From Flammeovirgaceae bacterium BBD 1991-12 (lineage in GTDB: Bacteria > Bacteroidota > Bacteroidia > Cytophagales > Cyclobacteriaceae), in NCBI GenBank assembly GCA_001657315.1, contig LYSV01000107.1, positions 886 through 64,885 of the forward strand: a stretch of 64,000 nucleotides of DNA. The letters run 5' to 3'. Below, piece by piece: positions 1 through 64,000 of this stretch (the stretch's first letter is position 1; the number at the start of each line of letters is the position of its first letter). A program made the translations under genes and the position numbers. The notes below the pieces were generated by a model. It made no database searches, was not told where the DNA came from, and saw only the letters and a list, made by a program, of their open reading frames with translations.

Positions 1-93
1 CACCGGATCTACTTCCCGGCTGTCAATCTGAATGGGCTCGTCACAGGAGGCAAGGAAAAGCAGTAAGACGAGGGATTTGAAAATATTTTTCAT
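1..93 (-). CDS. Start of a lipoprotein, probably DUF4249-like (cut by window edge)
   Basis: Only the first 31 codons are visible; the gene runs off the left edge. The start has a basic N-terminus (MKNIFK), a hydrophobic stretch and the lipobox LASC with Cys at residue 17, followed by an acidic tether (DEPIQI). This marks an outer-membrane or periplasmic lipoprotein. It lies 13 bp downstream of the TonB-dependent receptor on the same strand. In Bacteroidota, receptors of that type are commonly followed by a DUF4249 lipoprotein, and the short acidic N-terminus fits. The family assignment rests on context and 31 residues only; the lipoprotein start itself is clear. Confidence 0.6.
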   Translation of the reverse strand, partial: MKNIFKSLVLLLFLASCDEPIQIDSREVDPV

Positions 94-106
94 TTTTTTC
101 AAGCGT

Positions 107-2473
107 TTAAAATTTGATATTGTAGGTGACAGACGGCAAAATGGGGAAGAGATAGATCAGACGGGCTTCTTTCTGGTTCTGAATAGGCTCTCCATCGCTG
201 TCCTCAGGGGTTTGTGTGTAAATGGTAAAAGCATTTTTACGGCTGTAGGCATTGTAAATGGAAAATACCCAGCTGTCACGCCATTTTCTTCCTCTTTTAT
301 TGGACGAAACCAGCGTAGCGGACAGGTCCAGACGATGGTAATCCGGAAGCTGCGAAGCATTCCGCTCGGTGATCAGATCCACCTGGTAGTCATCATACTG
401 ATACTTGCCACTGGGCAAGGTGAATGGCCTCCCTGTGGTATAGGTAAAATTGGCGCCAAAGGTCCATTTATTATTCAACTCATAGGTAGCGACAATATTG
501 AAATTGTGCCTCCGGTCGTAGTTGGCCAGAAATGGTTCATTTTTATTCACATCGGGAATATCACGTTCAGTCCTTGACCAGGTGTAACTCGTAAAACCAG
601 AAAATCTGCCTGACACTTTCTGAAGCATCAACTCCAGACCATAGGACCATGAATCTCCCTGCCGGTATTCGGTAGAGAGGTCCTCATTAAAGAATATTTG
701 TGCGTTGTCAGCAAAATCGGTGACATTGTTAATATCCTTGTAATAAGCCTCTACTGAAAATTCCAGCGTATTGTCCCTGAAATTTCTGAAATACCCTACG
801 GCAAACTGATCTGCCAGCTGGGGCTCCAGATAGTAGGACGTAGGAGCCCATGTATTGAACGGAATAGGCACCGTACCCGCAGAGATCAGGTGTGTATTTT
901 GCACCATACGGTTATAGGAAAGCTTTAGCGAGCTGGCGGGATTCACCAGGTAACGGGCAGAAAACCTAGGTTCCAGGTTCACAAATGTTTTTATATTTTC
1001 GAAATTGTCGAAGCTGAGCGTGTCCGTCCTTACGATATCCACATTGTCAGACGGATCCTCGTAAAGGTATACGTCCGACTCCCCTATGCTCTGGAATATG
1101 GAAAGCCTGGCTCCATAAAGCAGGGTCAGCCTGCTGCTGACCTTGTGCTCATTTTCAAGATACAGGCTATGGTCAAGGGCATATTCATTTTGCAGCTCCG
1201 TTCTGGTGAACAGCGACTTATCCGAATTGGGCTCTATGATACCCGGTGAGAACCTCCTGTAAGACAGATGGTAACCGAAGTTCAGCCCAATACTGGGATT
1301 CACAAAATAATTGAGGTCTTCCTTGAGCGACACCTCCTGAATATTGGAGGTCCATTTAAAGCCCTGAGCGTCATCATCCAGCTCCATAGCATAGTCAAAA
1401 TTACTGGCTATGAGTGATGTATTGGAGAAAAGCCGGCTGTTGAACAGGTGATTCCAGCGAAAAGTAGCGGTAGCGTTCCCCCAGTCAAACCCAAATGTAT
1501 TATCAAAATCAAAGACGTCGCGCCCCAGGTATACGGCGGCAAAAAACCGGTTGTTGTTGTTATGCTTCCAGTTGACCTTGGCATTTACATCGTAGAAATA
1601 TACAGTATTCTCTTCTCCGGCCGCCTTCAGGAACAGATCTACATATGATCTTCGGCCAGACACAATAAAGGAGCTCTTTTCCTTGCGAATAGGGCCCTCC
1701 AGCATAAAACGGCTGGCCAGTGTACCTATACCTCCACTGCCCTGCATCTTTTTGTTGTTACCGTCCTTGGTCCTTACCTCCAGGATAGAAGAAAGCCTGC
1801 CTCCAAACCGTGCCGGGATACCACCTTTATACAGCTCAGACTCCTTGATCACATCCGCATTGAACACGGAAAAAAGGCCAAACAAATGAGAGGGATCATA
1901 AACTGGCGCTTCATCGATCAGGATCAGGTTCTGATCAGCACTGCCGCCTCTCACAAAGAAGCTGGAGGTACCTTCGCCCGCAGTACTTACCCCCGGCAGC
2001 ATCTGTATCGTTTTGATTATATCCGGTTCGCCAAACAGGGCCGGCAGACGCTTCACCTGCTGTACGTTGATCTCATTCCGGCTCATTTTGATATCGGTGA
2101 CGTTGGCATCTATGGGCTTGTCCGTAACGATTATCTCGTCCATTTGTGTGATCTGAACGGGTAATTCCACGTTAAATTCCATGTCCCTGGTCAGTTCTAC
2201 GGATTTCACCACAGACTGGTACCCTACAGAGCTAAAAGTGATGGTGTAGCTACCCTCTGGCAGGCTCAACGCATAGAAACCGTAGACATTGGCGGCTGTG
2301 CCGGTCTTTAGTTCATTAACGTAAACGGTGACACCGATCAGCTCTTCTCCGTTATCTGCGTCCTTGACATAGCCATTTAGGGTGTACTTCGACTGACCCG
2401 AAGCCAGACCCGACATAAACACCATGGCCAGCAGAAAACAGCACCATTTCATTTCGAGTTTGTTGTTCATCAA
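107..2473 (-). CDS. TonB-dependent outer-membrane receptor with carboxypeptidase-regulatory-like N-domain
   Basis: A 788-residue outer-membrane transporter. A signal peptide ends near residue 26 (LASGQ). Residues about 28-110 form a CarboxypepD_reg-like beta-sandwich (YTLNGYVKD to the SSVGYQS strand). A plug domain follows at about 130-230, with the FVRGGSADQNLILID and ARFGGRLSSILEV segments. The remainder is the beta-barrel, ending in a terminal Phe (YNIKF) as expected for barrel insertion. It is shorter than SusC proteins and lacks a SusD partner; the next gene encodes a DUF4249-like lipoprotein. Such pairs are widespread in Bacteroidota and their substrate is usually unknown. A second Met at codon 2 is an equally possible start. 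It is transcribed divergently from the YheT-type hydrolase across a 177-bp AT-rich gap. Confidence 0.88.
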   Translation of the reverse strand: MMNNKLEMKWCCFLLAMVFMSGLASGQSKYTLNGYVKDADNGEELIGVTVYVNELKTGTAANVYGFYALSLPEGSYTITFSSVGYQSVVKSVELTRDMEFNVELPVQITQMDEIIVTDKPIDANVTDIKMSRNEINVQQVKRLPALFGEPDIIKTIQMLPGVSTAGEGTSSFFVRGGSADQNLILIDEAPVYDPSHLFGLFSVFNADVIKESELYKGGIPARFGGRLSSILEVRTKDGNNKKMQGSGGIGTLASRFMLEGPIRKEKSSFIVSGRRSYVDLFLKAAGEENTVYFYDVNAKVNWKHNNNNRFFAAVYLGRDVFDFDNTFGFDWGNATATFRWNHLFNSRLFSNTSLIASNFDYAMELDDDAQGFKWTSNIQEVSLKEDLNYFVNPSIGLNFGYHLSYRRFSPGIIEPNSDKSLFTRTELQNEYALDHSLYLENEHKVSSRLTLLYGARLSIFQSIGESDVYLYEDPSDNVDIVRTDTLSFDNFENIKTFVNLEPRFSARYLVNPASSLKLSYNRMVQNTHLISAGTVPIPFNTWAPTSYYLEPQLADQFAVGYFRNFRDNTLEFSVEAYYKDINNVTDFADNAQIFFNEDLSTEYRQGDSWSYGLELMLQKVSGRFSGFTSYTWSRTERDIPDVNKNEPFLANYDRRHNFNIVATYELNNKWTFGANFTYTTGRPFTLPSGKYQYDDYQVDLITERNASQLPDYHRLDLSATLVSSNKRGRKWRDSWVFSIYNAYSRKNAFTIYTQTPEDSDGEPIQNQKEARLIYLFPILPSVTYNIKF

Positions 2474-2650
2474 TGCAAGTTTTTGTTTTGGGATGAATTG
2501 TTTCGAATCTAAAGACGACTGAATTATTCAGGGGTTGACGTTTTTCCAAAAAAAATGATGATCAGGAAAAAGATAAGTTCAGCGGTAAATTTTCTTTCCT
2601 AAATACGATTATTTTTATTATACTGGTTGCCCCATTGAATTATCCCGGTT

Positions 2651-3601
2651 ATGCAGTATCAGGCACCTGCACTGTATTTTCATCCTCATATTGAGACGAT
2701 CTTTCCTGCACTGTTGCGCAAGATCAGGGATTTCAGCTATACTCATACAGAACGTATCTTTACACCTGACAACGATTTTCTGGATATAGATCTTGTACTC
2801 AGAGGTAACAAAAAGGTGGTCATTCTCTCCCATGGACTGGAAGGAAATTCAAAACGGCCCTATATTACCGGTATGGCGCGTGCCTTCGACCGGGGTGGTT
2901 ATGATGTAATGGCCTGGAACTACAGGGGCTGTAGTGAAGAGATGAACTGGCAACTCCGCTTTTACCACAGTGGAGCTACGGATGATCTCTCAGTAGTGAT
3001 CGATCATGCAGCCGGTATGGGTTATGAAGAGATCCATCTGGTGGGATTTAGTCTAGGAGGCAACATCACCCTAAAGTATCTGGGAGAAACCGGTAGCCAG
3101 GCGATAGGCAGGATCAGCTCAGCGGTGGCCTTTTCCGTACCCCTGAACCTTCATACCAGTTGCATCCAGATATCAAGATCTTCGAACTTCATGTACTCAC
3201 AACGTTTTCTAAACAATCTGAAGGAAAAGATCCGCGTCAAGGCCCGGCTCATTCCCAACCAGCTGGACACTTCTTACCTAAACAGTATCAAGACCCTGAT
3301 AGAATTTGATGATCATTACACTGCTCCCCTTCACGGTTTCATCAATGCTATTCACTACTATGAAACCTGTAGCTCGATCAACTTTGTGCAGGATATCGCC
3401 GTACCTACCCTGATCATCAATGCAGTCAATGATCCTTTTTTATCTTCAGATTGCTATCCGGCAGAAACGCTAAGGGATCATCCAATGGTAAGCTTCCAAA
3501 GTCCCCGGCGAGGTGGGCATGTGGGATTTACTGAGTTTAACAAGCAAGGCCTCTACTGGTCGGAGAAGAAGGCGGTGCAGTTTGTTGAGGGCATTTGTTG
3601 A
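2651..3601 (+). CDS. YheT-type alpha/beta-hydrolase
   Basis: A 316-residue cytoplasmic alpha/beta-hydrolase without a signal peptide. The nucleophile elbow GFSLGGN places the catalytic Ser at residue 134. An Asp at 261 (NAVNDPF) and a His at 290 (GGHVGF) complete a plausible triad. The early SHGLEGNSKRPY segment and the NYRGCSEEMN motif are characteristic of the YheT/ABHD1-3 esterase family, and the length matches. The physiological substrate of YheT proteins is not established. It stands alone between the TonB receptor and the LytTR system, so context does not suggest a pathway. The start is the first ATG of the frame. Confidence 0.85.
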   Translation: MQYQAPALYFHPHIETIFPALLRKIRDFSYTHTERIFTPDNDFLDIDLVLRGNKKVVILSHGLEGNSKRPYITGMARAFDRGGYDVMAWNYRGCSEEMNWQLRFYHSGATDDLSVVIDHAAGMGYEEIHLVGFSLGGNITLKYLGETGSQAIGRISSAVAFSVPLNLHTSCIQISRSSNFMYSQRFLNNLKEKIRVKARLIPNQLDTSYLNSIKTLIEFDDHYTAPLHGFINAIHYYETCSSINFVQDIAVPTLIINAVNDPFLSSDCYPAETLRDHPMVSFQSPRRGGHVGFTEFNKQGLYWSEKKAVQFVEGIC

Positions 3602-3723
3602 TGGTTGATGGCAGTTGGCTAATAGTGGGCAACCAATGGCTTGTCCGCTGCAATATTCTTTAAAGCATGTTTTGTCATCCTCCGAACACTGCAAGATCCA
3701 TTGTGATCATAGGTTTTTGATTT

Positions 3724-4431
3724 CTACTCCAGACTTTTCTTGAGAATAATCTTTTTTGCTTCTGTTTGAAAATTACGACCTATGGGCAGTTGCTTGCCCC
3801 CTACTTCCACACAGTTACCCTCAAGCATGGTGATCTTGTCTATAGCTACGGTGTAGGAACGGTGTATCCGCAAAAACCTGTTTTCAGGTAGTACTTTGGC
3901 AATGCCCACCAGATTTTGGTGTGTGATGTAGCTGTCACTTGTGGTGATGATCTTTATGTAATCCTTCAGGCTCTCTATATATAATATATCTGAAAACTCG
4001 ACACGGATCATCCGCTTGTCTACCTTTATAAAAATATAGTCCTCACCTTCGGCGCCTTCCTTTTGGCGCTCCGGGTAAAAGTGGTGATTGATCTTGTCCA
4101 CGGTTTTCAGAAAGCGGGTGAAGGAAACCGGTTTCACCAGGTAGTCCAGTACATCCAGCTCAAAGCTCTCCACTGCATACTCACGATAAGCTGTGGTTAT
4201 GACACAGGATGGTGGAGCATGCAGACTCTTCAGGAATTCCAGTCCGCTGATCATGGGCATATTAATATCCAGAAAGATCAGGTCTATGCTTTCATTTTTG
4301 AGAATACTAAAAGCCTCCATGGGATCTTCACTGGTGGCTACCAGCTCAAAGTCATCAAATTTCTCAACATAGTTCTTGATCACGCCGATGGCCATGGGCT
4401 CATCATCGACTATGAGTGTTTTGATCTTCAT
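3724..4431 (-). CDS. LytTR-family response regulator
   Basis: A 235-residue DNA-binding response regulator. The receiver domain occupies residues 3-115, with acidic residues D9/D10, the phospho-acceptor Asp55 (FLDINMP) and the late Lys (YLVKPVS). The C-terminal LytTR domain starts near 135 (FIKVDKRMIRVEFSDILYIES) and contains the typical FLRIHRSYTVAIDKI segment. It overlaps the 3' end of the kinase gene by 29 bp, so the two are co-transcribed and probably translationally coupled. LytTR/LytS pairs in Bacteroidota often control nearby cell-surface or transport genes. The divergent SusC locus to the right is a plausible but unproven target. Confidence 0.93.
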   Translation of the reverse strand: MKIKTLIVDDEPMAIGVIKNYVEKFDDFELVATSEDPMEAFSILKNESIDLIFLDINMPMISGLEFLKSLHAPPSCVITTAYREYAVESFELDVLDYLVKPVSFTRFLKTVDKINHHFYPERQKEGAEGEDYIFIKVDKRMIRVEFSDILYIESLKDYIKIITTSDSYITHQNLVGIAKVLPENRFLRIHRSYTVAIDKITMLEGNCVEVGGKQLPIGRNFQTEAKKIILKKSLE

Positions 4432-5497
4432 ACAATGGGAGTTTAAGATTTACGGAATATTTGTCGGACGTCTCATCAATTTCATATTCAAATTTATCTC
4501 CAAACAGAATTTCCATCCGTCGTTTTGTGTTGTGGATTCCTATACCCGTTCTGCGTATAGCCACATTTTTTTTGTCCAGTACAGACTTCTGATTCGTAAC
4601 ACTAAAATCCAACACAGTGTTATTGACCTGCAGGTCGATCTCAATAGGAATTTTCCCATTTTTAAGATTGATCCCGTGCTTGAAGCTGTTCTCCACAAAA
4701 GGCAGCAACAAAAGTGGAGGCAACGCTTTATCTTCGATCTTACCGGTTATACCAAGGTCTACCTTGAGTTTATCACCGTAACGTATCTTTTCAAGATCAA
4801 TATAGTTTTGAATATGGACAATTTCATCATGCAAAGATACCTTGTCCTTTTTTCCCTTGTAGATCACATAGCTCATCAGTTCTGAGAGCTTCAGCACTGT
4901 CTCCGGCGCCTTGGTAGATTTTTCCAGCGTCAGATAATACAGGTTGTTTAACGTATTGAAGAAAAAATGCGGCTGCACCTGTGAACGCAGGAATGAAAGC
5001 TCCGTCTCCTGGTTCCTTCTTTCCAGCTCCTGTGTACGACGCTGCGCCTTCACCCAGTCGATCATGAGCTTGATGGCTGTGGTCAGACCCACCACGTACA
5101 GTTCCCCAATATAAACCGCCAGAAAATAGTTGGGGTCGAATAATGTATATTCATCCCGGAGAGACTCACGATATACATCGGTGGTTACAAGGTCATAGGT
5201 AAGCAGTATCCTGACAAAAGAGATGAACGCCACTGCCAGCGACAGACTACCGATGTAACCAAGTATCTTCCCGGGCACCAAACGGGGCATCAGGAAATAA
5301 AGATTGAAATACACCAGAATGATGTGAAGTGGGAATTCTACAAGATTGGACTTAATGGAATACTCATAATCATCAAAAAAGCTACCCCAGCGCAATGTAT
5401 TGAGCGCATAATAGATCACCCAGAACAAAACATGGAACACCCACTCCCGTCTCAGGGACCCCGGAATACGCTTCTTTATGGGATCAAAGCCTGCCAT
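4403..5497 (-). CDS. LytS-like sensor histidine kinase (His_kinase, PF06580 type)
   Basis: A membrane sensor kinase of 364 residues from the ATG at 5497. An in-frame extension to 5557 would begin with TTG and reads through an inverted-repeat stretch, so it is rejected. The N-terminal half holds about four transmembrane helices without a recognised ligand-binding domain. The phospho-acceptor region is QVQPHFFFNTLNNLY with His177, and a GHKL ATPase domain with the PPLLLLPFVENSFKHG N-box follows. The gene ends inside the start of the LytTR regulator, its evident partner. With no extracellular domain, the signal is probably membrane-borne or relayed by another protein. Confidence 0.92.
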   Translation of the reverse strand: MAGFDPIKKRIPGSLRREWVFHVLFWVIYYALNTLRWGSFFDDYEYSIKSNLVEFPLHIILVYFNLYFLMPRLVPGKILGYIGSLSLAVAFISFVRILLTYDLVTTDVYRESLRDEYTLFDPNYFLAVYIGELYVVGLTTAIKLMIDWVKAQRRTQELERRNQETELSFLRSQVQPHFFFNTLNNLYYLTLEKSTKAPETVLKLSELMSYVIYKGKKDKVSLHDEIVHIQNYIDLEKIRYGDKLKVDLGITGKIEDKALPPLLLLPFVENSFKHGINLKNGKIPIEIDLQVNNTVLDFSVTNQKSVLDKKNVAIRRTGIGIHNTKRRMEILFGDKFEYEIDETSDKYSVNLKLPLYEDQNTHSR

Positions 5498-5966
5498 TGT
5501 GGTGATTAGTTGGTGGTTGATGGTTATTGGTTGAAACAAGGAACAAACAACTATCAACCATAAACCAAAACCAATATAACACTTTCATATCATTAAAAAT
5601 CAATGCCTTATTGAGCCATCTCTAATAAGACATAATACCTTACCAAAGAGCGATCTGATGATGTCATTCAGCGAATAAATTAATTTTTGCCTTTGGTTCT
5701 CATTATATTTTGATTCGATTCCAATACAGTTAACTGACTTCGAAATCGCTAATCAGGTTATGTCAACCTTCTATATTGACGTATCAGGATGAAGTGTCTG
5801 TCATTGTCTTTTTAGCCGGGTGAGTAGCGCATGCTGTGTGATATTGTACAGATTACCCGTCTTTTTGACCATGCGGAGAGGTTCTGCCAACCAATATTCC
5901 GCTGGCACAAATCCATTCGTACTAAGCTTGGATCTGACTTGACCAACCTAAAACAACCATGATATT
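5498..5966. promoter_or_regulatory. Divergent intergenic region between kinase and susC-like gene, with imperfect inverted repeat
   Basis: About 470 bp with no convincing gene. It must carry promoters for the leftward kinase operon and the rightward SusC operon. Near the kinase start is a low-complexity imperfect inverted repeat built from TTGGT/GTTGAT units (arms about 5510-5533 and 5548-5574). A weak Bacteroidota-like promoter candidate lies at 5686-5712 (TTTG followed by TATTTTG), but its spacing is short and the -7 element deviates from TAnnTTTG, so it is unproven. The long leader before the susC start (about 250 bp) could hold regulatory RNA structure, but no strong hairpin was found. 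Confidence 0.4.
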
Positions 5967-8900
5967 ATGAAGAAAATTCTACTTGTTATTCTTTTTTGCC
6001 ATTCTGTCTGGCTCTGCTCTCTGGGCCAGGGAAAAACTATTACGGGCATAGTCAGGGAGCTACCCGCAAACACCCCATTGCCAGGAGTGAACGTTATTAT
6101 CAAGGGCATGGCCCAGGGGACGGTCACCGACATCAACGGCAGGTACAGCCTGGAAGTACCGGATGATAATACCACCGTTATTTTCTCTTTCGTTGGCTTT
6201 GAAAATGAAGAAGTTGTGGTTGGTAACCAGTCTGTTATCGATGTTTCCATGTTTCCGAGCCTTACGGAACTTGGTGAGATCGTGGTCACTGCCCTGGGCA
6301 TAGCCAGAGAGGAGAAATCTCTCACCTATGCGGCACAGGAGGTAAGTGGCGAAGAGTTGAGTACGGTCAAGGATGCCAATTTCATCAACAGCCTTTCCGG
6401 TAAGGCTGCCGGAGTATTTATCAATCGTAGCTCTTCCGGAGCAGGAGGGTCCACGCGGGTGATCCTGCGTGGCAATGGCTCCACAGGTAATAACAACGTG
6501 CTTTACGTCATCGACGGGGTGCCCATGGTGAACTCGGCACCCAGCCAGCCGACGGATGTATTCGGTCAGGCCAACGGTGTAGAAGGTACAGCGGGCAATG
6601 ACCTTGGCGATGGCATCAGCAATATTAACCCGGAAGATATTGAAAGCATCAGCATTTTGCGGGGTGCATCGGCTGCAGCCCTTTATGGCAGCCAGGCCGG
6701 CAACGGAGTGATCCTGATCACCACCAAAAAAGGGAAGCCAGGTGCTGCAAGGATCAATTTTTCATCCAGTCTGACCTTTGAAAGGCCACTGCTGTTACCC
6801 GATGTTCAGAACAGGTACGGCCGGCCTGGTGGAGCAGGGCAGTTCAGTTGGAGTGACACGCCACTGGCCACACCTGCGCCGGATCATCTGGACGATTTCT
6901 TTGAAACCGGAACTACCTGGATCAACTCCTTTTCTATTTCCGGAGGAAGCGAGGAAGCTCAGTCCTACTTCTCTTATGCCAACACCGAAGCTTCAGGAAT
7001 TATGCCCAATAATGAGCTTTCACGCCACAACATCAGCTTCAAGGAAACAGCATCCTTAATGAACCATAAGCTAAAGCTCAGCGCTAATGTCAACTTTATC
7101 AATCAGCAGGGTCAGAACCGGCCATCCGCCGGGCTATATTTCAATGGCCTCACCGGTGCTTATCTTTTCCCCTGTGATGCATCATTCAACGAATTCAAGA
7201 ACAACTTCGAGGTTTTTGATCCTGTCCGCAACCTGAACGTACAGAACTGGGTAGTAGGAGCCGATGCACAGGATTTCTTCCAAAACCCCTACTGGATCGC
7301 CAACCGCACGCAAACCTCTGACAGAAAAAACCGGGTGATCACTACCTCTTCCGTAGGTTACCAGCTTGCCAAAGGGATCGAGTTTAAGCTACGTGGTAAT
7401 CTGGACAAGTCTTTTGATGAGTTTAAGCATGAAATACATGCCGGATCCAGCCCCGTGCTATCCGATTATAACGGCCGGTATATTCTGAATACACTGGAAA
7501 CCACCCAGCTCTATGGTGAAGCTATGCTGGGGATCAACAAGACCTTTGATGAAATTAGCATAGCAGCCTATGTGGGCTCCATTATCATTGATTCCAAAGT
7601 AGAAACCCAGCTTCACGATTCAAAAAATGCCGGTGAGCCAATAAGAGGTATTAATGAGATCCCCGGGCTGAACTTCAGCAATGTTTTCAGCCTCCAGAAT
7701 ATGAGCCAACCGAATGCCATCCATAGGCAGGCACGTACACATAGCAGGCTGAACTCGGTATATGCCAGCGCCAACATCGGCTACAACGGATTTCTGTATC
7801 TCGACGCATCCGTTCGACAGGACTGGTCCTCCACACTTGCCTTTACCGACGATCAGTCGTTTCTGTACCCTGCAGTAGGGTTATCGTGGGTACTTTCTGA
7901 AATGACAGAAATAGCCGGCCTGGACCTGTTCAAAATACGGGCTTCTCACGCGCAGGTGGGTAACCCGCTTAATGCACTGGACACCAACCCTGCCAATCCC
8001 ATCAATTCAGAACAAGGCAACTTTTCAGGGATAGAGATACGGCCCCAACCTGGCCGCTCTCTGAAACCGGAGCGTAATGTCTCCAATGAAGTAGGTTTAC
8101 AATTGTCTGTACTCGAAGGCCTCATAGACCTCGATGTTACCTACTACAGCAGCACCATAGAAGAGCAAAGGGTGGTTATCGAAGCTCCGGCCTCTGACGG
8201 CGGAGGGCAGTACGTCATCAACGGAGGTGACATTCGGAACAGAGGCTGGGAAGCCCTGCTGTCCATAACTCCTGTCAGTACGGAGGACCTGTCATGGAAG
8301 GCAACGGTGAATTTCACCAGGAACAGAAACGAGGTCAGAAATATCTCCGATGAAGCTTCCAACCGATTTATTTTAACCCAACCCGGTGTAAATGGATATG
8401 CCTCGGAATTAAGGGAAGGGCGTCCATTTGGTTTGATCTTTGGTAAAAAACTAGAAAGAAACGATGACGGAACATTGGTAAAGAATACCGATGGAGCCCC
8501 TGTGGCCATCAGTGATGAGGGCGGCAATGATGAATTCTTTGAGTTGGGGAATCCCAACCCTGATTTCCAGCTTGGTTTTACAAATACGATCTCCTACAAG
8601 AACTTTACCTTAAGCTTTTTATTCGATGGCCGGTTTGGCGGAGAGGTATTCTCCATGACGGAGGCTATTATGGACGAATATGGGGTTTCACAACGGACCG
8701 CCGATGCAAGAGACCAGACCGACTTTATGGTCGGCGGGACTTCCTTTGATCCACAAACCTTCTACACCACAATAGGCGGAAGAGCAGGCGTACTGGACGA
8801 ATATGTTTACGATGCCACCAGCATACGGCTCAGGGAGCTTTCGGTAAGCTATAGCCTGCCTCAGTCACTGCTGGATGAGATAAGTTTCCTTACCAGTGCA

Positions 8901-9059
8901 CGGCTTTCCGTCATAGGCAGAAATCTTTTCTTCATTGAAAATGAAGCTCCCTATGACCCGGATGTCTCCCTCAGCACAAATAACGGACTGCAGGGGCTGG
9001 ATGTATTTTCCATGCCTGCCACACGAAGTCTGGGTTTTAATCTTTCTATCGGTTTTTAA
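5967..9059 (+). CDS. SusC/RagA-family TonB-linked outer-membrane protein (glycan locus)
   Basis: A 1030-residue SusC-type importer. A signal peptide (about 1-20) precedes a CarboxypepD_reg-like domain (TITGIVRE to SFVGFENEEV, about 23-90). The SusC signature region IVVTALGIAREEKSL follows, then a plug with NFINSLSGKAAGVFINRSS and VLYVIDGVPM. The barrel ends at SLGFNLSIGF. SusC forms the TonB-dependent barrel of a SusCD complex that imports oligosaccharides or peptides. The SusD partner starts 11 bp downstream. Downstream GH20, NagB and symporter genes suggest an amino-sugar-containing glycan as cargo. That inference is from context, not from the receptor itself. Confidence 0.94.
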   Translation: MKKILLVILFCHSVWLCSLGQGKTITGIVRELPANTPLPGVNVIIKGMAQGTVTDINGRYSLEVPDDNTTVIFSFVGFENEEVVVGNQSVIDVSMFPSLTELGEIVVTALGIAREEKSLTYAAQEVSGEELSTVKDANFINSLSGKAAGVFINRSSSGAGGSTRVILRGNGSTGNNNVLYVIDGVPMVNSAPSQPTDVFGQANGVEGTAGNDLGDGISNINPEDIESISILRGASAAALYGSQAGNGVILITTKKGKPGAARINFSSSLTFERPLLLPDVQNRYGRPGGAGQFSWSDTPLATPAPDHLDDFFETGTTWINSFSISGGSEEAQSYFSYANTEASGIMPNNELSRHNISFKETASLMNHKLKLSANVNFINQQGQNRPSAGLYFNGLTGAYLFPCDASFNEFKNNFEVFDPVRNLNVQNWVVGADAQDFFQNPYWIANRTQTSDRKNRVITTSSVGYQLAKGIEFKLRGNLDKSFDEFKHEIHAGSSPVLSDYNGRYILNTLETTQLYGEAMLGINKTFDEISIAAYVGSIIIDSKVETQLHDSKNAGEPIRGINEIPGLNFSNVFSLQNMSQPNAIHRQARTHSRLNSVYASANIGYNGFLYLDASVRQDWSSTLAFTDDQSFLYPAVGLSWVLSEMTEIAGLDLFKIRASHAQVGNPLNALDTNPANPINSEQGNFSGIEIRPQPGRSLKPERNVSNEVGLQLSVLEGLIDLDVTYYSSTIEEQRVVIEAPASDGGGQYVINGGDIRNRGWEALLSITPVSTEDLSWKATVNFTRNRNEVRNISDEASNRFILTQPGVNGYASELREGRPFGLIFGKKLERNDDGTLVKNTDGAPVAISDEGGNDEFFELGNPNPDFQLGFTNTISYKNFTLSFLFDGRFGGEVFSMTEAIMDEYGVSQRTADARDQTDFMVGGTSFDPQTFYTTIGGRAGVLDEYVYDATSIRLRELSVSYSLPQSLLDEISFLTSARLSVIGRNLFFIENEAPYDPDVSLSTNNGLQGLDVFSMPATRSLGFNLSIGF

Positions 9060-9070
9060 GGAGAACAGCA

Positions 9071-10660
9071 ATGAAAATAAAAAGAATTATCCATATTATT
9101 TCCGGCATAGTACTACTGTTGTCAGGTGTTTTGCTTCACCAAAGCTGTACCAGTGAATTTGAAGAGATCAATACGGATCCCTATAATGTTTATAATGATC
9201 AGCTTGAAGCAGATTTTCAGATCGTTGGCGGAAGGTTCAGCGAAGTACTGCGCAATATTTACACCTTTACTCCAGCCTGGGTTACCCAACTACAGCAAAA
9301 TCTAATTGGTGATGTATTCTCAGGCTATATGATGCCTCCTACGCCCTTTGAAGGAAACTCAAACAACATGACGTATGACCTTGTACCAGGGTGGAATGAG
9401 TGGCCATGGAACGTAGCCTATCAGAGTATAATGGCGCCTCTTCGCATAGCTGATGCGGAAGCTGAAAAACGAGGTTTTAACAATTTTCTGGCATGGTCAA
9501 AAATATGCCGGGTGGCTACAATGCACAGAGTAACTGACATCTACGGGCCGATCATTTACACCCGGTTCGGGGAAACGGATGTCACAGACAACTATGATTG
9601 TCAGGAAAATGTGTATGACGCTTTCTTCAAGGATCTTGATGACGCTATTGACATGCTCACCCCGCTGGCCAAGGAGTTGGAAAATCCTGATCTGACGCCC
9701 TTTACACCCTTCGATATCTCCGATTTCGACGGTAGTTATGAAAAGTGGATCAGATTTGCCAATTCACTGCGACTACGCCTTGCCATCCGGATTTCCCTGG
9801 TAGATCCTGATCGTGCACGGCAAGAGGGAGAAGCGGCCGTCAGTCATGAATTTGGTGTATTGTCGGACCCTTCTTCAGAGAATTTTCAGATGGACAATGT
9901 AAACCATCCGCTCAATATTATAAACAACAGTTGGAATGACATACGCATGGGAGCCCCCATGGAGTCTATTCTGGTCGGATATGAGGATCAACGAATATCA
10001 CAATACTTCCTGCCCTCGGAAATTGTCGAAGGACAATATAAGGGGATCCGTCAGGGAATTGAGATCGTTTCCAAGGACGACTACTCTCCTTTCTCCAAAC
10101 TCACCATACAGAATAGTATAGTGCTTATGACTGCTGCCGAGGTGTTTTTCCTGAAGGCAGAAGGGGCACTTCGGGAATGGAATATGGGTGGTACTGCTCA
10201 GGACCTCTACGAACAGGGTATCCAGGCCTCCTTTGATCAACATGGTCTCGGAGATGCCTCCACCTACTACAACAACAATACCAGTACACCGATAGACTAT
10301 GTTGACACATTCAATGCTGACAACAACATCGCAGCGGCTACAGATATTACCATCCAATGGGACGCAGGTGCTGATTTTGAAACCAATCTGGAACGCATCA
10401 TCACGCAAAAATGGATTGCCATGTACCCTGAAGGACAGGAGGCATGGTCCGAATTCAGACGGACAGGATATCCCGGTCTCTTCCCTGTGGTGATCAACAA
10501 CAGCGGCGGCACCATCAGCACAACGGAATTTATTAAACGTATACCTTTTGCCCAGAGCGACATTGCCACCAATCCTGCCGGAGTGGAGGCAGCCAGAGGC
10601 TGTCCGGAAATCGGCGGTGCGGATATTGGCGGCACAGCACTGTGGTGGGATGTGAACTAA
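9071..10660 (+). CDS. SusD/RagB-family nutrient-binding lipoprotein (glycan locus)
   Basis: A 529-residue SusD-like lipoprotein. The lipobox LHQSC puts the acylated Cys at residue 26, followed by SEFEEINTDPYNVY, the typical SusD start. The central portion contains the RVTDIYGPIIYTRFGE and KWIRFANSLRLRLAIRIS segments of SusD helical repeats. The C-terminus has the ITQKWIAMYPEGQEAWSEFRRTGYPG region shared by SusD_RagB/SusD-like_2 proteins and ends in WWDVN. It forms the lid of the SusC barrel in the preceding gene (11-bp gap). A palindromic repeat lies just after its stop codon. Confidence 0.93.
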   Translation: MKIKRIIHIISGIVLLLSGVLLHQSCTSEFEEINTDPYNVYNDQLEADFQIVGGRFSEVLRNIYTFTPAWVTQLQQNLIGDVFSGYMMPPTPFEGNSNNMTYDLVPGWNEWPWNVAYQSIMAPLRIADAEAEKRGFNNFLAWSKICRVATMHRVTDIYGPIIYTRFGETDVTDNYDCQENVYDAFFKDLDDAIDMLTPLAKELENPDLTPFTPFDISDFDGSYEKWIRFANSLRLRLAIRISLVDPDRARQEGEAAVSHEFGVLSDPSSENFQMDNVNHPLNIINNSWNDIRMGAPMESILVGYEDQRISQYFLPSEIVEGQYKGIRQGIEIVSKDDYSPFSKLTIQNSIVLMTAAEVFFLKAEGALREWNMGGTAQDLYEQGIQASFDQHGLGDASTYYNNNTSTPIDYVDTFNADNNIAAATDITIQWDAGADFETNLERIITQKWIAMYPEGQEAWSEFRRTGYPGLFPVVINNSGGTISTTEFIKRIPFAQSDIATNPAGVEAARGCPEIGGADIGGTALWWDVN

Positions 10661-10673
10661 TAATAAAACTGAT

Positions 10674-10761
10674 AACTCACCCTGGTTCCATCTTCGATGA
10701 AATGCCCCCTCTCTAATCTTAGAGAGGGGATATTCTGCCGAAGGCAGAATTGGGGTGAGTT
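10674..10761. repeat. 88-bp palindromic interspersed repeat (MITE/REP-like)
   Basis: Outer inverted ends AACTCACCC (10674-10682) and GGGTGAGTT (10753-10761) enclose two perfect internal hairpins. One is an 11-bp stem (10706-10716 with 10719-10729, CCCCTCTCTAA/TTAGAGAGGGG). The other is an 8-bp stem (10732-10739 with 10743-10750, ATTCTGCC/GGCAGAAT). Nested symmetry of this kind, placed just after a stop codon, fits a non-autonomous interspersed repeat more than a simple terminator, since there is no T-run. No second copy was noticed in this window. Confidence 0.7.
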
Positions 10762-10920
10762 AAAAGGGACACAGTCAATTGAAAAATAACCCAAACAATT
10801 TCAATCCATAAGTAGAATTTAGCCATGTGATTAACACCAGATGATAAAACACTCATATCGTTTGAACAGGAAAATGGCTGTGGTCTGTAAAGGATCACAG
10901 TCATTTCCAATTTAACTTCC

Positions 10921-13900
10921 ATGAAAAACCGGACATCCATATTGCTGCTCCTGGGGCTGGTGACCGGGATTATTTCCTGTTCTGATGAACCCCAAACACC
11001 ATTCACTATACTGGACAGAAGCGACACGGGCATTGACTTCCGCAACCTTATCCGTGAAACCGAAAAGTTCAACATTTTCAACTATCAGTATTTCCACAAC
11101 GGCGCCGGAGTGGCTGTAGGTGATTTCAACAATGACGGTCTGCAGGATATATGTTTTACCGGAAACATGGTCAAAAACAGGCTGTATCTCAACCAGGGAG
11201 GACTACAGTTTAAAGACATTACCGTAAAATCCACCATAGCAGAAAAGGAAGGCTGGTGCACAGGTGTCACCACTGTGGACATTAACCAGGACGGCTGGCT
11301 GGATCTCTATATCTGCCGTGCAGGATATCCCTTCACTGAACTGCGTAAGAATCTGCTTTTTGTTAACAACGGCGATCTTACATTTTCGGAAAAAGCCGCG
11401 GAATACGGTCTCGATGATGAAGCACATTCCACACAGGCTTCCTTTTTTGATTATGACAGGGATGGTGATCTCGACCTTTTCCTGATCAATCATTCAACCC
11501 CCGAATATTCAAAAGGCAACCTGCAGATCTTTCAGCTAAAGGAAAAAAAGAACCCTGCATACACCAATAAACTGTATCGTAACGATGACAATTTTTATAC
11601 CGATGTAACCCATGAAGCCGGTATCACTTCCAACGTCCTTACCTTCAGCCTCGGACTCAGTATAGCCGATATCAACCTGGATGGCTGGCCGGATGTTTTC
11701 GTTGGCAATGACTTCAACGAACCAGACCATCTGTTCATCAATAATGGCGACGGTACTTTTAACGACCGGCTTTCCGATAAGCTGGACTACACGTCCCTGT
11801 ACTCCATGGGTTCTGACATTGCCGATATCAACAATGACGGCTTTCCCGACCTGATCACCCTGGATATGCTGCCTGAAGATAATTACTCACAAAAGATGCA
11901 TTCCGGAGCAGATAATTACGATAAGGTCAAACTCATGGAAAAAGGCGGTTTTTACAGGCAGTACAGTCGCAATATGCTACAAATGAATAATGGCGACGGT
12001 ACTTTTTCCGAAACCGGTCAGATAGCAGGAGTATCCAACACTGACTGGAGCTGGTCGGCTCTCTTTCTGGACTTTGATAATGACGGTAACAAGGACCTGT
12101 TTGTTTCCAATGGATACCTGCGGGACCACACCAATATGGATTTTCTGAGGTTTACGGCCAATGAAGTACTGAAATCTGCAGAAGATCAGGTCGGTTTTGA
12201 GGAATACATTGGACAAATGCCACGCATTGACATAAGTAACCGCCTTTTTCTGAATTCAGGGACAGGGCTGTTCTCTGATCAGACAAGATCATGGGGTCTT
12301 GATAAAACCTTCATCTCCCAGGGCGCTGCCTATGCCGATCTGGATAATGACGGCGATACAGACATTGTGGTCAATAATACCGAAGATCGTGCCCTGATCT
12401 ACAGAAATAATACCACATCACTGACTGATCACAATTTTTTGAAGGTCAAACTCAATGGCAGCGCTCCCAACCTGAACGGGATCGGCGCCAAAGTGTATGT
12501 TTTTTGTGACGGTAAGGTCCGGTATCAGGAACAAATGCCCGTCAGAGGTTTTCAGTCCTCTGTAAGTCATATCCTGCATTTTGGCCTCGGTAAAAACACC
12601 CGGACTGATTCCGTCCTGATCATCTGGCCAACCGGAGAAAAACAGATCGCTTACAACGTAAAAGGCAACCAAACCCTGGAAATAGCACTGACAGCGAACC
12701 ATTATGAGAAAATATCAGCCCCTCCTGAAGCAGGGACCGTCGATCCCCTTTTCAGTGAAGTAAAGACCCTGACAGCCTATCACCAGGAGAACGATCACAA
12801 TGACTTCAAACTACAAAATCTACTGCCTTATTTTCAGTCGCGATCCGGTCCGGCGATGGCCACGGGTGATGTGAACGGCGACGGACTGCCTGACCTGTAT
12901 TTCGGCGGGGCCCGGGGACAGTCCTCCCTGTTGTTCATTCAGCAGTCAGATCACTCCTTCCGGCCCGTATCATCCTATTTTCAGGCAGATTCCATGTATG
13001 AAGACACTGACGTACTGTTCCTGGATATTGACGGTGACAAGGACCTGGATCTGTATGTAGCCAGTGGCGGATTTGGAGTAGCAGATACGTTGCTCCTGGA
13101 AGATCGCCTGTATATCAACGATGGAAAAGGCAGGTTCCGGAGAGAAACCGACTTGTTGCCAGCGCTAAATAAGAATACCACAGTAATTGCAGCCGCGGAC
13201 ATGGATGGAGATGGGGATATCGACCTCTTCACCGGAGGTGGATATGTGCACGGAAAGTATCCACTCACCCACTCCAGCCACCTTTTGGTCAATCAGGGCA
13301 AGGGCCGCTATACTCTGGCGCCTGAACAATACCAACAAGGTCTGGCAGGCTGTAAAAAAATAACCGGCGCGGGGTGGCAGGATCTGAATGGTGACCATAG
13401 TAAAGAACTCATACTGGTTGGCGAGTGGATGCCTCTGACCATTCTTGAAAACACAGAAGGGTTTACCAACAAAACCAGGCAATATGTAAATGCACCATTG
13501 GAAGGTCTCTGGCAATCCCTGCTCATCGACGATATGGACGCGGACGGAGATGCCGATCTCATTTTGGGTAATCTGGGAGAAAATACACAGATCAGAGTAG
13601 GAGAAAACAGGCCCATGACGCTGCATTTCGACGACTTCGACCGCAATGGGAGCATAGATCCGCTAATTTGCTACTATCAGGACAGCCTGTCCTATCCCAT
13701 GGCCTCTCTTGAAGACCTTCTTGCTCAGCTCCCTTCGCTGCAGAAGAAATTCCAATACTTTGAATCCTATGCTCATGCTACCATAGAAGATCTGCTGTCT
13801 GAACAGCAGTTGACCAAAGCCCGCGTGAACAAGGTTACAACACTCAAAACCGTTTTTTTGAGAAATGAAGGAGGCAGGTTCCACAGCCAACCTCTGCCAT

Positions 13901-14175
13901 GGCAGGTGCACACTGCTCCGGTGTTCGCCATGGCGAGCCATGATCTCAACGGTGATGGTCTGAAGGATCTTGTGCTTGCAGGTAATCTTTCCGAGGCGAG
14001 AATAAAACTGGGCAGGCTTTTCGCCAATCATGGTATTACACTTCTGGGTAATCCGGGGGGTGGCTTCGACTATTTACCGCAGTACAAAAGCGGATTGGAG
14101 CTGAGGGAGGATATCCGTGATATTGCCATACTCGAGGGGGGCAAGAGTACTCCTTTGATTGTTTTTGGGCGCTAA
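10921..14175 (+). CDS. FG-GAP/VCBS beta-propeller lipoprotein with ASPIC/UnbV domain
   Basis: A 1084-residue lipoprotein (lipobox TGIISC, Cys20), so probably displayed on the outer membrane. It contains about a dozen Ca-binding-type FG-GAP/VCBS motifs of the form D-x-N/D-x-D-G-x-x-D (for example DFNNDGLQD, DINQDGWLD, DYDRDGDLD, DMDADGDAD, DLNGDGLKD), which predict two seven-bladed-type propellers. Between them, at about residues 500-585, lies an ASPIC/UnbV domain (KVKLNGSAPNLNGIGAKV and the FGLGKNTRTDSVLIIWPTGEK segment). Such proteins often follow SusCD pairs in Cytophagales. Their role is not established; glycan binding or surface adhesion is plausible. It lies between the SusD gene and the NagB fusion on the same strand. 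Confidence 0.88.
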   Translation: MKNRTSILLLLGLVTGIISCSDEPQTPFTILDRSDTGIDFRNLIRETEKFNIFNYQYFHNGAGVAVGDFNNDGLQDICFTGNMVKNRLYLNQGGLQFKDITVKSTIAEKEGWCTGVTTVDINQDGWLDLYICRAGYPFTELRKNLLFVNNGDLTFSEKAAEYGLDDEAHSTQASFFDYDRDGDLDLFLINHSTPEYSKGNLQIFQLKEKKNPAYTNKLYRNDDNFYTDVTHEAGITSNVLTFSLGLSIADINLDGWPDVFVGNDFNEPDHLFINNGDGTFNDRLSDKLDYTSLYSMGSDIADINNDGFPDLITLDMLPEDNYSQKMHSGADNYDKVKLMEKGGFYRQYSRNMLQMNNGDGTFSETGQIAGVSNTDWSWSALFLDFDNDGNKDLFVSNGYLRDHTNMDFLRFTANEVLKSAEDQVGFEEYIGQMPRIDISNRLFLNSGTGLFSDQTRSWGLDKTFISQGAAYADLDNDGDTDIVVNNTEDRALIYRNNTTSLTDHNFLKVKLNGSAPNLNGIGAKVYVFCDGKVRYQEQMPVRGFQSSVSHILHFGLGKNTRTDSVLIIWPTGEKQIAYNVKGNQTLEIALTANHYEKISAPPEAGTVDPLFSEVKTLTAYHQENDHNDFKLQNLLPYFQSRSGPAMATGDVNGDGLPDLYFGGARGQSSLLFIQQSDHSFRPVSSYFQADSMYEDTDVLFLDIDGDKDLDLYVASGGFGVADTLLLEDRLYINDGKGRFRRETDLLPALNKNTTVIAAADMDGDGDIDLFTGGGYVHGKYPLTHSSHLLVNQGKGRYTLAPEQYQQGLAGCKKITGAGWQDLNGDHSKELILVGEWMPLTILENTEGFTNKTRQYVNAPLEGLWQSLLIDDMDADGDADLILGNLGENTQIRVGENRPMTLHFDDFDRNGSIDPLICYYQDSLSYPMASLEDLLAQLPSLQKKFQYFESYAHATIEDLLSEQQLTKARVNKVTTLKTVFLRNEGGRFHSQPLPWQVHTAPVFAMASHDLNGDGLKDLVLAGNLSEARIKLGRLFANHGITLLGNPGGGFDYLPQYKSGLELREDIRDIAILEGGKSTPLIVFGR

Positions 14176-14396
14176 CCATGCCCGCCTGAGATCGTACCGG
14201 CCGGACAGCGCTTTCTTTTCAAGAAATCCGGAGTTACCATGAACAGGTACGCATATAACTCATTCATTTACAGCCGGACGTTAGGAAAACATTGGAAGAA
14301 CACCTGCACTCAGCGTCAAAACGGAGCTATTGAGCTAATTGTTTTTCTTAAACAAAAACCCGGTTGTACATTGATTATCAATACAATGGCAGTATC

Positions 14397-16361
14397 ATGA
14401 CGGAAACAAGACAAAAACAGTACTCCACACCCCGGAACCTGAAAAAAAGACCTACAGAGTTTCAGGAAACAACAAAATACGAGAACATCCATACGGAGAT
14501 ATTTGAATCCTCGTCCGAAGCTTCAATGGCAGTGGCCCATGAGATAGCTACGCTCATTCAAAGTAAGCAGGCCACAGGTGAGCAATGTATTCTTGGGCTT
14601 GCTACAGGATCCACGCCTACCTCAGTCTACAATGAGCTGGTGAGGATGCACAGAGAGGACGACCTGAGCTTCGCCAATGTGGTAACATTCAATCTGGATG
14701 AGTATTTTCCCATGGAGCCCGATGCTATCCAGAGCTACATACGCTTTATGAATGAATACCTTTTTGATCATGTAGATATCCTAAAGGAGAACATTCACAT
14801 TCCGGACGGAACGCTACCCTATGAACTGGTCGAATCCTACTGTCGCGAGTACGAAGAAAAAATACAGGCCCTCGGAGGGCTGGACCTCCAGGTCCTCGGT
14901 ATCGGCAGAACAGGGCATATAGGTTTCAATGAGCCAGGATCACACATTAATTCGAGAACAAGGCTCATTACGCTGGATCATATCACCCGTTTGGATGCAG
15001 CCAGTGATTTTTTCGGCAAGGAAAATGTACCCCGCCGGGCGATCACCATGGGTGTGGGTACGATCATGAACGCCAAAAGGATACTGCTTATGGCGTGGGG
15101 AGAAGGCAAGTCCAGCATCATTGCCAGAACAATAGAGGGCGAAGTATCGGAATCAGCACCTGCCACTTACCTGCAAAACCACGATAACGCAACCGTAATA
15201 CTGGATACTGCATCTTCTGCAGAACTCACACGGGTAAAGACACCATGGTTGGTGGAATCCTGCAAATGGACCAGCTACCTTTCCAAAAAAGCGGTAATCT
15301 GGCTGAGTCAAAAGCTCAAAAAACCCATACTTAAGCTTACAGACCGGGATTACAACGACTACGGCATGAGTGATCTCATTGTCGAGCATGGCCCGGCCTA
15401 CAACATTAATATACAGATATTCAACGAATTGCAGCACACCATCACGGGCTGGCCAGGCGGAAAGCCGGCGGCGGATGATACCAATCGCCCGGAACGTGCC
15501 GAACCGCCTCAAAAACGAGTATTGATCTTCAGTCCACACCCGGATGATGATGTGATATCCATGGGCGGCACCTTTATCAGGCTGGTAGACCAGGGGCATG
15601 AGGTGCATGTAGCCTATCAGACCTCCGGTAATATTGCGGTTTTCGATGAGGACGTGGTGCGGTTTGCTGATTTCTTCAAAGACCTCAACGAGTTCCATGC
15701 TATCAGTAACAATGACGGCAAAAACCTGTATCAGCAGGTAAAAAGCAGTATTAAGAACAAACAACCCGGCGAGGTGGATTCCGGTATTGTACAAACGATC
15801 AAGGGACTGATCCGGCGGGGAGAGGCCAAGGCAGCATGCCGGTATGTCGGCATTACGGATGAGCAGGCACATTTTCTGGACATGCCCTTTTACGAAACAG
15901 GTCTGGTGAAAAAAAAGCCGTTGGAAGAAGAAGATATTGCTATTATCATACAGTTGCTCCAGGAAATACAACCCCATCAGATCTATGCTGCCGGTGACCT
16001 TTCCGATCCCCATGGCACACACCGGGTATGTCTGAACGCCATATTCAAGGCCCTGGATCGTTTGAAGAATGAGCCATGGATCACGGACTGCAGGGTATGG
16101 CTCTACAGGGGAGCATGGCAGGAATGGGACATCAACGACATTGATATGGCCGTGCCTATCAGTCCTGATGAGCTGTTACGCAAGAGAAAAGCTATTTTCA
16201 AGCATCAGTCCCAAAAGGACACGGCCCTGTTCCCCGGTCCGGATCCCCGGGAGTTCTGGATGCGTGCCGAAGACCGGAACCGGGCCACAGCGAAGTTATA
16301 TGACGCGCTGGGCCTGGCAGAATACGAAGCAATAGAAGGATTTAAAAGATTTTGGTTTTAG
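14397..16361 (+). CDS. nagB: Glucosamine-6-phosphate deaminase fused to a PIG-L-type deacetylase domain
   Basis: A 654-residue cytoplasmic fusion from the ATG at 14397; an upstream in-frame start at 14364 adds only 11 atypical residues. The N-terminal half is NagB (glucosamine-6-P to fructose-6-P plus ammonia), with GLATGSTPTSVYNEL, FNLDEYF and GIGRTGHIGFNEPGS. The C-terminal half, from about 370, is a PIG-L/LmbE N-deacetylase fold with the metal motif HPDDD (His381) and the second metal His region DPHGTH (His539, His542). All expected ligands seem intact, so the domain may be an active deacetylase, for example on GlcNAc-6-phosphate. No separate nagA is visible. The GH20 gene starts 12 bp downstream. 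Confidence 0.92.
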   Translation: MTETRQKQYSTPRNLKKRPTEFQETTKYENIHTEIFESSSEASMAVAHEIATLIQSKQATGEQCILGLATGSTPTSVYNELVRMHREDDLSFANVVTFNLDEYFPMEPDAIQSYIRFMNEYLFDHVDILKENIHIPDGTLPYELVESYCREYEEKIQALGGLDLQVLGIGRTGHIGFNEPGSHINSRTRLITLDHITRLDAASDFFGKENVPRRAITMGVGTIMNAKRILLMAWGEGKSSIIARTIEGEVSESAPATYLQNHDNATVILDTASSAELTRVKTPWLVESCKWTSYLSKKAVIWLSQKLKKPILKLTDRDYNDYGMSDLIVEHGPAYNINIQIFNELQHTITGWPGGKPAADDTNRPERAEPPQKRVLIFSPHPDDDVISMGGTFIRLVDQGHEVHVAYQTSGNIAVFDEDVVRFADFFKDLNEFHAISNNDGKNLYQQVKSSIKNKQPGEVDSGIVQTIKGLIRRGEAKAACRYVGITDEQAHFLDMPFYETGLVKKKPLEEEDIAIIIQLLQEIQPHQIYAAGDLSDPHGTHRVCLNAIFKALDRLKNEPWITDCRVWLYRGAWQEWDINDIDMAVPISPDELLRKRKAIFKHQSQKDTALFPGPDPREFWMRAEDRNRATAKLYDALGLAEYEAIEGFKRFWF

Positions 16362-16373
16362 TGATCGGATTTT

Positions 16374-19004
16374 ATGAGGAGTGGGTTAAACTATATTTTC
16401 GTCTTGTTTCTTTTGCTGCCCTTACTTTCAAAAGGGCAGCATTTTAACCTTATGCCCTGGCCACAATCGCTGGAAGTGAGCGATGGCAGGTTCAATTTGT
16501 CAAAAGAGTTCAACATCGCTCTGTACGGAACGGTAAGTGACCGGCTGGAAAAAGGAGCCAGCCGTTGGCTTAGAAGACTGGATGGCCGAACAGGGCTCTT
16601 TTTTGATCAGGAATTTATCAGTTTCAAGGATTCTACATCAGGAGCAGCCCTTGTTATTACCATCAACCGGATGGGAGATCTCCGGTCTGGTGAGGATGAA
16701 TCCTACCAGTTATCAATAACCAACAACGGAATCCATATTCAGGCAGAAACAGATTTTGGTGCCCTGCATGGCCTGGAAACACTTATTCAATTGCTGCACG
16801 CTGACCAAAACGGCTATTTTTTCCCTGCTGTCAATATTAATGATTCACCACGCTTCCCATGGAGGGGACTGATGATCGATGTTGCCCGGCATTTTCAGCC
16901 TCTTGATGCCATCAAACGGAATATTGACGCTATGGCCGTGGTCAAAATGAATGTGCTTCATCTGCATCTGTCAGATGACCATGGCTTCCGGGTGGAGAGC
17001 AAAGTGTATCCCAAACTTCACGAGCTGGCGTCGGATGGTCTCTATTTTTCACAGGTACAGGTCAAAGAGCTCGTACGTTATGCCGCCGAAAGAGGAATAA
17101 GGGTCTATCCGGAATTCGATGTACCGGGCCATACCACCAGTATACTGACCGCCTACCCGCACCTGGGCAGCGCGCCCGGGCCCTATAAACTTCAAAAGCA
17201 CGCAGGCATATTCGACCCTACCCTTAATCCTACGATCGAGGAAACCTATACTTTTCTGCACAACCTGTTCACGGAAATGGCTGGCCTCTTCCCGGATGAG
17301 TATTTTCATATTGGTGGCGATGAAAACGAGGGACGGCACTGGAACAGCAACAGTGACATCCAGGCGTTCATGAAGCAACACAACATTCGCGACAATCATG
17401 AATTACAGGGCTACTTCACTAACAGAGTCCTTAAATCACTAACTCAGCTCGATAAAAAGATGGTAGGATGGGATGAAATTCTGCATCCAGGGCTTCCTCA
17501 AACTGCCGTTATCCATTCCTGGAGGGGAAGGGAATATATGTTCAAGGCAGCCAAAGAGGGCTACTCCACCGTTCTTTCCAAAGGTTACTACATTGATCTG
17601 ATGAAACCCGCCTCCGAGCACTATCTCAACGATCCGTTACCACCGGATCATGGCCTGAGCGAAGAGGAAGCCAATCGTATTCTGGGTGGCGAAGCCACTA
17701 TGTGGAGCGAACTGGTCACCCCACTGACGCTGGACTCGAGGGTCTGGCCGAAAACGGCGGCTATAGCAGAACGACTGTGGTCCCCCGTCCACGTCGATGA
17801 CATTGAAAACATGTATGACCGGCTGGAGCATATCTCCCTCCGATTGGAAGAAGCAGGCTCTGCACACATCAGAAATCAGAGCATGATCATGAGAAACCTG
17901 ACTGCAGGGCAGCCTACGGAAGCACTGAAAACCCTGATCGACGTCGTGGAGCCCATGAAAGGATATACCCGAAACCCGGAGGGCCTGATGTACACCATGT
18001 ACTCGCCATATACACTTTTTGCCGATGCTGCCACCTCTGACGCACCTGTTGCACGAAAATTCAACACCCTGGTAAATCAATACCTCATCCAACCCGATGA
18101 TGATAACCTGAAACATATCCTTTCTCATCTGGAACTATGGAAGGGAAATCATCAACGCCTGATGCCAGTCATTGAGACTTCTCCGGTATTGAGAGAGATC
18201 GAAAACCTGTCGCTCAATCTGTCAAGGCTTGCGGAGCGTACGCTGGATGCTATAAACCACAACTATGACAAGGACCCTGTACGCCAACTCGAATGGTACA
18301 AGGAATCTCAACAACTCATAGGAAAGGCGCGTGAGCAAGGGGGGCGCACTGAGCTTCAGGTGGTGAATAGCATGGAAAAGCTTTTTAAACGGCACATTGC
18401 CCATATTGAGGCACGGTATGCTGCTGAAAAGATCAATGTGGATGGTGATCTGTCGGAATGGAAACGTTCATCATGGGATCATTTTATATCTCATAGAAAA
18501 AGAAACCAACGGGATACATGTTTTTACACCCTGAAATGGGATGAAAAAAACCTTTACATGGCCTTTCGTGTACAAAGCCCTGACCCACCCCGTCAGGATG
18601 GATTCGAGCCCAAGGGATCCTCTCCTGCCAATGGGATCTGGCTGTTGATCGATCGCAACCCCGATGGAAAGATGTCCGGGAAAGGTCAAAAAGTAGCCTA
18701 CCATATCAGCTTTTTCAATGAGGTAAAAGAAAAGGACCCACCCGCAGATCTCCGGAAAGCGGCTCAGGTAAAAAGCGTCTGGATACCCGGGGTAGTAAAA
18801 AGCTATCCTGACAAAGGCCAGGGATATCAGATAGAAGTGGCTATTGAGTGGAATGACCTGGGGGACACCCCTGAAAAGTATGACCTGATCGGAATGGACT
18901 TCTGTGTGGACGATCAAAAAAACGACTGTAATGGATCAAACGATCTGAAACTTAGAAAACTACGCTATTCGCAGGGTTTTTCACAGCTGGTCCTGTTGGA
19001 TTGA
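16374..19004 (+). CDS. Secreted GH20 beta-N-acetylhexosaminidase with CBM9-like C-terminus
   Basis: An 876-residue exported glycosidase. A signal peptide covers about 1-22 (to SKGQ). A GH20b-type N-domain (about 25-150) is followed by the catalytic barrel (about 155-500), which begins FPWRGLMIDVARHFQP. The catalytic pair is Asp316-Glu317 in IGGDENEG, as required for substrate-assisted catalysis on N-acetylhexosaminides. Residues about 690-876 (INVDGDLSEWKRSSWD, TLKWDEKNLYMAFRV) resemble a CBM9-like carbohydrate-binding domain. It releases terminal GlcNAc or GalNAc from imported or surface-held glycans, feeding the NagB fusion encoded just upstream. The short 12-bp spacing indicates one transcript. 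Confidence 0.93.
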   Translation: MRSGLNYIFVLFLLLPLLSKGQHFNLMPWPQSLEVSDGRFNLSKEFNIALYGTVSDRLEKGASRWLRRLDGRTGLFFDQEFISFKDSTSGAALVITINRMGDLRSGEDESYQLSITNNGIHIQAETDFGALHGLETLIQLLHADQNGYFFPAVNINDSPRFPWRGLMIDVARHFQPLDAIKRNIDAMAVVKMNVLHLHLSDDHGFRVESKVYPKLHELASDGLYFSQVQVKELVRYAAERGIRVYPEFDVPGHTTSILTAYPHLGSAPGPYKLQKHAGIFDPTLNPTIEETYTFLHNLFTEMAGLFPDEYFHIGGDENEGRHWNSNSDIQAFMKQHNIRDNHELQGYFTNRVLKSLTQLDKKMVGWDEILHPGLPQTAVIHSWRGREYMFKAAKEGYSTVLSKGYYIDLMKPASEHYLNDPLPPDHGLSEEEANRILGGEATMWSELVTPLTLDSRVWPKTAAIAERLWSPVHVDDIENMYDRLEHISLRLEEAGSAHIRNQSMIMRNLTAGQPTEALKTLIDVVEPMKGYTRNPEGLMYTMYSPYTLFADAATSDAPVARKFNTLVNQYLIQPDDDNLKHILSHLELWKGNHQRLMPVIETSPVLREIENLSLNLSRLAERTLDAINHNYDKDPVRQLEWYKESQQLIGKAREQGGRTELQVVNSMEKLFKRHIAHIEARYAAEKINVDGDLSEWKRSSWDHFISHRKRNQRDTCFYTLKWDEKNLYMAFRVQSPDPPRQDGFEPKGSSPANGIWLLIDRNPDGKMSGKGQKVAYHISFFNEVKEKDPPADLRKAAQVKSVWIPGVVKSYPDKGQGYQIEVAIEWNDLGDTPEKYDLIGMDFCVDDQKNDCNGSNDLKLRKLRYSQGFSQLVLLD

Positions 19005-19036
19005 GGGGATCAGTTATATGTTATTGGTAACTGGCG

Positions 19037-19161
19037 AAGTGCATAGAGCAAAGAGCATGGAGATGAGAGTGCTTAACAGCACAGTATATCTTGCCAAAAC
19101 AACGACGCACACAAGCTAATTACCATGGATACTATCGCTATGCGCCATGCCCTATGCACTT
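19037..19161. repeat. Inverted repeat between GH20 and symporter genes
   Basis: Arms AAGTGCATAG (19037-19046) and CTATGCACTT (19152-19161) are perfect 10-bp inverted copies separated by 105 bp. The flanks are low-complexity variants of the words GCATAG, AGAGCA and GCATGG. No reading frame explains them. The arrangement looks like a degenerate intergenic repeat element and not like a terminator. Confidence 0.45.
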
Positions 19162-19192
19162 TGCTATACAACAAGATTCAAATAATTTCTGA

Positions 19193-21097
19193 ATGCTCCT
19201 GAACACACTCGACTGGACCCTGGTCGTACTTTTTCTGTTGATATCACTGGCCATAGGTGTGGCAGTATCCCGAAGAGCAGGCTCCAGTGTATCCGAATTC
19301 TTTTTATCCGGTCGTAACATGCCCTGGTGGCTGCTGGGGGTGTCCATGGTAGCCACCACCTTTGCCGTGGATACTCCGAATCTGATCACAGACATCATAC
19401 GGCAGAAGGGTGTCTCAGGCAACTGGTTCTGGTGGGCCTTCCTGCTTACCGGTATGTTCACGGTTTTTGTGTATTCCAGGCTTTGGCGACGTTCCAAAGT
19501 CCTGACCGACCTGGAGTTTTATGAGCTACGCTACAGTGGCAGACCCGCTGCCGTGCTTCGGGGCTTCAGAGCTCTTTATCTGGGATTACTCTTTAATGTT
19601 ATGATCATGGCCACGGTATGTCTGGCTGCCGTGAAGATCGGAAATGTGCTGCTCAACCTCAGCCCTGCCGAAACGCTGATCATTGCTTCTTTGGTTACCG
19701 TCATTTACAGTTCACTGGGAGGGTTAAGAGGGGTACTTATATCGGATTTCTTTCAATTTATCATCGCTATGATCGGATCCGTATGGGCAGCTTATGTTAT
19801 CATTAATTTGCCGGAGGTAGGCGGACTTCAGAAGCTTATGAACACCGATACGGTCAAAGAAAAACTGGACATTCTCCCCGATTTTTCGGACATGGAAAAT
19901 GCCCTTGCCGTATTCATTATACCTCTGGCTGTGCAATGGTGGGCCACATGGTATCCGGGCGCCGAGCCGGGTGGTGGAGGCTATATTGCCCAGCGCATGT
20001 TATCCGCCAGGGATGAAAAAAATGCGATCGGTGCCACCTTGCTTTTCAACCTTGCACATTATGCCCTCCGCCCATGGCCGTGGATCCTCATTGCCCTCGC
20101 TTCAGTGGTCGTATTCCCAGGGCTTGACGATATTAAAACTGTACTGCCGACACTTGATGAGGGGCTGATACAACATGATCTGGCCTATCCGGCTATGCTT
20201 ACTTTCCTACCGCACGGGCTGTTGGGACTGGTGGTAGCCTCATTGGTAGCTGCTTTTATGTCTACCATATCCACACACCTTAACTGGGGTTCCAGCTACA
20301 TTGTCAACGATTTTTACAAACGGTTTATCCACCGGGAGGCATCACAAAAACAAATGGTGAATATCGGCAGGGCTTCCACTGCATTGCTTATGCTGCTATC
20401 GGCACTTATGGCGCTTGCTCTGGAAAGTGCTTTGCAGGCATTCCAGATACTGCTGACCATAGGCGCCGGCACGGGACTCATTTTCCTGCTGCGATGGTTC
20501 TGGTGGCGCATCAATGCGTGGACCGAGCTGGCTGGGATGATAGCTTCTTTCGTGGCAGCTCTGTATTTCGAGTTCCTTCACGAACGTATTGGGTTCACAC
20601 CATTGGAAACATACGCTCAGCTACTACTCAGCATAGGCGTTACTTCCATTATCTGGATAGCTGTAACGCTGCTTACACGCCCCACTGATCTTCAGCAACT
20701 TCAGCAATTTTGCCTCAGTATCAAACCTGCCGGACCTGGATGGAAAAAGGTGATCCACACCCTGCCTGTTGAGGATCAGAACAAGGTACGCTCAGGGCAA
20801 GGTTCACTGTCGGTAGAAATATTTCTCGTTTTTACTGGATGCATTACTATATACGCCACCCTGTTTGCCATGGGGTATGCACTGTATGGCCGGCCCACTA
20901 TAGCCATAACACTCGGGACGATAGCCATAGCAGGAACTGTACTTATCTTCTACATATGGCAAAAGATGATAAAGCAAAAACCACGGGAAGAACATCTTGC
21001 AAACCTTGTACGCAGCGTCGAAAACAATGGACATGAATCCAATAGATCCGACCTTGAAGGGACCTCCTCAATTGATAAAGAGCTATTAAAACGCTAA
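19193..21097 (+). CDS. Sodium:solute symporter (SSS family)
   Basis: A 634-residue inner-membrane symporter with about 13-15 hydrophobic helices. The N-terminus (LDWTLVVLFLLISLAIGVAVSRRAG) and the SEFFLSGRNMPWWLLGVSMVATTFAVDTP region are characteristic of SSS transporters. The STHLNWGSSYIVNDFYKRF segment is typical of the sugar-associated Bacteroidota members. It probably imports the monosaccharide or amino sugar released by the GH20 enzyme. It closes the rightward glycan locus and converges on the phosphoesterase operon. The assignment to family is firm; the substrate is inferred from neighbours. Confidence 0.9.
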   Translation: MLLNTLDWTLVVLFLLISLAIGVAVSRRAGSSVSEFFLSGRNMPWWLLGVSMVATTFAVDTPNLITDIIRQKGVSGNWFWWAFLLTGMFTVFVYSRLWRRSKVLTDLEFYELRYSGRPAAVLRGFRALYLGLLFNVMIMATVCLAAVKIGNVLLNLSPAETLIIASLVTVIYSSLGGLRGVLISDFFQFIIAMIGSVWAAYVIINLPEVGGLQKLMNTDTVKEKLDILPDFSDMENALAVFIIPLAVQWWATWYPGAEPGGGGYIAQRMLSARDEKNAIGATLLFNLAHYALRPWPWILIALASVVVFPGLDDIKTVLPTLDEGLIQHDLAYPAMLTFLPHGLLGLVVASLVAAFMSTISTHLNWGSSYIVNDFYKRFIHREASQKQMVNIGRASTALLMLLSALMALALESALQAFQILLTIGAGTGLIFLLRWFWWRINAWTELAGMIASFVAALYFEFLHERIGFTPLETYAQLLLSIGVTSIIWIAVTLLTRPTDLQQLQQFCLSIKPAGPGWKKVIHTLPVEDQNKVRSGQGSLSVEIFLVFTGCITIYATLFAMGYALYGRPTIAITLGTIAIAGTVLIFYIWQKMIKQKPREEHLANLVRSVENNGHESNRSDLEGTSSIDKELLKR

Positions 21098-21234
21098 TAC
21101 GGTGACTTATTGCCAGGTCTCTCAAGAAGCCGGATTCTCTACCAAAACAAAAGTCTCTTTAGCATGTCACAGGCCATGGATCAGAAGGTCTGTTATATCA
21201 AAGTGCACCAGGTTATTAAGCAGATCTGAAAATA

Positions 21235-23097
21235 CTACTTTGCAAGGTTTAGCAGGTCTTTCATACGTCCCTCACTGTCGTACATTTTAAATTCAAGACG
21301 GTCACCGGACACCGTGATCGTAAAATAATGATGTCCGCGATAGGTCTTGGCGCTGAACCAGGCTCTCGAAGGAGCAAAATCTTCGAGATTGCCTCCTCCT
21401 CCACCTCCCTGAACATAGATCACACCATTTTTTTCATTCACCATATTATCCAGGATAGGCAGTGTACGCTGGTAGGTATGCAAATGGCCAAAAAATACTA
21501 TATCCACACCATATTTTTCATACAGAGGTACAATTCTTCTGACCTGTGGGTCACCCAGCGTTGATGCTCCCTTCCATGAGTCACCGTAATCGTCTTCATC
21601 TGCTGAATAGGGAGCATGATGGTGGGCCACAAACTTCCATTTGGCCGTTGAATTTCTGAGTTTTTCCTCTAGCCATACATATTGCTTTCCACCCGGGGCA
21701 AATTCTTCTTTCAGGTTGCTGTTGAGCATGAAGAATTCAGCATTGCCATAACGGAAAGAATAATATCCTTCATCCTCCGGTAGTTCATGGTACCTTTTGT
21801 ACCAGTAGAGGTCCTGCTCACCGTTGCCTGCCACCGGAAAAACAGGTATGCGGCTGGTTAGTTGGTTCATACCGTGAAAATACTCATAGTTCCATTCAAA
21901 CTTGTGATGCTCCATACCTCCATCCGTGAGATCTCCTACTATCATGATAAAATTCGGACGCTCGTCCCAGACCAGCCTGGAGATACGGTCATTGATATGA
22001 GGCCGAGCTTCAGTATCACCGATCACAGCAAAGGAAAAAGGCGTATTTTCATTCCCCGCTGTTGAAAAAGTCAGATCCCCGGATTCGATTACGTTGCCAT
22101 GGCTGTCCGTCGCTTTTATATTGTAAAAATACTGCTGTCCGGATTCCAGATCTCCCAGAGTGATCGCGTGAATATTCTTTGCCTGACCTGCCACGATTTC
22201 AGGGTCGGCGCTACCTACATCAATGACCACCTTCTCCTTCAAGGGCAACGTTTTTCCATAGTACACCTCTGCATAGGACGGCCTGTCTGTTTCCCAGATC
22301 ATATTGACTGAATGCTCAGTAACATAATTCAGGTAAGGACCCGCATTGAAGTGGAACATATCGGGAAACAGCCTTCCTTCCTCTACCATATGCTGCAGAC
22401 GTGACAAGCTCTCTTTTATCTCAGGCGTGGTCAGAGCACGATCATGGATACGCAGGCATTTCAGCAGATTACCCAGATCCATATAAGGTTCATTTTTCAT
22501 ATAGGCTGCCACCTCCAGCTCCATACCGGTCTGATCAAAAGGTTTGAGTTTTCCTGTCTTCATCGCCCCTACCTGCTCACCATTAAGGTACAAGGTGGCT
22601 TTTTCTCCATCGTAGGTCGCCACCAGATGCATCCAGTATTTTTTCCAGCCCCTTTTTTCAATGGTATGTGTGAGTAATTGCGCAAAAGGTGAAGTCTCCG
22701 TTCTTAAAGACAGGATAACCTCTCTTCCGTAAACACCCAGCAACCAGGCAGGTTCCGAGGGTGTATATTTACTTTTCAGCGCCGTTAGAGCACCAATGGG
22801 CTGATTGACATGATTGACCAGCCACATTTCTATGGTAAATGCATCGTGAGGAAGATCCGCAACAGTGGTAAAGTCGGTCATTCTGTGAGCAGGCTCTTCT
22901 CCATGAAAAACCAGTGGAAGAGTTTTCTGACCAACGGGCGGTGGAGAGACTTCAGGAGGTAAAATTCTTGGCCCCGGATAATTGCCCGCTTTACCCGGCA
23001 GTGTATAATCAGGCCAGAACCACCACTCCCCCTGCAGGGAAGATTGGGCCTGCATAGTAAGGGACGAAAACAAAAAGAGAGTCAACAAATATCTCAT
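21235..23097 (-). CDS. Secreted LamG + purple-acid-phosphatase-like metallophosphoesterase
   Basis: A 620-residue exported protein (signal peptide to about MQAQ, residue 18). A LamG/concanavalin-like domain (about 85-235) is followed by a PAP-type fibronectin-III domain (about 255-345, HSVNMIWETDRPSYAEVYYG) and a calcineurin-like phosphoesterase domain (about 350-570). Metal motifs GDTEA, GDLTDGG, AHHHAPYS and GHLHTYQRT are present. The usual GNHE/GNHD motif reads AGNGEQD, so the His that normally follows Asn is a Gly. It may be catalytically altered or a specialised phosphoesterase. It is the last gene of the SusCD-phosphoesterase operon and overlaps the preceding gene by 4 bp (ATGA). Confidence 0.87.
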   Translation of the reverse strand: MRYLLTLFLFSSLTMQAQSSLQGEWWFWPDYTLPGKAGNYPGPRILPPEVSPPPVGQKTLPLVFHGEEPAHRMTDFTTVADLPHDAFTIEMWLVNHVNQPIGALTALKSKYTPSEPAWLLGVYGREVILSLRTETSPFAQLLTHTIEKRGWKKYWMHLVATYDGEKATLYLNGEQVGAMKTGKLKPFDQTGMELEVAAYMKNEPYMDLGNLLKCLRIHDRALTTPEIKESLSRLQHMVEEGRLFPDMFHFNAGPYLNYVTEHSVNMIWETDRPSYAEVYYGKTLPLKEKVVIDVGSADPEIVAGQAKNIHAITLGDLESGQQYFYNIKATDSHGNVIESGDLTFSTAGNENTPFSFAVIGDTEARPHINDRISRLVWDERPNFIMIVGDLTDGGMEHHKFEWNYEYFHGMNQLTSRIPVFPVAGNGEQDLYWYKRYHELPEDEGYYSFRYGNAEFFMLNSNLKEEFAPGGKQYVWLEEKLRNSTAKWKFVAHHHAPYSADEDDYGDSWKGASTLGDPQVRRIVPLYEKYGVDIVFFGHLHTYQRTLPILDNMVNEKNGVIYVQGGGGGGNLEDFAPSRAWFSAKTYRGHHYFTITVSGDRLEFKMYDSEGRMKDLLNLAK

Positions 23098-24857
23098 ACT
23101 GGTTTTTTCCTTATAAATGAATCGATTACTTCACCTTTTCTGTTTTTGGCAACGAAACTGCAGGTACCACCCTCAATGGTGAAAAGCCCGTAGTGATGCT
23201 GATTCACCACTGTGTCCATTTCAGGGTAATCGGAATTCTCATCCGGCTCAAGACTTCCTCCGGCACCACCAACGATGAGCAGATCAGCCACATGGGCACC
23301 GGCCGATCTTGACCAGTGTTCATAATCATGCGTGTGTCCGCTCACCACAAAATCCACCAGACCGTTCTGTATCAACGGATCCATTACCGTCCTGATCTCC
23401 TCATCACCATGGTAGCCCGGCCAGCCCTGTGAGTAGGGAGGTTGATGGATAAAGACAAAACGCCATGTGGCCTCCCGCCATAGTTCTGAATCTATGGTAT
23501 TTGTCAGCCACCGGAATTGTTCAGGATCATTCTTTATACCAATGGGAAAACTCCGGTTGGGATCGAGGGCTATGAAGGCCGCATTTGCATGACGCCAGGA
23601 GAACCATGTGCGGGCGCTGTCCCTCCCCAAAAAACGATCATAGTTCGCACTGATCAGGTCATTATAGTAGCCATCATAATCATGATTGCCCGCTATAAGG
23701 TAGCAGGGTGTCTGCGCGCCATACGGATACATGGAATTCAGTAGCATATGCCACTCCCGGCGGTTACTCCCCTGACTCACCAGATCCCCTACCCCAACGG
23801 AAAAGCTTATATCCTCCTTATACATAACAGCGTTGACCTCCCGGAACACGGGCCAACCACCCTGGCTATCAGCCCAGACAGAAAATGAAAATGACACCTT
23901 TTGGGATGTGTTTAAAGTGATATCTTCGGTACAGGTAGTGTTTCCCAGGCAAACCCGGTAAGCGTCAGGCAAAGGCAAAGGCTCAGGCAAAGTAAAGCTG
24001 AAAGACCCCTTCTCTCCATCAACCACATACTCGGTACGGGTTCCATCAAAATTCAACGATATGATCGAGGGTATATCCCTGTCACTCTCCCACCTTATCT
24101 CCAGATCATCACCTTTGGCAATAAGGTAGGGTGGGACAAGGAAAGAGGGATAGACCGACAACAGTTCCTCTACTTCATAGAGATGACCCTCAATGCTTAC
24201 CGCCATCAAAACACGTTCGGCAAGTTCACTGGATAACTCAAGAGCCAGTACCTTTTCGATCAGCAACTGCAGCTGTAAAGTCTTTTGTTGTTCTTCTGAA
24301 AAAATGTGATACATTTCTTCATCCAGGAACCGAACATATCTCAGCCCTCCGCTCATGGCATTATTCAACACGCGGATCACCAGATCAACCGAATCCTGCT
24401 GTGCATCAATGAAAAAAAAGTCTTCATAACCTGCCTGGATCGGTTGTGAATTTACGAAAACCTGTGCGCCGTCATCAGCATTAACGTGTAGCCATGTTTT
24501 TGAATTGAACATTATCCTTTTCCTGTACCAAAGGGCTGTACTGGGTTTTAGGGTCCTGTGGGGCAAATACACTATGCTGTCCTCATCCCAGTGGGAAGGT
24601 ATTGTAAACCTGTGCAGTGTTTCATCGGATGATCCGGACCTAAAAAAGAATGTATCCACCGCAGTGCCTGGTGTATTGTACGGGGCGGCCTGTAACGAAT
24701 CCAGCACCTGCATTAATCTTTTATGAACCATAGTGGATGTCTTCTCAGACCCTACAGTGAGTGAGTGATAGGTCATAGATCGGTTCTCCTTCTCGTCAGC
24801 AACGGGCACACAGCTTATCAACGGTACAACCACGACCAGCAAGACAAGTCTTAACAT
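23094..24857 (-). CDS. Metallophosphoesterase lipoprotein (purple-acid-phosphatase-like)
   Basis: A 587-residue lipoprotein with the lipobox PLISC (Cys16). The N-terminal half is a beta-rich, unassigned region with a segment that looks carbohydrate- or ligand-binding (about 85-165), followed by a Fn3-like stretch. The C-terminal calcineurin-like domain (about 330-560) has a complete set of metal motifs: WADSQGG, GVGDLVSQG, AGNHDYDG, HQPPYSQGW and SGHTHDYEHW. It should hydrolyse phosphoesters in the periplasm or on the cell surface. It starts 7 bp after the alkaline-phosphatase-like gene and shares a 4-bp overlap with the next phosphoesterase. The substrate is not predictable from sequence alone. 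Confidence 0.87.
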   Translation of the reverse strand: MLRLVLLVVVVPLISCVPVADEKENRSMTYHSLTVGSEKTSTMVHKRLMQVLDSLQAAPYNTPGTAVDTFFFRSGSSDETLHRFTIPSHWDEDSIVYLPHRTLKPSTALWYRKRIMFNSKTWLHVNADDGAQVFVNSQPIQAGYEDFFFIDAQQDSVDLVIRVLNNAMSGGLRYVRFLDEEMYHIFSEEQQKTLQLQLLIEKVLALELSSELAERVLMAVSIEGHLYEVEELLSVYPSFLVPPYLIAKGDDLEIRWESDRDIPSIISLNFDGTRTEYVVDGEKGSFSFTLPEPLPLPDAYRVCLGNTTCTEDITLNTSQKVSFSFSVWADSQGGWPVFREVNAVMYKEDISFSVGVGDLVSQGSNRREWHMLLNSMYPYGAQTPCYLIAGNHDYDGYYNDLISANYDRFLGRDSARTWFSWRHANAAFIALDPNRSFPIGIKNDPEQFRWLTNTIDSELWREATWRFVFIHQPPYSQGWPGYHGDEEIRTVMDPLIQNGLVDFVVSGHTHDYEHWSRSAGAHVADLLIVGGAGGSLEPDENSDYPEMDTVVNQHHYGLFTIEGGTCSFVAKNRKGEVIDSFIRKKPV

Positions 24858-24864
24858 AAACAGA

Positions 24865-25950
24865 CTATTTGAACATTGAGCTCATTACCTCCCCGGCCTG
24901 CTTCTGTCCAGAATAATCCTCCCCAAGAAAAGCTGCAGCTGTTTTGGCCACCTGATTAAGGTAATACTGACCTGATTGCCGCACTTCTCCCATCGCGGGG
25001 GTATCAGGACCGATCACTGCCACCCAGATCTGGCCTGCGTTGTGTATGCTGGTACCATGGTGCTTCCAGGTCTCTTTGGGTTTAGTGCCTCTGCCATGGT
25101 CTGTAGTTATAATGAATGTGGTTTTTCCCTTGTACTGCTCTTCAGACTGGGCGAAATCCCACAGTTCCTGGATATATGCATCTGTTTGCCGGGCTGATCT
25201 CAGGTACTGATCGTATTCTCCGTCATGTGCAAAGTCGTCCGTTTCGCCATAGGCAATGTACAGCACCCTGGGTTTATTTTTTTTCAGGTCTTCCATGGCG
25301 TAGTGATGTGTAAACACATCAAGCCGCACACCTCCCCACGGACCCCGGATCTCATCCTGGATCTTGTTCAGGAACCTTTCCCGCTCAGTAAGATCTTTCT
25401 CTGCTTTTTCAAAACCGGCGTTGACCGGTATCCCGCTGCGCTCTTCATTGATGATGAACGGGAATACATCCCATGAGCCAAAAGCAGACACCTTGCCGGC
25501 ATATTCTTTCCGCTTGTTGAGGTATTCAAGTACTGTCACATTGGGATTCAGTTTTTTGTCGTTACTGTTGATCCTTTCATCATCAGCAAAGCCACATAGT
25601 ATCTCATTGTAGCCTGGATAAGAGAACCACATCTTATTGGTACAGTCTACCTTACTGTCATATTTGCGATTGCCGTGTAGCTGTCCCTGCCGGGCGATGG
25701 TATTCCAGAAAAACGGCATCAGTTTCTCCCTCCTCACCTTGTAGTCGCTGTGCCAGAATTCCCCAACCAGCTTCTCCGGTTCCTCAACATAACCAGAGTC
25801 ATCTACCAGCAGGGAATCTGCACCATAAAACAGCTCCTGCCACCGGAGGCCATCCAGTGTTATAATAAATATATTTTCCGTGCTGGCTCCCTTTTGAGCA
25901 AACAAAGAAGCCGGAAGAATCAGGAGAAGAATGAATAGTTTTTCTTTCAT
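24865..25950 (-). CDS. Alkaline-phosphatase-superfamily phosphodiesterase/phosphatase
   Basis: A 361-residue exported enzyme from the ATG at 25950, where MKEKLFILLLILPASLFAQ is a clean signal peptide; an upstream in-frame ATG at 26001 would bury it and is not preferred. Superfamily metal motifs are LDGLRWQ at the N-terminus, a Ser in WFSYPGYNEI as the probable nucleophile, ETDDFAHDG, TTDHGRG and a late His in WKHHG. The arrangement is closest to type I phosphodiesterase/nucleotide pyrophosphatase relatives (PF01663/PF00884). The start codon overlaps the stop of the preceding phosphoesterase by 4 bp, so it is part of the same operon. Confidence 0.85.
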   Translation of the reverse strand: MKEKLFILLLILPASLFAQKGASTENIFIITLDGLRWQELFYGADSLLVDDSGYVEEPEKLVGEFWHSDYKVRREKLMPFFWNTIARQGQLHGNRKYDSKVDCTNKMWFSYPGYNEILCGFADDERINSNDKKLNPNVTVLEYLNKRKEYAGKVSAFGSWDVFPFIINEERSGIPVNAGFEKAEKDLTERERFLNKIQDEIRGPWGGVRLDVFTHHYAMEDLKKNKPRVLYIAYGETDDFAHDGEYDQYLRSARQTDAYIQELWDFAQSEEQYKGKTTFIITTDHGRGTKPKETWKHHGTSIHNAGQIWVAVIGPDTPAMGEVRQSGQYYLNQVAKTAAAFLGEDYSGQKQAGEVMSSMFK

Positions 25951-26834
25951 GGGTTTTGGGTTTTTGATCGGGAACGGACCTTGCCGCACTCCCGTTTCCA
26001 TTTATATTGTATGTAATTATTGGTGAATGAGCCGTCATCAAAGAGTTCAATAACAGCGTATCCCGCCGGAGTCTCATGATAATATGGATCTCTCCACCAT
26101 TCACCGCACACTGAACCGTTGCTACAGTAATGAACGTCATTGTAGATGACCTCATCCCTCAAATGGGTATGCCCGCTTAGGCACAGCCTTACCTTTGGGT
26201 ACCTGTGGAAGAGCGCCACCAGTTTTCGTGCGTCTAGGTGAAGCCATGCCGGAGGCAATTTCCAGTAGCCTTCCTGTTCATTGTTACCATCAAACAGGAC
26301 AGCCGCGGAAAGTATGGGAATATGGCTCAGGATCAGAATGTAGCAACCGGACGGCGTGGATTGAACCGTACTCTCCAGCCATTCATATTGTGGCCCGGCA
26401 AGTTTTCCGATGTACCAGTCCCGGCAGGGCAGAATGCTGTCCAGCACGATGATCCGCCAGTTTTGTATATCATGATAGTAATAGGCGTTTTCCAGCTCCA
26501 GCTCATCCAGTGCCCATTCCTTGCCATAAAACAGCCGGGCCGTGGAGCCACCACCCCAGATATCATGATTCCCAAGGCAGTTGAGCATAGGTATATTGCA
26601 TTCGTGCAGACAGAATTCTCTCCATAGCTTCCAGCGTTCACAGGCCAGCTCTTTTGTGCTGCGTATCCCATCCATGATCACATCTCCGCCATTCAGGATC
26701 AGATCAATGTTTTGCTGCCAGGTGTAGAAATGCTCAAAGCACTGTGAAAGATCTTCCACGGAAAGCTCATCCTGCAGGTGGATGTCCGTCAAATGTATGA
26801 TACGTGATACCAGGCTGTGTTTTTGGCCATTCAT
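25947..26834 (-). CDS. Calcineurin-like metallophosphoesterase, no signal peptide
   Basis: A 295-residue protein from the ATG at 26834. An extension to 26855 would use TTG inside a strong hairpin, so it is rejected. There is no export signal, which suggests a cytoplasmic enzyme, unlike the other three phosphoesterases of the operon. All metal motifs are present: HLTDIHLQ, NGGDVIMDG, LGNHDIWGG, LSHIPIL and LSGHTHLRD. The compact CpdA-like architecture fits hydrolysis of a small phosphomono- or diester, perhaps one taken up by the SusCD system. It lies 44 bp after the SusD stop, with a hairpin in the gap. Confidence 0.87.
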   Translation of the reverse strand: MNGQKHSLVSRIIHLTDIHLQDELSVEDLSQCFEHFYTWQQNIDLILNGGDVIMDGIRSTKELACERWKLWREFCLHECNIPMLNCLGNHDIWGGGSTARLFYGKEWALDELELENAYYYHDIQNWRIIVLDSILPCRDWYIGKLAGPQYEWLESTVQSTPSGCYILILSHIPILSAAVLFDGNNEQEGYWKLPPAWLHLDARKLVALFHRYPKVRLCLSGHTHLRDEVIYNDVHYCSNGSVCGEWWRDPYYHETPAGYAVIELFDDGSFTNNYIQYKWKRECGKVRSRSKTQNP

Positions 26835-26842
26835 AATAATGG

Positions 26843-26868
26843 AACAGAGTGGCAAATGCCACTCTGTT
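26843..26868 (-). promoter_or_regulatory. Strong intra-operonic hairpin between susD and phosphoesterase genes
   Basis: A perfect 12-bp stem (26843-26854 AACAGAGTGGCA with 26857-26868 TGCCACTCTGTT) with a 2-nt loop, extendable by one G-U pair. In the leftward transcript it begins 10 nt after the SusD stop codon and ends 8 nt before the ATG at 26834. No U-run follows, so it is not a canonical terminator. It may instead act as an RNA processing or stabilising element or a partial attenuator that sets SusCD levels above those of the phosphoesterases. Confidence 0.65.
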
Positions 26869-26878
26869 TAAAGCCGAA

Positions 26879-28432
26879 CTAGTCTACATCCCACCATACC
26901 GGTGTAGTGATCTGATCAGGTCCCTGCACATTTATGGCAGCTTTATAATTTTCAGCGTTCAATGCCTGTACATCTGTAGGATACATAAATCTTACAGGTA
27001 CAGTAGGAATAAAGGCCGCTGGCCCCGGTGTGATCTCAGGATAACCCGTTCTTCTCCAGTCAAACCATGCTTCCATACCGTTGAAAAACAGGGCAAGCCA
27101 TTTCTGACGCCCGATCTTTTCCAGTTTCTCTTCCTCCGTGCCTGTATAGGCTATGTCTGTCTGGGTAAAATAATCCGCTTCAGGCTGGATCACCGCTGCG
27201 ATCTCACCGAAGTTGCCGGCCTGCAGGCGTGACTCGTAATAATCGAAAGAGGCTCTTATTCCGTTCAGATAGTAGGTCTCCGCATCTCCGGTGGTAATGA
27301 ATCCACGCTCTCTGGCTTCTGCCAGAATGAATTGTACCTCTGCATAGCTGATCAACATGGCCTGATATGCCACGGGCGACGCAAGACTGGTACAGGCGGA
27401 GCAGGAGAACATCAGCCCTACACGTGAAATAAAGTTGGAACCGCCCTTTGAAGGATCACCGCTGGGAGAATACTGGAGCGCCTCTTCGTCAGCGAGACCA
27501 TTCGGCACCCCCTGATAGGTATCCGGATCTCCCAAAACACCTGCATCAGAATCAGTGGTCGGCTGAGCATAAGCGTACAACCGGGGATCATTCAACGATT
27601 TAAGAATGCCTTCCATGTTTTCACTCAGCCGATACTCATCAAATGAGCCTGACCGTGTAGTATATAATGGATGTTGATTTGGCACTTCCGAAAGATATTG
27701 CAGTGCCGCATTATCATCATTACTCTGAATAATAGGGTTAGCGGTGCTGTTATCCAGAATTGCCTGCATGGCAGAGGAAGGATCGATCCTGTCAGACAGT
27801 CGCATGTGAATTCTCAGCCGCAGGGAATTGGCAAATTTCTTCCATTTCATGATGTCCCCATTGAACAGGATGTCTCCTTCCAGCGTCTCGGAGGAGGTAC
27901 CCAACAGTGTATTGGCGTCCTCCAGATCTTCAAGAATACCCTGATAGATGTTCTCCTGACGATCGAAAACCGGATAATTGATCCCTTCCCCGGCAGAAGT
28001 AGCTTCGCTGTACGGCACATCACCATAGGTGTCAGTCATAAAAGAGAACATCCACGATTTCATGATCTTTGCCAGTGCCACGTAGTTGTTCTGTCCTGAT
28101 TCTTCAGAGATCACAATGATGTTGTTCACATCTCTCAGTGCATTGTAAAAATCATTGTAGGGATTGCCTCGTGGCCCCCAGTTATACCGGTCTTCATTGG
28201 TAAACTGGATCTTGGCCGTATATTGCATAACTACATTGCCAAATCCCCAGGCCAAACCAGCTACTTCGTTTACTGAACTTCTGATCACCGTAGGAACCAG
28301 CAGATCGGCAGATACCTGTTCCGGACTGTTGGGGTTTTGATTTATCTCTTCAAAATCATCGTCGCACGAGGTCACAGTCAGCATCAAAACCATGATCAGT
28401 GCTCCTGTTATTTTAAATGTTTTCATTGTCAT
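26879..28432 (-). CDS. SusD-family nutrient-binding lipoprotein (phosphoesterase operon)
   Basis: A 517-residue SusD-like protein from the ATG at 28432; a further ATG at 28426 is equally possible. The in-frame extension to 28462 begins with TTG and overlaps the susC stop, so it is rejected. The lipobox TVTSC is followed by DDDFEEINQNPNSPEQV, the typical SusD-like_2 start. Further family marks are SFMTDTYGDVPYSEA, WKKFANSLRLRIHMRLS and the C-terminal GRQKWLALFFNGMEAWFDWRRTGYP, ending in WWDVD. It is the lid partner of the SusC encoded just upstream. Its operon neighbours are phosphoesterases, not glycosidases, so the ligand may be phosphorylated. Confidence 0.93.
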   Translation of the reverse strand: MTMKTFKITGALIMVLMLTVTSCDDDFEEINQNPNSPEQVSADLLVPTVIRSSVNEVAGLAWGFGNVVMQYTAKIQFTNEDRYNWGPRGNPYNDFYNALRDVNNIIVISEESGQNNYVALAKIMKSWMFSFMTDTYGDVPYSEATSAGEGINYPVFDRQENIYQGILEDLEDANTLLGTSSETLEGDILFNGDIMKWKKFANSLRLRIHMRLSDRIDPSSAMQAILDNSTANPIIQSNDDNAALQYLSEVPNQHPLYTTRSGSFDEYRLSENMEGILKSLNDPRLYAYAQPTTDSDAGVLGDPDTYQGVPNGLADEEALQYSPSGDPSKGGSNFISRVGLMFSCSACTSLASPVAYQAMLISYAEVQFILAEARERGFITTGDAETYYLNGIRASFDYYESRLQAGNFGEIAAVIQPEADYFTQTDIAYTGTEEEKLEKIGRQKWLALFFNGMEAWFDWRRTGYPEITPGPAAFIPTVPVRFMYPTDVQALNAENYKAAINVQGPDQITTPVWWDVD

Positions 28433-28458
28433 CTGTTTTAAAAGATTGGGTGAGTGGA

Positions 28459-31400
28459 TCAAAGCTTGAGATTCAGGTTAAAACCAACGCTCCTCAGCGA
28501 GGGGAAAGCCATATTCTCAATACCAGGCTGAAGGGTACCCCCGCTCATTGACAGAGTTTCAGGATCAAAATGCGGGTTCTCCGTCCAAAGCGCCAGATTT
28601 CTACCTACCACGGAGAACCTGACTTCTCTGAAGGGAAGCCTGGCAACAATGCCACCCGGAAGTGTATAGCTTATTCTCACCTCTCTCAATTTCACATAGG
28701 AGGCATCATATTTGGCTGCTTCTACATTGTTTCTCTCATAATACCGGTTATGCCAGTTTCTTGAGGTAATTTTAATATCATTCGGACGGTAGGTGCCATC
28801 TTCATTTTCAATCACTCCATCACTAATGACTCCGTTACCTTCAATGGAAAGGTCATAGCCATTTGCTCTTCCAAAAAGTGTTTCCTCCAGCTGACCGGAG
28901 GTACTGCCTATGGTTTTCGTTCTGGACACCACTATACCTCCCTGCCGGATGTCAAAAAGAAAACCAAGGGAAATGCCTTTGAAGCTGAGTGTATTCTGAA
29001 TACCCATCATCCAGTCAGGGTTGTAGTTCCCCTGGAACTCCAGTTCACTGCCTCTGAGTGGCGTACCTTCTGCTGTATGGATTATTTCACCGAAAAACTC
29101 ACTTTCAGGATCATCTACCCTGGCAAAACCGATGCCGTAGATATTGCCCATTCTTTCTCCTACCCTCGCCTGGATCACGGCGCCATTTCGTGAAGTAAGT
29201 GTATACGTATCCAGCCCTTCGGTGAGCTCCAGTACCTTGCTCCGGTTGCGGGTAAAATTGGCGGTTATATCCCATTGCAGGCCATTGTCCTGAAGGACAG
29301 GGGTACCCATAGCCATGATCTCCAGGCCATTGTTCTGGATCTCACCGGCATTGATTATCCTACTGGAATACCCTGTAGCAATATCCAGCTCAATAGGAAT
29401 GATCTGGTCGCGCGTACGGTTATCGAAGTAAGTGACATCTAGTCCCAGTCTGCCATTAAAAAGCCTGACATCCGCACCGATCTCATAGGAAGAGGTCCTT
29501 TCGGGTTTCAGGTTGGCGTTGGCCAGTGTTGAGGACTCTGTCTTGGCCTGAACGGAACCCCAGGCGGTCTGAGGGTTGAACACATTGGTGAGGCTGTAGG
29601 GATCCGTATCGTTACCTACTTCAGCATAGGCGCCTCTCACCTTCACGAAAGACAGGGCCTCCGGCAGCTCGACCATATCGCTGATAATGGCACTTAGCGT
29701 TACCGAGGGATAAAAATAACTGTTATTGTCGATCGGCAGGGTGCTGGACCAGTCGTTCCTTCCGGTGACATCAAGGAATATCATATTCTTGTAGGCTACC
29801 TGACCAAAGCCATACAGCGAGTTGATCCTCTTTTCCAGGTTTGCTTCCGTGATCTGAAGCGCAACCGCTGAGTTGGTAAAGTTGTAGATATTGGGGATGA
29901 GCAGTTGCGGAGCCACGGTACGGGTAAAGTCGTTCTGCTGTCGCATATGGTTCCCACCCGCAGATATGGAAAATGACCAGTTCTCATTGAGGGCTTTATT
30001 GTAGCTCAGCAAAAAGTCTGAGTTCCTTTCACTGAAAAATATATCGTCCTCTCTGTAGTTGCCCTGTGGGAACCGTTGTGTGCTGAAGGCCCTTCTTCTG
30101 TCCCGTAGCTCGTTATAAAAATCCGTACCCGTTCTGAGCATCAGGCTCAGCTCATCGGTAAAGTTGTAGGTAACTGAGATATTGCCCAGTATCCGGTCCT
30201 TATCCTGTCCGTTTGTATTTTCATATACGTTGAAATAAGGGTTATCATGATAATTGTAGTTGTAATTGAACTGCTGCCGTCCCTCAAGGCCGGGCATCCA
30301 GTAATCTCTGAGGTTGCCGGTATTGATCTGCCTGCCATACCAGATCCAGAGATACATGAGGTTCTCAGTACCATAGCTGATATTCGGTCGGTTGCCACTG
30401 CTGGTCTGGATATAATTGACGGAAGCATTTACACTTAAATTATCCGTCACGTTCATGCCGGCTTTCAGGGCTATGGTATTTCTTTCCAGATCAGTATTGG
30501 GCACGGTACCCTGCTGGTCCAGATTGGTCCAGGAAAGTCGTATGTTTGACCTCTCTCCACCTGCTGTGATCTCCACATTGTTCGACCAGGTAACACCGGT
30601 TTCAAAAAAGTCATTGATATTATCAGGCTGCGAAACCCAGGGTGTGGGAACAATGGTACTCCCTTCAGGGGCGTTCAGGTCGCCTCCACGAAATCCATTT
30701 ACATCCCTTGGAGAATCAAACTGAGGGATCAGCAGGCCCTGATCCATTCGGGGACCCCAGCTTTCATCTACTCCATCAGCAATGCCCGAGCCTGCACCGT
30801 CAACAAATTCGAACTGACCATTGTTGCCCTGACCGTATACGTCCTGCCAGTCCGGCAATACCAGTGGCCGGTCAAACGTAACATTGGAGTTAATGCTGAT
30901 CCCCAGGCCCTTTTTTCCGCTTCCGGATCTGGTAGTAATGAGGATCGCTCCATTCGCAGCACGGGAGCCGTAAAGTGCCGCAGCCGCGGGTCCTTTCAGA
31001 ATACTCATCGAAGCGATATCATCCGGATTGATCTCACCGGCAGCATTTCCATAGTCCACCTCCTGATTACCACTGCCTGATGATCCCACTACCTGATTAC
31101 TAATAGGAATACCATCCACAATGAACAAGGGCTGGTTCGCATTGATATTGAGAGACGACTCTCCACGGATCGTAACGCGTGAAGAACCTCCAATAGCACT
31201 GGTACCGTTCGTCACCTGAACCCCTGCCGCCCGGCCACTCAGGGAGTTAATGACGTTCACCTCACGGGCCTCCGTGAATTCATCGCCATCTACCTCCTGC
31301 ACTGAATATCCCAGCTCCTTGGTCTCTCTTTCCACACCAAGAGCGGTAACAACCACCTCAGAAAGTTCCACAGTGGAAGAAAACATGGCAACGTCAAGAG

Positions 31401-31713
31401 CAGAGCGTGAACCTACCCTGACTTCCTGATTTTCATAGCCCACAAATGAGAATACCAGAATGGCATCTTCATTATTTATGAGTTGTAATTTGAAATTGCC
31501 TTCAAAGTCCGTAACGGCACCGTTGGTTGTCCCTTTTTCAAGTATGTTCACACCAGGGATACCTGTACCATCCGTCTGATCCGTGACTTTTCCGCTGACC
31601 GTCTGGCCCTGGGCCAATGCCTGAGACAGCGAAAAATAAAGCGCCATAAGCAGGAACGTGCCAGGTAGCTTTTTACCCAGACGCCCTGTCCTTTCAGGTA
31701 AATAATTTTTCAT
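28459..31713 (-). CDS. SusC-family TonB-linked outer-membrane protein (phosphoesterase operon)
   Basis: A 1084-residue SusC-type barrel. The long basic N-terminus and signal peptide end at about ALAQGQ. The CarboxypepD_reg-like domain (TVSGKVTDQTDGTGIPGVNI to SFVGYENQEV) is followed by the SusC signature VVVTALGVERETKELGYSVQEV and the plug VINSLSGRAAGVQVTNG and PLFIVDGIPIS. The barrel ends in SVGFNLNLKL. It is first in a leftward operon with SusD and four phosphoesterases. A GC-rich hairpin lies in its leader, and the gene is divergent from a HTH-cupin regulator, the obvious candidate controller. Confidence 0.94.
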   Translation of the reverse strand: MKNYLPERTGRLGKKLPGTFLLMALYFSLSQALAQGQTVSGKVTDQTDGTGIPGVNILEKGTTNGAVTDFEGNFKLQLINNEDAILVFSFVGYENQEVRVGSRSALDVAMFSSTVELSEVVVTALGVERETKELGYSVQEVDGDEFTEAREVNVINSLSGRAAGVQVTNGTSAIGGSSRVTIRGESSLNINANQPLFIVDGIPISNQVVGSSGSGNQEVDYGNAAGEINPDDIASMSILKGPAAAALYGSRAANGAILITTRSGSGKKGLGISINSNVTFDRPLVLPDWQDVYGQGNNGQFEFVDGAGSGIADGVDESWGPRMDQGLLIPQFDSPRDVNGFRGGDLNAPEGSTIVPTPWVSQPDNINDFFETGVTWSNNVEITAGGERSNIRLSWTNLDQQGTVPNTDLERNTIALKAGMNVTDNLSVNASVNYIQTSSGNRPNISYGTENLMYLWIWYGRQINTGNLRDYWMPGLEGRQQFNYNYNYHDNPYFNVYENTNGQDKDRILGNISVTYNFTDELSLMLRTGTDFYNELRDRRRAFSTQRFPQGNYREDDIFFSERNSDFLLSYNKALNENWSFSISAGGNHMRQQNDFTRTVAPQLLIPNIYNFTNSAVALQITEANLEKRINSLYGFGQVAYKNMIFLDVTGRNDWSSTLPIDNNSYFYPSVTLSAIISDMVELPEALSFVKVRGAYAEVGNDTDPYSLTNVFNPQTAWGSVQAKTESSTLANANLKPERTSSYEIGADVRLFNGRLGLDVTYFDNRTRDQIIPIELDIATGYSSRIINAGEIQNNGLEIMAMGTPVLQDNGLQWDITANFTRNRSKVLELTEGLDTYTLTSRNGAVIQARVGERMGNIYGIGFARVDDPESEFFGEIIHTAEGTPLRGSELEFQGNYNPDWMMGIQNTLSFKGISLGFLFDIRQGGIVVSRTKTIGSTSGQLEETLFGRANGYDLSIEGNGVISDGVIENEDGTYRPNDIKITSRNWHNRYYERNNVEAAKYDASYVKLREVRISYTLPGGIVARLPFREVRFSVVGRNLALWTENPHFDPETLSMSGGTLQPGIENMAFPSLRSVGFNLNLKL

Positions 31714-31763
31714 AGTTTTGATTGTTTTGGGTTGTGAAATTTTGTCAATGCAATCCGTAAACA

Positions 31764-31795
31764 GAGGGCGGGAACGTGGCAGCGCTCCCGCCTTT
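31764..31795 (-). promoter_or_regulatory. GC-rich hairpin in the 5' leader of the susC-like gene
   Basis: A perfect 7-bp stem GGCGGGA (31767-31773) / TCCCGCC (31786-31792) can be lengthened by A-U and G-U pairs on the outside. It stands out against AT-rich surroundings. It lies 50-80 bp upstream of the susC start in the direction of transcription. It lacks a T-run, so a leader-structure role (stability, small-RNA or attenuation control) is more likely than termination. Confidence 0.5.
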
Positions 31796-31923
31796 CGTGG
31801 GGCAAGTTTGTGATTAATGTTAAATCATTTTTTAGCCTGAGATTAATTCTTCATTAAAGTTGGCAGCTTCCTTTTAACGAATTTTTAACTCTTTTGAATT
31901 TTACTAATAGTAAAAACATCATT

Positions 31924-31949
31924 AAGGATTCATATCCCTAAAAATCCTT
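31924..31949. promoter_or_regulatory. Inverted repeat, candidate operator
   Basis: AAGGATT (31924-31930) and AATCCTT (31943-31949) form a perfect 7-bp inverted repeat with a 12-bp spacer, giving a centre spacing of 19 bp. Half-sites about two helical turns apart suit a dimeric regulator. It lies 113 bp upstream of the HTH-cupin gene and about 210 bp upstream of the susC-like gene. Binding by that regulator is inference. Confidence 0.35.
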
Positions 31950-32062
31950 TAACACTAGCTTAACACAGGTATTATCAGCTAATTAAATCCATTTGTCATG
32001 AATAGCTTTTTATCGAAAAAGTTGATAAATATGAAACATCTATATCTCAAGCCGCCGATTTT

Positions 32063-32638
32063 ATGAAGGATGAAATCATCTCCACCATTGCCAGAAAACT
32101 GAAAACAGAACGCCAGAAACAAGGGCTTACCATCAATGACGTAAGTAAACGTTCAGGTTTAAGTAAAGGCCTGATATCCAAGATCGAGAACTCACGGACC
32201 ATCCCATCCATGCCGGTCTTTTTTTCAATACTCAAGTCCATGTCCCTATCTCCATCTTCCTTTTTTGATGACATAGACTATCGCAATGATGAGAGCTTTC
32301 ATGTGGTGAGGCCGGCTGAGCATCAACCTATTGAAAAGGAAAATCGTCCCGGCTTTCAGTATCACTACATTATGAACCAGCAAATCCATGATGTGAACAT
32401 GGAGGTGGTACTTCTGGAACTGGAACCCGGGGTCAGAGGAATAGCCACCTCTACCGACGGCTTTGAACTAAAATACCTGCTAAAAGGAAAGGTAAACTAC
32501 AGAATAGATGACAAGAACATCATACTGGAGCCAGGAGATGTTATTTTCTTTGATGCATCCTGTCCTCACAGGCCGGAAAATCTGTCGTCACAAAACGCTT
32601 TAATGCTGGTGTTTTATTTTATGAACGCAAGGTTATGA
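32063..32638 (+). CDS. XRE-family transcriptional regulator with C-terminal cupin domain
   Basis: A 191-residue regulator. The N-terminal helix-turn-helix (about 8-65) reads LKTERQKQGLTINDVSKRSGLSKGLISKIENSRTIP when its segments are joined, a classic HTH_3 fold. The C-terminal cupin_2 domain (about 110-185) includes LLELEPGVRG, YLLKGKVNYRID and EPGDVIFFDASCPHRPEN, which suggests small-ligand sensing. Such HTH-cupin proteins often control catabolic genes by sensing a substrate or intermediate. It is divergent from the SusCD-phosphoesterase operon and opens the phosphonate cluster, so it could coordinate both. Confidence 0.9.
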   Translation: MKDEIISTIARKLKTERQKQGLTINDVSKRSGLSKGLISKIENSRTIPSMPVFFSILKSMSLSPSSFFDDIDYRNDESFHVVRPAEHQPIEKENRPGFQYHYIMNQQIHDVNMEVVLLELEPGVRGIATSTDGFELKYLLKGKVNYRIDDKNIILEPGDVIFFDASCPHRPENLSSQNALMLVFYFMNARL

Positions 32639-32687
32639 CTTACAAGTCATCAGTGGCAAGTCCTGAGCACTGAGTAGCCTGCAAACA

Positions 32688-33839
32688 TCAGATGGCTATC
32701 CCTGAAGAAACGATATGTTCATCAAACACTTCTTTTGCCAGACCAAAGGAAAGGGTCATACCTGCTCCGCCAAGTGCATTGACAATGAGCACATCTGGCT
32801 CCGGCTCTGCCACTATCTCTGTTTTGCCAGGTGCTTTTGCATAAATACCATGCCATTGTTCGGCAATTTCAAGATCATCGATCACTGTAAAAGTGCTGAG
32901 GTATTCAAGGACCAACCGGTTGATCCTTTCGGAATCAAAGGGTGAGAGCTCCCGCCCGTAGTGGTGCGAATCCCCTATGATCAATTCCTGGTCTTCATTC
33001 TGTGACAGCAGAACATGAATGCCGTTTTCTGCAAACCCGGGGTTCGTTTTATCGTATCTATCGGACAGAGCTGCCAGAGAGGGGCAGTCACTAAAGGCAT
33101 CATAGTGACGCAGGGTGAGGCCTGCACACAGAGTGGGACCCGCCAATTGCTTCACACCGGAGCTCTTCATCATCTGCAGTTTGCATTTGGTAATATTGAT
33201 GGAGTTGTAATAATCAGGATACAGGCTTTCGAAATCAGCTCCGCCGCATACAATGGTTTTGCTGACCTGCCAGCGATCTCCATTGCTGCAATGCACCCAT
33301 GGCATGCTTATTTCCTTTACCGTGTGGCCATAATGGATCACTACACCCATTTTTTCCCGCAAATAGTCGTGAATTTTTTGAATAGCCTGGCGTGCATATA
33401 CTGTACATTCTGTCTGGCTGTACAAACCTGCCCGCATACCCTCTATCCGGACTAATGGGCTGTAGGAGACTACCTCAGACGGTTTTAGAAGTTTCACCTC
33501 ATACTCTTTATTTCCATCCAGCTCCATAAACTCCTGCAGCACTGCCTGCTCATCTGCATGATACGCCAGATGCAGGGAACCATTTTCCTTCATCCAAAAT
33601 CCGGCGGCTGCGGACAGCTCCTGCCAAACGGACCTGCTCCGCAGAGCACGGTCCAGCATCTTTCCAGGCTTCTGCCCTACAGGCCATACGAGACCAAAAT
33701 TCCTGACAGAAGCCCCAATGGCCTGAAAATTGCGCTCGAACAGTACAACACGAAAACCTCTCAGCGCAGCCTCCCGGGCATGTGCCAGCCCGACTATCCC
33801 ACCTCCCACAATAGCAATATCTGCCGACTTATCTTTCAT
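32688..33839 (-). CDS. TIGR03364-type FAD-dependent oxidoreductase (aminophosphonate-associated)
   Basis: A 383-residue flavoprotein of the DAO family. The N-terminal Rossmann motif is AIVGGGIVGLAHAREAALRG, followed by an acidic strand end at VVLFERN. The segment SVRNFGLVWPVGQ and the C-terminal NALGGAGMTLSFGLAKEV fit the TIGR03364 family, known for synteny with phosphonatase-like hydrolases and proposed to deaminate an aminophosphonate oxidatively. Here a phosphonatase-like HAD gene and a PhnZ-like gene lie within 5 kb, which supports that role. It has no signal peptide and should act in the cytoplasm. It is convergent with the HTH-cupin gene (49-bp gap) and divergent from the PHP gene. Confidence 0.82.
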   Translation of the reverse strand: MKDKSADIAIVGGGIVGLAHAREAALRGFRVVLFERNFQAIGASVRNFGLVWPVGQKPGKMLDRALRSRSVWQELSAAAGFWMKENGSLHLAYHADEQAVLQEFMELDGNKEYEVKLLKPSEVVSYSPLVRIEGMRAGLYSQTECTVYARQAIQKIHDYLREKMGVVIHYGHTVKEISMPWVHCSNGDRWQVSKTIVCGGADFESLYPDYYNSINITKCKLQMMKSSGVKQLAGPTLCAGLTLRHYDAFSDCPSLAALSDRYDKTNPGFAENGIHVLLSQNEDQELIIGDSHHYGRELSPFDSERINRLVLEYLSTFTVIDDLEIAEQWHGIYAKAPGKTEIVAEPEPDVLIVNALGGAGMTLSFGLAKEVFDEHIVSSGIAI

Positions 33840-34069
33840 TGTTTCTATCCTGTTTTTTCGTTCAAATTGGTAAAAGATAGCTTCAAAGGAGCTGCCCTTT
33901 AATTATGCTTATGTTAAGCTTTTATGAAGCCATTACTCATCACATAAGTCTCTAAACCCCATAAAAGGTATAAACACCAGGGTCTTACAAATTACACATC
34001 AGGTCATTTAACCAAAACATGACAGGGCTGAAATATTTCCTTAACAACAGGCTGGTATCTTAGACCTTT

Positions 34070-34969
34070 ATGGCATGGACCAATTTTCACGGACATTGCA
34101 AATACTGCGACGGGGTTCTTGACCCGGACGACTACATCAGGAAAGCCATTGAAAAAGGGTTTTACGGCTACGGTTTTTCATCACATGGCCCCGTAGACCA
34201 TCATAGCAGGTGGAACATCAAAAAGGAGCACATTAACACCTATCTGCAGGATATTGACCGGTTAAGTAAGGTATACGAAGGGGATATTGAGATTTACAAG
34301 GGCTTTGAGGCAGACTACATACCGGACTATATGACTCCGGAAGAACTAAAAAAGGCCTGCCATCTCGACTATGTTATAGGTTCAATACACTATATGGGTT
34401 TCCTTCATGATGGTACCCCCTGGGAAATGGACGGCAGTACTGCTTTTTTCGAACAGGGACTGGAAGAGATATTTGCCGGCGATTTTAAACAATTTGTTAA
34501 AAGGTATTTTTCCCTGGTCAGGGAAATGGTGGAAACCGGAAAGCCCGATATTGTCGGTCATCTGGACAAATTCAAGATCCATAACTCAGAGAACAGGTAT
34601 TTCCAACAGACTGATGAATGGTATCAGGCCGAGGTAATGGAGGCGCTGGAATGCATCAAAAAGAATAAAACCATCCTTGAGGTAAACACCCGGGGCATTT
34701 ACAAAAAGAAGACGGAGGAGACCTATCCCAGTCCATGGATACTGAAGCAGGCCCATCAAATGAATATCCCAGTTATGTTGAACTCAGATGCTCATCATCC
34801 AGATGATATAGACAAGTATTTTGGGCCTGCAGCACAAATGCTGGAGGATACAGGCTTCCGCACTCTACGCATATTGCTGGGCGGCAAGTGGTGCGATGTA
34901 CCTTTTGATCATACAGGATTAAAGCCAGACCAAAGCGATGCGCGAAAAAGTGCAAAACTGGCTTCATAA
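34070..34969 (+). CDS. PHP-domain phosphoesterase (histidinol-phosphatase-like)
   Basis: A 299-residue cytoplasmic PHP-fold protein. Metal-binding signatures include the N-terminal NFHGHCKYCDG (His7, His9), the SSHGPVDHH segment, DYVIGSIHY, VGHLDKFK and LNSDAHHPDDI. Together these match the HisK-type histidinol-phosphatase branch. No his biosynthesis genes are nearby; the neighbours are phosphonate genes, so a role as a phosphomonoesterase in that pathway or with its transporter is plausible. It overlaps the DUF5690 gene by 32 bp, indicating a coupled operon. The TATCTTAG sequence just 8 nt before the ATG could mark a very short leader, but this is weak. Confidence 0.82.
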   Translation: MAWTNFHGHCKYCDGVLDPDDYIRKAIEKGFYGYGFSSHGPVDHHSRWNIKKEHINTYLQDIDRLSKVYEGDIEIYKGFEADYIPDYMTPEELKKACHLDYVIGSIHYMGFLHDGTPWEMDGSTAFFEQGLEEIFAGDFKQFVKRYFSLVREMVETGKPDIVGHLDKFKIHNSENRYFQQTDEWYQAEVMEALECIKKNKTILEVNTRGIYKKKTEETYPSPWILKQAHQMNIPVMLNSDAHHPDDIDKYFGPAAQMLEDTGFRTLRILLGGKWCDVPFDHTGLKPDQSDARKSAKLAS

Positions 34970-36261
34970 ACAAAATCAGGCCGTCTTCTCGCTTTACGCG
35001 ATAGTGGCCTCTTTTTGCACCTACTCCTGTATGTATGCGTTTCGCAAGCCCTTTGCCGTTGCCACATTTGATGATCTCCAGTACTGGAATATCGACTACA
35101 AGATATTATTGATCACGGCTCAGGTAGCCGGGTACACGCTGTCCAAGTTTTTAGGGGTAAAACTCATATCGGAGATGGAGAATGCAAAAAGGGCTTTCTA
35201 CATCATCACCCTGGTCGGTATAGCCGGGCTGGCCCTTCTGCTGTTTGCCATTATACCCGCACCTTACAATATAGTTTGCCTTTTTCTCAACGGCTTGCCT
35301 CTGGGGATGATATGGGGACTGGTCTTTTCCTATCTGGAAGGACGGAAAGTGACTGAGATCCTGGGAGCAGGCTTATCCGTTAGTTTCATCTTTTCTTCCG
35401 GTTTTGTGAAATCCGTGGGGAAACTTGTGATGATCCAATGGGGATTTTCTGAATACTGGATGCCACTGGTTACCGGTCTGCTTTTTATGGTACCTCTCAT
35501 TCTCTTTGTCTTCATGCTTGATCTTCTTCCCAATCCTACTGCTGAAGATATCCGGTCCCGGACAAAGGGAGCCCATGGATGGAAAGGAAAGAGTAAGGTT
35601 TTTCATGGCATTTGCTCCAGGTTTGGTATTGCTCATCATCACTTATATGATGCTCACGATTTTCAGGGACTTCAGAGACAACTTTGCTGCGGAGATATGG
35701 ATCAGTCTGGGATACGGAGATTCTCCGGAGATATTCACCATTACCGAGATCCCGGTTGCATTGGGAGTGTTGATCATCATAGGCAGTCTCATGACCATCA
35801 GGCAGAATAAAACGGCATTATTTGTCAATCATTTGTTGATCTTACTGGGCATGCTTCTGATAGGGCTGAGCACATGGTTGTTTGAGCAGACGGTAATATC
35901 CGCTCCATTATGGATGATCCTCACAGGATTTGGGCTGTACATGGGCTACGTGCCTTTCAACAGTGTATTGTTTGACCGTCTGATCGCATCTTTCCATGTT
36001 GTGAGCAACGCAGGTTTTTTGATCTACCTTGCAGACTCTTTCGGATACCTGGGCAGCGTGGGCATACTGTTTTACAAGGAATTTGGTGAACCAGACCTGA
36101 ACTGGCTCGACTTTTTCAAGTCAATGGGTTATTTTCTTACCATAACCGGCAGTTGTTTGATATGCCTTTCAATGCTCTATTTCTATAAAAGGGGAAGGGT
36201 CGTCACTTCCGGGCCGCTGCCTCAAATTCAGCAGGAGCCTGATCTCGATTATATTGGATGA
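34938..36261 (+). pseudogene. DUF5690 family transporter-like membrane protein, interrupted by a frameshift
   Basis: Two overlapping frames together form one multi-helix membrane protein of about 440 residues resembling MFS transporters. Frame 1 (34938 on) carries the N-terminal helices from MREKVQNWLHKQNQAVFSL through PNPTAEDIRSRTK. Frame 2 continues with EPMDGKERVRFFMAFAPG and TIFRDFRDNFAAEIW to the end at 36261. The switch occurs at 35566-35572, where removing one G from AAAGGGA restores a smooth RTK-EPMDGKER join. The start overlaps the PHP gene by 32 bp. It is the only candidate inner-membrane transporter of the phosphonate cluster. The break may be a real mutation or a homopolymer assembly error. 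Confidence 0.8.
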
Positions 36262-36802
36262 TCAACCTGATCAGTGCAGCAGGACTGTTCAGATCTGCTC
36301 CTGTCTTACGCACTCCGGCCATGAGCAGTGAGGGATCAAGAGAGGGAAGGACTTTTCGCCGGAACTGTCTGAGGGTATACCACTTACCCTCTGCCCGTAC
36401 AAAATAGTGATAGGCATTGGCTTCCTCCGACAAACTTATCAGCCGGTTAGGCTCATAATCCGTTTTATCATGATATGCACCCCGGTAGGTTTTCAGGTTT
36501 CTTAAAACCTGCAGCTCACCGTCTGCCACAATCTCAAAAAACCGTTGCCGGCGGAGTCCTTTTTTGACAGATTCTGCTATGGTAAACTTTCTGTTGATAT
36601 TTTTCTCCCGATCATAATACCGAAATGATCTTATGCGATGCGCTGGGTACAACCTTGATCCTTTTCCCTCTCTGACAATCAGGGCATCATACCGCCATTC
36701 CATTTTAAACTCGCACTGAAGCACCTCATTATCCCTTGTGACGATCACTCCCTGATGCCACTCACTAAAACCGATCAAATGAAAAAGAAGCCACGCCAAC
36801 AT
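36203..36802 (-). CDS. Conserved hypothetical exported protein
   Basis: A 199-residue protein with a hydrophobic N-terminus (MLAWLLFHLIGF) that may be a signal peptide. The body begins with an EVLQCEFKMEWRYDALIVRE strand-rich stretch and a HRIRSFRYYDREKNINRKF segment, a pattern I associate with exported Bacteroidota proteins of unknown function. No catalytic motif is visible. Its 3' end overlaps the DUF5690 gene tail-to-tail by 59 bp. It lies 97 bp downstream of the phosphonatase-like gene on the same strand and could be co-transcribed with it. Function unknown. Confidence 0.65.
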   Translation of the reverse strand: MLAWLLFHLIGFSEWHQGVIVTRDNEVLQCEFKMEWRYDALIVREGKGSRLYPAHRIRSFRYYDREKNINRKFTIAESVKKGLRRQRFFEIVADGELQVLRNLKTYRGAYHDKTDYEPNRLISLSEEANAYHYFVRAEGKWYTLRQFRRKVLPSLDPSLLMAGVRKTGADLNSPAALIRLIIQYNRDQAPAEFEAAARK

Positions 36803-36899
36803 ACCCCTGATAAAGTTAAATTAATATTAAAGTAACATTAATTTAACAATAAATCAAGGCTATTTCAGGACCTCAGGATGAGTTCCTAATCAGGAAACC

Positions 36900-37583
36900 T
36901 TAGTTTAACCCTATGATTGGAAGAAGCTCGTACAGATCATCTATAAGATGTGTATGATACCCGGAGGCCAGTACACTGCGGTCATAGGCTCCGGTGGTGA
37001 CACCAACTACAAAGGCACATCCTGCATTCCTGCCCTGATCCATATCAGATTTGGTATCGCCTACCTTGGCCACATTGCTGGCACTGTTGATTCCGGAGTT
37101 TTCCATAGCCCTGAAGATCATATCCGGGTGAGGTCGTCCATGGTCCACCTCATCGCTGGTCACGCTGGTATCTATCAGTTCCATCCAGCCCAGTCGCTTG
37201 ATGATGGTGTCGGCTGTTTTTCTATCAAAACCCGTATCCAGCGCCACTTTTACCTTATTTTTTCTAAGCTCTTCAAAAACACCGGAAGCGCCTTCCTTTT
37301 CCTTCACATCTTCACTTTCCAAATAAAATTCAACCATAGCCTCAACAAACGTGTGGTGCATTTCATTGATCACCTCTTCATTTTCAAACCTGCCATCATT
37401 ATGCCACTGCAACAGTTGTTTAATGGCTACCGGCTTGGGTATGCCCATTACCCTGTTGGCCTCGTCCAATGAGATCATCACATCATAACGTGACATAGTA
37501 TTCTGCAGGACTTTGTGAACAAATCTATCGTCGTAAACCGTAGTACCGGCCATATCAAAAACTACAAGCTCTATAGGTTCCAT
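36900..37583 (-). CDS. Phosphonatase-like HAD hydrolase (TIGR03351 type)
   Basis: A 227-residue cytoplasmic HAD-superfamily enzyme. Motif I reads VFDMAGTTV: the usual second Asp of HAD enzymes is Ala12, which is the hallmark of the phosphonatase (PhnX) branch. Asp10 is the nucleophile. The cap carries VMGIPK, whose Lys50 sits where PhnX has its Schiff-base Lys. Further motifs are ALDTGFDRKTAD, GRPHPDMIF (Arg in place of the usual HAD Lys) and VGDTKSDMDQG. PhnX cleaves phosphonoacetaldehyde to acetaldehyde and phosphate; TIGR03351 members are thought to act on that or a close 2-oxoethylphosphonate. It is divergent from the PhnZ-like gene. Confidence 0.87.
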   Translation of the reverse strand: MEPIELVVFDMAGTTVYDDRFVHKVLQNTMSRYDVMISLDEANRVMGIPKPVAIKQLLQWHNDGRFENEEVINEMHHTFVEAMVEFYLESEDVKEKEGASGVFEELRKNKVKVALDTGFDRKTADTIIKRLGWMELIDTSVTSDEVDHGRPHPDMIFRAMENSGINSASNVAKVGDTKSDMDQGRNAGCAFVVGVTTGAYDRSVLASGYHTHLIDDLYELLPIIGLN

Positions 37584-37747
37584 TTTTTTAGGCGTAAGCT
37601 ATGACCGAATCACAACAAATGCTTTACTGAAAAGTGAAACTTCGATGAATTCTATGTTAAGGAACAGCTATAGACAGCTGAAAACCTGAAACAAATGATA
37701 ACAGGTATTGAACAGTACCTTTAACTACTTTACTCTAACTTTATTTT

Positions 37748-38311
37748 ATGAATACAAACGAAGCTCAGGATATTGTTGAGGAAGTTTTTCAGCTCTATAC
37801 CCGTAAAGGTGATGAAGCCTATCACGGGGAGCCGGTATCACAGCTACAACACATGCTACAGGCAGCCACGCTTGCCATCAATGAGCAGTTTGATGACGAG
37901 ACAGTGCTGGCGGCCTTTTTTCATGACATCGGTCACTTGCTGGAGTCCAGTGAAAGTATGGGTGACTACGGTGTTGTGGATCATGAAAAACTGGGTGCCA
38001 GCTATCTTGAATCCAGGGGTTTTGGTGATAAAATTGTGGACCTGGTCAAACGCCATGTGGAAGCCAAACGTTATTTGACTGCCATTGACCCCACCTACTA
38101 TCCCAATTTGTCACGAGCCAGCAAGGCCACTTTGCAATATCAGGGAGGCCCAATGAATGAGGAGGAGATAAAGGTACTGGAAAAGGATCCGCTCAAAGAG
38201 CTTATCATAAAGATGAGAACATGGGATGAAGCGGCCAAAGTACCGGAAATGGATACAGTCACCCTGGATATCCTGAAAAAAATGACATTGAGATATCTAA
38301 TGCAAAGGTAG
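37748..38311 (+). CDS. phnZ: PhnZ-type HD-domain phosphonate-cleaving oxygenase (TIGR03276)
   Basis: A 187-residue HD-domain protein. PhnZ is a mixed-valence di-iron oxygenase that cleaves (R)-2-amino-1-hydroxyethylphosphonate to glycine and phosphate. Residues matching its active site are visible with near-identical spacing: Tyr25 and Glu28 (substrate-gated lid), His35, the HD pair His59-Asp60, His79, His103, Lys107, Ser125, the QGGPM turn and Asp160 (RTWDEAAK). Length and motif order match PhnZ throughout. It is divergent from the phosphonatase-like gene across 164 bp. The 2-oxoglutarate dioxygenase PhnY that usually makes the substrate is not in this window. Confidence 0.85.
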   Translation: MNTNEAQDIVEEVFQLYTRKGDEAYHGEPVSQLQHMLQAATLAINEQFDDETVLAAFFHDIGHLLESSESMGDYGVVDHEKLGASYLESRGFGDKIVDLVKRHVEAKRYLTAIDPTYYPNLSRASKATLQYQGGPMNEEEIKVLEKDPLKELIIKMRTWDEAAKVPEMDTVTLDILKKMTLRYLMQR

Positions 38312-38433
38312 CTTTGCTTAGAATGTTCTTTTACGAAGAACTGTTCCCGGTTCATGATCCTTCCTGCTCCATCTTAGTGAAGATCGTTGTAAAGGGGTTC
38401 TGGAGATCAATGCCGGTTTTTCACAAACGGGCT

Positions 38434-39240
38434 TCACCCCTTCAGAAAAAAATTAGCCAGACTGGGATCATCGAACAAATACTGAGATGGATTCTCGCCA
38501 GTAAACTCCCTGAAGTTCTTAATGAAATGGGACTGATCAAAAAAGCCGGAAGTAAGTGCGATATCCGTCCATGAACGGTCACCTTCCTTCATTAGCCTGA
38601 AGATATAGCTATGGCGGATGATCCGGCTGAAAAACATGGGGCTGAGTCCCACATATTTTTTAAATAGCCTTTCCAACTGCCGCTCACTGACCCCTGATTT
38701 TTGATGGATTTCGCCCATGCCTATGAGTCCGTTGGATGCAATGAGCATATCCAGGGCCTTGTCAATGGTCATATTGAGCGGCTTACAGCCTTGGATCAGT
38801 TGTGTAAGGTGTCTGTCCAGTTGTCGTATCAACTCTTTCCCGTTCTTTGAAAGATCCACCATTTCAATAAAGGGGAGAGCTTCAGAACCAATGGCAGCCG
38901 TCAGTTCCGGCACTTTATCCACCACGGCAGCCATATTCAATTCAAATAGATGATAAAGGGCAGCCGGCTTGAATTTTATTCCGATCATACCGGACCTGCC
39001 GGTATTCTCAAGATAGAAATAGTTCCGGATCTGACCGGCCAGCAGATACCTGCTTTGCGTACGCCAGACACCGTCCATATTGATGCGCCAGGGATCACCA
39101 TAATGCAAAATGATCTCAGCGTATCCGTCAGGAATGATCTTTTGGCGGACGACTGTTGCATCTCCCTGACTATCAGCCAGCCAGAAGTACTCCACAAGAT
39201 ACCTGATATCGTCAGACGGCGCTATTTGCTCATACATCAT
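38434..39240 (-). CDS. AraC-family transcriptional regulator
   Basis: A 268-residue regulator. The N-terminal half (PSDDIRYLVEYFWLAD, KIIPDGYAEIILHYGD, GMIGIKFKPAALYHLF) resembles the DUF6597 sensor-like domain found in many Bacteroidota AraC proteins. The C-terminal HTH_18 domain (about 165-258) has SGVSERQLERLFKKYVGLSP and DIALTSGFFDQSHFIKNFREFTGENPSQY in sequence segments. It converges on the PhnZ-like gene and is divergent from a small conserved gene whose promoter is listed separately. No target is evident. Confidence 0.88.
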   Translation of the reverse strand: MMYEQIAPSDDIRYLVEYFWLADSQGDATVVRQKIIPDGYAEIILHYGDPWRINMDGVWRTQSRYLLAGQIRNYFYLENTGRSGMIGIKFKPAALYHLFELNMAAVVDKVPELTAAIGSEALPFIEMVDLSKNGKELIRQLDRHLTQLIQGCKPLNMTIDKALDMLIASNGLIGMGEIHQKSGVSERQLERLFKKYVGLSPMFFSRIIRHSYIFRLMKEGDRSWTDIALTSGFFDQSHFIKNFREFTGENPSQYLFDDPSLANFFLKG

Positions 39241-39284
39241 AGACAGTCAATATAGCAATTTGCGCTTAAAAACAACCATTCACA

Positions 39285-39314
39285 ATTGAATAGGCATGAA
39301 GTATCTTATATTTG
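39285..39314 (+). promoter_or_regulatory. Bacteroidota-type promoter
   Basis: A perfect -7 box TATATTTG (39307-39314, consensus TAnnTTTG) lies 18 bp after ATTG (39285-39288), close to the -33 TTTG. The ATG at 39337 follows after 22 nt. Because the box would overlap an alternative GTG start at 39316, it also supports the ATG as the true start. Confidence 0.55.
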
Positions 39315-39336
39315 AGTGCAACCAAAAAAGAACCTC

Positions 39337-39807
39337 ATGTTTGAAGAAGACGATGATGACGACCTGCGCAAACCTGAGCAGTTACCCATTTACCAAAAGG
39401 GTATGGAGATCTTTGACATAGTCAAAACAATGACTGACCTCATTCCCAAAGACAACGAACACCTTCAAATCACCAAAGGATTCATGCTGGAAGATGCTGC
39501 CAACCTAACGGTGAAGGTGGCAGGGGCAGAAGGCGGTGACCTGTATGATATCCGCCTGGAGTGTGCCACGATCATCAGAAAATCTGCCCGTGATCTGGTG
39601 GTGCAACTCAACAGCCTGGAAATGTTTGGATTTGAAGAAACACAATATTTTGATCTGCTCAGACGCGAGGTAGAGGAATACCGTCTGCTATACATTGATT
39701 GGGTGCAAAGCTTTGACCCGTGGAATTATATCATCGACCGCTGGGGGCTATTCAACCCTCCAGGAGTAGGACCATTTGATGAAGATCCGGATGATCTGAT
39801 TGAATAA
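39337..39807 (+). CDS. Conserved hypothetical, predicted helical-bundle protein
   Basis: A 156-residue acidic cytoplasmic protein from the ATG at 39337; an earlier GTG at 39316 lies in the promoter and is not preferred. It starts MFEEDDDDDLRKPEQLPIY and is predicted to be mostly alpha-helical, with regularly spaced hydrophobics in GMEIFDIVKTMTDLIP, CATIIRKSARDLVVQLNSL and LLRREVEEYRLLYIDWV. The pattern recalls four-helix-bundle proteins of the 23S-intervening-sequence-like family, but I cannot assign it. It has its own promoter and no operon partner. Confidence 0.75.
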   Translation: MFEEDDDDDLRKPEQLPIYQKGMEIFDIVKTMTDLIPKDNEHLQITKGFMLEDAANLTVKVAGAEGGDLYDIRLECATIIRKSARDLVVQLNSLEMFGFEETQYFDLLRREVEEYRLLYIDWVQSFDPWNYIIDRWGLFNPPGVGPFDEDPDDLIE

Positions 39808-40035
39808 ATATCCGATTGAAAAGTTTCTCTGGAACTACAGAGCGCTTCAGAGAATCCCATCTCCCTTACTGCCTTCAGGATCAGGAAATTTTACACATCT
39901 GAAAGGATCCTGTTGATCTCATGGGCATCGTTCCCAACAGGTTTCACATATACTGAAAGCTATGTTTGAAAAGAAGGATAATAAATCCTGAACAAAAACA
40001 TAACCTCGATCGTTACTAAAAAAATTAGCTTTTAC

Positions 40036-40043
40036 TATTTTTG
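40036..40043 (+). promoter_or_regulatory. Candidate -7 promoter box
   Basis: TATTTTTG matches TAnnTTTG and ends 22 nt before the ATG at 40066, the same spacing as at the preceding gene. No convincing -33 TTTG is seen. The box is embedded in a short direct repeat of TTACTAT. Confidence 0.35.
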
Positions 40044-40065
40044 TTACTATAAATCACTAATTATC

Positions 40066-40398
40066 ATGAAGTTACAAGCGGGAATTTACAAAGTGAAGCT
40101 AAAAACCCTCATAGAGGAGTTTGCTATTCTGGAAGTGTACAACCGAAACGGGCATCGCTACTACAGCATCAACAATGGCCCGGAAAATGAGCTGGACTGG
40201 TTAAGGGAACGTGATCCTTGTGAGGTTGTCAGGCAATTGAGAGGATTGAACGTTCATGGCGCCCGGATGGAGATCAAATTCCGGGACGCAGATGGTGATT
40301 ATTACACCTTTCCGGCTTCAAACGTAGAGGTAGTGAAGCAGATCTTTACAAAATTTCCGGAAGTGGGCCGGGCACTGGGTTCCAAAAAAATAGGATGA
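40066..40398 (+). CDS. Small conserved hypothetical protein
   Basis: A 110-residue basic protein without signal or membrane segment. The N-terminal half looks beta-stranded (GIYKVKLKTLIEEFAILEVY, HRYYSINNG), with charged turns. Its C-terminus includes YYTFPASNVEVVKQIFTKF. I recognise no family. Clean ATG, a plausible -7 box 22 nt upstream and normal composition support it being real. It stands alone before a 920-bp non-coding gap. Confidence 0.6.
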   Translation: MKLQAGIYKVKLKTLIEEFAILEVYNRNGHRYYSINNGPENELDWLRERDPCEVVRQLRGLNVHGARMEIKFRDADGDYYTFPASNVEVVKQIFTKFPEVGRALGSKKIG

Positions 40399-41319
40399 GT
40401 ATCAGATAGCCGGCGCAAAACTCCTCCTGGTCCGGTGGGCATCTCCTTTTCTACATATGTCAACCCTGATAAGACAAGTACGTCTAAAACCAGGTAGTCA
40501 GTGGTAGCGGGTGGTTCAAAACCGGTTCTACATGATTTTCGAATTCATCTACCATGACGAACGAAACGGGGCACATTTTCTCTGGTCAAATAAAGAAACT
40601 GTAAGCCTGGCTTCTATTACGTAGTACAGCTTGTTACTATCTGGGATCATCAGGGAGATATTGGCCAGGGAAAACCAGTATAGCAGAGGTATCTTTACTG
40701 GCTGGATTGTTTGTTGATTAATTAATAAATACTATTCCCCTACCTTTACATAGTTTTTCAACCACGCCCATGATACTTTCTACCACCACATATCCAGTAT
40801 TCGCGATATCCTCTCTTTTCCGTTCTCTTCGAATTCAGAGATAAGAAACCCATAAACTATTCATTCAAAGAAACGCCATTGCAACGAAAGCATGTGATAT
40901 CGGGTATCGTACGGCTATTGGGAGTATAAACTACTAAGTTTTGACTTCCTTACCACTAAATAATATTTCAGACGAAGAGCACGTAAATCTCTTGCACAAT
41001 AATAATGAGCGTGTTTTGGGTGAATATTTAACTGTTATTAATAACACCTTTTTCGATCTTGTACAAAGTTCTGCAAAGTCGCAGTTGTATAATAAATAAG
41101 CCGAACATCAACGGCAGACACCATGCTATTCCCAAAAAATGGCATTTGGCACAACCGGCTGATTATAAGTGATATATGGTGTTAATTAATGAACTGATCA
41201 AAGCATACTGTTATCACTAGTTTTACTGATGGTGCTTCTTAATAATTCACTATTTCTAGTGATTGAAACACGGCAATATAAAATTTAGCTTTGTTTTCTA
41301 GAATGATTCTAAATAACAA
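40399..41319. other. Long AT-rich intergenic gap before the iron-uptake module
   Basis: About 920 bp with no credible reading frame on either strand and no RNA gene recognised. It becomes clearly AT-rich to the right. An 8-bp inverted repeat ATCACTAG (41213-41220) / CTAGTGAT (41256-41263) encloses a smaller hairpin (CACTA/TAGTG, 41248-41261). The right end carries the palindrome listed next. The stretch may be the scar of an insertion at the left boundary of the module, but no integrase, direct repeat or tRNA supports this. Confidence 0.5.
41291..41319. promoter_or_regulatory. 29-bp imperfect palindrome, candidate iron-responsive operator
   Basis: Left arm TTGTTTTCTAGAA (41291-41303), centre TGA, right arm TTCTAAATAACAA (41307-41319): 11 of 13 positions pair, with a perfect TAGAA-TGA-TTCTA core. 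It ends one base before the GTG start of the TonB receptor. Size and A/T-rich symmetry resemble Fur-type boxes upstream of iron-uptake genes. Because it abuts the start codon it could also act as an RNA hairpin over the translation start. Confidence 0.5.
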
Positions 41320-43680
41320 GTGAGAACCACCTTATTCCTATTTCTGATTTTCCTGAGTTCCATAAGTTTCGCTGGTACTATTAAAGGTAAAATACTGGAT
41401 CATCACAATGAACCCTTACCAGGGGTTACAGTTCGAATTCAGGGTACAGCTTATGGAGGAATTTCTGATGCAAAAGGTCGGTTTAACATTGACGTTGAAG
41501 AAGGCACGTACATTTTGCAAGTTTCATCGGTTGGTTTTGAGACTAATGCGAAAACTGTAACTGTTCCCGGTAGAGGGGTTATTTTAGTTGATTTCCAAAT
41601 GAAAGAATCGATCACTGAGCTTGAAGAAGTAGTTGTTAAAAGCAAGACTTTTGAACAAGAGAAGATGGAAGACCCGATAAAAGTGGAAATCATTAATACA
41701 AAAAAATTACAGGCACAATCAATTAGCCTTCCACAAATTATCAATCAAACCTCAGGAGTAAAAGTTCGTCAAACCGGAGGTGTCGGTAGCAGTACGAACA
41801 TAAATATCAATGGATTACAGGGAAGCGCTATACGCTTTTTTAAAGATGGGATACCATTGGATTACCTGGGACGTGCATTTGATCTAAGCCTGGTGCCTGT
41901 AGATCAACTATCAAATATTGAGATATATAAAGGGGTACTGCCTGTAAAGCTGGGAGCTGATGCACTGGGAGGAGCGGTAAACTTCGTGACTGATAATACT
42001 GCTCAAAATAACCTTAGTACAGCCTATAGTTTTGGTTCTTTCAATACCCATCAGGTCAACCTAAATGGTACATTAGTAATACCGCAGACCCCTCTTTTCA
42101 TAGGTCTCTCATCCTACTACGTCACATCAGATAATAATTACCGTCTTGATGTTCCCGTGGTGAATAATGAAACACGTAATCTTGAAATGAGAGAGGTGGA
42201 GCGTTTTCACGATGAAATAGAGACACTTTATACTGAATTAAAATTTGGTATCAACAATACTAAAATTGCGGATTCCTGGTATATAAGTGGCAGCTTCTTT
42301 GACCTGGAACAAGATAATCAAAACAATATATTATTATCTACGCCGTACGGTGAAGCCTTCAGCACCGAAAGGTCTTACATCGGAACTACACGATATCAGA
42401 AACGCATCGACAAATTATCCATAGATGCTTTTCTAGCCTATAGCAATCGCAACACAAAATTGATTGACACGGTCAATGTTCGTTATAATTGGCTTGGAGA
42501 GATTACCAGCACAGGCACTGGTCCTGGGGGCGAAATTAGTGACATTGGCAGCGACCAAAGTTTGGACTTTGAAACATGGACGGGGCGTCTGTATCTTACC
42601 TATAACCTTCATCCTAATCATTTTCTATACCTTAATCACAACCTGATTTCGGAAAGAAGACAAGGAACGGATCCAAGAGCACCAAAACTTCCTGGAACTG
42701 ACATTGATCCCCTATCGCTTACCGCAAAATACAGAAGGAATATTACTGGTTTCGGCCTTTCGTCATCTTTCATAGGTGAGCAATTGAAAAGTGAAATCAC
42801 AATTAAGCGTTACGAGTTGTTTACATCCTCAGTTTCTCCATTTGCTTTGAACGATAACGTGGAAGAATTTACCAATGTCAATTATGGAGCCGGAGCTTCT
42901 TTCAAGTACAGTCTGAGCAATCAAAAATACATTCGATTATCCTATGAGCTTGCAACTCGTATTCCAAATACAGAAGAATATTTAGGTAATCCAAGCCAGT
43001 TTATTCTTGGCAACCCGTCACTATTACCTGAGACCAGTCACAACGTCAACTTAGGCCTCTATACCAATCTAAATAAAGACAATACTTATTGGCTCGATGT
43101 AAACACATTTTACCGATACATCAACGATAATATTTTTCTTATTCCGGGCTTGGTTACTTCGCAGTATCGAAACCAGGATGATGCACAATCTGTGGGCGTT
43201 GAATTGAGTTTAAGGGGCGAGATTGTTAATGATTTAACGTTTTCTACGGCAGTTACATACCAGGATATCAGGCGGACGGGTATTCAAGACGTATCTAATG
43301 CATTGTTAGATGGTGCGAGACAGCCAAATACTCCTTATTTCTTCACCAACCTTTCACTGCGCTACAAGAAAGACAATTTAGGGTCAATCCCTGGCTCATG
43401 GCAGTTTTACACTAATTACAGCTTTGTGGAGAAATATTTGTTAGAGAGCGTAAGTCGCGAACAAGAACCACCCCTGTTTGGTGAAGTGGGAAGTATCACT
43501 GAACAAATCATACCTTCTCAACATGTGGTAGACGCAGGTGTTACCTATCGGTTTGAAAACCTCCCACTTTGGCTAAACATGGAGTTAAATAATGTTCTGG
43601 ACCTAGAAGTTTATGATAGCTACAGGGTACAAAGACCTAGCCTTAATTATCGATTCAAAGTGAGATACTCATTAAACTAA
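41320..43680 (+). CDS. TonB-dependent receptor, probably siderophore/iron uptake
   Basis: A 786-residue outer-membrane receptor. The start is GTG; an in-frame stop lies two codons upstream and no later Met precedes the signal peptide (LFLFLIFLSSISFAG). A CarboxypepD_reg-like domain (about 21-95, TIKGKILDHHNEPLPGVTVRI) is followed by a plug (about 115-225) with GGVGSSTNININGLQG and GADALGGAVNFVTDN. The barrel ends VRYSLN. The DUF4374 lipoprotein and PepSY protein downstream point to a ferric-siderophore role. Codon and base composition is visibly more AT-rich than the neighbouring loci. Confidence 0.87.
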   Translation: MRTTLFLFLIFLSSISFAGTIKGKILDHHNEPLPGVTVRIQGTAYGGISDAKGRFNIDVEEGTYILQVSSVGFETNAKTVTVPGRGVILVDFQMKESITELEEVVVKSKTFEQEKMEDPIKVEIINTKKLQAQSISLPQIINQTSGVKVRQTGGVGSSTNININGLQGSAIRFFKDGIPLDYLGRAFDLSLVPVDQLSNIEIYKGVLPVKLGADALGGAVNFVTDNTAQNNLSTAYSFGSFNTHQVNLNGTLVIPQTPLFIGLSSYYVTSDNNYRLDVPVVNNETRNLEMREVERFHDEIETLYTELKFGINNTKIADSWYISGSFFDLEQDNQNNILLSTPYGEAFSTERSYIGTTRYQKRIDKLSIDAFLAYSNRNTKLIDTVNVRYNWLGEITSTGTGPGGEISDIGSDQSLDFETWTGRLYLTYNLHPNHFLYLNHNLISERRQGTDPRAPKLPGTDIDPLSLTAKYRRNITGFGLSSSFIGEQLKSEITIKRYELFTSSVSPFALNDNVEEFTNVNYGAGASFKYSLSNQKYIRLSYELATRIPNTEEYLGNPSQFILGNPSLLPETSHNVNLGLYTNLNKDNTYWLDVNTFYRYINDNIFLIPGLVTSQYRNQDDAQSVGVELSLRGEIVNDLTFSTAVTYQDIRRTGIQDVSNALLDGARQPNTPYFFTNLSLRYKKDNLGSIPGSWQFYTNYSFVEKYLLESVSREQEPPLFGEVGSITEQIIPSQHVVDAGVTYRFENLPLWLNMELNNVLDLEVYDSYRVQRPSLNYRFKVRYSLN

Positions 43681-43720
43681 TTTTTTATTGAAGATTTACC
43701 GAAACCTATTTGCCTGAAAA

Positions 43721-44947
43721 ATGAAAACTAAACTTAATTATTTGTATATCATAACCCTGATTACAGGGTTAAGTCTGTTTATTGGATGTAGTGATGACGA
43801 TCCTACACCTACTTCTGATGATGTTACATCCGATTTTGCATTATTTATTACCACTGATCCCTCAACCAGCGCAGGCCTCATCATACCATTTGATTCAGTA
43901 CCGAACGGAACGATAAATCCCGGCTCTTTTTCTAACGCACGCCAAGTGTCTCAAATCAGAGAGGCTGGTATTGGTTTTGGAAATACCTTCTACCACGTTT
44001 TTAATCCGGATGGCGACGGAGGCATTCAAAAGTTTTCACTAAATGCCGACGGATCAGTTCGTACTGAAGGATTCATTTTCACAGGTATTTTCAGAATGAT
44101 GTTTGAAATTGTAAGTGACACCGAAGGATATTATTGGGACGGTGAGTTAGGTGAAAAATCCTTGCAGACGTTTAATCCGGAGACCATGCAAAGAACTGGA
44201 GCAATTGACCTTTCCGAAGGTATAGATACCTATGTTAATGATGAAGTTGCAAGTGTGAGAGTAGGTGGGTTTATGGTGGAAAGAGATAGAAGATTGTATA
44301 CCCAGTTTTTTTATAATGACGCCAATGGAATCCATGCTTACGACTCTTCCTTTTTTGCAGTAATAAATCTGGACAATGAAGAAATCGAAAATCTCAGTAT
44401 TTATCCAAAGTTTGGAACGTATGGATTTGATATCAAAAACCTGAATATGGCCCATAAAGCTCCTAACGAAGATTTCTATATCTCGACATTCTGGGGATTC
44501 TTTGGAAACGATCTGAACGGAAGAATATTAAGATTCAACAGTGGAGAAACTACACTTGATGAAGACTTTGATATCAACGTAGATGAATTTGTAGGTGGAG
44601 GTACCTTCCTTGTTGGTGGTCCCGTAGTAAGTGGAGATAAACTATATGTTCGGTTTAAAGCCAATCCGACAAATCCTGATTTTAGTAATACCCAGGAAGA
44701 AGACATTTATCTTCATGAAATTGATGTGAACACTCGGGAGATCACGCGAATTCCTGGAATCCCAGGCAGTTCATTCAATAGCATTAGTGGACCGTTCATT
44801 ATCAATGGTCTTGTATACGTTGTCGTGAGCAATGATGATGAGCAGGCATATTACACTTACGATCCTCAAACAGAGGAAGTGGAAAAGGCCATTACGTTTT
44901 CTGCGGGTACACCGCAGCATATCGTTCAATTTGACGCTTCACTCTAA
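43721..44947 (+). CDS. DUF4374-type lipoprotein
   Basis: A 408-residue lipoprotein (lipobox LFIGC, Cys23) followed by an acidic linker DDDPTPTSDDV. The body has repeated beta-strand units with IQKFSLNADG, LQTFNPETMQ, FAVINLDNEE and GRILRFNSGE, as in a propeller. The overall pattern matches DUF4374 proteins, which in Bacteroidota are typically encoded beside siderophore receptors and PepSY proteins. A role as a surface or periplasmic accessory for ferric-siderophore capture is likely but not shown. It begins 40 bp after the receptor gene. Confidence 0.82.
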   Translation: MKTKLNYLYIITLITGLSLFIGCSDDDPTPTSDDVTSDFALFITTDPSTSAGLIIPFDSVPNGTINPGSFSNARQVSQIREAGIGFGNTFYHVFNPDGDGGIQKFSLNADGSVRTEGFIFTGIFRMMFEIVSDTEGYYWDGELGEKSLQTFNPETMQRTGAIDLSEGIDTYVNDEVASVRVGGFMVERDRRLYTQFFYNDANGIHAYDSSFFAVINLDNEEIENLSIYPKFGTYGFDIKNLNMAHKAPNEDFYISTFWGFFGNDLNGRILRFNSGETTLDEDFDINVDEFVGGGTFLVGGPVVSGDKLYVRFKANPTNPDFSNTQEEDIYLHEIDVNTREITRIPGIPGSSFNSISGPFIINGLVYVVVSNDDEQAYYTYDPQTEEVEKAITFSAGTPQHIVQFDASL

Positions 44948-45042
44948 ATTGATTCAGTCTGAGCATTCTTTGTTCCTTCCTATCTGTTTTCATTTTGTAC
45001 GTAAGTGCAGAAAAGACTGATTACCAACCAGGGGGAACCCAA

Positions 45043-45300
45043 ATGGCAAAAGTGGTTAATGTTTTGACTGTGCATTCACTCAAAGGGAAAATACTTTCCT
45101 TCATACTTTTCCTTGTTAGCACTGCACTACTGATCAAAGGAATGGGATTAGCTTCCGGGATATTCAGTAGTACAGTACTTTGGGTTCTATTAGCTGGTTT
45201 AGTGCTGTTATTCATACCGTTTCATAGGCCTGGAACCAGGCACTTGCTCGTTATTGGCATTCTGATCTTCGTGGTAGAAGTTTTAATTACCAAACTTTAA
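45043..45300 (+). CDS. Small membrane protein in iron-uptake operon
   Basis: An 85-residue protein from the ATG at 45043; an in-frame TTG at 44995 is not preferred. Three hydrophobic segments are visible: GKILSFILFLVSTALLI, FSSTVLWVLLAGLVLLFI and LLVIGILIFVVEVLI. No motif is recognised. It ends 4 bp before the next small gene, and both precede the PepSY gene, so all are probably one transcript. Possibly an accessory subunit of the ferric reductase or uptake complex. Confidence 0.7.
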   Translation: MAKVVNVLTVHSLKGKILSFILFLVSTALLIKGMGLASGIFSSTVLWVLLAGLVLLFIPFHRPGTRHLLVIGILIFVVEVLITKL

Positions 45301-45304
45301 TAAT

Positions 45305-45598
45305 ATGCCTGCAAATAAAAAATATTTAACGACCTCACTCTGGGCTAAGTTTGGTAAGATCAGTGCGGCCATTATTGGTGGATTCCTGGCTTCTACAGCG
45401 ATTCACTTAGCTTTCGCTACCCAACTTGACCCGATAGCAGTCTGGGGCACAGCCATTTTCACAACCTTTCTTGTTTGGACAGGCATTATCTTGTTTATCT
45501 ACTGGATCAGGGCTGCCTGGAAAGCCTGGTTGTTTTGCATTGGGCTAATGCTAATAAGTGTGGCCGTTATTTATCTTTCACTTCCTGTAAATTCCTAA
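45305..45598 (+). CDS. Small three-helix membrane protein in iron-uptake operon
   Basis: A 97-residue membrane protein with three helices (AAIIGGFLASTAIHLAF, WGTAIFTTFLVWTGIILFIY, WLFCIGLMLISVAVIYLSL). Its shape resembles small proteins found before PepSY genes in siderophore clusters (DUF3649-like), but the match is by pattern only. A conserved-looking HLAFATQ lies after helix 1. It is spaced 4 bp from each neighbour, showing strong operon organisation. Confidence 0.72.
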   Translation: MPANKKYLTTSLWAKFGKISAAIIGGFLASTAIHLAFATQLDPIAVWGTAIFTTFLVWTGIILFIYWIRAAWKAWLFCIGLMLISVAVIYLSLPVNS

Positions 45599-45602
45599 AG
45601 CC

Positions 45603-47318
45603 ATGGAAAACAAAAAGAACAGGAACTACAACATCTTTTTCAACACACACACCGTCTCCGGTATCGTCATTAGCCTTGGCCTATTTGTGATCTTCTTTTG
45701 TGGAGCTTTTGCCCTGTTCATGGAGAACATCGACCATTGGGAAACGAACGAGAAGAATGGAGCTGTTATTGAACCCATTGATTATCAAAGAGTGCTTGAC
45801 AAAGTAGAAGAGAAAGGCTATGATATGCATGGAAGAACCTTTAGCATAAGCAGTCACCAGGACCATATCAATGTTTTTTCCCGACCACTCTCAGATTCAT
45901 CGCTTGTAAAGTCAGCGCTGGCTATTCTTCCAGACTCTGTAGCACAGGGAAACATTTCATTGGAATTAGACATAAAAACACTGGAAGATTATGATGAGAG
46001 CAAAGAAGTCAAGGCTCATTTGGGCGACTTTATTTACGGATTGCATTATTTCCGTCCCATACCAGTCATTGGCCAGTACCTGTCTGGTCTGGTAGCCCTT
46101 TTCTTCCTGTTTGCCATCATTACCGGTCTTATCGTACATTGGGAAAAAATCCGATCTAATTTTTTTACTTTCAGACTCAAAAGCTCTGTCAAAAACCTGT
46201 GGACAGATGCGCATACTGCACTGGGAGTTATTGGCTTGCCATTCCAACTCATGTATGCTGTTACAGGAGCCATATTTGGGTTAACGATTCTGATTTTTAT
46301 GCCTTACGCGATGGTGCTATTTGGTGGAGACCAGATCGCAATGTTTGAGAAAGTCTATCCTGACCCAGCCTTGAAGCAATATGAGGTGAAAGGATATATT
46401 GAACAAAGCAATGGTGTGAACACTTTTGCTGAGCGAACACTTAGCAGTATTCCTGATGAAAATGTGGAAGAAGTCTTTGTGTCTGTTTCTAACTATCAGG
46501 ACCAAAATGCGCATTTCGCCATCACTGTGAGGACAAATCTGAAAAGCGGTTTTTTTAATCACATTCAGGACGTTTATCATATTCAGGGTGGTGAGGTAGT
46601 TCATCATAAGGAAGCCTCAAGTGCACCAGCTTATTCGGTAGCGGTCGTGGAGTTTATTCACAGGATTCATTTTGCTGACTATGGAAACTATTTTGTAAAG
46701 CTTCTCTACTTTCTCACTGCACTACTCACCTGTTTCATGATCATGTCAGGAGTAATGATTTGGCTCAAAGCAAGGGATAAGATTGCTTACAAACACAAGA
46801 AAAAGTTTAACCAACGCGTGGGTCAAATCTATGTAGGTGCCAGTATGGGATTGTTTCCTGGAATAGCCTTACTGTTCTTGTTAATAAAAATTTATCCTTC
46901 AGGGATGGAAAATAGGTTTGATCAAATCACCTGGATTTTTGCAGCTTTCTGGCTGGCTTACACCATCTATTCCTTGTTTGCTAAAAACTACACCAGGATC
47001 ACAAGGCACGCCTTATGGCTGGCAGGCATTTTGGGTATTGCTATTCCTGTAGCTAATGGTATAACAACAGGCCTCTGGCTCTGGAAATCCTTTGGGGAAG
47101 GATATATAGATACATTTTTTATTGATCTTTCCTGGTTACTTATTGCGCTGATCAGTTTAACGATTGTTTCGCGTATCAAAGACAAAATTTCAGAACAAGA
47201 AATAGCTATAGAAGGAGTTCAAATCAAAGAAAAGAAGAAAGGTGAGGCGTCCATGCCTAAAGTTCAGAAACAAGAGCCCGTTTTGGCGATAAAAACTTCA
47301 GACAAATATACCAGCTGA
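45603..47318 (+). CDS. PepSY-associated transmembrane protein
   Basis: A 571-residue inner-membrane protein of the PepSY_TM family. The first helix follows FNTHTVSGIVISLGLFVIFF, which carries a conserved His. Later His-bearing segments include LHYFRPIPVIGQYLSGLVALFF, WTDAHTALGVIGLPFQLMYAV and EFIHRIHFADYGNYFVKLLYF. These are the hallmark of PepSY proteins linked to siderophore receptors, where they are thought to bind heme and reduce ferric-siderophores. The C-terminal tail is charged and cytoplasmic. It is the last gene of the iron-uptake module. Confidence 0.88.
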   Translation: MENKKNRNYNIFFNTHTVSGIVISLGLFVIFFCGAFALFMENIDHWETNEKNGAVIEPIDYQRVLDKVEEKGYDMHGRTFSISSHQDHINVFSRPLSDSSLVKSALAILPDSVAQGNISLELDIKTLEDYDESKEVKAHLGDFIYGLHYFRPIPVIGQYLSGLVALFFLFAIITGLIVHWEKIRSNFFTFRLKSSVKNLWTDAHTALGVIGLPFQLMYAVTGAIFGLTILIFMPYAMVLFGGDQIAMFEKVYPDPALKQYEVKGYIEQSNGVNTFAERTLSSIPDENVEEVFVSVSNYQDQNAHFAITVRTNLKSGFFNHIQDVYHIQGGEVVHHKEASSAPAYSVAVVEFIHRIHFADYGNYFVKLLYFLTALLTCFMIMSGVMIWLKARDKIAYKHKKKFNQRVGQIYVGASMGLFPGIALLFLLIKIYPSGMENRFDQITWIFAAFWLAYTIYSLFAKNYTRITRHALWLAGILGIAIPVANGITTGLWLWKSFGEGYIDTFFIDLSWLLIALISLTIVSRIKDKISEQEIAIEGVQIKEKKKGEASMPKVQKQEPVLAIKTSDKYTS

Positions 47319-47467
47319 TAATCAATCACACACGAGTGGGCCATCCTTTCTGTAACCATAAACTTCCTGGGATTTTATTCTATACAGATATGACTATTAT
47401 GAGCTATATGAGAATGGGTAACACAAAGTCATACTCCTCATCAGACTTTTGGTCGTTATACCATGTC

Positions 47468-48421
47468 CTATGACAGGAGATGCCCTACCAAATGAGCAGC
47501 CAGCCTCGCAGTTTGACCATCTATGTCAAATTGAGGATTTAACTCCGCAATATCCATGCTGGCAAGCTTATCGGTTTGCACAAGGCAACGCAGCACCTCC
47601 ACTGCTATGCGGGGTTCAAACCCCAGTGGTGAAGGGGCGCTTACTCCCGGAGCCATCGCTGCTGAAAAACCGTCCATATCGATAGTGAGGTAGAGGTGAT
47701 CTGCCTTTTCTGAAAATTTCCGGACAGCTTCCCTGATCTCATCTATTCTACCCCAGTGAAGATCCGTTGCTTCAATGTATTGAACTCCAAGCTCATCTGC
47801 TTTATGGTACAGGTCTCTGATGTTGCTTAAGGGCTGAACACCCAGACACAAATAATGGAATGCCTGTCCTGTTTTCCTGCATTCCTCGGCAATTTGGTAA
47901 AAAGGGGTCCCTGAAGTGGCTTTTCCATCGAGTGTTCGCAGATCAAAATGAGCATCGAGGTTAATGATCCCCATATCGCCTTTCTTTCCTGAACCATTGA
48001 GATATTTTCGTATACCGCTATAATGACCATAGGCAATATCATGCCCTCCTCCCAGTACTATCGGAAACGCTCCCTGACCCAGTAAGTGAAAAACTGCCTC
48101 TGACAATTCCTGCTGAGCGGCCTCCAGTTCAGATCCGTCGCATTCAATGTCACCTGTGTCGTACAGCTTCGTCAAAGGGTCAAGATGATTCGCCAGTTTT
48201 GCCAAAGCCCTTCTGATCTCATCCGGGCCCTGCCGTGCACCAGGCCGCCCAAAGTTTCTCTTTACTCCCTCGTCACAGGCATATCCCAGGAGTGCATAGG
48301 TTTTATTTCCGTGAGACCCCAACTGCCGGAAATGAACACATTCCACTTTCTCATGAAGATAAGCGTCACTATGGGATCTCCTGCCCTGCCACAAGGACAT
48401 GTCTGCTTTTTTATAACTCAT
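47468..48421 (-). CDS. hutG: Formimidoylglutamase
   Basis: A 317-residue enzyme of the arginase/ureohydrolase fold that splits N-formimino-L-glutamate into glutamate and formamide. Manganese-site motifs are GGGHDIAYGHYSG, NLDAHFDLR and TIDMDGFSAAMAPGVSAPSPLG. The phrase GVSAPSPLGF is characteristic of HutG. It is last in the leftward hut operon, 10 bp after hutU, completing histidine breakdown to glutamate by the hydrolytic route. Confidence 0.92.
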   Translation of the reverse strand: MSYKKADMSLWQGRRSHSDAYLHEKVECVHFRQLGSHGNKTYALLGYACDEGVKRNFGRPGARQGPDEIRRALAKLANHLDPLTKLYDTGDIECDGSELEAAQQELSEAVFHLLGQGAFPIVLGGGHDIAYGHYSGIRKYLNGSGKKGDMGIINLDAHFDLRTLDGKATSGTPFYQIAEECRKTGQAFHYLCLGVQPLSNIRDLYHKADELGVQYIEATDLHWGRIDEIREAVRKFSEKADHLYLTIDMDGFSAAMAPGVSAPSPLGFEPRIAVEVLRCLVQTDKLASMDIAELNPQFDIDGQTARLAAHLVGHLLS

Positions 48422-48431
48422 AGTGAACGTT

Positions 48432-50450
48432 TTACTTCACGGAGACTTTCATGAGTACCTCTTCGAGCAGGTCATTTTCCACCAAGTGTGGTAATGTTAC
48501 CTTTAACCCGGGGGTTCTTTCCATTTCTCTTTCTATTGCAAACCGGGCCCCCTCATTCCTTGCCCAACTCCGGCGGGCAACCCCGTTATTGACATCATAA
48601 AACAGCATACTTTTCAACTTCCGGCCCGCCATTTCACTGCCATCCAGCACCATACCAAAGCCACCGTTGATCACCTCACCCCAGCCTACACCGCCTCCAT
48701 TGTGAAGGGATATCCATGTGGCTCCGCGGAAGCTGTCACCGATTACATTCTGGACGGCCATATCAGCAGTAAAACGACTGCCGTCATAGATATTACTTGT
48801 CTCCCGGTAAGGGGAGTCCGTCCCGCTTACATCATGATGATCCCTGCCCAGCACCACCGGTGCAGATATCTCTCTAGAAGCCACAGCATTGTTAAATGCC
48901 TCTGCAATCTTCATTCTGCCTTCAGCATCGGCATAGAGTATTCTGGCCTGTGACCCTACCACCAGCTGATTTCTGGCAGCCTCTTCTATCCAGGTGATGT
49001 TATCCTGCATTTGCAGTTGTATTTCCCTGGGTGCTTCCCGCTGTAGCTGACGCATTATCTTCAGCGCTATCCGGTCCGTCACCTCCAGATCATCAGGCAG
49101 CCCTGAGGTGCATACCCACCGGAAAGGACCAAAACCATAGTCAAAGCACATAGGGCCCAGAATGTCCTGAACATAGGAAGGATACTTAAAATCAACACCA
49201 TTTTCCGACATAACATCACCTCCCGCACGCGATGCTTCCAGCAAAAAGGCGTTGCCATAGTCAAAGAAATACGTACCTCTTTCAGCATGACGGTTAATAA
49301 CCTTTGCATGGCGCCGGAGCGATTCACAGACCTTTTCTCTGAATAGCAGTGGATCTTCGCTGATCATACGGTTGGCTTGCTCAAACGACAGACCCATGGG
49401 ATAATACCCTCCTGACCATGGGTTGTGCAGGGAGGTCTGGTCAGAGCCGACATGGATAAAAATTTCCTCATCATAAAATCGTTCCCATACCTCCACCACA
49501 TTGCCCAGATACGCAATGGAAACAATCTCTTTTGCCTCCGTGGCCCGTTTAACACGTTGCACCAGGCTATCCGGATCTTCCACTACTTCATCTACCCATC
49601 CCTGGCGGTACCTTTTCTTCACTGCTTCCGGGTTTACCTCCGCACAAACGGTAACACAGCCAGCGATATTACCCGCTTTGGGTTGGGCACCGCTCATACC
49701 TCCAAGTCCGGAAGTCAGAAATACCTTTCCGGCGGATTGCTCTTCAGCCTTCAGAATTTTTCTAAATGCATTCATAACCGTGATGGTAGTACCATGGACA
49801 ATGCCCTGGGGCCCGATATACATGTAGGAGCCTGCTGTCATTTGACCGTACTGGGTCACTCCCAGAGCGTTGAATCTTTCCCAATCGTCCGGTTGGGAAT
49901 AGTTGGGGATCATCATGCCATTGGTAACAACTACCCGAGGGGCTTCCTTTGAAGAAGGGAAAAGCCCCATAGGGTGACCGGAATAAATATGCAACGTTTG
50001 TTCATCCGTCATAGTAGCCAGATACTGCATCGTGAGCAGGTATTGTGCCCAATTCTGGAACACCGCTCCGTTACCGCCATAGGTGATCAGTTCATGCGGG
50101 TGTTGTGCCACCGCCTCATCCAGGTTATTCTGGATCATGAGCATAATAGCGGCTGCCTGAGGTGTACGGCAAGGGTAGGCTGAGATCGGCCTGGCATACA
50201 TTTTATAGGATGGCATGAAGCGATACATATAAATGCGACCCCAGGCTTCCAGCTCTTCGGCAAACTCCCGGGCAAGTTCCGAATGCCATTCAGCGGGGAA
50301 GTATCGCAATGCGTTACGGATGGCCAGTTTCTTTTCTTTGAGAGAAAGAATGTCTTTCCGCCTGGGGGCATGGTTTACGGAAGGATCATACGGCCTTTTT
50401 GGAGGTAATTGATCGGGTATTCCCTGTAGTATTTGTTCTTTAAAATCCAT
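48432..50450 (-). CDS. hutU: Urocanate hydratase
   Basis: A 672-residue enzyme from the ATG at 50450 (MDFKEQILQG). The open frame extends upstream to 50666, but only as a shadow of the hutI end. Urocanase marks include ELITYGGNGAVFQNWAQY, SGHPMGLFPS, NYSQPDDWERFNALGVTQYGQMTAGSYMYIGPQGIVHGT in successive segments and TSGLGGMSGAQPKA, the NAD-binding region. It converts urocanate to imidazolone propionate in the cytoplasm. It is longer than the roughly 560-residue proteobacterial enzyme but typical of the longer Bacteroidota form. It overlaps hutI by 11 bp. Confidence 0.93.
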   Translation of the reverse strand: MDFKEQILQGIPDQLPPKRPYDPSVNHAPRRKDILSLKEKKLAIRNALRYFPAEWHSELAREFAEELEAWGRIYMYRFMPSYKMYARPISAYPCRTPQAAAIMLMIQNNLDEAVAQHPHELITYGGNGAVFQNWAQYLLTMQYLATMTDEQTLHIYSGHPMGLFPSSKEAPRVVVTNGMMIPNYSQPDDWERFNALGVTQYGQMTAGSYMYIGPQGIVHGTTITVMNAFRKILKAEEQSAGKVFLTSGLGGMSGAQPKAGNIAGCVTVCAEVNPEAVKKRYRQGWVDEVVEDPDSLVQRVKRATEAKEIVSIAYLGNVVEVWERFYDEEIFIHVGSDQTSLHNPWSGGYYPMGLSFEQANRMISEDPLLFREKVCESLRRHAKVINRHAERGTYFFDYGNAFLLEASRAGGDVMSENGVDFKYPSYVQDILGPMCFDYGFGPFRWVCTSGLPDDLEVTDRIALKIMRQLQREAPREIQLQMQDNITWIEEAARNQLVVGSQARILYADAEGRMKIAEAFNNAVASREISAPVVLGRDHHDVSGTDSPYRETSNIYDGSRFTADMAVQNVIGDSFRGATWISLHNGGGVGWGEVINGGFGMVLDGSEMAGRKLKSMLFYDVNNGVARRSWARNEGARFAIEREMERTPGLKVTLPHLVENDLLEEVLMKVSVK

Positions 50451-51717
50451 GATCCGTTGTAATTTTTTCCTTTGATGAAAATACTCTCCTACCCCTCTTC
50501 CATACCTCGCCGGGCCTGAGCGCTCCCTGATGATAGCAGATCTCACGATAATGATCCGTAGCATAAAGGTTAAAATCACCGATAAAACCTTCTCCAAGCT
50601 CACCACGATCCTGTAGTCCCAGTGCTCCGGCAGCCCGTATAGTGATCCCCGCCAGCACCTCGGCATTGGTCAGTTTCTCAAATGTAGCCAGTACTGAAGC
50701 CTGGACCAGCAGGTCACCCATGGGGGCTGAGCCGGGATTCCAGTCACTGGCAATGGCAAGGGAACAACCCGCATCCAGCAGCTTTCGGGCCGGGGTAAAG
50801 CTGCAACCCAGTCCGATAGAAGCTCCCGGCAAGGCAACAGCAATGACATCACTTTGGCTTAATAAAGAAACCTCCCTGTCCGTGCTTGCCTCGAGATGAT
50901 CTGCGCTTAATGCACCGTGTTCAACGGCAACGGCAGTTCCACCGGGAGTGAATTGATCGGCATGAACGGTAAGCTGAAAACCCATGGATTTTGCATTGTG
51001 GAAATACGGTGCTATCACCGATGAAGAGAAGGCCTCCTCCTCAACAAAAGCATCGATCCGGTTCGTCAGGGCCTCTGCTTGTAACTGGGGTAAAAGCCTG
51101 GCAGAGATCTCCGATAAATAGTCACCGTGATCCCCGTCGTAATCTCTGGGCAGGATATGAGCCGCCAGACAGGTGGCAATAAGATCCTGAGCCACTTCCT
51201 GATCCGCTGCATGGACAGCCCTCAGCATTTTCAATTCTTCATCCGGTGTAAGCCCATAGCCACTCTTGACTTCCACCGTAGTCACTCCCTTTTTCAAAAG
51301 TTCTCCTGCACGGAAGATGATACCCGCCGTCAGTTCCTGTTGACTGGCGCTTCGCGTATGCGTAACAGTGTCCCATATACCTCCACCCTGTTTGGCTATT
51401 TCCAGGTAGGACTTCCCTGCATTCCTCAATGCATAATCTCTTGCCCTGGACCCATGAAAGCAAATATGGGTATGTGCATCGACCCAGCCGGGCAGACATA
51501 CCATAGGGCCTTCCGGTTCGGTGACCTCAGCATTAAGTTCACCAGCTGTCTTTATCAGATCAGAAAATTTACCGACTGAGTGTATTTTTTCGCCTGCAAG
51601 CAGAATACCTCCTTTTGTGATCACTACCAGCTGATCATCGTTCAACGGTCCTTTCAGTGGCAACCCTGCCATGGTCACTACCTGTTCCAAAGGTCCCAGT
51701 AAGCGATATTTTGTCAT
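50440..51717 (-). CDS. hutI: Imidazolonepropionase
   Basis: A 425-residue amidohydrolase that opens imidazolone propionate to formiminoglutamate. The metal motif WVDAHTHICFHGSRARDYALR occurs in two adjoining segments near residue 75. Also seen are VEVKSGYGLTPDEELKML, LTVHADQF and ASDWNPGSAPMGDL, all typical of HutI. It follows hutH after 108 bp and overlaps the start of hutU by 11 bp, which suggests translational coupling. Confidence 0.93.
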   Translation of the reverse strand: MTKYRLLGPLEQVVTMAGLPLKGPLNDDQLVVITKGGILLAGEKIHSVGKFSDLIKTAGELNAEVTEPEGPMVCLPGWVDAHTHICFHGSRARDYALRNAGKSYLEIAKQGGGIWDTVTHTRSASQQELTAGIIFRAGELLKKGVTTVEVKSGYGLTPDEELKMLRAVHAADQEVAQDLIATCLAAHILPRDYDGDHGDYLSEISARLLPQLQAEALTNRIDAFVEEEAFSSSVIAPYFHNAKSMGFQLTVHADQFTPGGTAVAVEHGALSADHLEASTDREVSLLSQSDVIAVALPGASIGLGCSFTPARKLLDAGCSLAIASDWNPGSAPMGDLLVQASVLATFEKLTNAEVLAGITIRAAGALGLQDRGELGEGFIGDFNLYATDHYREICYHQGALRPGEVWKRGRRVFSSKEKITTDHGF

Positions 51718-51825
51718 GGTTTTATATTTACAATCAGTGTTAATCAGCTCTGTGGGTTCCTATCCTGATGCCCTTGTGACGGGAAAGAATAGTATTTCCA
51801 GCCGTAAAACTTTTAGTAACACCGG

Positions 51826-53394
51826 CTAATACGTCTCAAATTCATTCTCGAAAGAAGTTTTAAGCTCAATACTTCTGCTTTGTGCCATCTGTGATGCCTT
51901 TTCCAGGATCACTCCTGACCTGATCAGCTCTATTCCCTTCTCAATATCATCTGCAAAAACACGGTCGTGTTCAGCAAAGGTGACACGAGATCGTACCTGT
52001 TGATGGACCTCATCCAGTATAACCCCGGACTTCAGCGGCTTTCTGAACTCAAAGGCCTGAGCTGCCGTCAAAAGTTCTATTGCCAAAACCTTTTCCACAT
52101 TTTCCAACACGGTTAGTGCCTTTCTTCCTGAAATAGACCCCATACTTACGTGATCCTCCTGCCCCAGTGAAGTAGGAATACTATCCGCACTGGATGGGAA
52201 ACACAATCCCTTGTTTTCACTGACCAGGGCAGCGGCTGTATATTGAAGGATCATGTATCCTGAATTGATCCCGGTATCTTCCATGAGCAATTTAGGCACT
52301 CCTTCCGAGTTACCTTCCAGCGAAAGGTATATCCTGCGGTCTGATATATTGCCGACCTCGGCGGCAGCCAGACATGCATAATCCAGTGCCATCGCCAGTG
52401 GCTGACCATGAAAGCTGCCTCCGCTGATCGTAAGGTTTTCATCAATGATCACCGGATTGTCCGTAACAGCATTGAGCTCAGTCTCCAGTAACTCCTTCAG
52501 GTGAAGCCATGCATTACGGGAAGCTCCATGCACCTGGGGGATGCATCTGAGAGAATACGGGTCCTGCACACGATCACAATCGATGTGATCTTCCATGATC
52601 TCCGAGTCAGACAGCAAGGCACGCATACGGGAAGCTACATGGATGCATCCTTTAAACGGTCTCAATTGATGAAGTTCATCCAGAAAAGGTTTGACTGACC
52701 CCTGAAGCCCTTCGATCATCATAGCTCCAATGATATCAGCCTGGGCCAGACAGCTATGCATTTTCTCGACTACCTTTATGGCATGGGCCGCTATAAATTG
52801 GGTACCATTTATTAGTGCAAGGCCCTCTTTCGGTCCGGGATTAAGAGGTTTCACAGCCAGCTCCTTCAGCAACTCACCGGCATCCCTTGTTCTGCCGTTG
52901 TATTGGACCCTACCAAGTCCGATAAGTGGCAGAAAGAGATGAGCCAGTGGCGCAAGGTCTCCGGACGCGCCTACCGAGCCCTTACAGGGTACCAACGGAA
53001 TGATATCCTGTTCAATATGCCAGATGATCCGGTCCAGCGTGGTTTCGCCAATCCCTGAGTATCCCTTAGCCAGAGAATGTACCTTAAGGATCAGCATGAG
53101 CTTTGCTATCTCAGAGACTATGGGTTCACCCACCCCTACACTATGACTTTTCAGGATATTGGTTTGAAGCTTTTGGGTCTCTTCCTTTGAGATACGTGTG
53201 GTGCACAAAGGGCCAAAACCTGTGTTAATACCATAAACAGCCTCCCCTTGTTCCACAATACGAGCAACAGTCTGCTGACTAGCCCTGACTTTATCTCTTG
53301 TTTTTGCTGAAAGTGCTCCACGGCATTTACCCCTTGCAATGGACAGTGCAATACCGGCAGTGAGTACATCTTCGCCGTAATGAAATACCCTCAT
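51826..53394 (-). CDS. hutH: Histidine ammonia-lyase
   Basis: A 522-residue lyase that turns histidine into urocanate and ammonia. The MIO cofactor triad Ala143-Ser144-Gly145 lies in GSVGASGDLAPLAH. Other marks are YGINTGFGPL near residue 55, GLALINGTQ and the QEDHVSMG segment. It is the first gene of the leftward hut operon and is transcribed divergently from a LysR gene. A -7 promoter box lies 82 nt upstream of the start. Confidence 0.95.
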   Translation of the reverse strand: MRVFHYGEDVLTAGIALSIARGKCRGALSAKTRDKVRASQQTVARIVEQGEAVYGINTGFGPLCTTRISKEETQKLQTNILKSHSVGVGEPIVSEIAKLMLILKVHSLAKGYSGIGETTLDRIIWHIEQDIIPLVPCKGSVGASGDLAPLAHLFLPLIGLGRVQYNGRTRDAGELLKELAVKPLNPGPKEGLALINGTQFIAAHAIKVVEKMHSCLAQADIIGAMMIEGLQGSVKPFLDELHQLRPFKGCIHVASRMRALLSDSEIMEDHIDCDRVQDPYSLRCIPQVHGASRNAWLHLKELLETELNAVTDNPVIIDENLTISGGSFHGQPLAMALDYACLAAAEVGNISDRRIYLSLEGNSEGVPKLLMEDTGINSGYMILQYTAAALVSENKGLCFPSSADSIPTSLGQEDHVSMGSISGRKALTVLENVEKVLAIELLTAAQAFEFRKPLKSGVILDEVHQQVRSRVTFAEHDRVFADDIEKGIELIRSGVILEKASQMAQSRSIELKTSFENEFETY

Positions 53395-53475
53395 ATGCTA
53401 TTCATTTTTACAGCTTTGGACCATCTATCGTCATTTCTGACACAAACACATGAACTATTTTTATCCTCGACTAAC

Positions 53476-53483
53476 CAAAGTTA
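53476..53483 (-). promoter_or_regulatory. Candidate hutH promoter -7 box
   Basis: Read on the minus strand, TAACTTTG matches TAnnTTTG exactly. It lies 82 nt upstream of the hutH start in the 140-bp gap shared with the LysR gene. No clear -33 TTTG is found, so the call is tentative. A LysR operator overlapping this gap is expected from the divergent layout. Confidence 0.4.
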
Positions 53484-53534
53484 TTGCATATCTTTAATAA
53501 TTAAAAATACCATTTTTATCAATACTTAATAACC

Positions 53535-54425
53535 ATGAGTAATCAATTGGAACTCCGTCATTACCGGTATTTCAAGGTAGTAGCGGAGGAATTGCATTAT
53601 CGAAGAGCATCGGAAAGGCTATTCATTTCTCAGCCCGGACTGAGCCGGCAGATCAGGCAGATGGAGGAGATCCTGGGCGTACAGCTTTTATGGAGAAATA
53701 AAAGAAAGGTTCGGCTTACCGAAGCAGGAAAATACCTCAAGAGCGAAATTGACTTTATCTTCAACCATCTGGAACTCATTCATAAGCAACTAAAACTGAT
53801 CGATAAGGGTGAAGATGGTGAATTGAGAATAGGATTTCTGGGGTCAGCTATGCAAAATGTGATCCCTGACCTTCTACTAAAAATGGATCAGATGTATCCC
53901 GGGATAAGCACAAGTCTGGAGGAAATGTCCAATGGCCTACAGGTGGCCGCCGTGGACAAGGACCGGCTGGATATAGGTTTTGTACGGCTGGCACGGGTAC
54001 CGGCGGGAATACGCATGAAACCCGTCTATAGGGACACATTTTCCATTGTATTGCCGGAAGATCACTCGCTTACAGCAGGCAGATTCAAAGGAGTCCATCA
54101 GTTGAAAAACGAAAATTTTATTTTGTTCTCAAGCGACTATAGCCCTGCTTATTATGACAAGATCATGAGTATTTGCGAAGATGAGGGCTTTACACCACAT
54201 ATTACACACAAGTCTGTACACGCCCATACTATCTTTAAACTGGTCGAGCTAGGTCTGGGTGTTTCTATTGTGCCCACTTCGTTGCAGCACGGTTACGACC
54301 GGAAGGTGAAGTTTATCGAGCTGGCAGGTATCGAGCAGTCTGCTCTGTTGTCCATGATCTGGAAAGAGGAAAACAGGAATCCGGTGCTGGAAAAGGTGCT
54401 GGGGTTGGTTGAGGAAACAGTATAA
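53535..54425 (+). CDS. LysR-family regulator, candidate hut regulator
   Basis: A 296-residue LysR-type regulator. The winged HTH spans about 1-65 (ELRHYRYFKVVAEELHYRRASERL followed by FISQPGLSRQIRQMEEILG across adjoining segments). The C-terminal effector-binding domain (about 90-295) includes GELRIGFLGSAMQNVIPDLL and LVELGLGVSIVPTSL. It is divergent from hutH with a 140-bp shared gap, the normal layout for a LysR gene and its target. Urocanate or histidine as inducer is inference. Confidence 0.9.
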   Translation: MSNQLELRHYRYFKVVAEELHYRRASERLFISQPGLSRQIRQMEEILGVQLLWRNKRKVRLTEAGKYLKSEIDFIFNHLELIHKQLKLIDKGEDGELRIGFLGSAMQNVIPDLLLKMDQMYPGISTSLEEMSNGLQVAAVDKDRLDIGFVRLARVPAGIRMKPVYRDTFSIVLPEDHSLTAGRFKGVHQLKNENFILFSSDYSPAYYDKIMSICEDEGFTPHITHKSVHAHTIFKLVELGLGVSIVPTSLQHGYDRKVKFIELAGIEQSALLSMIWKEENRNPVLEKVLGLVEETV

Positions 54426-54587
54426 AGCAGCAGGCGCAGATTAGAAAACCTGTAAATATGGAGGTAAGGGTTTGGAAAACACGCAGCAGTTTGAAGTTAC
54501 CGGGGCAAAGCTCTGAAACAAGGTAGATCAAGCTGGTCTGATGCCCAGGCAGGATTGTGACAAAGGGAAAATCAGTATATTGGGATC

Positions 54588-56198
54588 ATGATTTACCGAA
54601 TAAAACTTCCCTGGGTACTCCTTACCGGACTAACCCTGATCTGTGGTTGTTCAAAACCAAAAGATAAGATATCCGACACAACAGCGGCCCGCCCAAACAT
54701 CATTTTCATTATGAGCGATGATCATGCTTATCAGGCCATTAGCTGTTTTGGAAGTAAGCTGATCAAGACGCCAAATATTGATCGCATTGCCAATGAGGGT
54801 ATAAAGTTTAAAAACAGCTTTGTCACCAATTCCATCTGTGCGCCTTCCCGCGCGGTTTTGCTTACAGGAAAGTACAGTCACAAAAATGGTTTAAGGGATA
54901 ATCTGGACCGTTTTGACAATACACAAATGACCTTTCCAAAACTGCTGCAGCAAGCGGGCTACTCGACGGCAATCATCGGTAAGTGGCACCTGAAGAGCAA
55001 ACCTACAGGGTTTGACTACTGGAATGTACTGATCGGCCAGGGAAACTACTATAATCCCCGAATGGTAGCTACGGAGGATACAGTAACCCATACTGGTTAT
55101 ACTTCTGACCTGATCACGGACTTTACCATTGACTATATTGAAAAACGGGATACCGCCAAACCCTTTTGCGTTTTATACCACCATAAGGCACCCCACCGCA
55201 ACTGGATGCCAAAACTGGAAGATCTGCCTGAGGTATTGAACAAAACCTATCCATTGCCTCAGACATTTTACGATGATTATGCTACACGGTCAGCAGCCAG
55301 AGAACAGGACATGCACATTGAAGATATGTTCCTTTCGCAGGATATGAAGTTGCTCCCGGCTGACTATGGACAGGAAACAGGTACAGGGGGCAAGGATGGC
55401 TGGCAGCAACGGGCGGAAAGCAGTTGGCTGGCCATGCTGGAACAGCTTACCCCCGAACAACGGAAAATCTGGGACCAATATTATGATCCGATCCGGGAGG
55501 ACTTCAGAAAGCAAGACCTAACGGGAAAAGCGCTGCTTGAATGGATGTATCAGCGTTACATGCAGGACTATCTGGGGAGCGTAAAAGCGGTGGATGACAA
55601 CATTGGAAGACTTCTCGACTATCTGGATGATCACAATCTAAGCGAAAACACGATAGTAGTGTATACTTCGGATCAGGGGTTTTATCTCGGCGAGCATGGG
55701 TGGTACGACAAACGATTTATGTATGAAGAGTCTCTGCGGATGCCACTGGTCATGCGGTATCCTGCAGCCATCAAACCGGGGCAGGTCACCGATGCGATGG
55801 TACTCAACCTCGATTTCGCTCCTACCTTACTCGATTTTGTGGATGTCGACATACCCAGTGATATGCAGGGGAGTTCCTTTCGGGATATAGTACTGGGAAA
55901 AGAGCCACCGGGCTGGCGCTCATCCATTTATTATCATTACTACGAATATCCTCACGGCTGGCACAATGTAAAAAAGCATGAAGGGGTACGCACGGACCGT
56001 TACAAGTTGATCCGTTTCTACGATGACGCTGATGAATGGGAGCTCTTTGACCTCAGCGAAGATCCCAATGAGCTGAACAATCTGGTCGGGGATCCGGAAT
56101 ACAGTCAGATCAAAGATGAGCTCACGACAGAGCTAATGAAGCTCAAAGGGTTTTATGAAGTACCTCATCAGGAAGACAAGATGGAAAGTAATTTATGA
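54588..56198 (+). CDS. Sulfatase lipoprotein (formylglycine type)
   Basis: A 536-residue sulfatase with a lipoprotein signal (lipobox ICGC). The metal-binding FIMSDDHAYQAIS segment is followed by the modification motif ICAPSRAVLLTG, in which Cys84 should be converted to formylglycine (C-x-P-S-R). Further family features are GKWHLKSKPTGFDYW, YTSDQGFYLGEHGWYDKRFMYEESLRMPLVMRYP in segments and the C-terminal WELFDLSEDPNEL. It probably desulfates a polysaccharide outside the cytoplasm. The maturation enzyme is not in this window. It opens a rightward deoxysugar operon. Confidence 0.93.
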   Translation: MIYRIKLPWVLLTGLTLICGCSKPKDKISDTTAARPNIIFIMSDDHAYQAISCFGSKLIKTPNIDRIANEGIKFKNSFVTNSICAPSRAVLLTGKYSHKNGLRDNLDRFDNTQMTFPKLLQQAGYSTAIIGKWHLKSKPTGFDYWNVLIGQGNYYNPRMVATEDTVTHTGYTSDLITDFTIDYIEKRDTAKPFCVLYHHKAPHRNWMPKLEDLPEVLNKTYPLPQTFYDDYATRSAAREQDMHIEDMFLSQDMKLLPADYGQETGTGGKDGWQQRAESSWLAMLEQLTPEQRKIWDQYYDPIREDFRKQDLTGKALLEWMYQRYMQDYLGSVKAVDDNIGRLLDYLDDHNLSENTIVVYTSDQGFYLGEHGWYDKRFMYEESLRMPLVMRYPAAIKPGQVTDAMVLNLDFAPTLLDFVDVDIPSDMQGSSFRDIVLGKEPPGWRSSIYYHYYEYPHGWHNVKKHEGVRTDRYKLIRFYDDADEWELFDLSEDPNELNNLVGDPEYSQIKDELTTELMKLKGFYEVPHQEDKMESNL

Positions 56199-56467
56199 TA
56201 ATTATTTTGCTCAATGACCTTTCAATCTTCAAATGAAAGTCAAAAATAAATCAGAAATTCCTATCTTTCGAAACAAGCCTTTGTTACTTTTGATTAAAAT
56301 GAGATTACTATGTCAGGCCGTCAGGTAGAAAGATGAAGAAGGGAAAGCCTATCTTTTAACATTTTAAACCCAGCAAGAACCTATCGTTCCTTTGCTATTC
56401 TGAACAACCCATGTCATCGTCCGTGCCACGCAGATCAAAAATCGTTTCAACTTTTAAAGTCCAGGAA

Positions 56468-57919
56468 ATGCATGCTAAAACAGCCAGCCTTACCACCTTA
56501 TTTTTCATTTTAATCTGCTTGTCCTGCGGAGAAAAGCCATTACCACCCGAGGCCATACTGCCCGTACCCAGTGAAGCTCAAATGAAGTGGCACGAAATGG
56601 AGATGAACGCCTTTATTCATTTCACCACCAATACCTTTACGGACAAGGAATGGGGATATGGCGACGAGAGCACCAATGTCTTTAACCCTACGGAGATCGA
56701 CATAGAACAATGGGTCACAACCCTTAAGGAAGCAGGATTCAGGGGTATTATCCTCACTGCCAAACACCATGACGGTTTCTGCCTGTGGCCAACGCAGTAC
56801 ACGGAGCATTCCGTTAAGAACAGCCCCTACAAAGATGGGGAGGGAGATATTGTGGGCGAACTGTCTGCTGCCTGTAAAAAGCATGGACTAAAATTCGGGG
56901 TTTACCTCTCCCCATGGGACAGAAACCGGGCCGACTACGGGACTCCTGAATATATAACCTACTATCGCAATCAACTCAGGGAGCTTTTCACCCAATATGG
57001 TCCTGTTTTCGAGATGTGGTTCGATGGAGCAAACGGAGGCGACGGATATTATGGAGGAGCAGATGAAAAAAGAAAGATAGACGGATCTACCTATTATGAC
57101 TGGCCTACCACGCTGGACATGGTCCGTAAAATGGAACCCGAAGTCATATTTTTCAGTGATGCAGGCCCCGGGGTGCGCTGGGTAGGGAATGAGCATGGCA
57201 TTGCCTGTGAAACCAACTGGAACCCCTTTAATCCGGAAGGTATTTACGCCGGTAAGCCGGGGATCAATGACCTGCTCTGCACCGGAGACAGGAACGGAAC
57301 CCATTGGATACCAGCGGAAACGGATGTGTCCATCAGGCCCGGATGGTTTTATCATGTGGCAGAAGACTCTCTGGTCAAATCTCCAGAGCACCTGTTTGAG
57401 ATCTACCTTAGCTCGGTTGGGCGAGGCTCTACGCTTTTGCTGAATGTGCCGCCGGACCAGCGCGGGCTGATCCATGAAAACGATGTGGAAGCGTTAAAAA
57501 TGTGGCGTACTATGCTGGATAGGGAGTTTGCTATGAATCTGGCGGCCAACGCAACAGTTACGGCAAGCTCTTGGCGCGGGAAGGCCAATGACTACCATCC
57601 TGCAAAAGTGGTGGATGGCGACCCGGATACCTACTGGGCCACAGACGATCAGACCACTACCGGAAGCCTCGAAATTGAACTGGAAAAACCCACACCCGTC
57701 CGGTACGTTGTACTTCAGGAATACGTCCGGCTGGGGCAGCGGATTGAAGCATTTACCGTAGATTTCTGGCAGGGTGGTCAATGGCAGCAAGCGGCAGAAG
57801 CTACCACCATTGGCTACAAGAGAATATTGAAGCTGGAGCCGATGCAAGCTGAAAAGATCCGTATCAATATTACCGCCTCAAAAGCCTGTCCGGTGATCTC
57901 CAATGTAGAGGTGTATTGA
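56468..57919 (+). CDS. GH29 alpha-L-fucosidase with F5/8-type C-terminal domain
   Basis: A 483-residue lipoprotein (lipobox CLSC) from the ATG at 56468; the frame extends to 56411 but that would hide the signal. The GH29 barrel includes FIHFTTNTFTDKEWG, LTAKHHDGFCLWPT, GVYLSPWDRN and EMWFDGANGG, where Asp186 is the expected nucleophile. Residues about 360-483 (ATVTASSWRGKANDYHPAKV and VDGDPDTYWATDDQ) form a discoidin-like carbohydrate-binding domain. A TACTTTTG box at 56285-56292 is a weak promoter candidate. The second GH29 gene lies 2.6 kb downstream. Confidence 0.92.
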   Translation: MHAKTASLTTLFFILICLSCGEKPLPPEAILPVPSEAQMKWHEMEMNAFIHFTTNTFTDKEWGYGDESTNVFNPTEIDIEQWVTTLKEAGFRGIILTAKHHDGFCLWPTQYTEHSVKNSPYKDGEGDIVGELSAACKKHGLKFGVYLSPWDRNRADYGTPEYITYYRNQLRELFTQYGPVFEMWFDGANGGDGYYGGADEKRKIDGSTYYDWPTTLDMVRKMEPEVIFFSDAGPGVRWVGNEHGIACETNWNPFNPEGIYAGKPGINDLLCTGDRNGTHWIPAETDVSIRPGWFYHVAEDSLVKSPEHLFEIYLSSVGRGSTLLLNVPPDQRGLIHENDVEALKMWRTMLDREFAMNLAANATVTASSWRGKANDYHPAKVVDGDPDTYWATDDQTTTGSLEIELEKPTPVRYVVLQEYVRLGQRIEAFTVDFWQGGQWQQAAEATTIGYKRILKLEPMQAEKIRINITASKACPVISNVEVY

Positions 57920-57945
57920 CCTTCAAAGTGAATACAGTTTAAAAA

Positions 57946-60330
57946 ATGAAAGCTTCTTATATCCCTACCACCTGGAAAGCGCCAATATCACTGGCGTTGT
58001 GTCTATTCCTGGCATGTTCCAGCAACGAAACAGGTACAGATAACGAAGCCGTTTGGCTTTCTCCCGTTGCTGAAAAACATACCGGGTACGGTGTCTTTAT
58101 GTTTCGCAATACGTTTGACCTTACCGACACTCCTAAAAAGCTGGAACTCAGGATAAGTGCTGATAACCGTTATAAACTGTACGTGAACGGAGCGCAGATC
58201 GGTCTGGGACCGGCACGAGGCGACCTTGGCAACTGGTATTATGAAACCTACGATATTACAGAACACCTGGTGACTGGTACTAACGTTGTTGCCACTGAGG
58301 TAATGAACTTCGGATCGAACCGTCCTCTTGCTCAGATCACCAACCGTACAGGCTTGTGGGCAGAGGCACAGGATCAGGCGTTTTCATTTTTGACTACAGG
58401 ATCAGGGCACTGGAAGGTAGCCGCCAACGAAGCTTATACTCCTCTGCCTTTCGGCCCTTCACTATTTGGAAAATATTATGTCTGTGGCCCCGGGGATCAG
58501 GTGGATCTTCAAAAATACCCTGCAGACTGGATGAAAGCATCCTATGATGATAAGAACTGGAGTCAACCTCACAAAATAAGCCTTTCCGACAATGATTCGG
58601 CATGGCATCTGATACCAAGGGATATACCCTTTATGGCAGAAAAGGAAGAAAAAATAGACAGGGTCGTACGCATTGAAGGTATGGAAACTCCGGTAACACA
58701 AGGGGATACCGGGGAGGACCTGGTCATTCCTTCACAATCAAGCGTTTCGATACTTTATGATGCAGAACAGCTTACAGTCGGATATCCCCGGTTAAATTAT
58801 ACGCTGGGAAACGGCAGCGAGATCAAGATCACTTATGCGGAATCACTCTTCGGGGAAGATGAGGACAAGGGAAACCGTAATATTATTGAGAATAAAAAGA
58901 TCATCGGCTATTATGATCTACTGAAACCGGATGGAAACAAAAACGGATCATTCGAACCTCTATGGCTCAGAACATTCCGGTACGTTCAGTTGGACATTAC
59001 CACTTCGGATGAAGAACTGGTGCTCCAGGACTTTACAAACCGTTTTCATGCCTATCCACTTACACTGGATGCCGCATTCCAATCGTCGGATAGCCGGTAT
59101 GACCCTTTTATGTCCGTTGGCTGGCGTACTTTGCAGCTATGTTCAGGGGAGACCTATTTCGACTGCCCCTATTATGAGCAGTTGCAATACATTGGGGACA
59201 CACGGGTCCAGGCGCTGATCACTCTCTATCTCTCAAAAGATGACCAGTTGGTGAGAAAGGCCATCCGCCAATTCCATCGCACACTTTTGCCAGAAGGGCT
59301 TACCCATAGCAGGCATCCTGCCTACAGGAAGCAGGTGATTCCCGGCTTCTCCATGTATTGGGTATCTATGTTATACGACTACCTGATGCTACGTGATGAT
59401 CCGGCTTTTGTAGGTCAGTATCAGGATGCCATGGATTCCGTTCTCAATTATTTTACGGAGTTTATCGATGAAAAGAATATGCTGGGAAACCTTGCCCATG
59501 GTGATACGGTGGGAGGCGGATTACCGGAATATTGGTACTTCACAGACTGGTCAAGGAGATTTTACAGGGGCATGCCTCAGGGTGTATATGACAATCACTC
59601 TTCAGTCATAACACTGCACTACGCCAATACGCTGTTACAGGCAGCGAAAATAGCCGGTCATTTTGGAAACGAGAAAAGGGCGCAAGGCTACAGAGATCGT
59701 GCAAGAAAAATTATACAGGGTACAATATCATCATGCTTTGATGAAAAAAGGGGCCTCATCGCACAAACTCCTGATAAAAAGCTGTTCAGCCAACACAGCA
59801 ATATACTGGCAATACTCACCGATGCATTTCCTGCTGAACAGCAGAAGGAGATCATGGATAAAATACTGAATGACAGGTCACTCATTCAGTGTTCCATGTA
59901 TTTCCGTTTCTACCTCTTTGAGGCATTGAAAAAGCTGGATATGGATGACGAGATACCGCCATTGCTCAATTTCTGGCATGAAGCATTGGCGCAGGGTCTG
60001 ACCACATTCCCGGAAAAGGAAGGCAATACCCGTTCAGACTGCCATGCCTGGAATTCCAGTCCTTTGTACATCTTTTTATCTTCCTTTGCCGGAGTCGAGT
60101 CCATGGAGCCTGGGTTCAAAAGTGTGAGGGTTACTCCCGGCATGCCGAACATGGACGAGCTGAGCGCGTCCGTCCCACATCCCTGGGGGGAGATCACCGT
60201 CGACCTCAGAAAAGGTAATGAAGATATCCGTGGACAAGTGACCTTACCGGATAACACCACCGGTATATTTGAGTATGAAGGTCTCAAAATCGATCTTAAA
60301 AGCGGCGTCAATCAGATAGGCCTGCACTAG
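57946..60330 (+). CDS. GH78-like alpha-L-rhamnosidase lipoprotein
   Basis: A 794-residue lipoprotein (lipobox LAC, Cys25). An N-terminal carbohydrate-binding beta-sandwich has ELRISADNRYKLYVNGAQIG and LGPARGDLGNWYYETYDITEHL in sequence segments. The (alpha/alpha)6 catalytic domain (about 375-720) contains GETYFDCPYYEQLQYIGDTR, a typical Bac_rhamnosid6H motif with catalytic acids, and later DCHAWNSSPLYIF. A C-terminal beta domain has VTPGMPNMDEL. Rhamnosidase is the best call; some relatives act on other deoxysugars. It begins 26 bp after the GH29 gene, so they share a transcript. Confidence 0.85.
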   Translation: MKASYIPTTWKAPISLALCLFLACSSNETGTDNEAVWLSPVAEKHTGYGVFMFRNTFDLTDTPKKLELRISADNRYKLYVNGAQIGLGPARGDLGNWYYETYDITEHLVTGTNVVATEVMNFGSNRPLAQITNRTGLWAEAQDQAFSFLTTGSGHWKVAANEAYTPLPFGPSLFGKYYVCGPGDQVDLQKYPADWMKASYDDKNWSQPHKISLSDNDSAWHLIPRDIPFMAEKEEKIDRVVRIEGMETPVTQGDTGEDLVIPSQSSVSILYDAEQLTVGYPRLNYTLGNGSEIKITYAESLFGEDEDKGNRNIIENKKIIGYYDLLKPDGNKNGSFEPLWLRTFRYVQLDITTSDEELVLQDFTNRFHAYPLTLDAAFQSSDSRYDPFMSVGWRTLQLCSGETYFDCPYYEQLQYIGDTRVQALITLYLSKDDQLVRKAIRQFHRTLLPEGLTHSRHPAYRKQVIPGFSMYWVSMLYDYLMLRDDPAFVGQYQDAMDSVLNYFTEFIDEKNMLGNLAHGDTVGGGLPEYWYFTDWSRRFYRGMPQGVYDNHSSVITLHYANTLLQAAKIAGHFGNEKRAQGYRDRARKIIQGTISSCFDEKRGLIAQTPDKKLFSQHSNILAILTDAFPAEQQKEIMDKILNDRSLIQCSMYFRFYLFEALKKLDMDDEIPPLLNFWHEALAQGLTTFPEKEGNTRSDCHAWNSSPLYIFLSSFAGVESMEPGFKSVRVTPGMPNMDELSASVPHPWGEITVDLRKGNEDIRGQVTLPDNTTGIFEYEGLKIDLKSGVNQIGLH

Positions 60331-60382
60331 TTGTGAACGGTCTGCTCCAGGCCTTTGATTCAGCGTATACTGATGATGATGT

Positions 60383-60421
60383 TATTTTTGCAATCGTTTG
60401 AAACGACATCTGTTTTGCAAT
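60383..60421 (+). promoter_or_regulatory. Candidate promoter with palindrome and direct repeats before second GH29 gene
   Basis: TATTTTTG (60383-60390) fits the -7 consensus. It overlaps the first of two TTTTGCAAT direct repeats (60386-60394 and 60413-60421, 27 bp apart). Between them is a perfect 13-bp palindrome TCGTTTGAAACGA (60394-60406). The cluster looks like a regulator-binding site around an internal promoter for the GH29-SDR-lactonase genes. Confidence 0.4.
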
Positions 60422-60497
60422 ATTTTTAAATATATGTCACAGCACCTTTTTGAATTTTAAAGGGGATGGGCTGTATTCAGGATATTGAACTCACAGG

Positions 60498-62276
60498 ATG
60501 CACATGAAACCCATTTGGACCGGAAGCATCATTATTTTTTTTACCTCCGTCTTTTGGAGCTGTTCAGTTCAGGAGAAGGATTCCACCGAACCCGGAATCA
60601 CCTACACTAAAGAAGAGAACATGCAGTGGTGGCGCGAGGCCCGCTTCGGCATGTTCATCCATTGGGGTATCTACTCCATTCCCGGAGGTGAATGGAAGGG
60701 TGAAAAAATAGGTGGCATCAGCGAGTGGATCATGAGTACTGCCAAAATACCAGTAAAAGAATATGAAAAACTAACCACAGGTTTTAACCCAACGGAATAC
60801 GATGCAGATGCCTGGGTCCGTCTGGCAAAGGAAGCTGGCATGAAATACATCGTTATTACCTCCAAGCATCACGACGGATTTGCCATGTTCCATTCAAAGG
60901 CCAACCCATATAATATTGTAGACGCGACACCGTTCGACCGTGACCCGTTGAAAGAGCTGGCAGAGGCTTGTCAGAAGCATGGCCTTCGACTGGGGTTCTA
61001 TTATTCCCAGGCACAGGACTGGCACCACCCCGGTGGCACATTCTGGGATATTGAAGAAGGCGGTGAGCACTGGGATACTGAAATGGAACGCACCAGCCTG
61101 AACCGGTATATGGAAGAAAAATCCATCCCCCAGGCGCGTGAGTTGCTTTCCAACTACGGGAAGCTGGCCATCATGTGGTGGGATACTCCCAAAGGAATGA
61201 CAGAAGAGGCAGCAAAAAAACTACAGGACCTGCTGGATCTGCAACCCGGTATTATTTCCAATAACCGGCTGTATAAACCCTGGAAAGGGGATTTTGGCAC
61301 ACCGGAGCAGCGTGTTCCTCCCATGGGGCTGGACTATGACTGGGAAACCTGTATGACCATGAACACCAGCTGGGGGTATAAACACTACGACCACAACTGG
61401 AAGTCCGTAAAGCAATTAATCCGATACCTGGCGGATGCCGCCAGCAAGGGAGGTAATTTTCTGCTAAACGTAGGGCCTACACCGGAAGGGACAATTCCAC
61501 AACCAAGCATCGAACGGTTAAAAGGTATAGGAAAGTGGATGGAACAGAATGGTGAATCCATTTACGGTACTCAGGCCAGCCCATTCTATAAGCTGACCTG
61601 GGGCCGGTGTACACAAAAAAAGACTAATGAGGGCACCACAAAATTATACCTCCATGTCTGGGATTGGCCAGAAGATGGTCGGTTGAAAGTACCCGGTTTG
61701 AAATCAGAAGTAAAGACGGCCTGGTTACTTGCCAACAACACAACCCTGAACACGGAAAAAGATGAACAGGATCTGTGGATCGATCTGACTATGACAAATC
61801 CCGATCCCATCAATACCGTTGTAGTGCTGGAATGTATCGGAAACCCGGAGATTATTTCCAACATGCCTGCTCAAAACAAAGACGGATCTGTGGTGATACG
61901 TGGCGAAATGATCAATGTGTACAACAAAGGTTATGAAAAGCATGCCTACATAGAAGGGAAGGGCGTGAATGCTTTTGTTAACGATTGGGAGGCGGACAGG
62001 GCCTTTACAGATGCTCTGTTCACTCTGGAAAAGAGTGGAGACTTCCAGCTCTCAGCAGAGCTGTCCACTGAGGATGACAATGGCAAACTTACCGTAAAAC
62101 ACGAAGGTCAGTCCATTGAAATTGATCTGCCCAATACATCCGGACAGTTCCAATGGGTAGATATTGGTACCTTTTCCTTTGCCTCTGCAGGAGTTAACGA
62201 CATTGAAATGCGCCCGGTGCGCGGCAAATGGACCCCCACGAAAGTCAGAACACTGAAGTTGGAACCTCAGCAATAA
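60498..62276 (+). CDS. GH29 alpha-L-fucosidase (second)
   Basis: A 592-residue lipoprotein with WSC lipobox; a Met two codons in is an alternative start. The barrel has FGMFIHWGIYSIPGGEWKG, ITSKHHDGFAMFHSK, LGFYYSQAQDWHHPGG and IMWWDTPKGM, with Asp229 as the expected nucleophile. After the catalytic and beta domains (to about 460), the last 130 residues form an extra beta-rich module (GEMINVYNKGYEKHAYIEG onward). It differs from the first GH29 in sequence and domain layout, suggesting different linkage specificity. The dehydrogenase gene starts 2 bp downstream. Confidence 0.92.
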   Translation: MHMKPIWTGSIIIFFTSVFWSCSVQEKDSTEPGITYTKEENMQWWREARFGMFIHWGIYSIPGGEWKGEKIGGISEWIMSTAKIPVKEYEKLTTGFNPTEYDADAWVRLAKEAGMKYIVITSKHHDGFAMFHSKANPYNIVDATPFDRDPLKELAEACQKHGLRLGFYYSQAQDWHHPGGTFWDIEEGGEHWDTEMERTSLNRYMEEKSIPQARELLSNYGKLAIMWWDTPKGMTEEAAKKLQDLLDLQPGIISNNRLYKPWKGDFGTPEQRVPPMGLDYDWETCMTMNTSWGYKHYDHNWKSVKQLIRYLADAASKGGNFLLNVGPTPEGTIPQPSIERLKGIGKWMEQNGESIYGTQASPFYKLTWGRCTQKKTNEGTTKLYLHVWDWPEDGRLKVPGLKSEVKTAWLLANNTTLNTEKDEQDLWIDLTMTNPDPINTVVVLECIGNPEIISNMPAQNKDGSVVIRGEMINVYNKGYEKHAYIEGKGVNAFVNDWEADRAFTDALFTLEKSGDFQLSAELSTEDDNGKLTVKHEGQSIEIDLPNTSGQFQWVDIGTFSFASAGVNDIEMRPVRGKWTPTKVRTLKLEPQQ

Positions 62277-62278
62277 AT

Positions 62279-63082
62279 ATGGAAAGATTCAGGAATCAGG
62301 TGGCCATAGTGACCGGAGGCGCTAACGGTATTGGGTATTCCATTGTATCGGAATTGCTCAGGGAAGGCGCCAGTGTGGTGTTTTCAGATAAAAGTGACAA
62401 AGGGCATGAATTAGCGTCAAACTGGACGGCGGAAGGGTATGAAGTCCATTTTTGTAAAGGAGACATGAAAAACGGATCCTTCTGCGAGCAGATCGTAGAA
62501 GAAGCATCACAAAAGTTTGACCGGATAGATTTCTTAGTGAACAACGCCTTTTCATTTGTGGGAGAAGGCCTGTCTGCCCGTGCAGAAGACTGGGACCAGT
62601 CATATTCCGTTGGTCCGATCGCCTATGCCCGGATGGCTCAGGCCGTGGCCCCGTACATGCAGAAGCAAGGTAAGGGTGCTATCGTGAATATCGCCAGTAT
62701 ATCAGCGCATATTGCGCAAATAGACCGGTGGACGTATAACTCAGCCAAGAGTGCTGTACTTGGCCTGACAAGATGCATGGCGCTTGACATGGGACCTTCC
62801 GTCAGGGTAAACAGTGTCAGCCCTGCGTGGGTCTGGACACAGGAAGTGGACAAGGCGGCCAACCTTGATGGTGGTGGAAGGGACAAATGGGAGCCCGTAT
62901 GGGGTGATTTCCACATGCTGGAACGTTGCGCGGAGCCCATTGAAGTAGCCAGACCCGTATTGTTTTTGCTGAGTGAGGATGCCTCTTTCATCACCGGCAC
63001 TGATCTGGCCATTGACGGCGGATATATGAGTATGGGTCCGGAAGGACTGGGGAAGCTGACCGTCAATGTGGGGACGCGCTAG
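62279..63082 (+). CDS. SDR-family dehydrogenase, probably L-fucose/deoxysugar dehydrogenase
   Basis: A 267-residue short-chain dehydrogenase from the ATG at 62279; the frame's upstream extension overlaps the GH29 gene and is rejected. The cofactor motif is TGGANGIGYS. The catalytic Ser is in NIASISA and the Tyr/Lys pair in TYNSAKSAVLG. The C-terminal FITGTDLAIDGGYMSMGPEG is classic. Its position between a fucosidase and a lactonase-type amidohydrolase suggests oxidation of the released L-fucose or rhamnose to the lactone in the cytoplasm. The exact sugar is inference. Confidence 0.88.
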   Translation: MERFRNQVAIVTGGANGIGYSIVSELLREGASVVFSDKSDKGHELASNWTAEGYEVHFCKGDMKNGSFCEQIVEEASQKFDRIDFLVNNAFSFVGEGLSARAEDWDQSYSVGPIAYARMAQAVAPYMQKQGKGAIVNIASISAHIAQIDRWTYNSAKSAVLGLTRCMALDMGPSVRVNSVSPAWVWTQEVDKAANLDGGGRDKWEPVWGDFHMLERCAEPIEVARPVLFLLSEDASFITGTDLAIDGGYMSMGPEGLGKLTVNVGTR

Positions 63083-63131
63083 TAGCTCATCCATGTCCGT
63101 AAAAGCCGTATCAATACCATACCATAGCTTT

Positions 63132-63979
63132 ATGCCTGACTTTCCGATCGTCGACTCTCATTTGCATCTGTGGAACACCACCTGTCGTATCCATGGTTGG
63201 CTGAGGTACCAGCCTTAAACCACAGTTTTCTACTGGAGGACTACAATGAGGCCACAGAGTCTGTTGAAGTTGAAAAAATGGTATTCCTGCAATGCGATTG
63301 TGATCCTATGGATTACGGACATGAAACTGCATGGGTGTCCTCCCTGGCAAAGGCTGACCCCCGGATCGCCGGCATTGTGTCATGGGCCCCGCTGGAAAAA
63401 GGGGAAGCAGTAAGACCGGAACTGGAAGAGCTTGTTCAGATCAATCCACTGGTGAGGGGCATCAGGCGGATCCTTCAATCTGAAGATGTGGAGTTTTGCC
63501 TTCGTCCCGACTTTGTCCGTGGGGTACAATTACTGGCTGACTACGGTCTTACCTTTGATATCTGTATCTTTCCAGGACACCTCCCCAACGTGATCGAATT
63601 TGTCAGACAGGTACCACAGGTAAAAATGATCCTCAATCATATCGGTAAACCTGGGATCAAAATGGGGGAATTTGATCCATGGGCAGAAGGTATCACCCAG
63701 CTTGCAGCTATGGAAAACGTACATTGCAAGGTCTCCAGCCTGGCCACCGAAGCAGACCATGAACGATGGACGAAAGAGGATCTGAAGCCATATGTAGAGC
63801 ACGTGTTTTCCTGCTTTGGCTTTGAACGATGCATTTTTGGGAGCGACTGGCCCGTTTGTACGCTCGCAGCTGACTTTCCCACCTGTGTATCCACTTTGGA
63901 GGAATTGATAACAGGATGTTCTGAAAAAGAAAAACAAAAGTTATTCAGGACCAATGCTATTGAATTCTATAGTCTCTGA
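63132..63979 (+). pseudogene. Lactonase-type amidohydrolase, broken by a frameshift near its start
   Basis: The intact protein would have about 282 residues. The ATG at 63132 gives MPDFPIVDSHLHLWNTT with the family metal motif HLHLW, but the frame then fails. The rest continues in another frame from about 63187 with LSYPWLAEVPALNHSFLLED to the end. Adding one C in the ACCTG at 63184-63188 would join them. C-terminal marks are ILNHIGKPG and CIFGSDWPVC, typical of L-fuconolactone/rhamnonolactone hydrolases. If the break is real, translation would lack the metal-binding HxH. It follows the SDR by 49 bp. Confidence 0.8.
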
Positions 63980-63982
63980 GAA

Positions 63983-64000
63983 ATGAAAATGGTCCCGGAG
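63983..64000 (+). CDS. Start of a further gene of the deoxysugar operon (cut by window edge)
   Basis: An ATG at 63983 opens MKMVPE, 3 bp after the lactonase stop on the same strand. Only six codons are visible. Tight spacing suggests another catabolic or transport gene of the operon; no family can be assigned. Confidence 0.4.

Follow-up and report, generated by a model that had tools for sequence, protein, structure and literature searches.

The SusC and SusD genes, the four phosphoesterase genes that follow them (21235-31713) and the genes that diverge from susC (32063-38311) probably make up a single aminophosphonate-utilisation locus fed by the SusCD pair. Positions refer to the window, the whole 64,000-nucleotide stretch of Flammeovirgaceae bacterium BBD 1991-12 contig LYSV01000107.1 that was analysed. 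This reading builds on observed gene content, on family matches above or near their cut-offs, and on recurrence and co-location in other genomes. The initial annotation, which ended before the divergent flank, had described the operon as a phosphorus-directed counterpart of a polysaccharide utilisation locus; homologous loci with phosphoesterases and phosphonate genes agree with that description, but it was incomplete because the flank genes were missed. With phosphonate genes beside the operon, the substrate class narrows from "phosphorylated compound" to an aminophosphonate or an aminoethyl-phospho conjugate.

Table 1. Features of the operon and its divergent flank, in window positions, with the profile matches or other evidence for each.
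Feature	Position	Strand	Evidence
PAP2, exported LamG + metallophosphoesterase	21235..23097	-	PF00149 68.6 bits, PF13385 44.9 bits
PAP1, exported lipoprotein metallophosphoesterase, purple-acid-phosphatase-like	23094..24857	-	PF00149 54.7 bits; lipobox LISC (by eye)
APs, exported alkaline-phosphatase-superfamily enzyme, PafA/NPP-like	24865..25950	-	PF01676/PF01663
MPEc, calcineurin-type metallophosphoesterase, no evident signal sequence	25947..26834	-	PF00149 51.6 bits
RNA hairpin, 11 pairs, between susD and next gene	26843..26868	-	-19 kcal/mol
SusD-type surface lipoprotein	26879..28432 (start 28426 or 28432)	-	PF12771 342 bits
SusC-type TonB-dependent outer-membrane transporter	28459..31713	-	TIGR04056 637.9 bits (cut-off 368), TIGR04057 signature
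XRE-HTH + cupin regulator, divergent from susC	32063..32638	+	PF01381, PF07883
FAD oxidoreductase, PbfD family	32688..33839	-	TIGR03364 427.1 bits (cut-off 285.1, exceeded)
PHP-domain phosphatase, HisJ family	34070..34969	+	TIGR01856 144.8 bits (cut-off 90.2)
DUF5690 membrane protein (MFS-like by eye), candidate inner-membrane carrier	34938..36261	+	PF18943
Conserved protein beside PhnX-like	36203..36802	-	no Pfam/NCBIfam match
PhnX-like HAD hydrolase (phosphonoacetaldehyde hydrolase-like)	36900..37583	-	TIGR03351 207.9 bits, just under cut-off 218.9
PhnZ-like HD-domain oxygenase	37748..38311	+	TIGR03276 205.3 bits, just under cut-off 214.6

The operon of SusC, SusD and four phosphoesterases is real and lies on a single strand, and the gene order, strand and gaps first reported for it were borne out by the open reading frames and profile matches. 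SusD and MPEc are separated by 44 bp, APs and PAP1 by 7 bp, and the MPEc/APs and PAP1/PAP2 pairs each overlap by 4 bp; the APs start given by the ORF lister (26001) is too far upstream, and 24865-25950 was used. The hairpin between susD and the MPEc gene had a z score of -4.94, and none of 200 shuffles was equally low. The same gene set recurs across many genera, so the operon is not a chance arrangement. Near-complete syntenic copies of the locus were found in L038/L127 and L193, each without MPEc, and MPEc recurs adjoining phosphonate genes in L084, L098 and L190. The initial claim that no glycosidase is present held for the operon but not for its surroundings, where a convergent GH20 gene lies at 16374-19004. 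This gene adjoins a NagB-like gene and a symporter, with another SusCD pair further off, and apparently belongs to a separate GlcNAc locus.

Metal-site motifs are readable in all four phosphoesterases. PAP1 retains GNHD and GHxHD in 40/40 aligned copies, and its PDB match was 1xzw (E 4.7e-8). PAP2 (PDB match 6git, E 8.4e-13) carries GNG(E/D) where the other phosphoesterases have GNHD, a variant common to at least 23 of 26 aligned copies. No signal sequence was seen by eye in MPEc, and no PDB sequence matched it at E 1. For APs, a predicted model with a pLDDT of 90.6 gave rankings that differed by method: Foldseek E-values placed arylsulfatases, LtaP and YejM-type chains first, whereas VIA-align placed PafA (5tj3/5too) first (Z 28.3, 296 aligned residues, rmsd 3.1), and the fold alone therefore leaves the reaction unfixed. 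Compared with PafA (5tj3), SPAP and NPP, the APs model is alike in fold (Z 28.3, 27.0 and about 24.8) and metal-site pattern, and by motif has a serine at the likely nucleophile position, but identity is 12-18% and sulfatase-family structures score in the same Z range. PafA is a Pi-insensitive alkaline phosphatase that acts on phosphomonoesters; APs is likened to it by fold alone. The APs alignment comprised the window and 30 of 35 references, and the SusD alignment the window and 32 of 80. The window SusD matches chiefly PF12771, with just 30 bits for PF14322 (cut-off 27). Its best PDB matches in Foldseek were SusD homologues (3ejn, E 9e-24), and its predicted model, with a pLDDT of 79.3 and some loops below 50, is too weak for the ligand pocket to be read.

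The flank holds aminophosphonate-catabolism genes. The PhnX-like protein matched the PDB phosphonatase 2iof (E 1.6e-19), and its alignment to 2iof/2ioh includes the Asp and Lys that serve as nucleophile and Schiff-base residue in the phosphonoacetaldehyde hydrolase mechanism; both were retained in 82 of 85 aligned copies, with gaps in the other 3. Homologues of the protein at 36203-36802 adjoin PhnX-like genes elsewhere too (e.g., L161 and L127). The PhnZ-like protein matched PhnZ 4mlm (E 1.3e-37), and like the PhnX-like protein it retains its motif residues. The DUF5690 frame is broken near 35565 in the present assembly, with PF18943 positions 1-173 and 173-382 in two frames, and a phosphonate gene lies within 10 kb in 57 of 78 DUF5690 loci. 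No PhnW exceeded the cut-off of 400.8 bits in the genome, where the best hit was a 45-bit partial match; this fits the PhnW-less PbfD-PhnX route outlined in PMC10590968, the same source in which tested PbfD relatives oxidise (N-methyl-)2-aminoethylphosphonate. The XRE-cupin regulator is PuuR-like, although its 52.3 bits against the PuuR model are far under the cut-off of 211. It occurs near 22/39 phosphonate-type SusD loci versus 0/13 ethanolamine-type loci. A regulator of this kind suggests that the locus responds to its substrate, either alongside phosphate stress or in place of it. No ECF-sigma or FecR protein was detected among the scanned proteins of 21235-38311. The phosphonate genes are not part of the susCD operon and are spread over both strands; their co-regulation with it is thus presumptive, which counts against a single locus.

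Phosphonate genes were present in 39 of 80 named SusD loci, at least two of them in 36 of these 39, and the phosphonate-type loci span at least six Bacteroidota families. Where SusD identity was at least 60%, 16 of 30 loci held phosphonate genes and 29 of 30 a phosphoesterase. Homologous loci additionally hold PbfA, PhnW and PhnY, all exceeding cut-off, and phospholipase C or PI-PLC; genes in L031-L240 were labelled by phmmer comparison with window or locus proteins, at bit thresholds of our own choosing rather than curated cut-offs. The 41 loci without a phosphonate gene comprised 13 of ethanolamine type, 14 shorter than 20 kb, where truncation may hide genes, and 14 full loci that fit neither type. 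Twelve of these last 14 had SusD identities below 49% and no recognised phosphoesterase (Dyadobacter, Chitinophaga and others, at 45-48%). A phosphonate link as a trait of all SusD-like_2 proteins was rejected on the strength of these 14 full loci, and the link therefore belongs to clades within that family.

Co-location was also scored across 196 genomes of the family, a set that overlaps with the named loci, several of which share identical SusDs with it. Of the 31 genomes that have genes for both APs and PbfD, 23 have them within 20 kb of each other. The same distance held for APs and PhnX-like in 28/35 genomes with both, for APs and PhnZ-like in 20/26, and for PbfD and PhnX-like in 42/45. 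SusD was within 15 kb of PbfD on 33 of 46 PbfD contigs; the other 13, with no SusD in the stretch examined, count against our reading (46 of 47 matches were tallied, the G003 PbfD lying just beyond the stretch examined). Among APs contigs, the stretch included a phosphonate gene in 23 of the 29 that have SusD no more than 6 kb away, compared with 6 of the 34 that lack it there (Fisher p 1e-6, not corrected for kinship). The placement of five genomes makes this table slightly unfavourable to our reading: G003 and G015, two of the six tallied as SusD near APs without a phosphonate gene, do have one or more a little beyond the stretch, and G012, G091 and G134, three of the six with a phosphonate gene and no SusD nearby, are whole chromosomes on which the two genes are more than 190 kb apart. 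APs as a marker of the system was rejected; on 34 of the 63 contigs with APs, SusD is not found within 6 kb of it, and APs therefore serves elsewhere too.

Within the SusD clade of the window, the phosphonate part of the locus has been exchanged for ethanolamine catabolism. Genes of the gamma-glutamyl-ethanolamine pathway were found in 13 of the 80 loci, and none of these 13 holds phosphonate genes. Six have all five pathway genes, L195 and L196 have four, and L171, L173, L174, L184 and L199 have three; L167 alone was scanned with curated models. The window clade comprised 52 tree rows (35 phosphonate-type [P], 13 ethanolamine-type [E], two O and two short), including four identical-protein pairs, without which the counts are P 31, E 13, O 2 and short 2. 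Ten ethanolamine-type SusDs form one supported group within the clade, and at least two switches between the types are needed, the direction of which is not shown. The tree was of a quick type with SH-aLRT support only, and its long outgroup branches from the same genome are perhaps misplaced. The simplest ligand common to both locus types would be an aminoethyl-phosphonate or aminoethyl-phosphate headgroup.

In the model that we infer, SusCD would take through the outer membrane a compound whose headgroup is aminoethyl-phosphonate or the corresponding phosphate; this ligand is probably a phosphonate ester from a lipid or glycan that exceeds porin size. Periplasmic APs and the exported PAP1 and PAP2 would cleave the ester to give Pi, free aminophosphonate or both, and DUF5690 would move the aminophosphonate across the inner membrane. 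PbfD would oxidise 2-aminoethylphosphonate, or the N-methylated compound, to phosphonoacetaldehyde, and the PhnX-like enzyme would split this product into acetaldehyde and Pi. The PhnZ-like enzyme would act on 1-hydroxy-aminoethylphosphonate, a compound that PhnZ chemistry turns into glycine and Pi. The XRE-cupin protein may sense a pathway compound and control transcription in both directions. The locus would thus provide phosphorus, nitrogen and carbon from aminophosphonates or their phosphate look-alikes.

The operon could instead belong to a general organophosphate scavenging system (PUS sensu Lidbury), importing varied phosphodiesters and phosphomonoesters, with the phosphonate genes as mere neighbours in a phosphorus island. 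The broad and changing phosphoesterases of homologous loci (PLC, PI-PLC, PhoX, PhoA-like and NPP) would suit such a role, as would two full Algoriphagus loci with phosphoesterases only and the published PUSI, in which a SusCD-like pair is joined with PI-PLC and a metallophosphoesterase (PMC8115612). We consider it unlikely, since phosphonate or ethanolamine catabolism is present at nearly every SusD locus of the window clade and the two never occur together, a pattern not expected of genes that simply share a phosphorus island.

Interpretation as a polysaccharide utilisation locus was rejected, since the operon lacks a glycosidase and the families listed in homologous loci include none. Conserved glycosidases in such loci, the outcome named beforehand as refuting, did not appear among 25 listed of 42 families from 57 of 63 cluster ORFs (the six omitted were from G091, two near the stretch end and four from elsewhere on the chromosome), or among 25 listed of 36 families from 23 ORFs hand-picked in six loci that lack phosphonate genes. 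These absences, and the phospholipase C genes present instead, also make it improbable that phosphono- or phospho-substituted oligosaccharides enter and are stripped of their substituents by the phosphoesterases, despite the SusCD ancestry, the LamG domain on PAP2 and several glycan binders among the nearest SusD folds (e.g., 6dmf and 5j5u). Scavenging of nucleotides or nucleic acids by the NPP-like and PAP-like enzymes is very improbable: the APs model does resemble NPP enzymes, but the families listed included no recognised nucleosidase, nuclease or nucleoside carrier, and the phosphonate and ethanolamine genes would be left unexplained.

We tentatively extend the aminophosphonate reading, with rather less confidence, to the clade as a whole. 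Across Bacteroidota, these SusCD pairs may have left glycans and come to recognise a zwitterionic aminoethyl-phospho(no) headgroup, acting as receptors for phosphonolipids or phosphoethanolamine lipids, with the cytoplasmic pathway exchanged (C-P cleavage versus gamma-glutamyl-ethanolamine) and DUF5690 as an aminophosphonate carrier. We know of no described outer-membrane receptor family for such lipids. Beyond PusCD, the literature search returned no account of phosphonates or phospholipid headgroups crossing the Bacteroidota outer membrane, no paper on DUF5690, and none linking SusC to phosphoethanolamine, although this last search was swamped by "susceptib..." matches and is weak evidence. 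Organic phosphorus occurs in sizeable pools as phosphonates and phospholipid headgroups, and a SusCD pair like that of the window is readily annotated as a glycan importer. If the proposal is true, one SusD clade would be a readable marker for the use of aminophosphonates or ethanolamine-phosphate, many "orphan" SusCD pairs would have a substrate open to direct testing, and DUF5690 would gain its first functional lead.

The gamma-glutamyl-ethanolamine genes known from Phaeobacter (PMC10132767) and Streptomyces (GlnA4, PMC6529630) are absent from the window locus, but the same genes (permease, GlnA-like ligase, dehydrogenases and amidohydrolase) lie beside sister SusCDs of Cyclobacterium and others; the excerpted accounts have the pathway fed by a TRAP carrier or ethanolamine permease and mention no SusCD. 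With the 2-aminoethylphosphonate (AEP) clusters PbfD-PhnX, PhnWX and PhnWYA (PMC10590968 and PMC12366243), the window locus shares the TIGR03364 oxidoreductase and a phosphonatase-like hydrolase, and other homologous loci share PhnW, PbfA and PhnY. Those clusters have transporter and regulator genes in general, to which the window locus adds SusCD, exported phosphoesterases and DUF5690. A phosphorus-directed SusCD is, as a general idea, already published: the PusCD pairs of Flavobacterium (Lidbury et al. 2020, PMC8115612) are induced by Pi depletion and lie beside periplasmic phosphomono- and diesterases and phosphonate-degrading enzymes. The window pair is likewise co-located with phosphoesterases rather than CAZymes. 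PusD1/2 are PF07980/PF14322 proteins, whereas the window SusD is chiefly PF12771, and PUSI and PUSII have ECF-sigma/FecR genes, a trait of these two described examples outside the PUS definition, where the window locus has the XRE-cupin regulator. Compared with PusD1/2, the window SusD clade differs in being tied to aminophosphonate or ethanolamine catabolism.

The initial annotation placed the SusCD importer in one operon with four phosphoesterases (21235–31713), and this was borne out by ORF and family searches, which gave all six genes in the order claimed and on the minus strand. It overlooked, however, the divergent flank (32063–38311), which carries phosphonate genes.

Genes of the susCD-phosphoesterase operon and its divergent flank (bit scores with model cut-offs)
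Feature	Position	Strand	Evidence
SusC	28459–31713	minus	TIGR04056, 637.9 (368); first gene of operon
SusD	26879–28432 (or 28426)	minus	PF12771, 342
MPEc, metallophosphoesterase	25947–26834	minus	PF00149; no evident signal sequence
APs, exported AP-superfamily enzyme	24865–25950	minus	PF01676/PF01663
PAP1, exported lipoprotein metallophosphoesterase	23094–24857	minus	PF00149
PAP2, exported LamG-metallophosphoesterase	21235–23097	minus	PF00149
XRE-cupin regulator	32063–32638	divergent from susC	
FAD oxidoreductase, PbfD family	32688–33839		TIGR03364, 427.1 (285.1)
PHP phosphatase	34070–34969		
DUF5690	34938–36261		PF18943; frame broken near 35565
Uncharacterised conserved protein	36203–36802		no Pfam or NCBIfam match
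PhnX-like hydrolase	36900–37583		TIGR03351, 207.9 (218.9)
PhnZ-like oxygenase	37748–38311		TIGR03276, 205.3 (214.6)

Localisation of the operon proteins, including export and the lack of a signal sequence in MPEc, was judged by eye from their N termini. A strong hairpin (26843–26868, z −4.94) sits between susD and the MPEc gene; our guess is that it may uncouple importer from enzyme levels, with the importer set higher. Elsewhere in the window, a second SusCD pair (SusC2 assigned by eye) lies on the opposite strand with a NagB-like/PIG-L protein, a GH20 and a sodium symporter (5967–21097), apparently a GlcNAc or chitin-type locus, and a putative histidine-utilisation (hut) gene set was recognised by eye from translations at 47468–53394.

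In the available excerpts of one study, PbfD1 is annotated within TIGR03364, assayed PbfD enzymes form phosphonoacetaldehyde by oxidising N-methyl-2-aminoethylphosphonate and 2-aminoethylphosphonate, and the commonest arrangement for pbfD genes except pbfD1 is with phnX alone (PMC10590968). In the window's own genome, no protein reaches the PhnW cut-off, and TIGR03364, TIGR03351 and TIGR03276 each have a single match at E 1e-30, all in this locus. Alignment of the PhnX-like protein to solved phosphonatases showed both key positions to be present, residues that we take to be the nucleophile and the lysine forming the Schiff base. Other genera retain a homologue of the 36203–36802 protein next to PhnX-like; that of Fulvivirga kasyanovii scores 125 bits.

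The association recurs across 196 genomes of the window's family (matches at E 1e-30), where APs was found in 63, TIGR03364 in 47, TIGR03351 in 56 and TIGR03276 in 37. Among genomes holding both partners, APs lay within 20 kb of PbfD in 23/31, of PhnX-like in 28/35 and of PhnZ-like in 20/26, and PbfD within 20 kb of PhnX-like in 42/45. Gene order was read in 100 genomic stretches using window proteins as phmmer queries. SusD was within 15 kb of PbfD on 33 of 46 PbfD contigs, the other 13 having none within the stretch examined, and within 6 kb of APs on 29 of 63 APs contigs. A phosphonate gene was present in 23 of those 29 stretches versus 6 of the 34 without a near SusD (Fisher p 1e-6, contigs counted regardless of relatedness). 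Locus L127 has the same gene order as the window (PhnZ-like, PhnX-like, 36203–36802 homologue, DUF5690, PHP, PbfD, XRE-cupin, SusC, SusD, APs, PAP1), and PAP2 comes next in L038, which is the same place; MPEc is absent from both. Because MPEc adjoins phosphonate genes in only three other surveyed loci (L084, L098 and L190), it is optional.

DUF5690 was present in 56/59 family genomes with a phosphonate gene versus 12/137 without, and 57 of its 78 loci had a phosphonate gene within 10 kb. It is a candidate inner-membrane aminophosphonate carrier, and no paper in the open-licence literature searched names it. The frame break in the window is either an assembly error or a real loss; a split DUF5690 also occurs in another family genome (G098).

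The SusD alignment was searched against genome contigs and the best 80 loci were kept. Phosphonate-type loci came from, among others, Fulvivirga (Fulvivirgaceae), Algoriphagus (Cyclobacteriaceae), Fibrisoma (Spirosomataceae), Terrimonas (Chitinophagaceae), Mangrovimonas (Flavobacteriaceae) and Parapedobacter (Sphingobacteriaceae). The closest SusD (72%) was that of F. kasyanovii, whose contig carries PhnX-like, the 36203–36802 homologue, DUF5690, PHP, PbfD, XRE-cupin, SusC, SusD and APs. At SusD identities of at least 60%, 48–59% and below 48%, phosphonate genes were present in 16/30, 11/20 and 12/30 loci, and a recognised phosphoesterase in 29/30, 11/20 and 7/30. These 39 phosphonate loci hold PbfD (36), DUF5690 (36), PhnX-like (33), PhnZ-like (28), APs (27) and XRE-cupin (22); the other 41 comprise 13 ethanolamine-type loci, 14 that are shorter than 20 kb and 14 full loci that fit neither type.

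The ethanolamine-type loci (Cyclobacterium 6, Lunatimonas 3, Arenibacter 2, uncultured 2) carry gamma-glutamyl-ethanolamine pathway genes: an ethanolamine permease, GlnA-like ligase, iron alcohol dehydrogenase, aldehyde dehydrogenase and glutamine-amidotransferase-type hydrolase. Six loci have the complete set of five, and the other seven have three or four of them. In L167, examined with curated models, the permease scored 439.6 bits against TIGR00908 (cut-off 381.75), the ligase and both dehydrogenases matched broad families without reaching equivalog cut-offs, and the amidotransferase-type protein, without a match at E 1e-30, was named by eye. Elsewhere in the window's genome, an ethanolamine permease scores above its cut-off (G000:C163:21786–23105). 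Available excerpts describe this pathway in Phaeobacter grown on phosphoethanolamine (PMC10132767) and for Streptomyces GlnA4 (PMC6529630). No locus among the best 80 combined both back-ends, and XRE-cupin (22/39 versus 0/13) and DUF5690 (36/39 versus 0/13) were confined to the phosphonate side of this comparison. In the SusD tree, the window falls inside a supported set of 52 rows (35 phosphonate-type, 13 ethanolamine-type, two neither, two short). Ten ethanolamine-type rows cluster in a single supported group nested within the window's smaller set of 34, and three sit in a flavobacterial group adjoining phosphonate-type rows; the label requires three changes, counted without direction, of which two or more fall on supported branches. 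Because aminoethylphosphonate is phosphoethanolamine's C-P analogue, the ligand feature shared by the swapped loci would most simply be an aminoethyl-phospho(no) headgroup. Phospholipase C, found in 9/13 ethanolamine-type loci, would point to lipids.

Homologous clusters also hold phosphocholine-specific phospholipase C (TIGR03396, 771.5 bits, cut-off 580.25), Ca-dependent PI-PLC, PhoX, PhoA-type and NPP-type enzymes, PbfA (NF049939, 603.7, cut-off 525), PhnW (TIGR02326, 571.9, cut-off 400.8) and phosphonoacetaldehyde dehydrogenase (TIGR03250, 655.5, cut-off 635.65). A Pfam scan of 57 of their 63 unmatched ORFs matched 42 families; no glycoside hydrolase was among the 25 listed, and the remaining 17 each match a single member. 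The predicted APs structure (pLDDT 90.6) aligned best with PafA in VIA-align (Z 28.3, rmsd 3.1, 296 aligned), followed by SPAP (27.0), a sulfatase module (25.1), NPP enzymes (about 24.8) and phosphonate monoester hydrolases (23.8 and 23.3); Foldseek's own ranking put sulfatases and LtaP first. APs residues D33, S110, D238, H242, D284, H285 and H298 are the same in all 31 alignment rows. At least 23 of 26 PAP2-family copies have GNG(E/D) at the position of GNH(E/D), the usual metallophosphoesterase motif, so that, judged by sequence, the family is a subfamily with a putatively unusual active site.

This kind of system is already known, because PusCD-type phosphate utilisation systems were described by Lidbury et al. 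2020 (PMC8115612). The window-type SusD clade is PF12771, whereas PusD1/2 are PF07980 in the forms listed in the available part of that paper. Open-licence literature searches, one query of which was swamped by off-topic matches, listed no paper whose title or opening abstract text describes such a system for SusD with aminophosphonates, phosphonolipids or phosphoethanolamine. The present analysis adds the PF12771 SusD clade, spread over several families and coupled to PbfD, PhnX-like and PhnZ-like, together with its swap to an ethanolamine pathway, the XRE-cupin regulator and the association with DUF5690.
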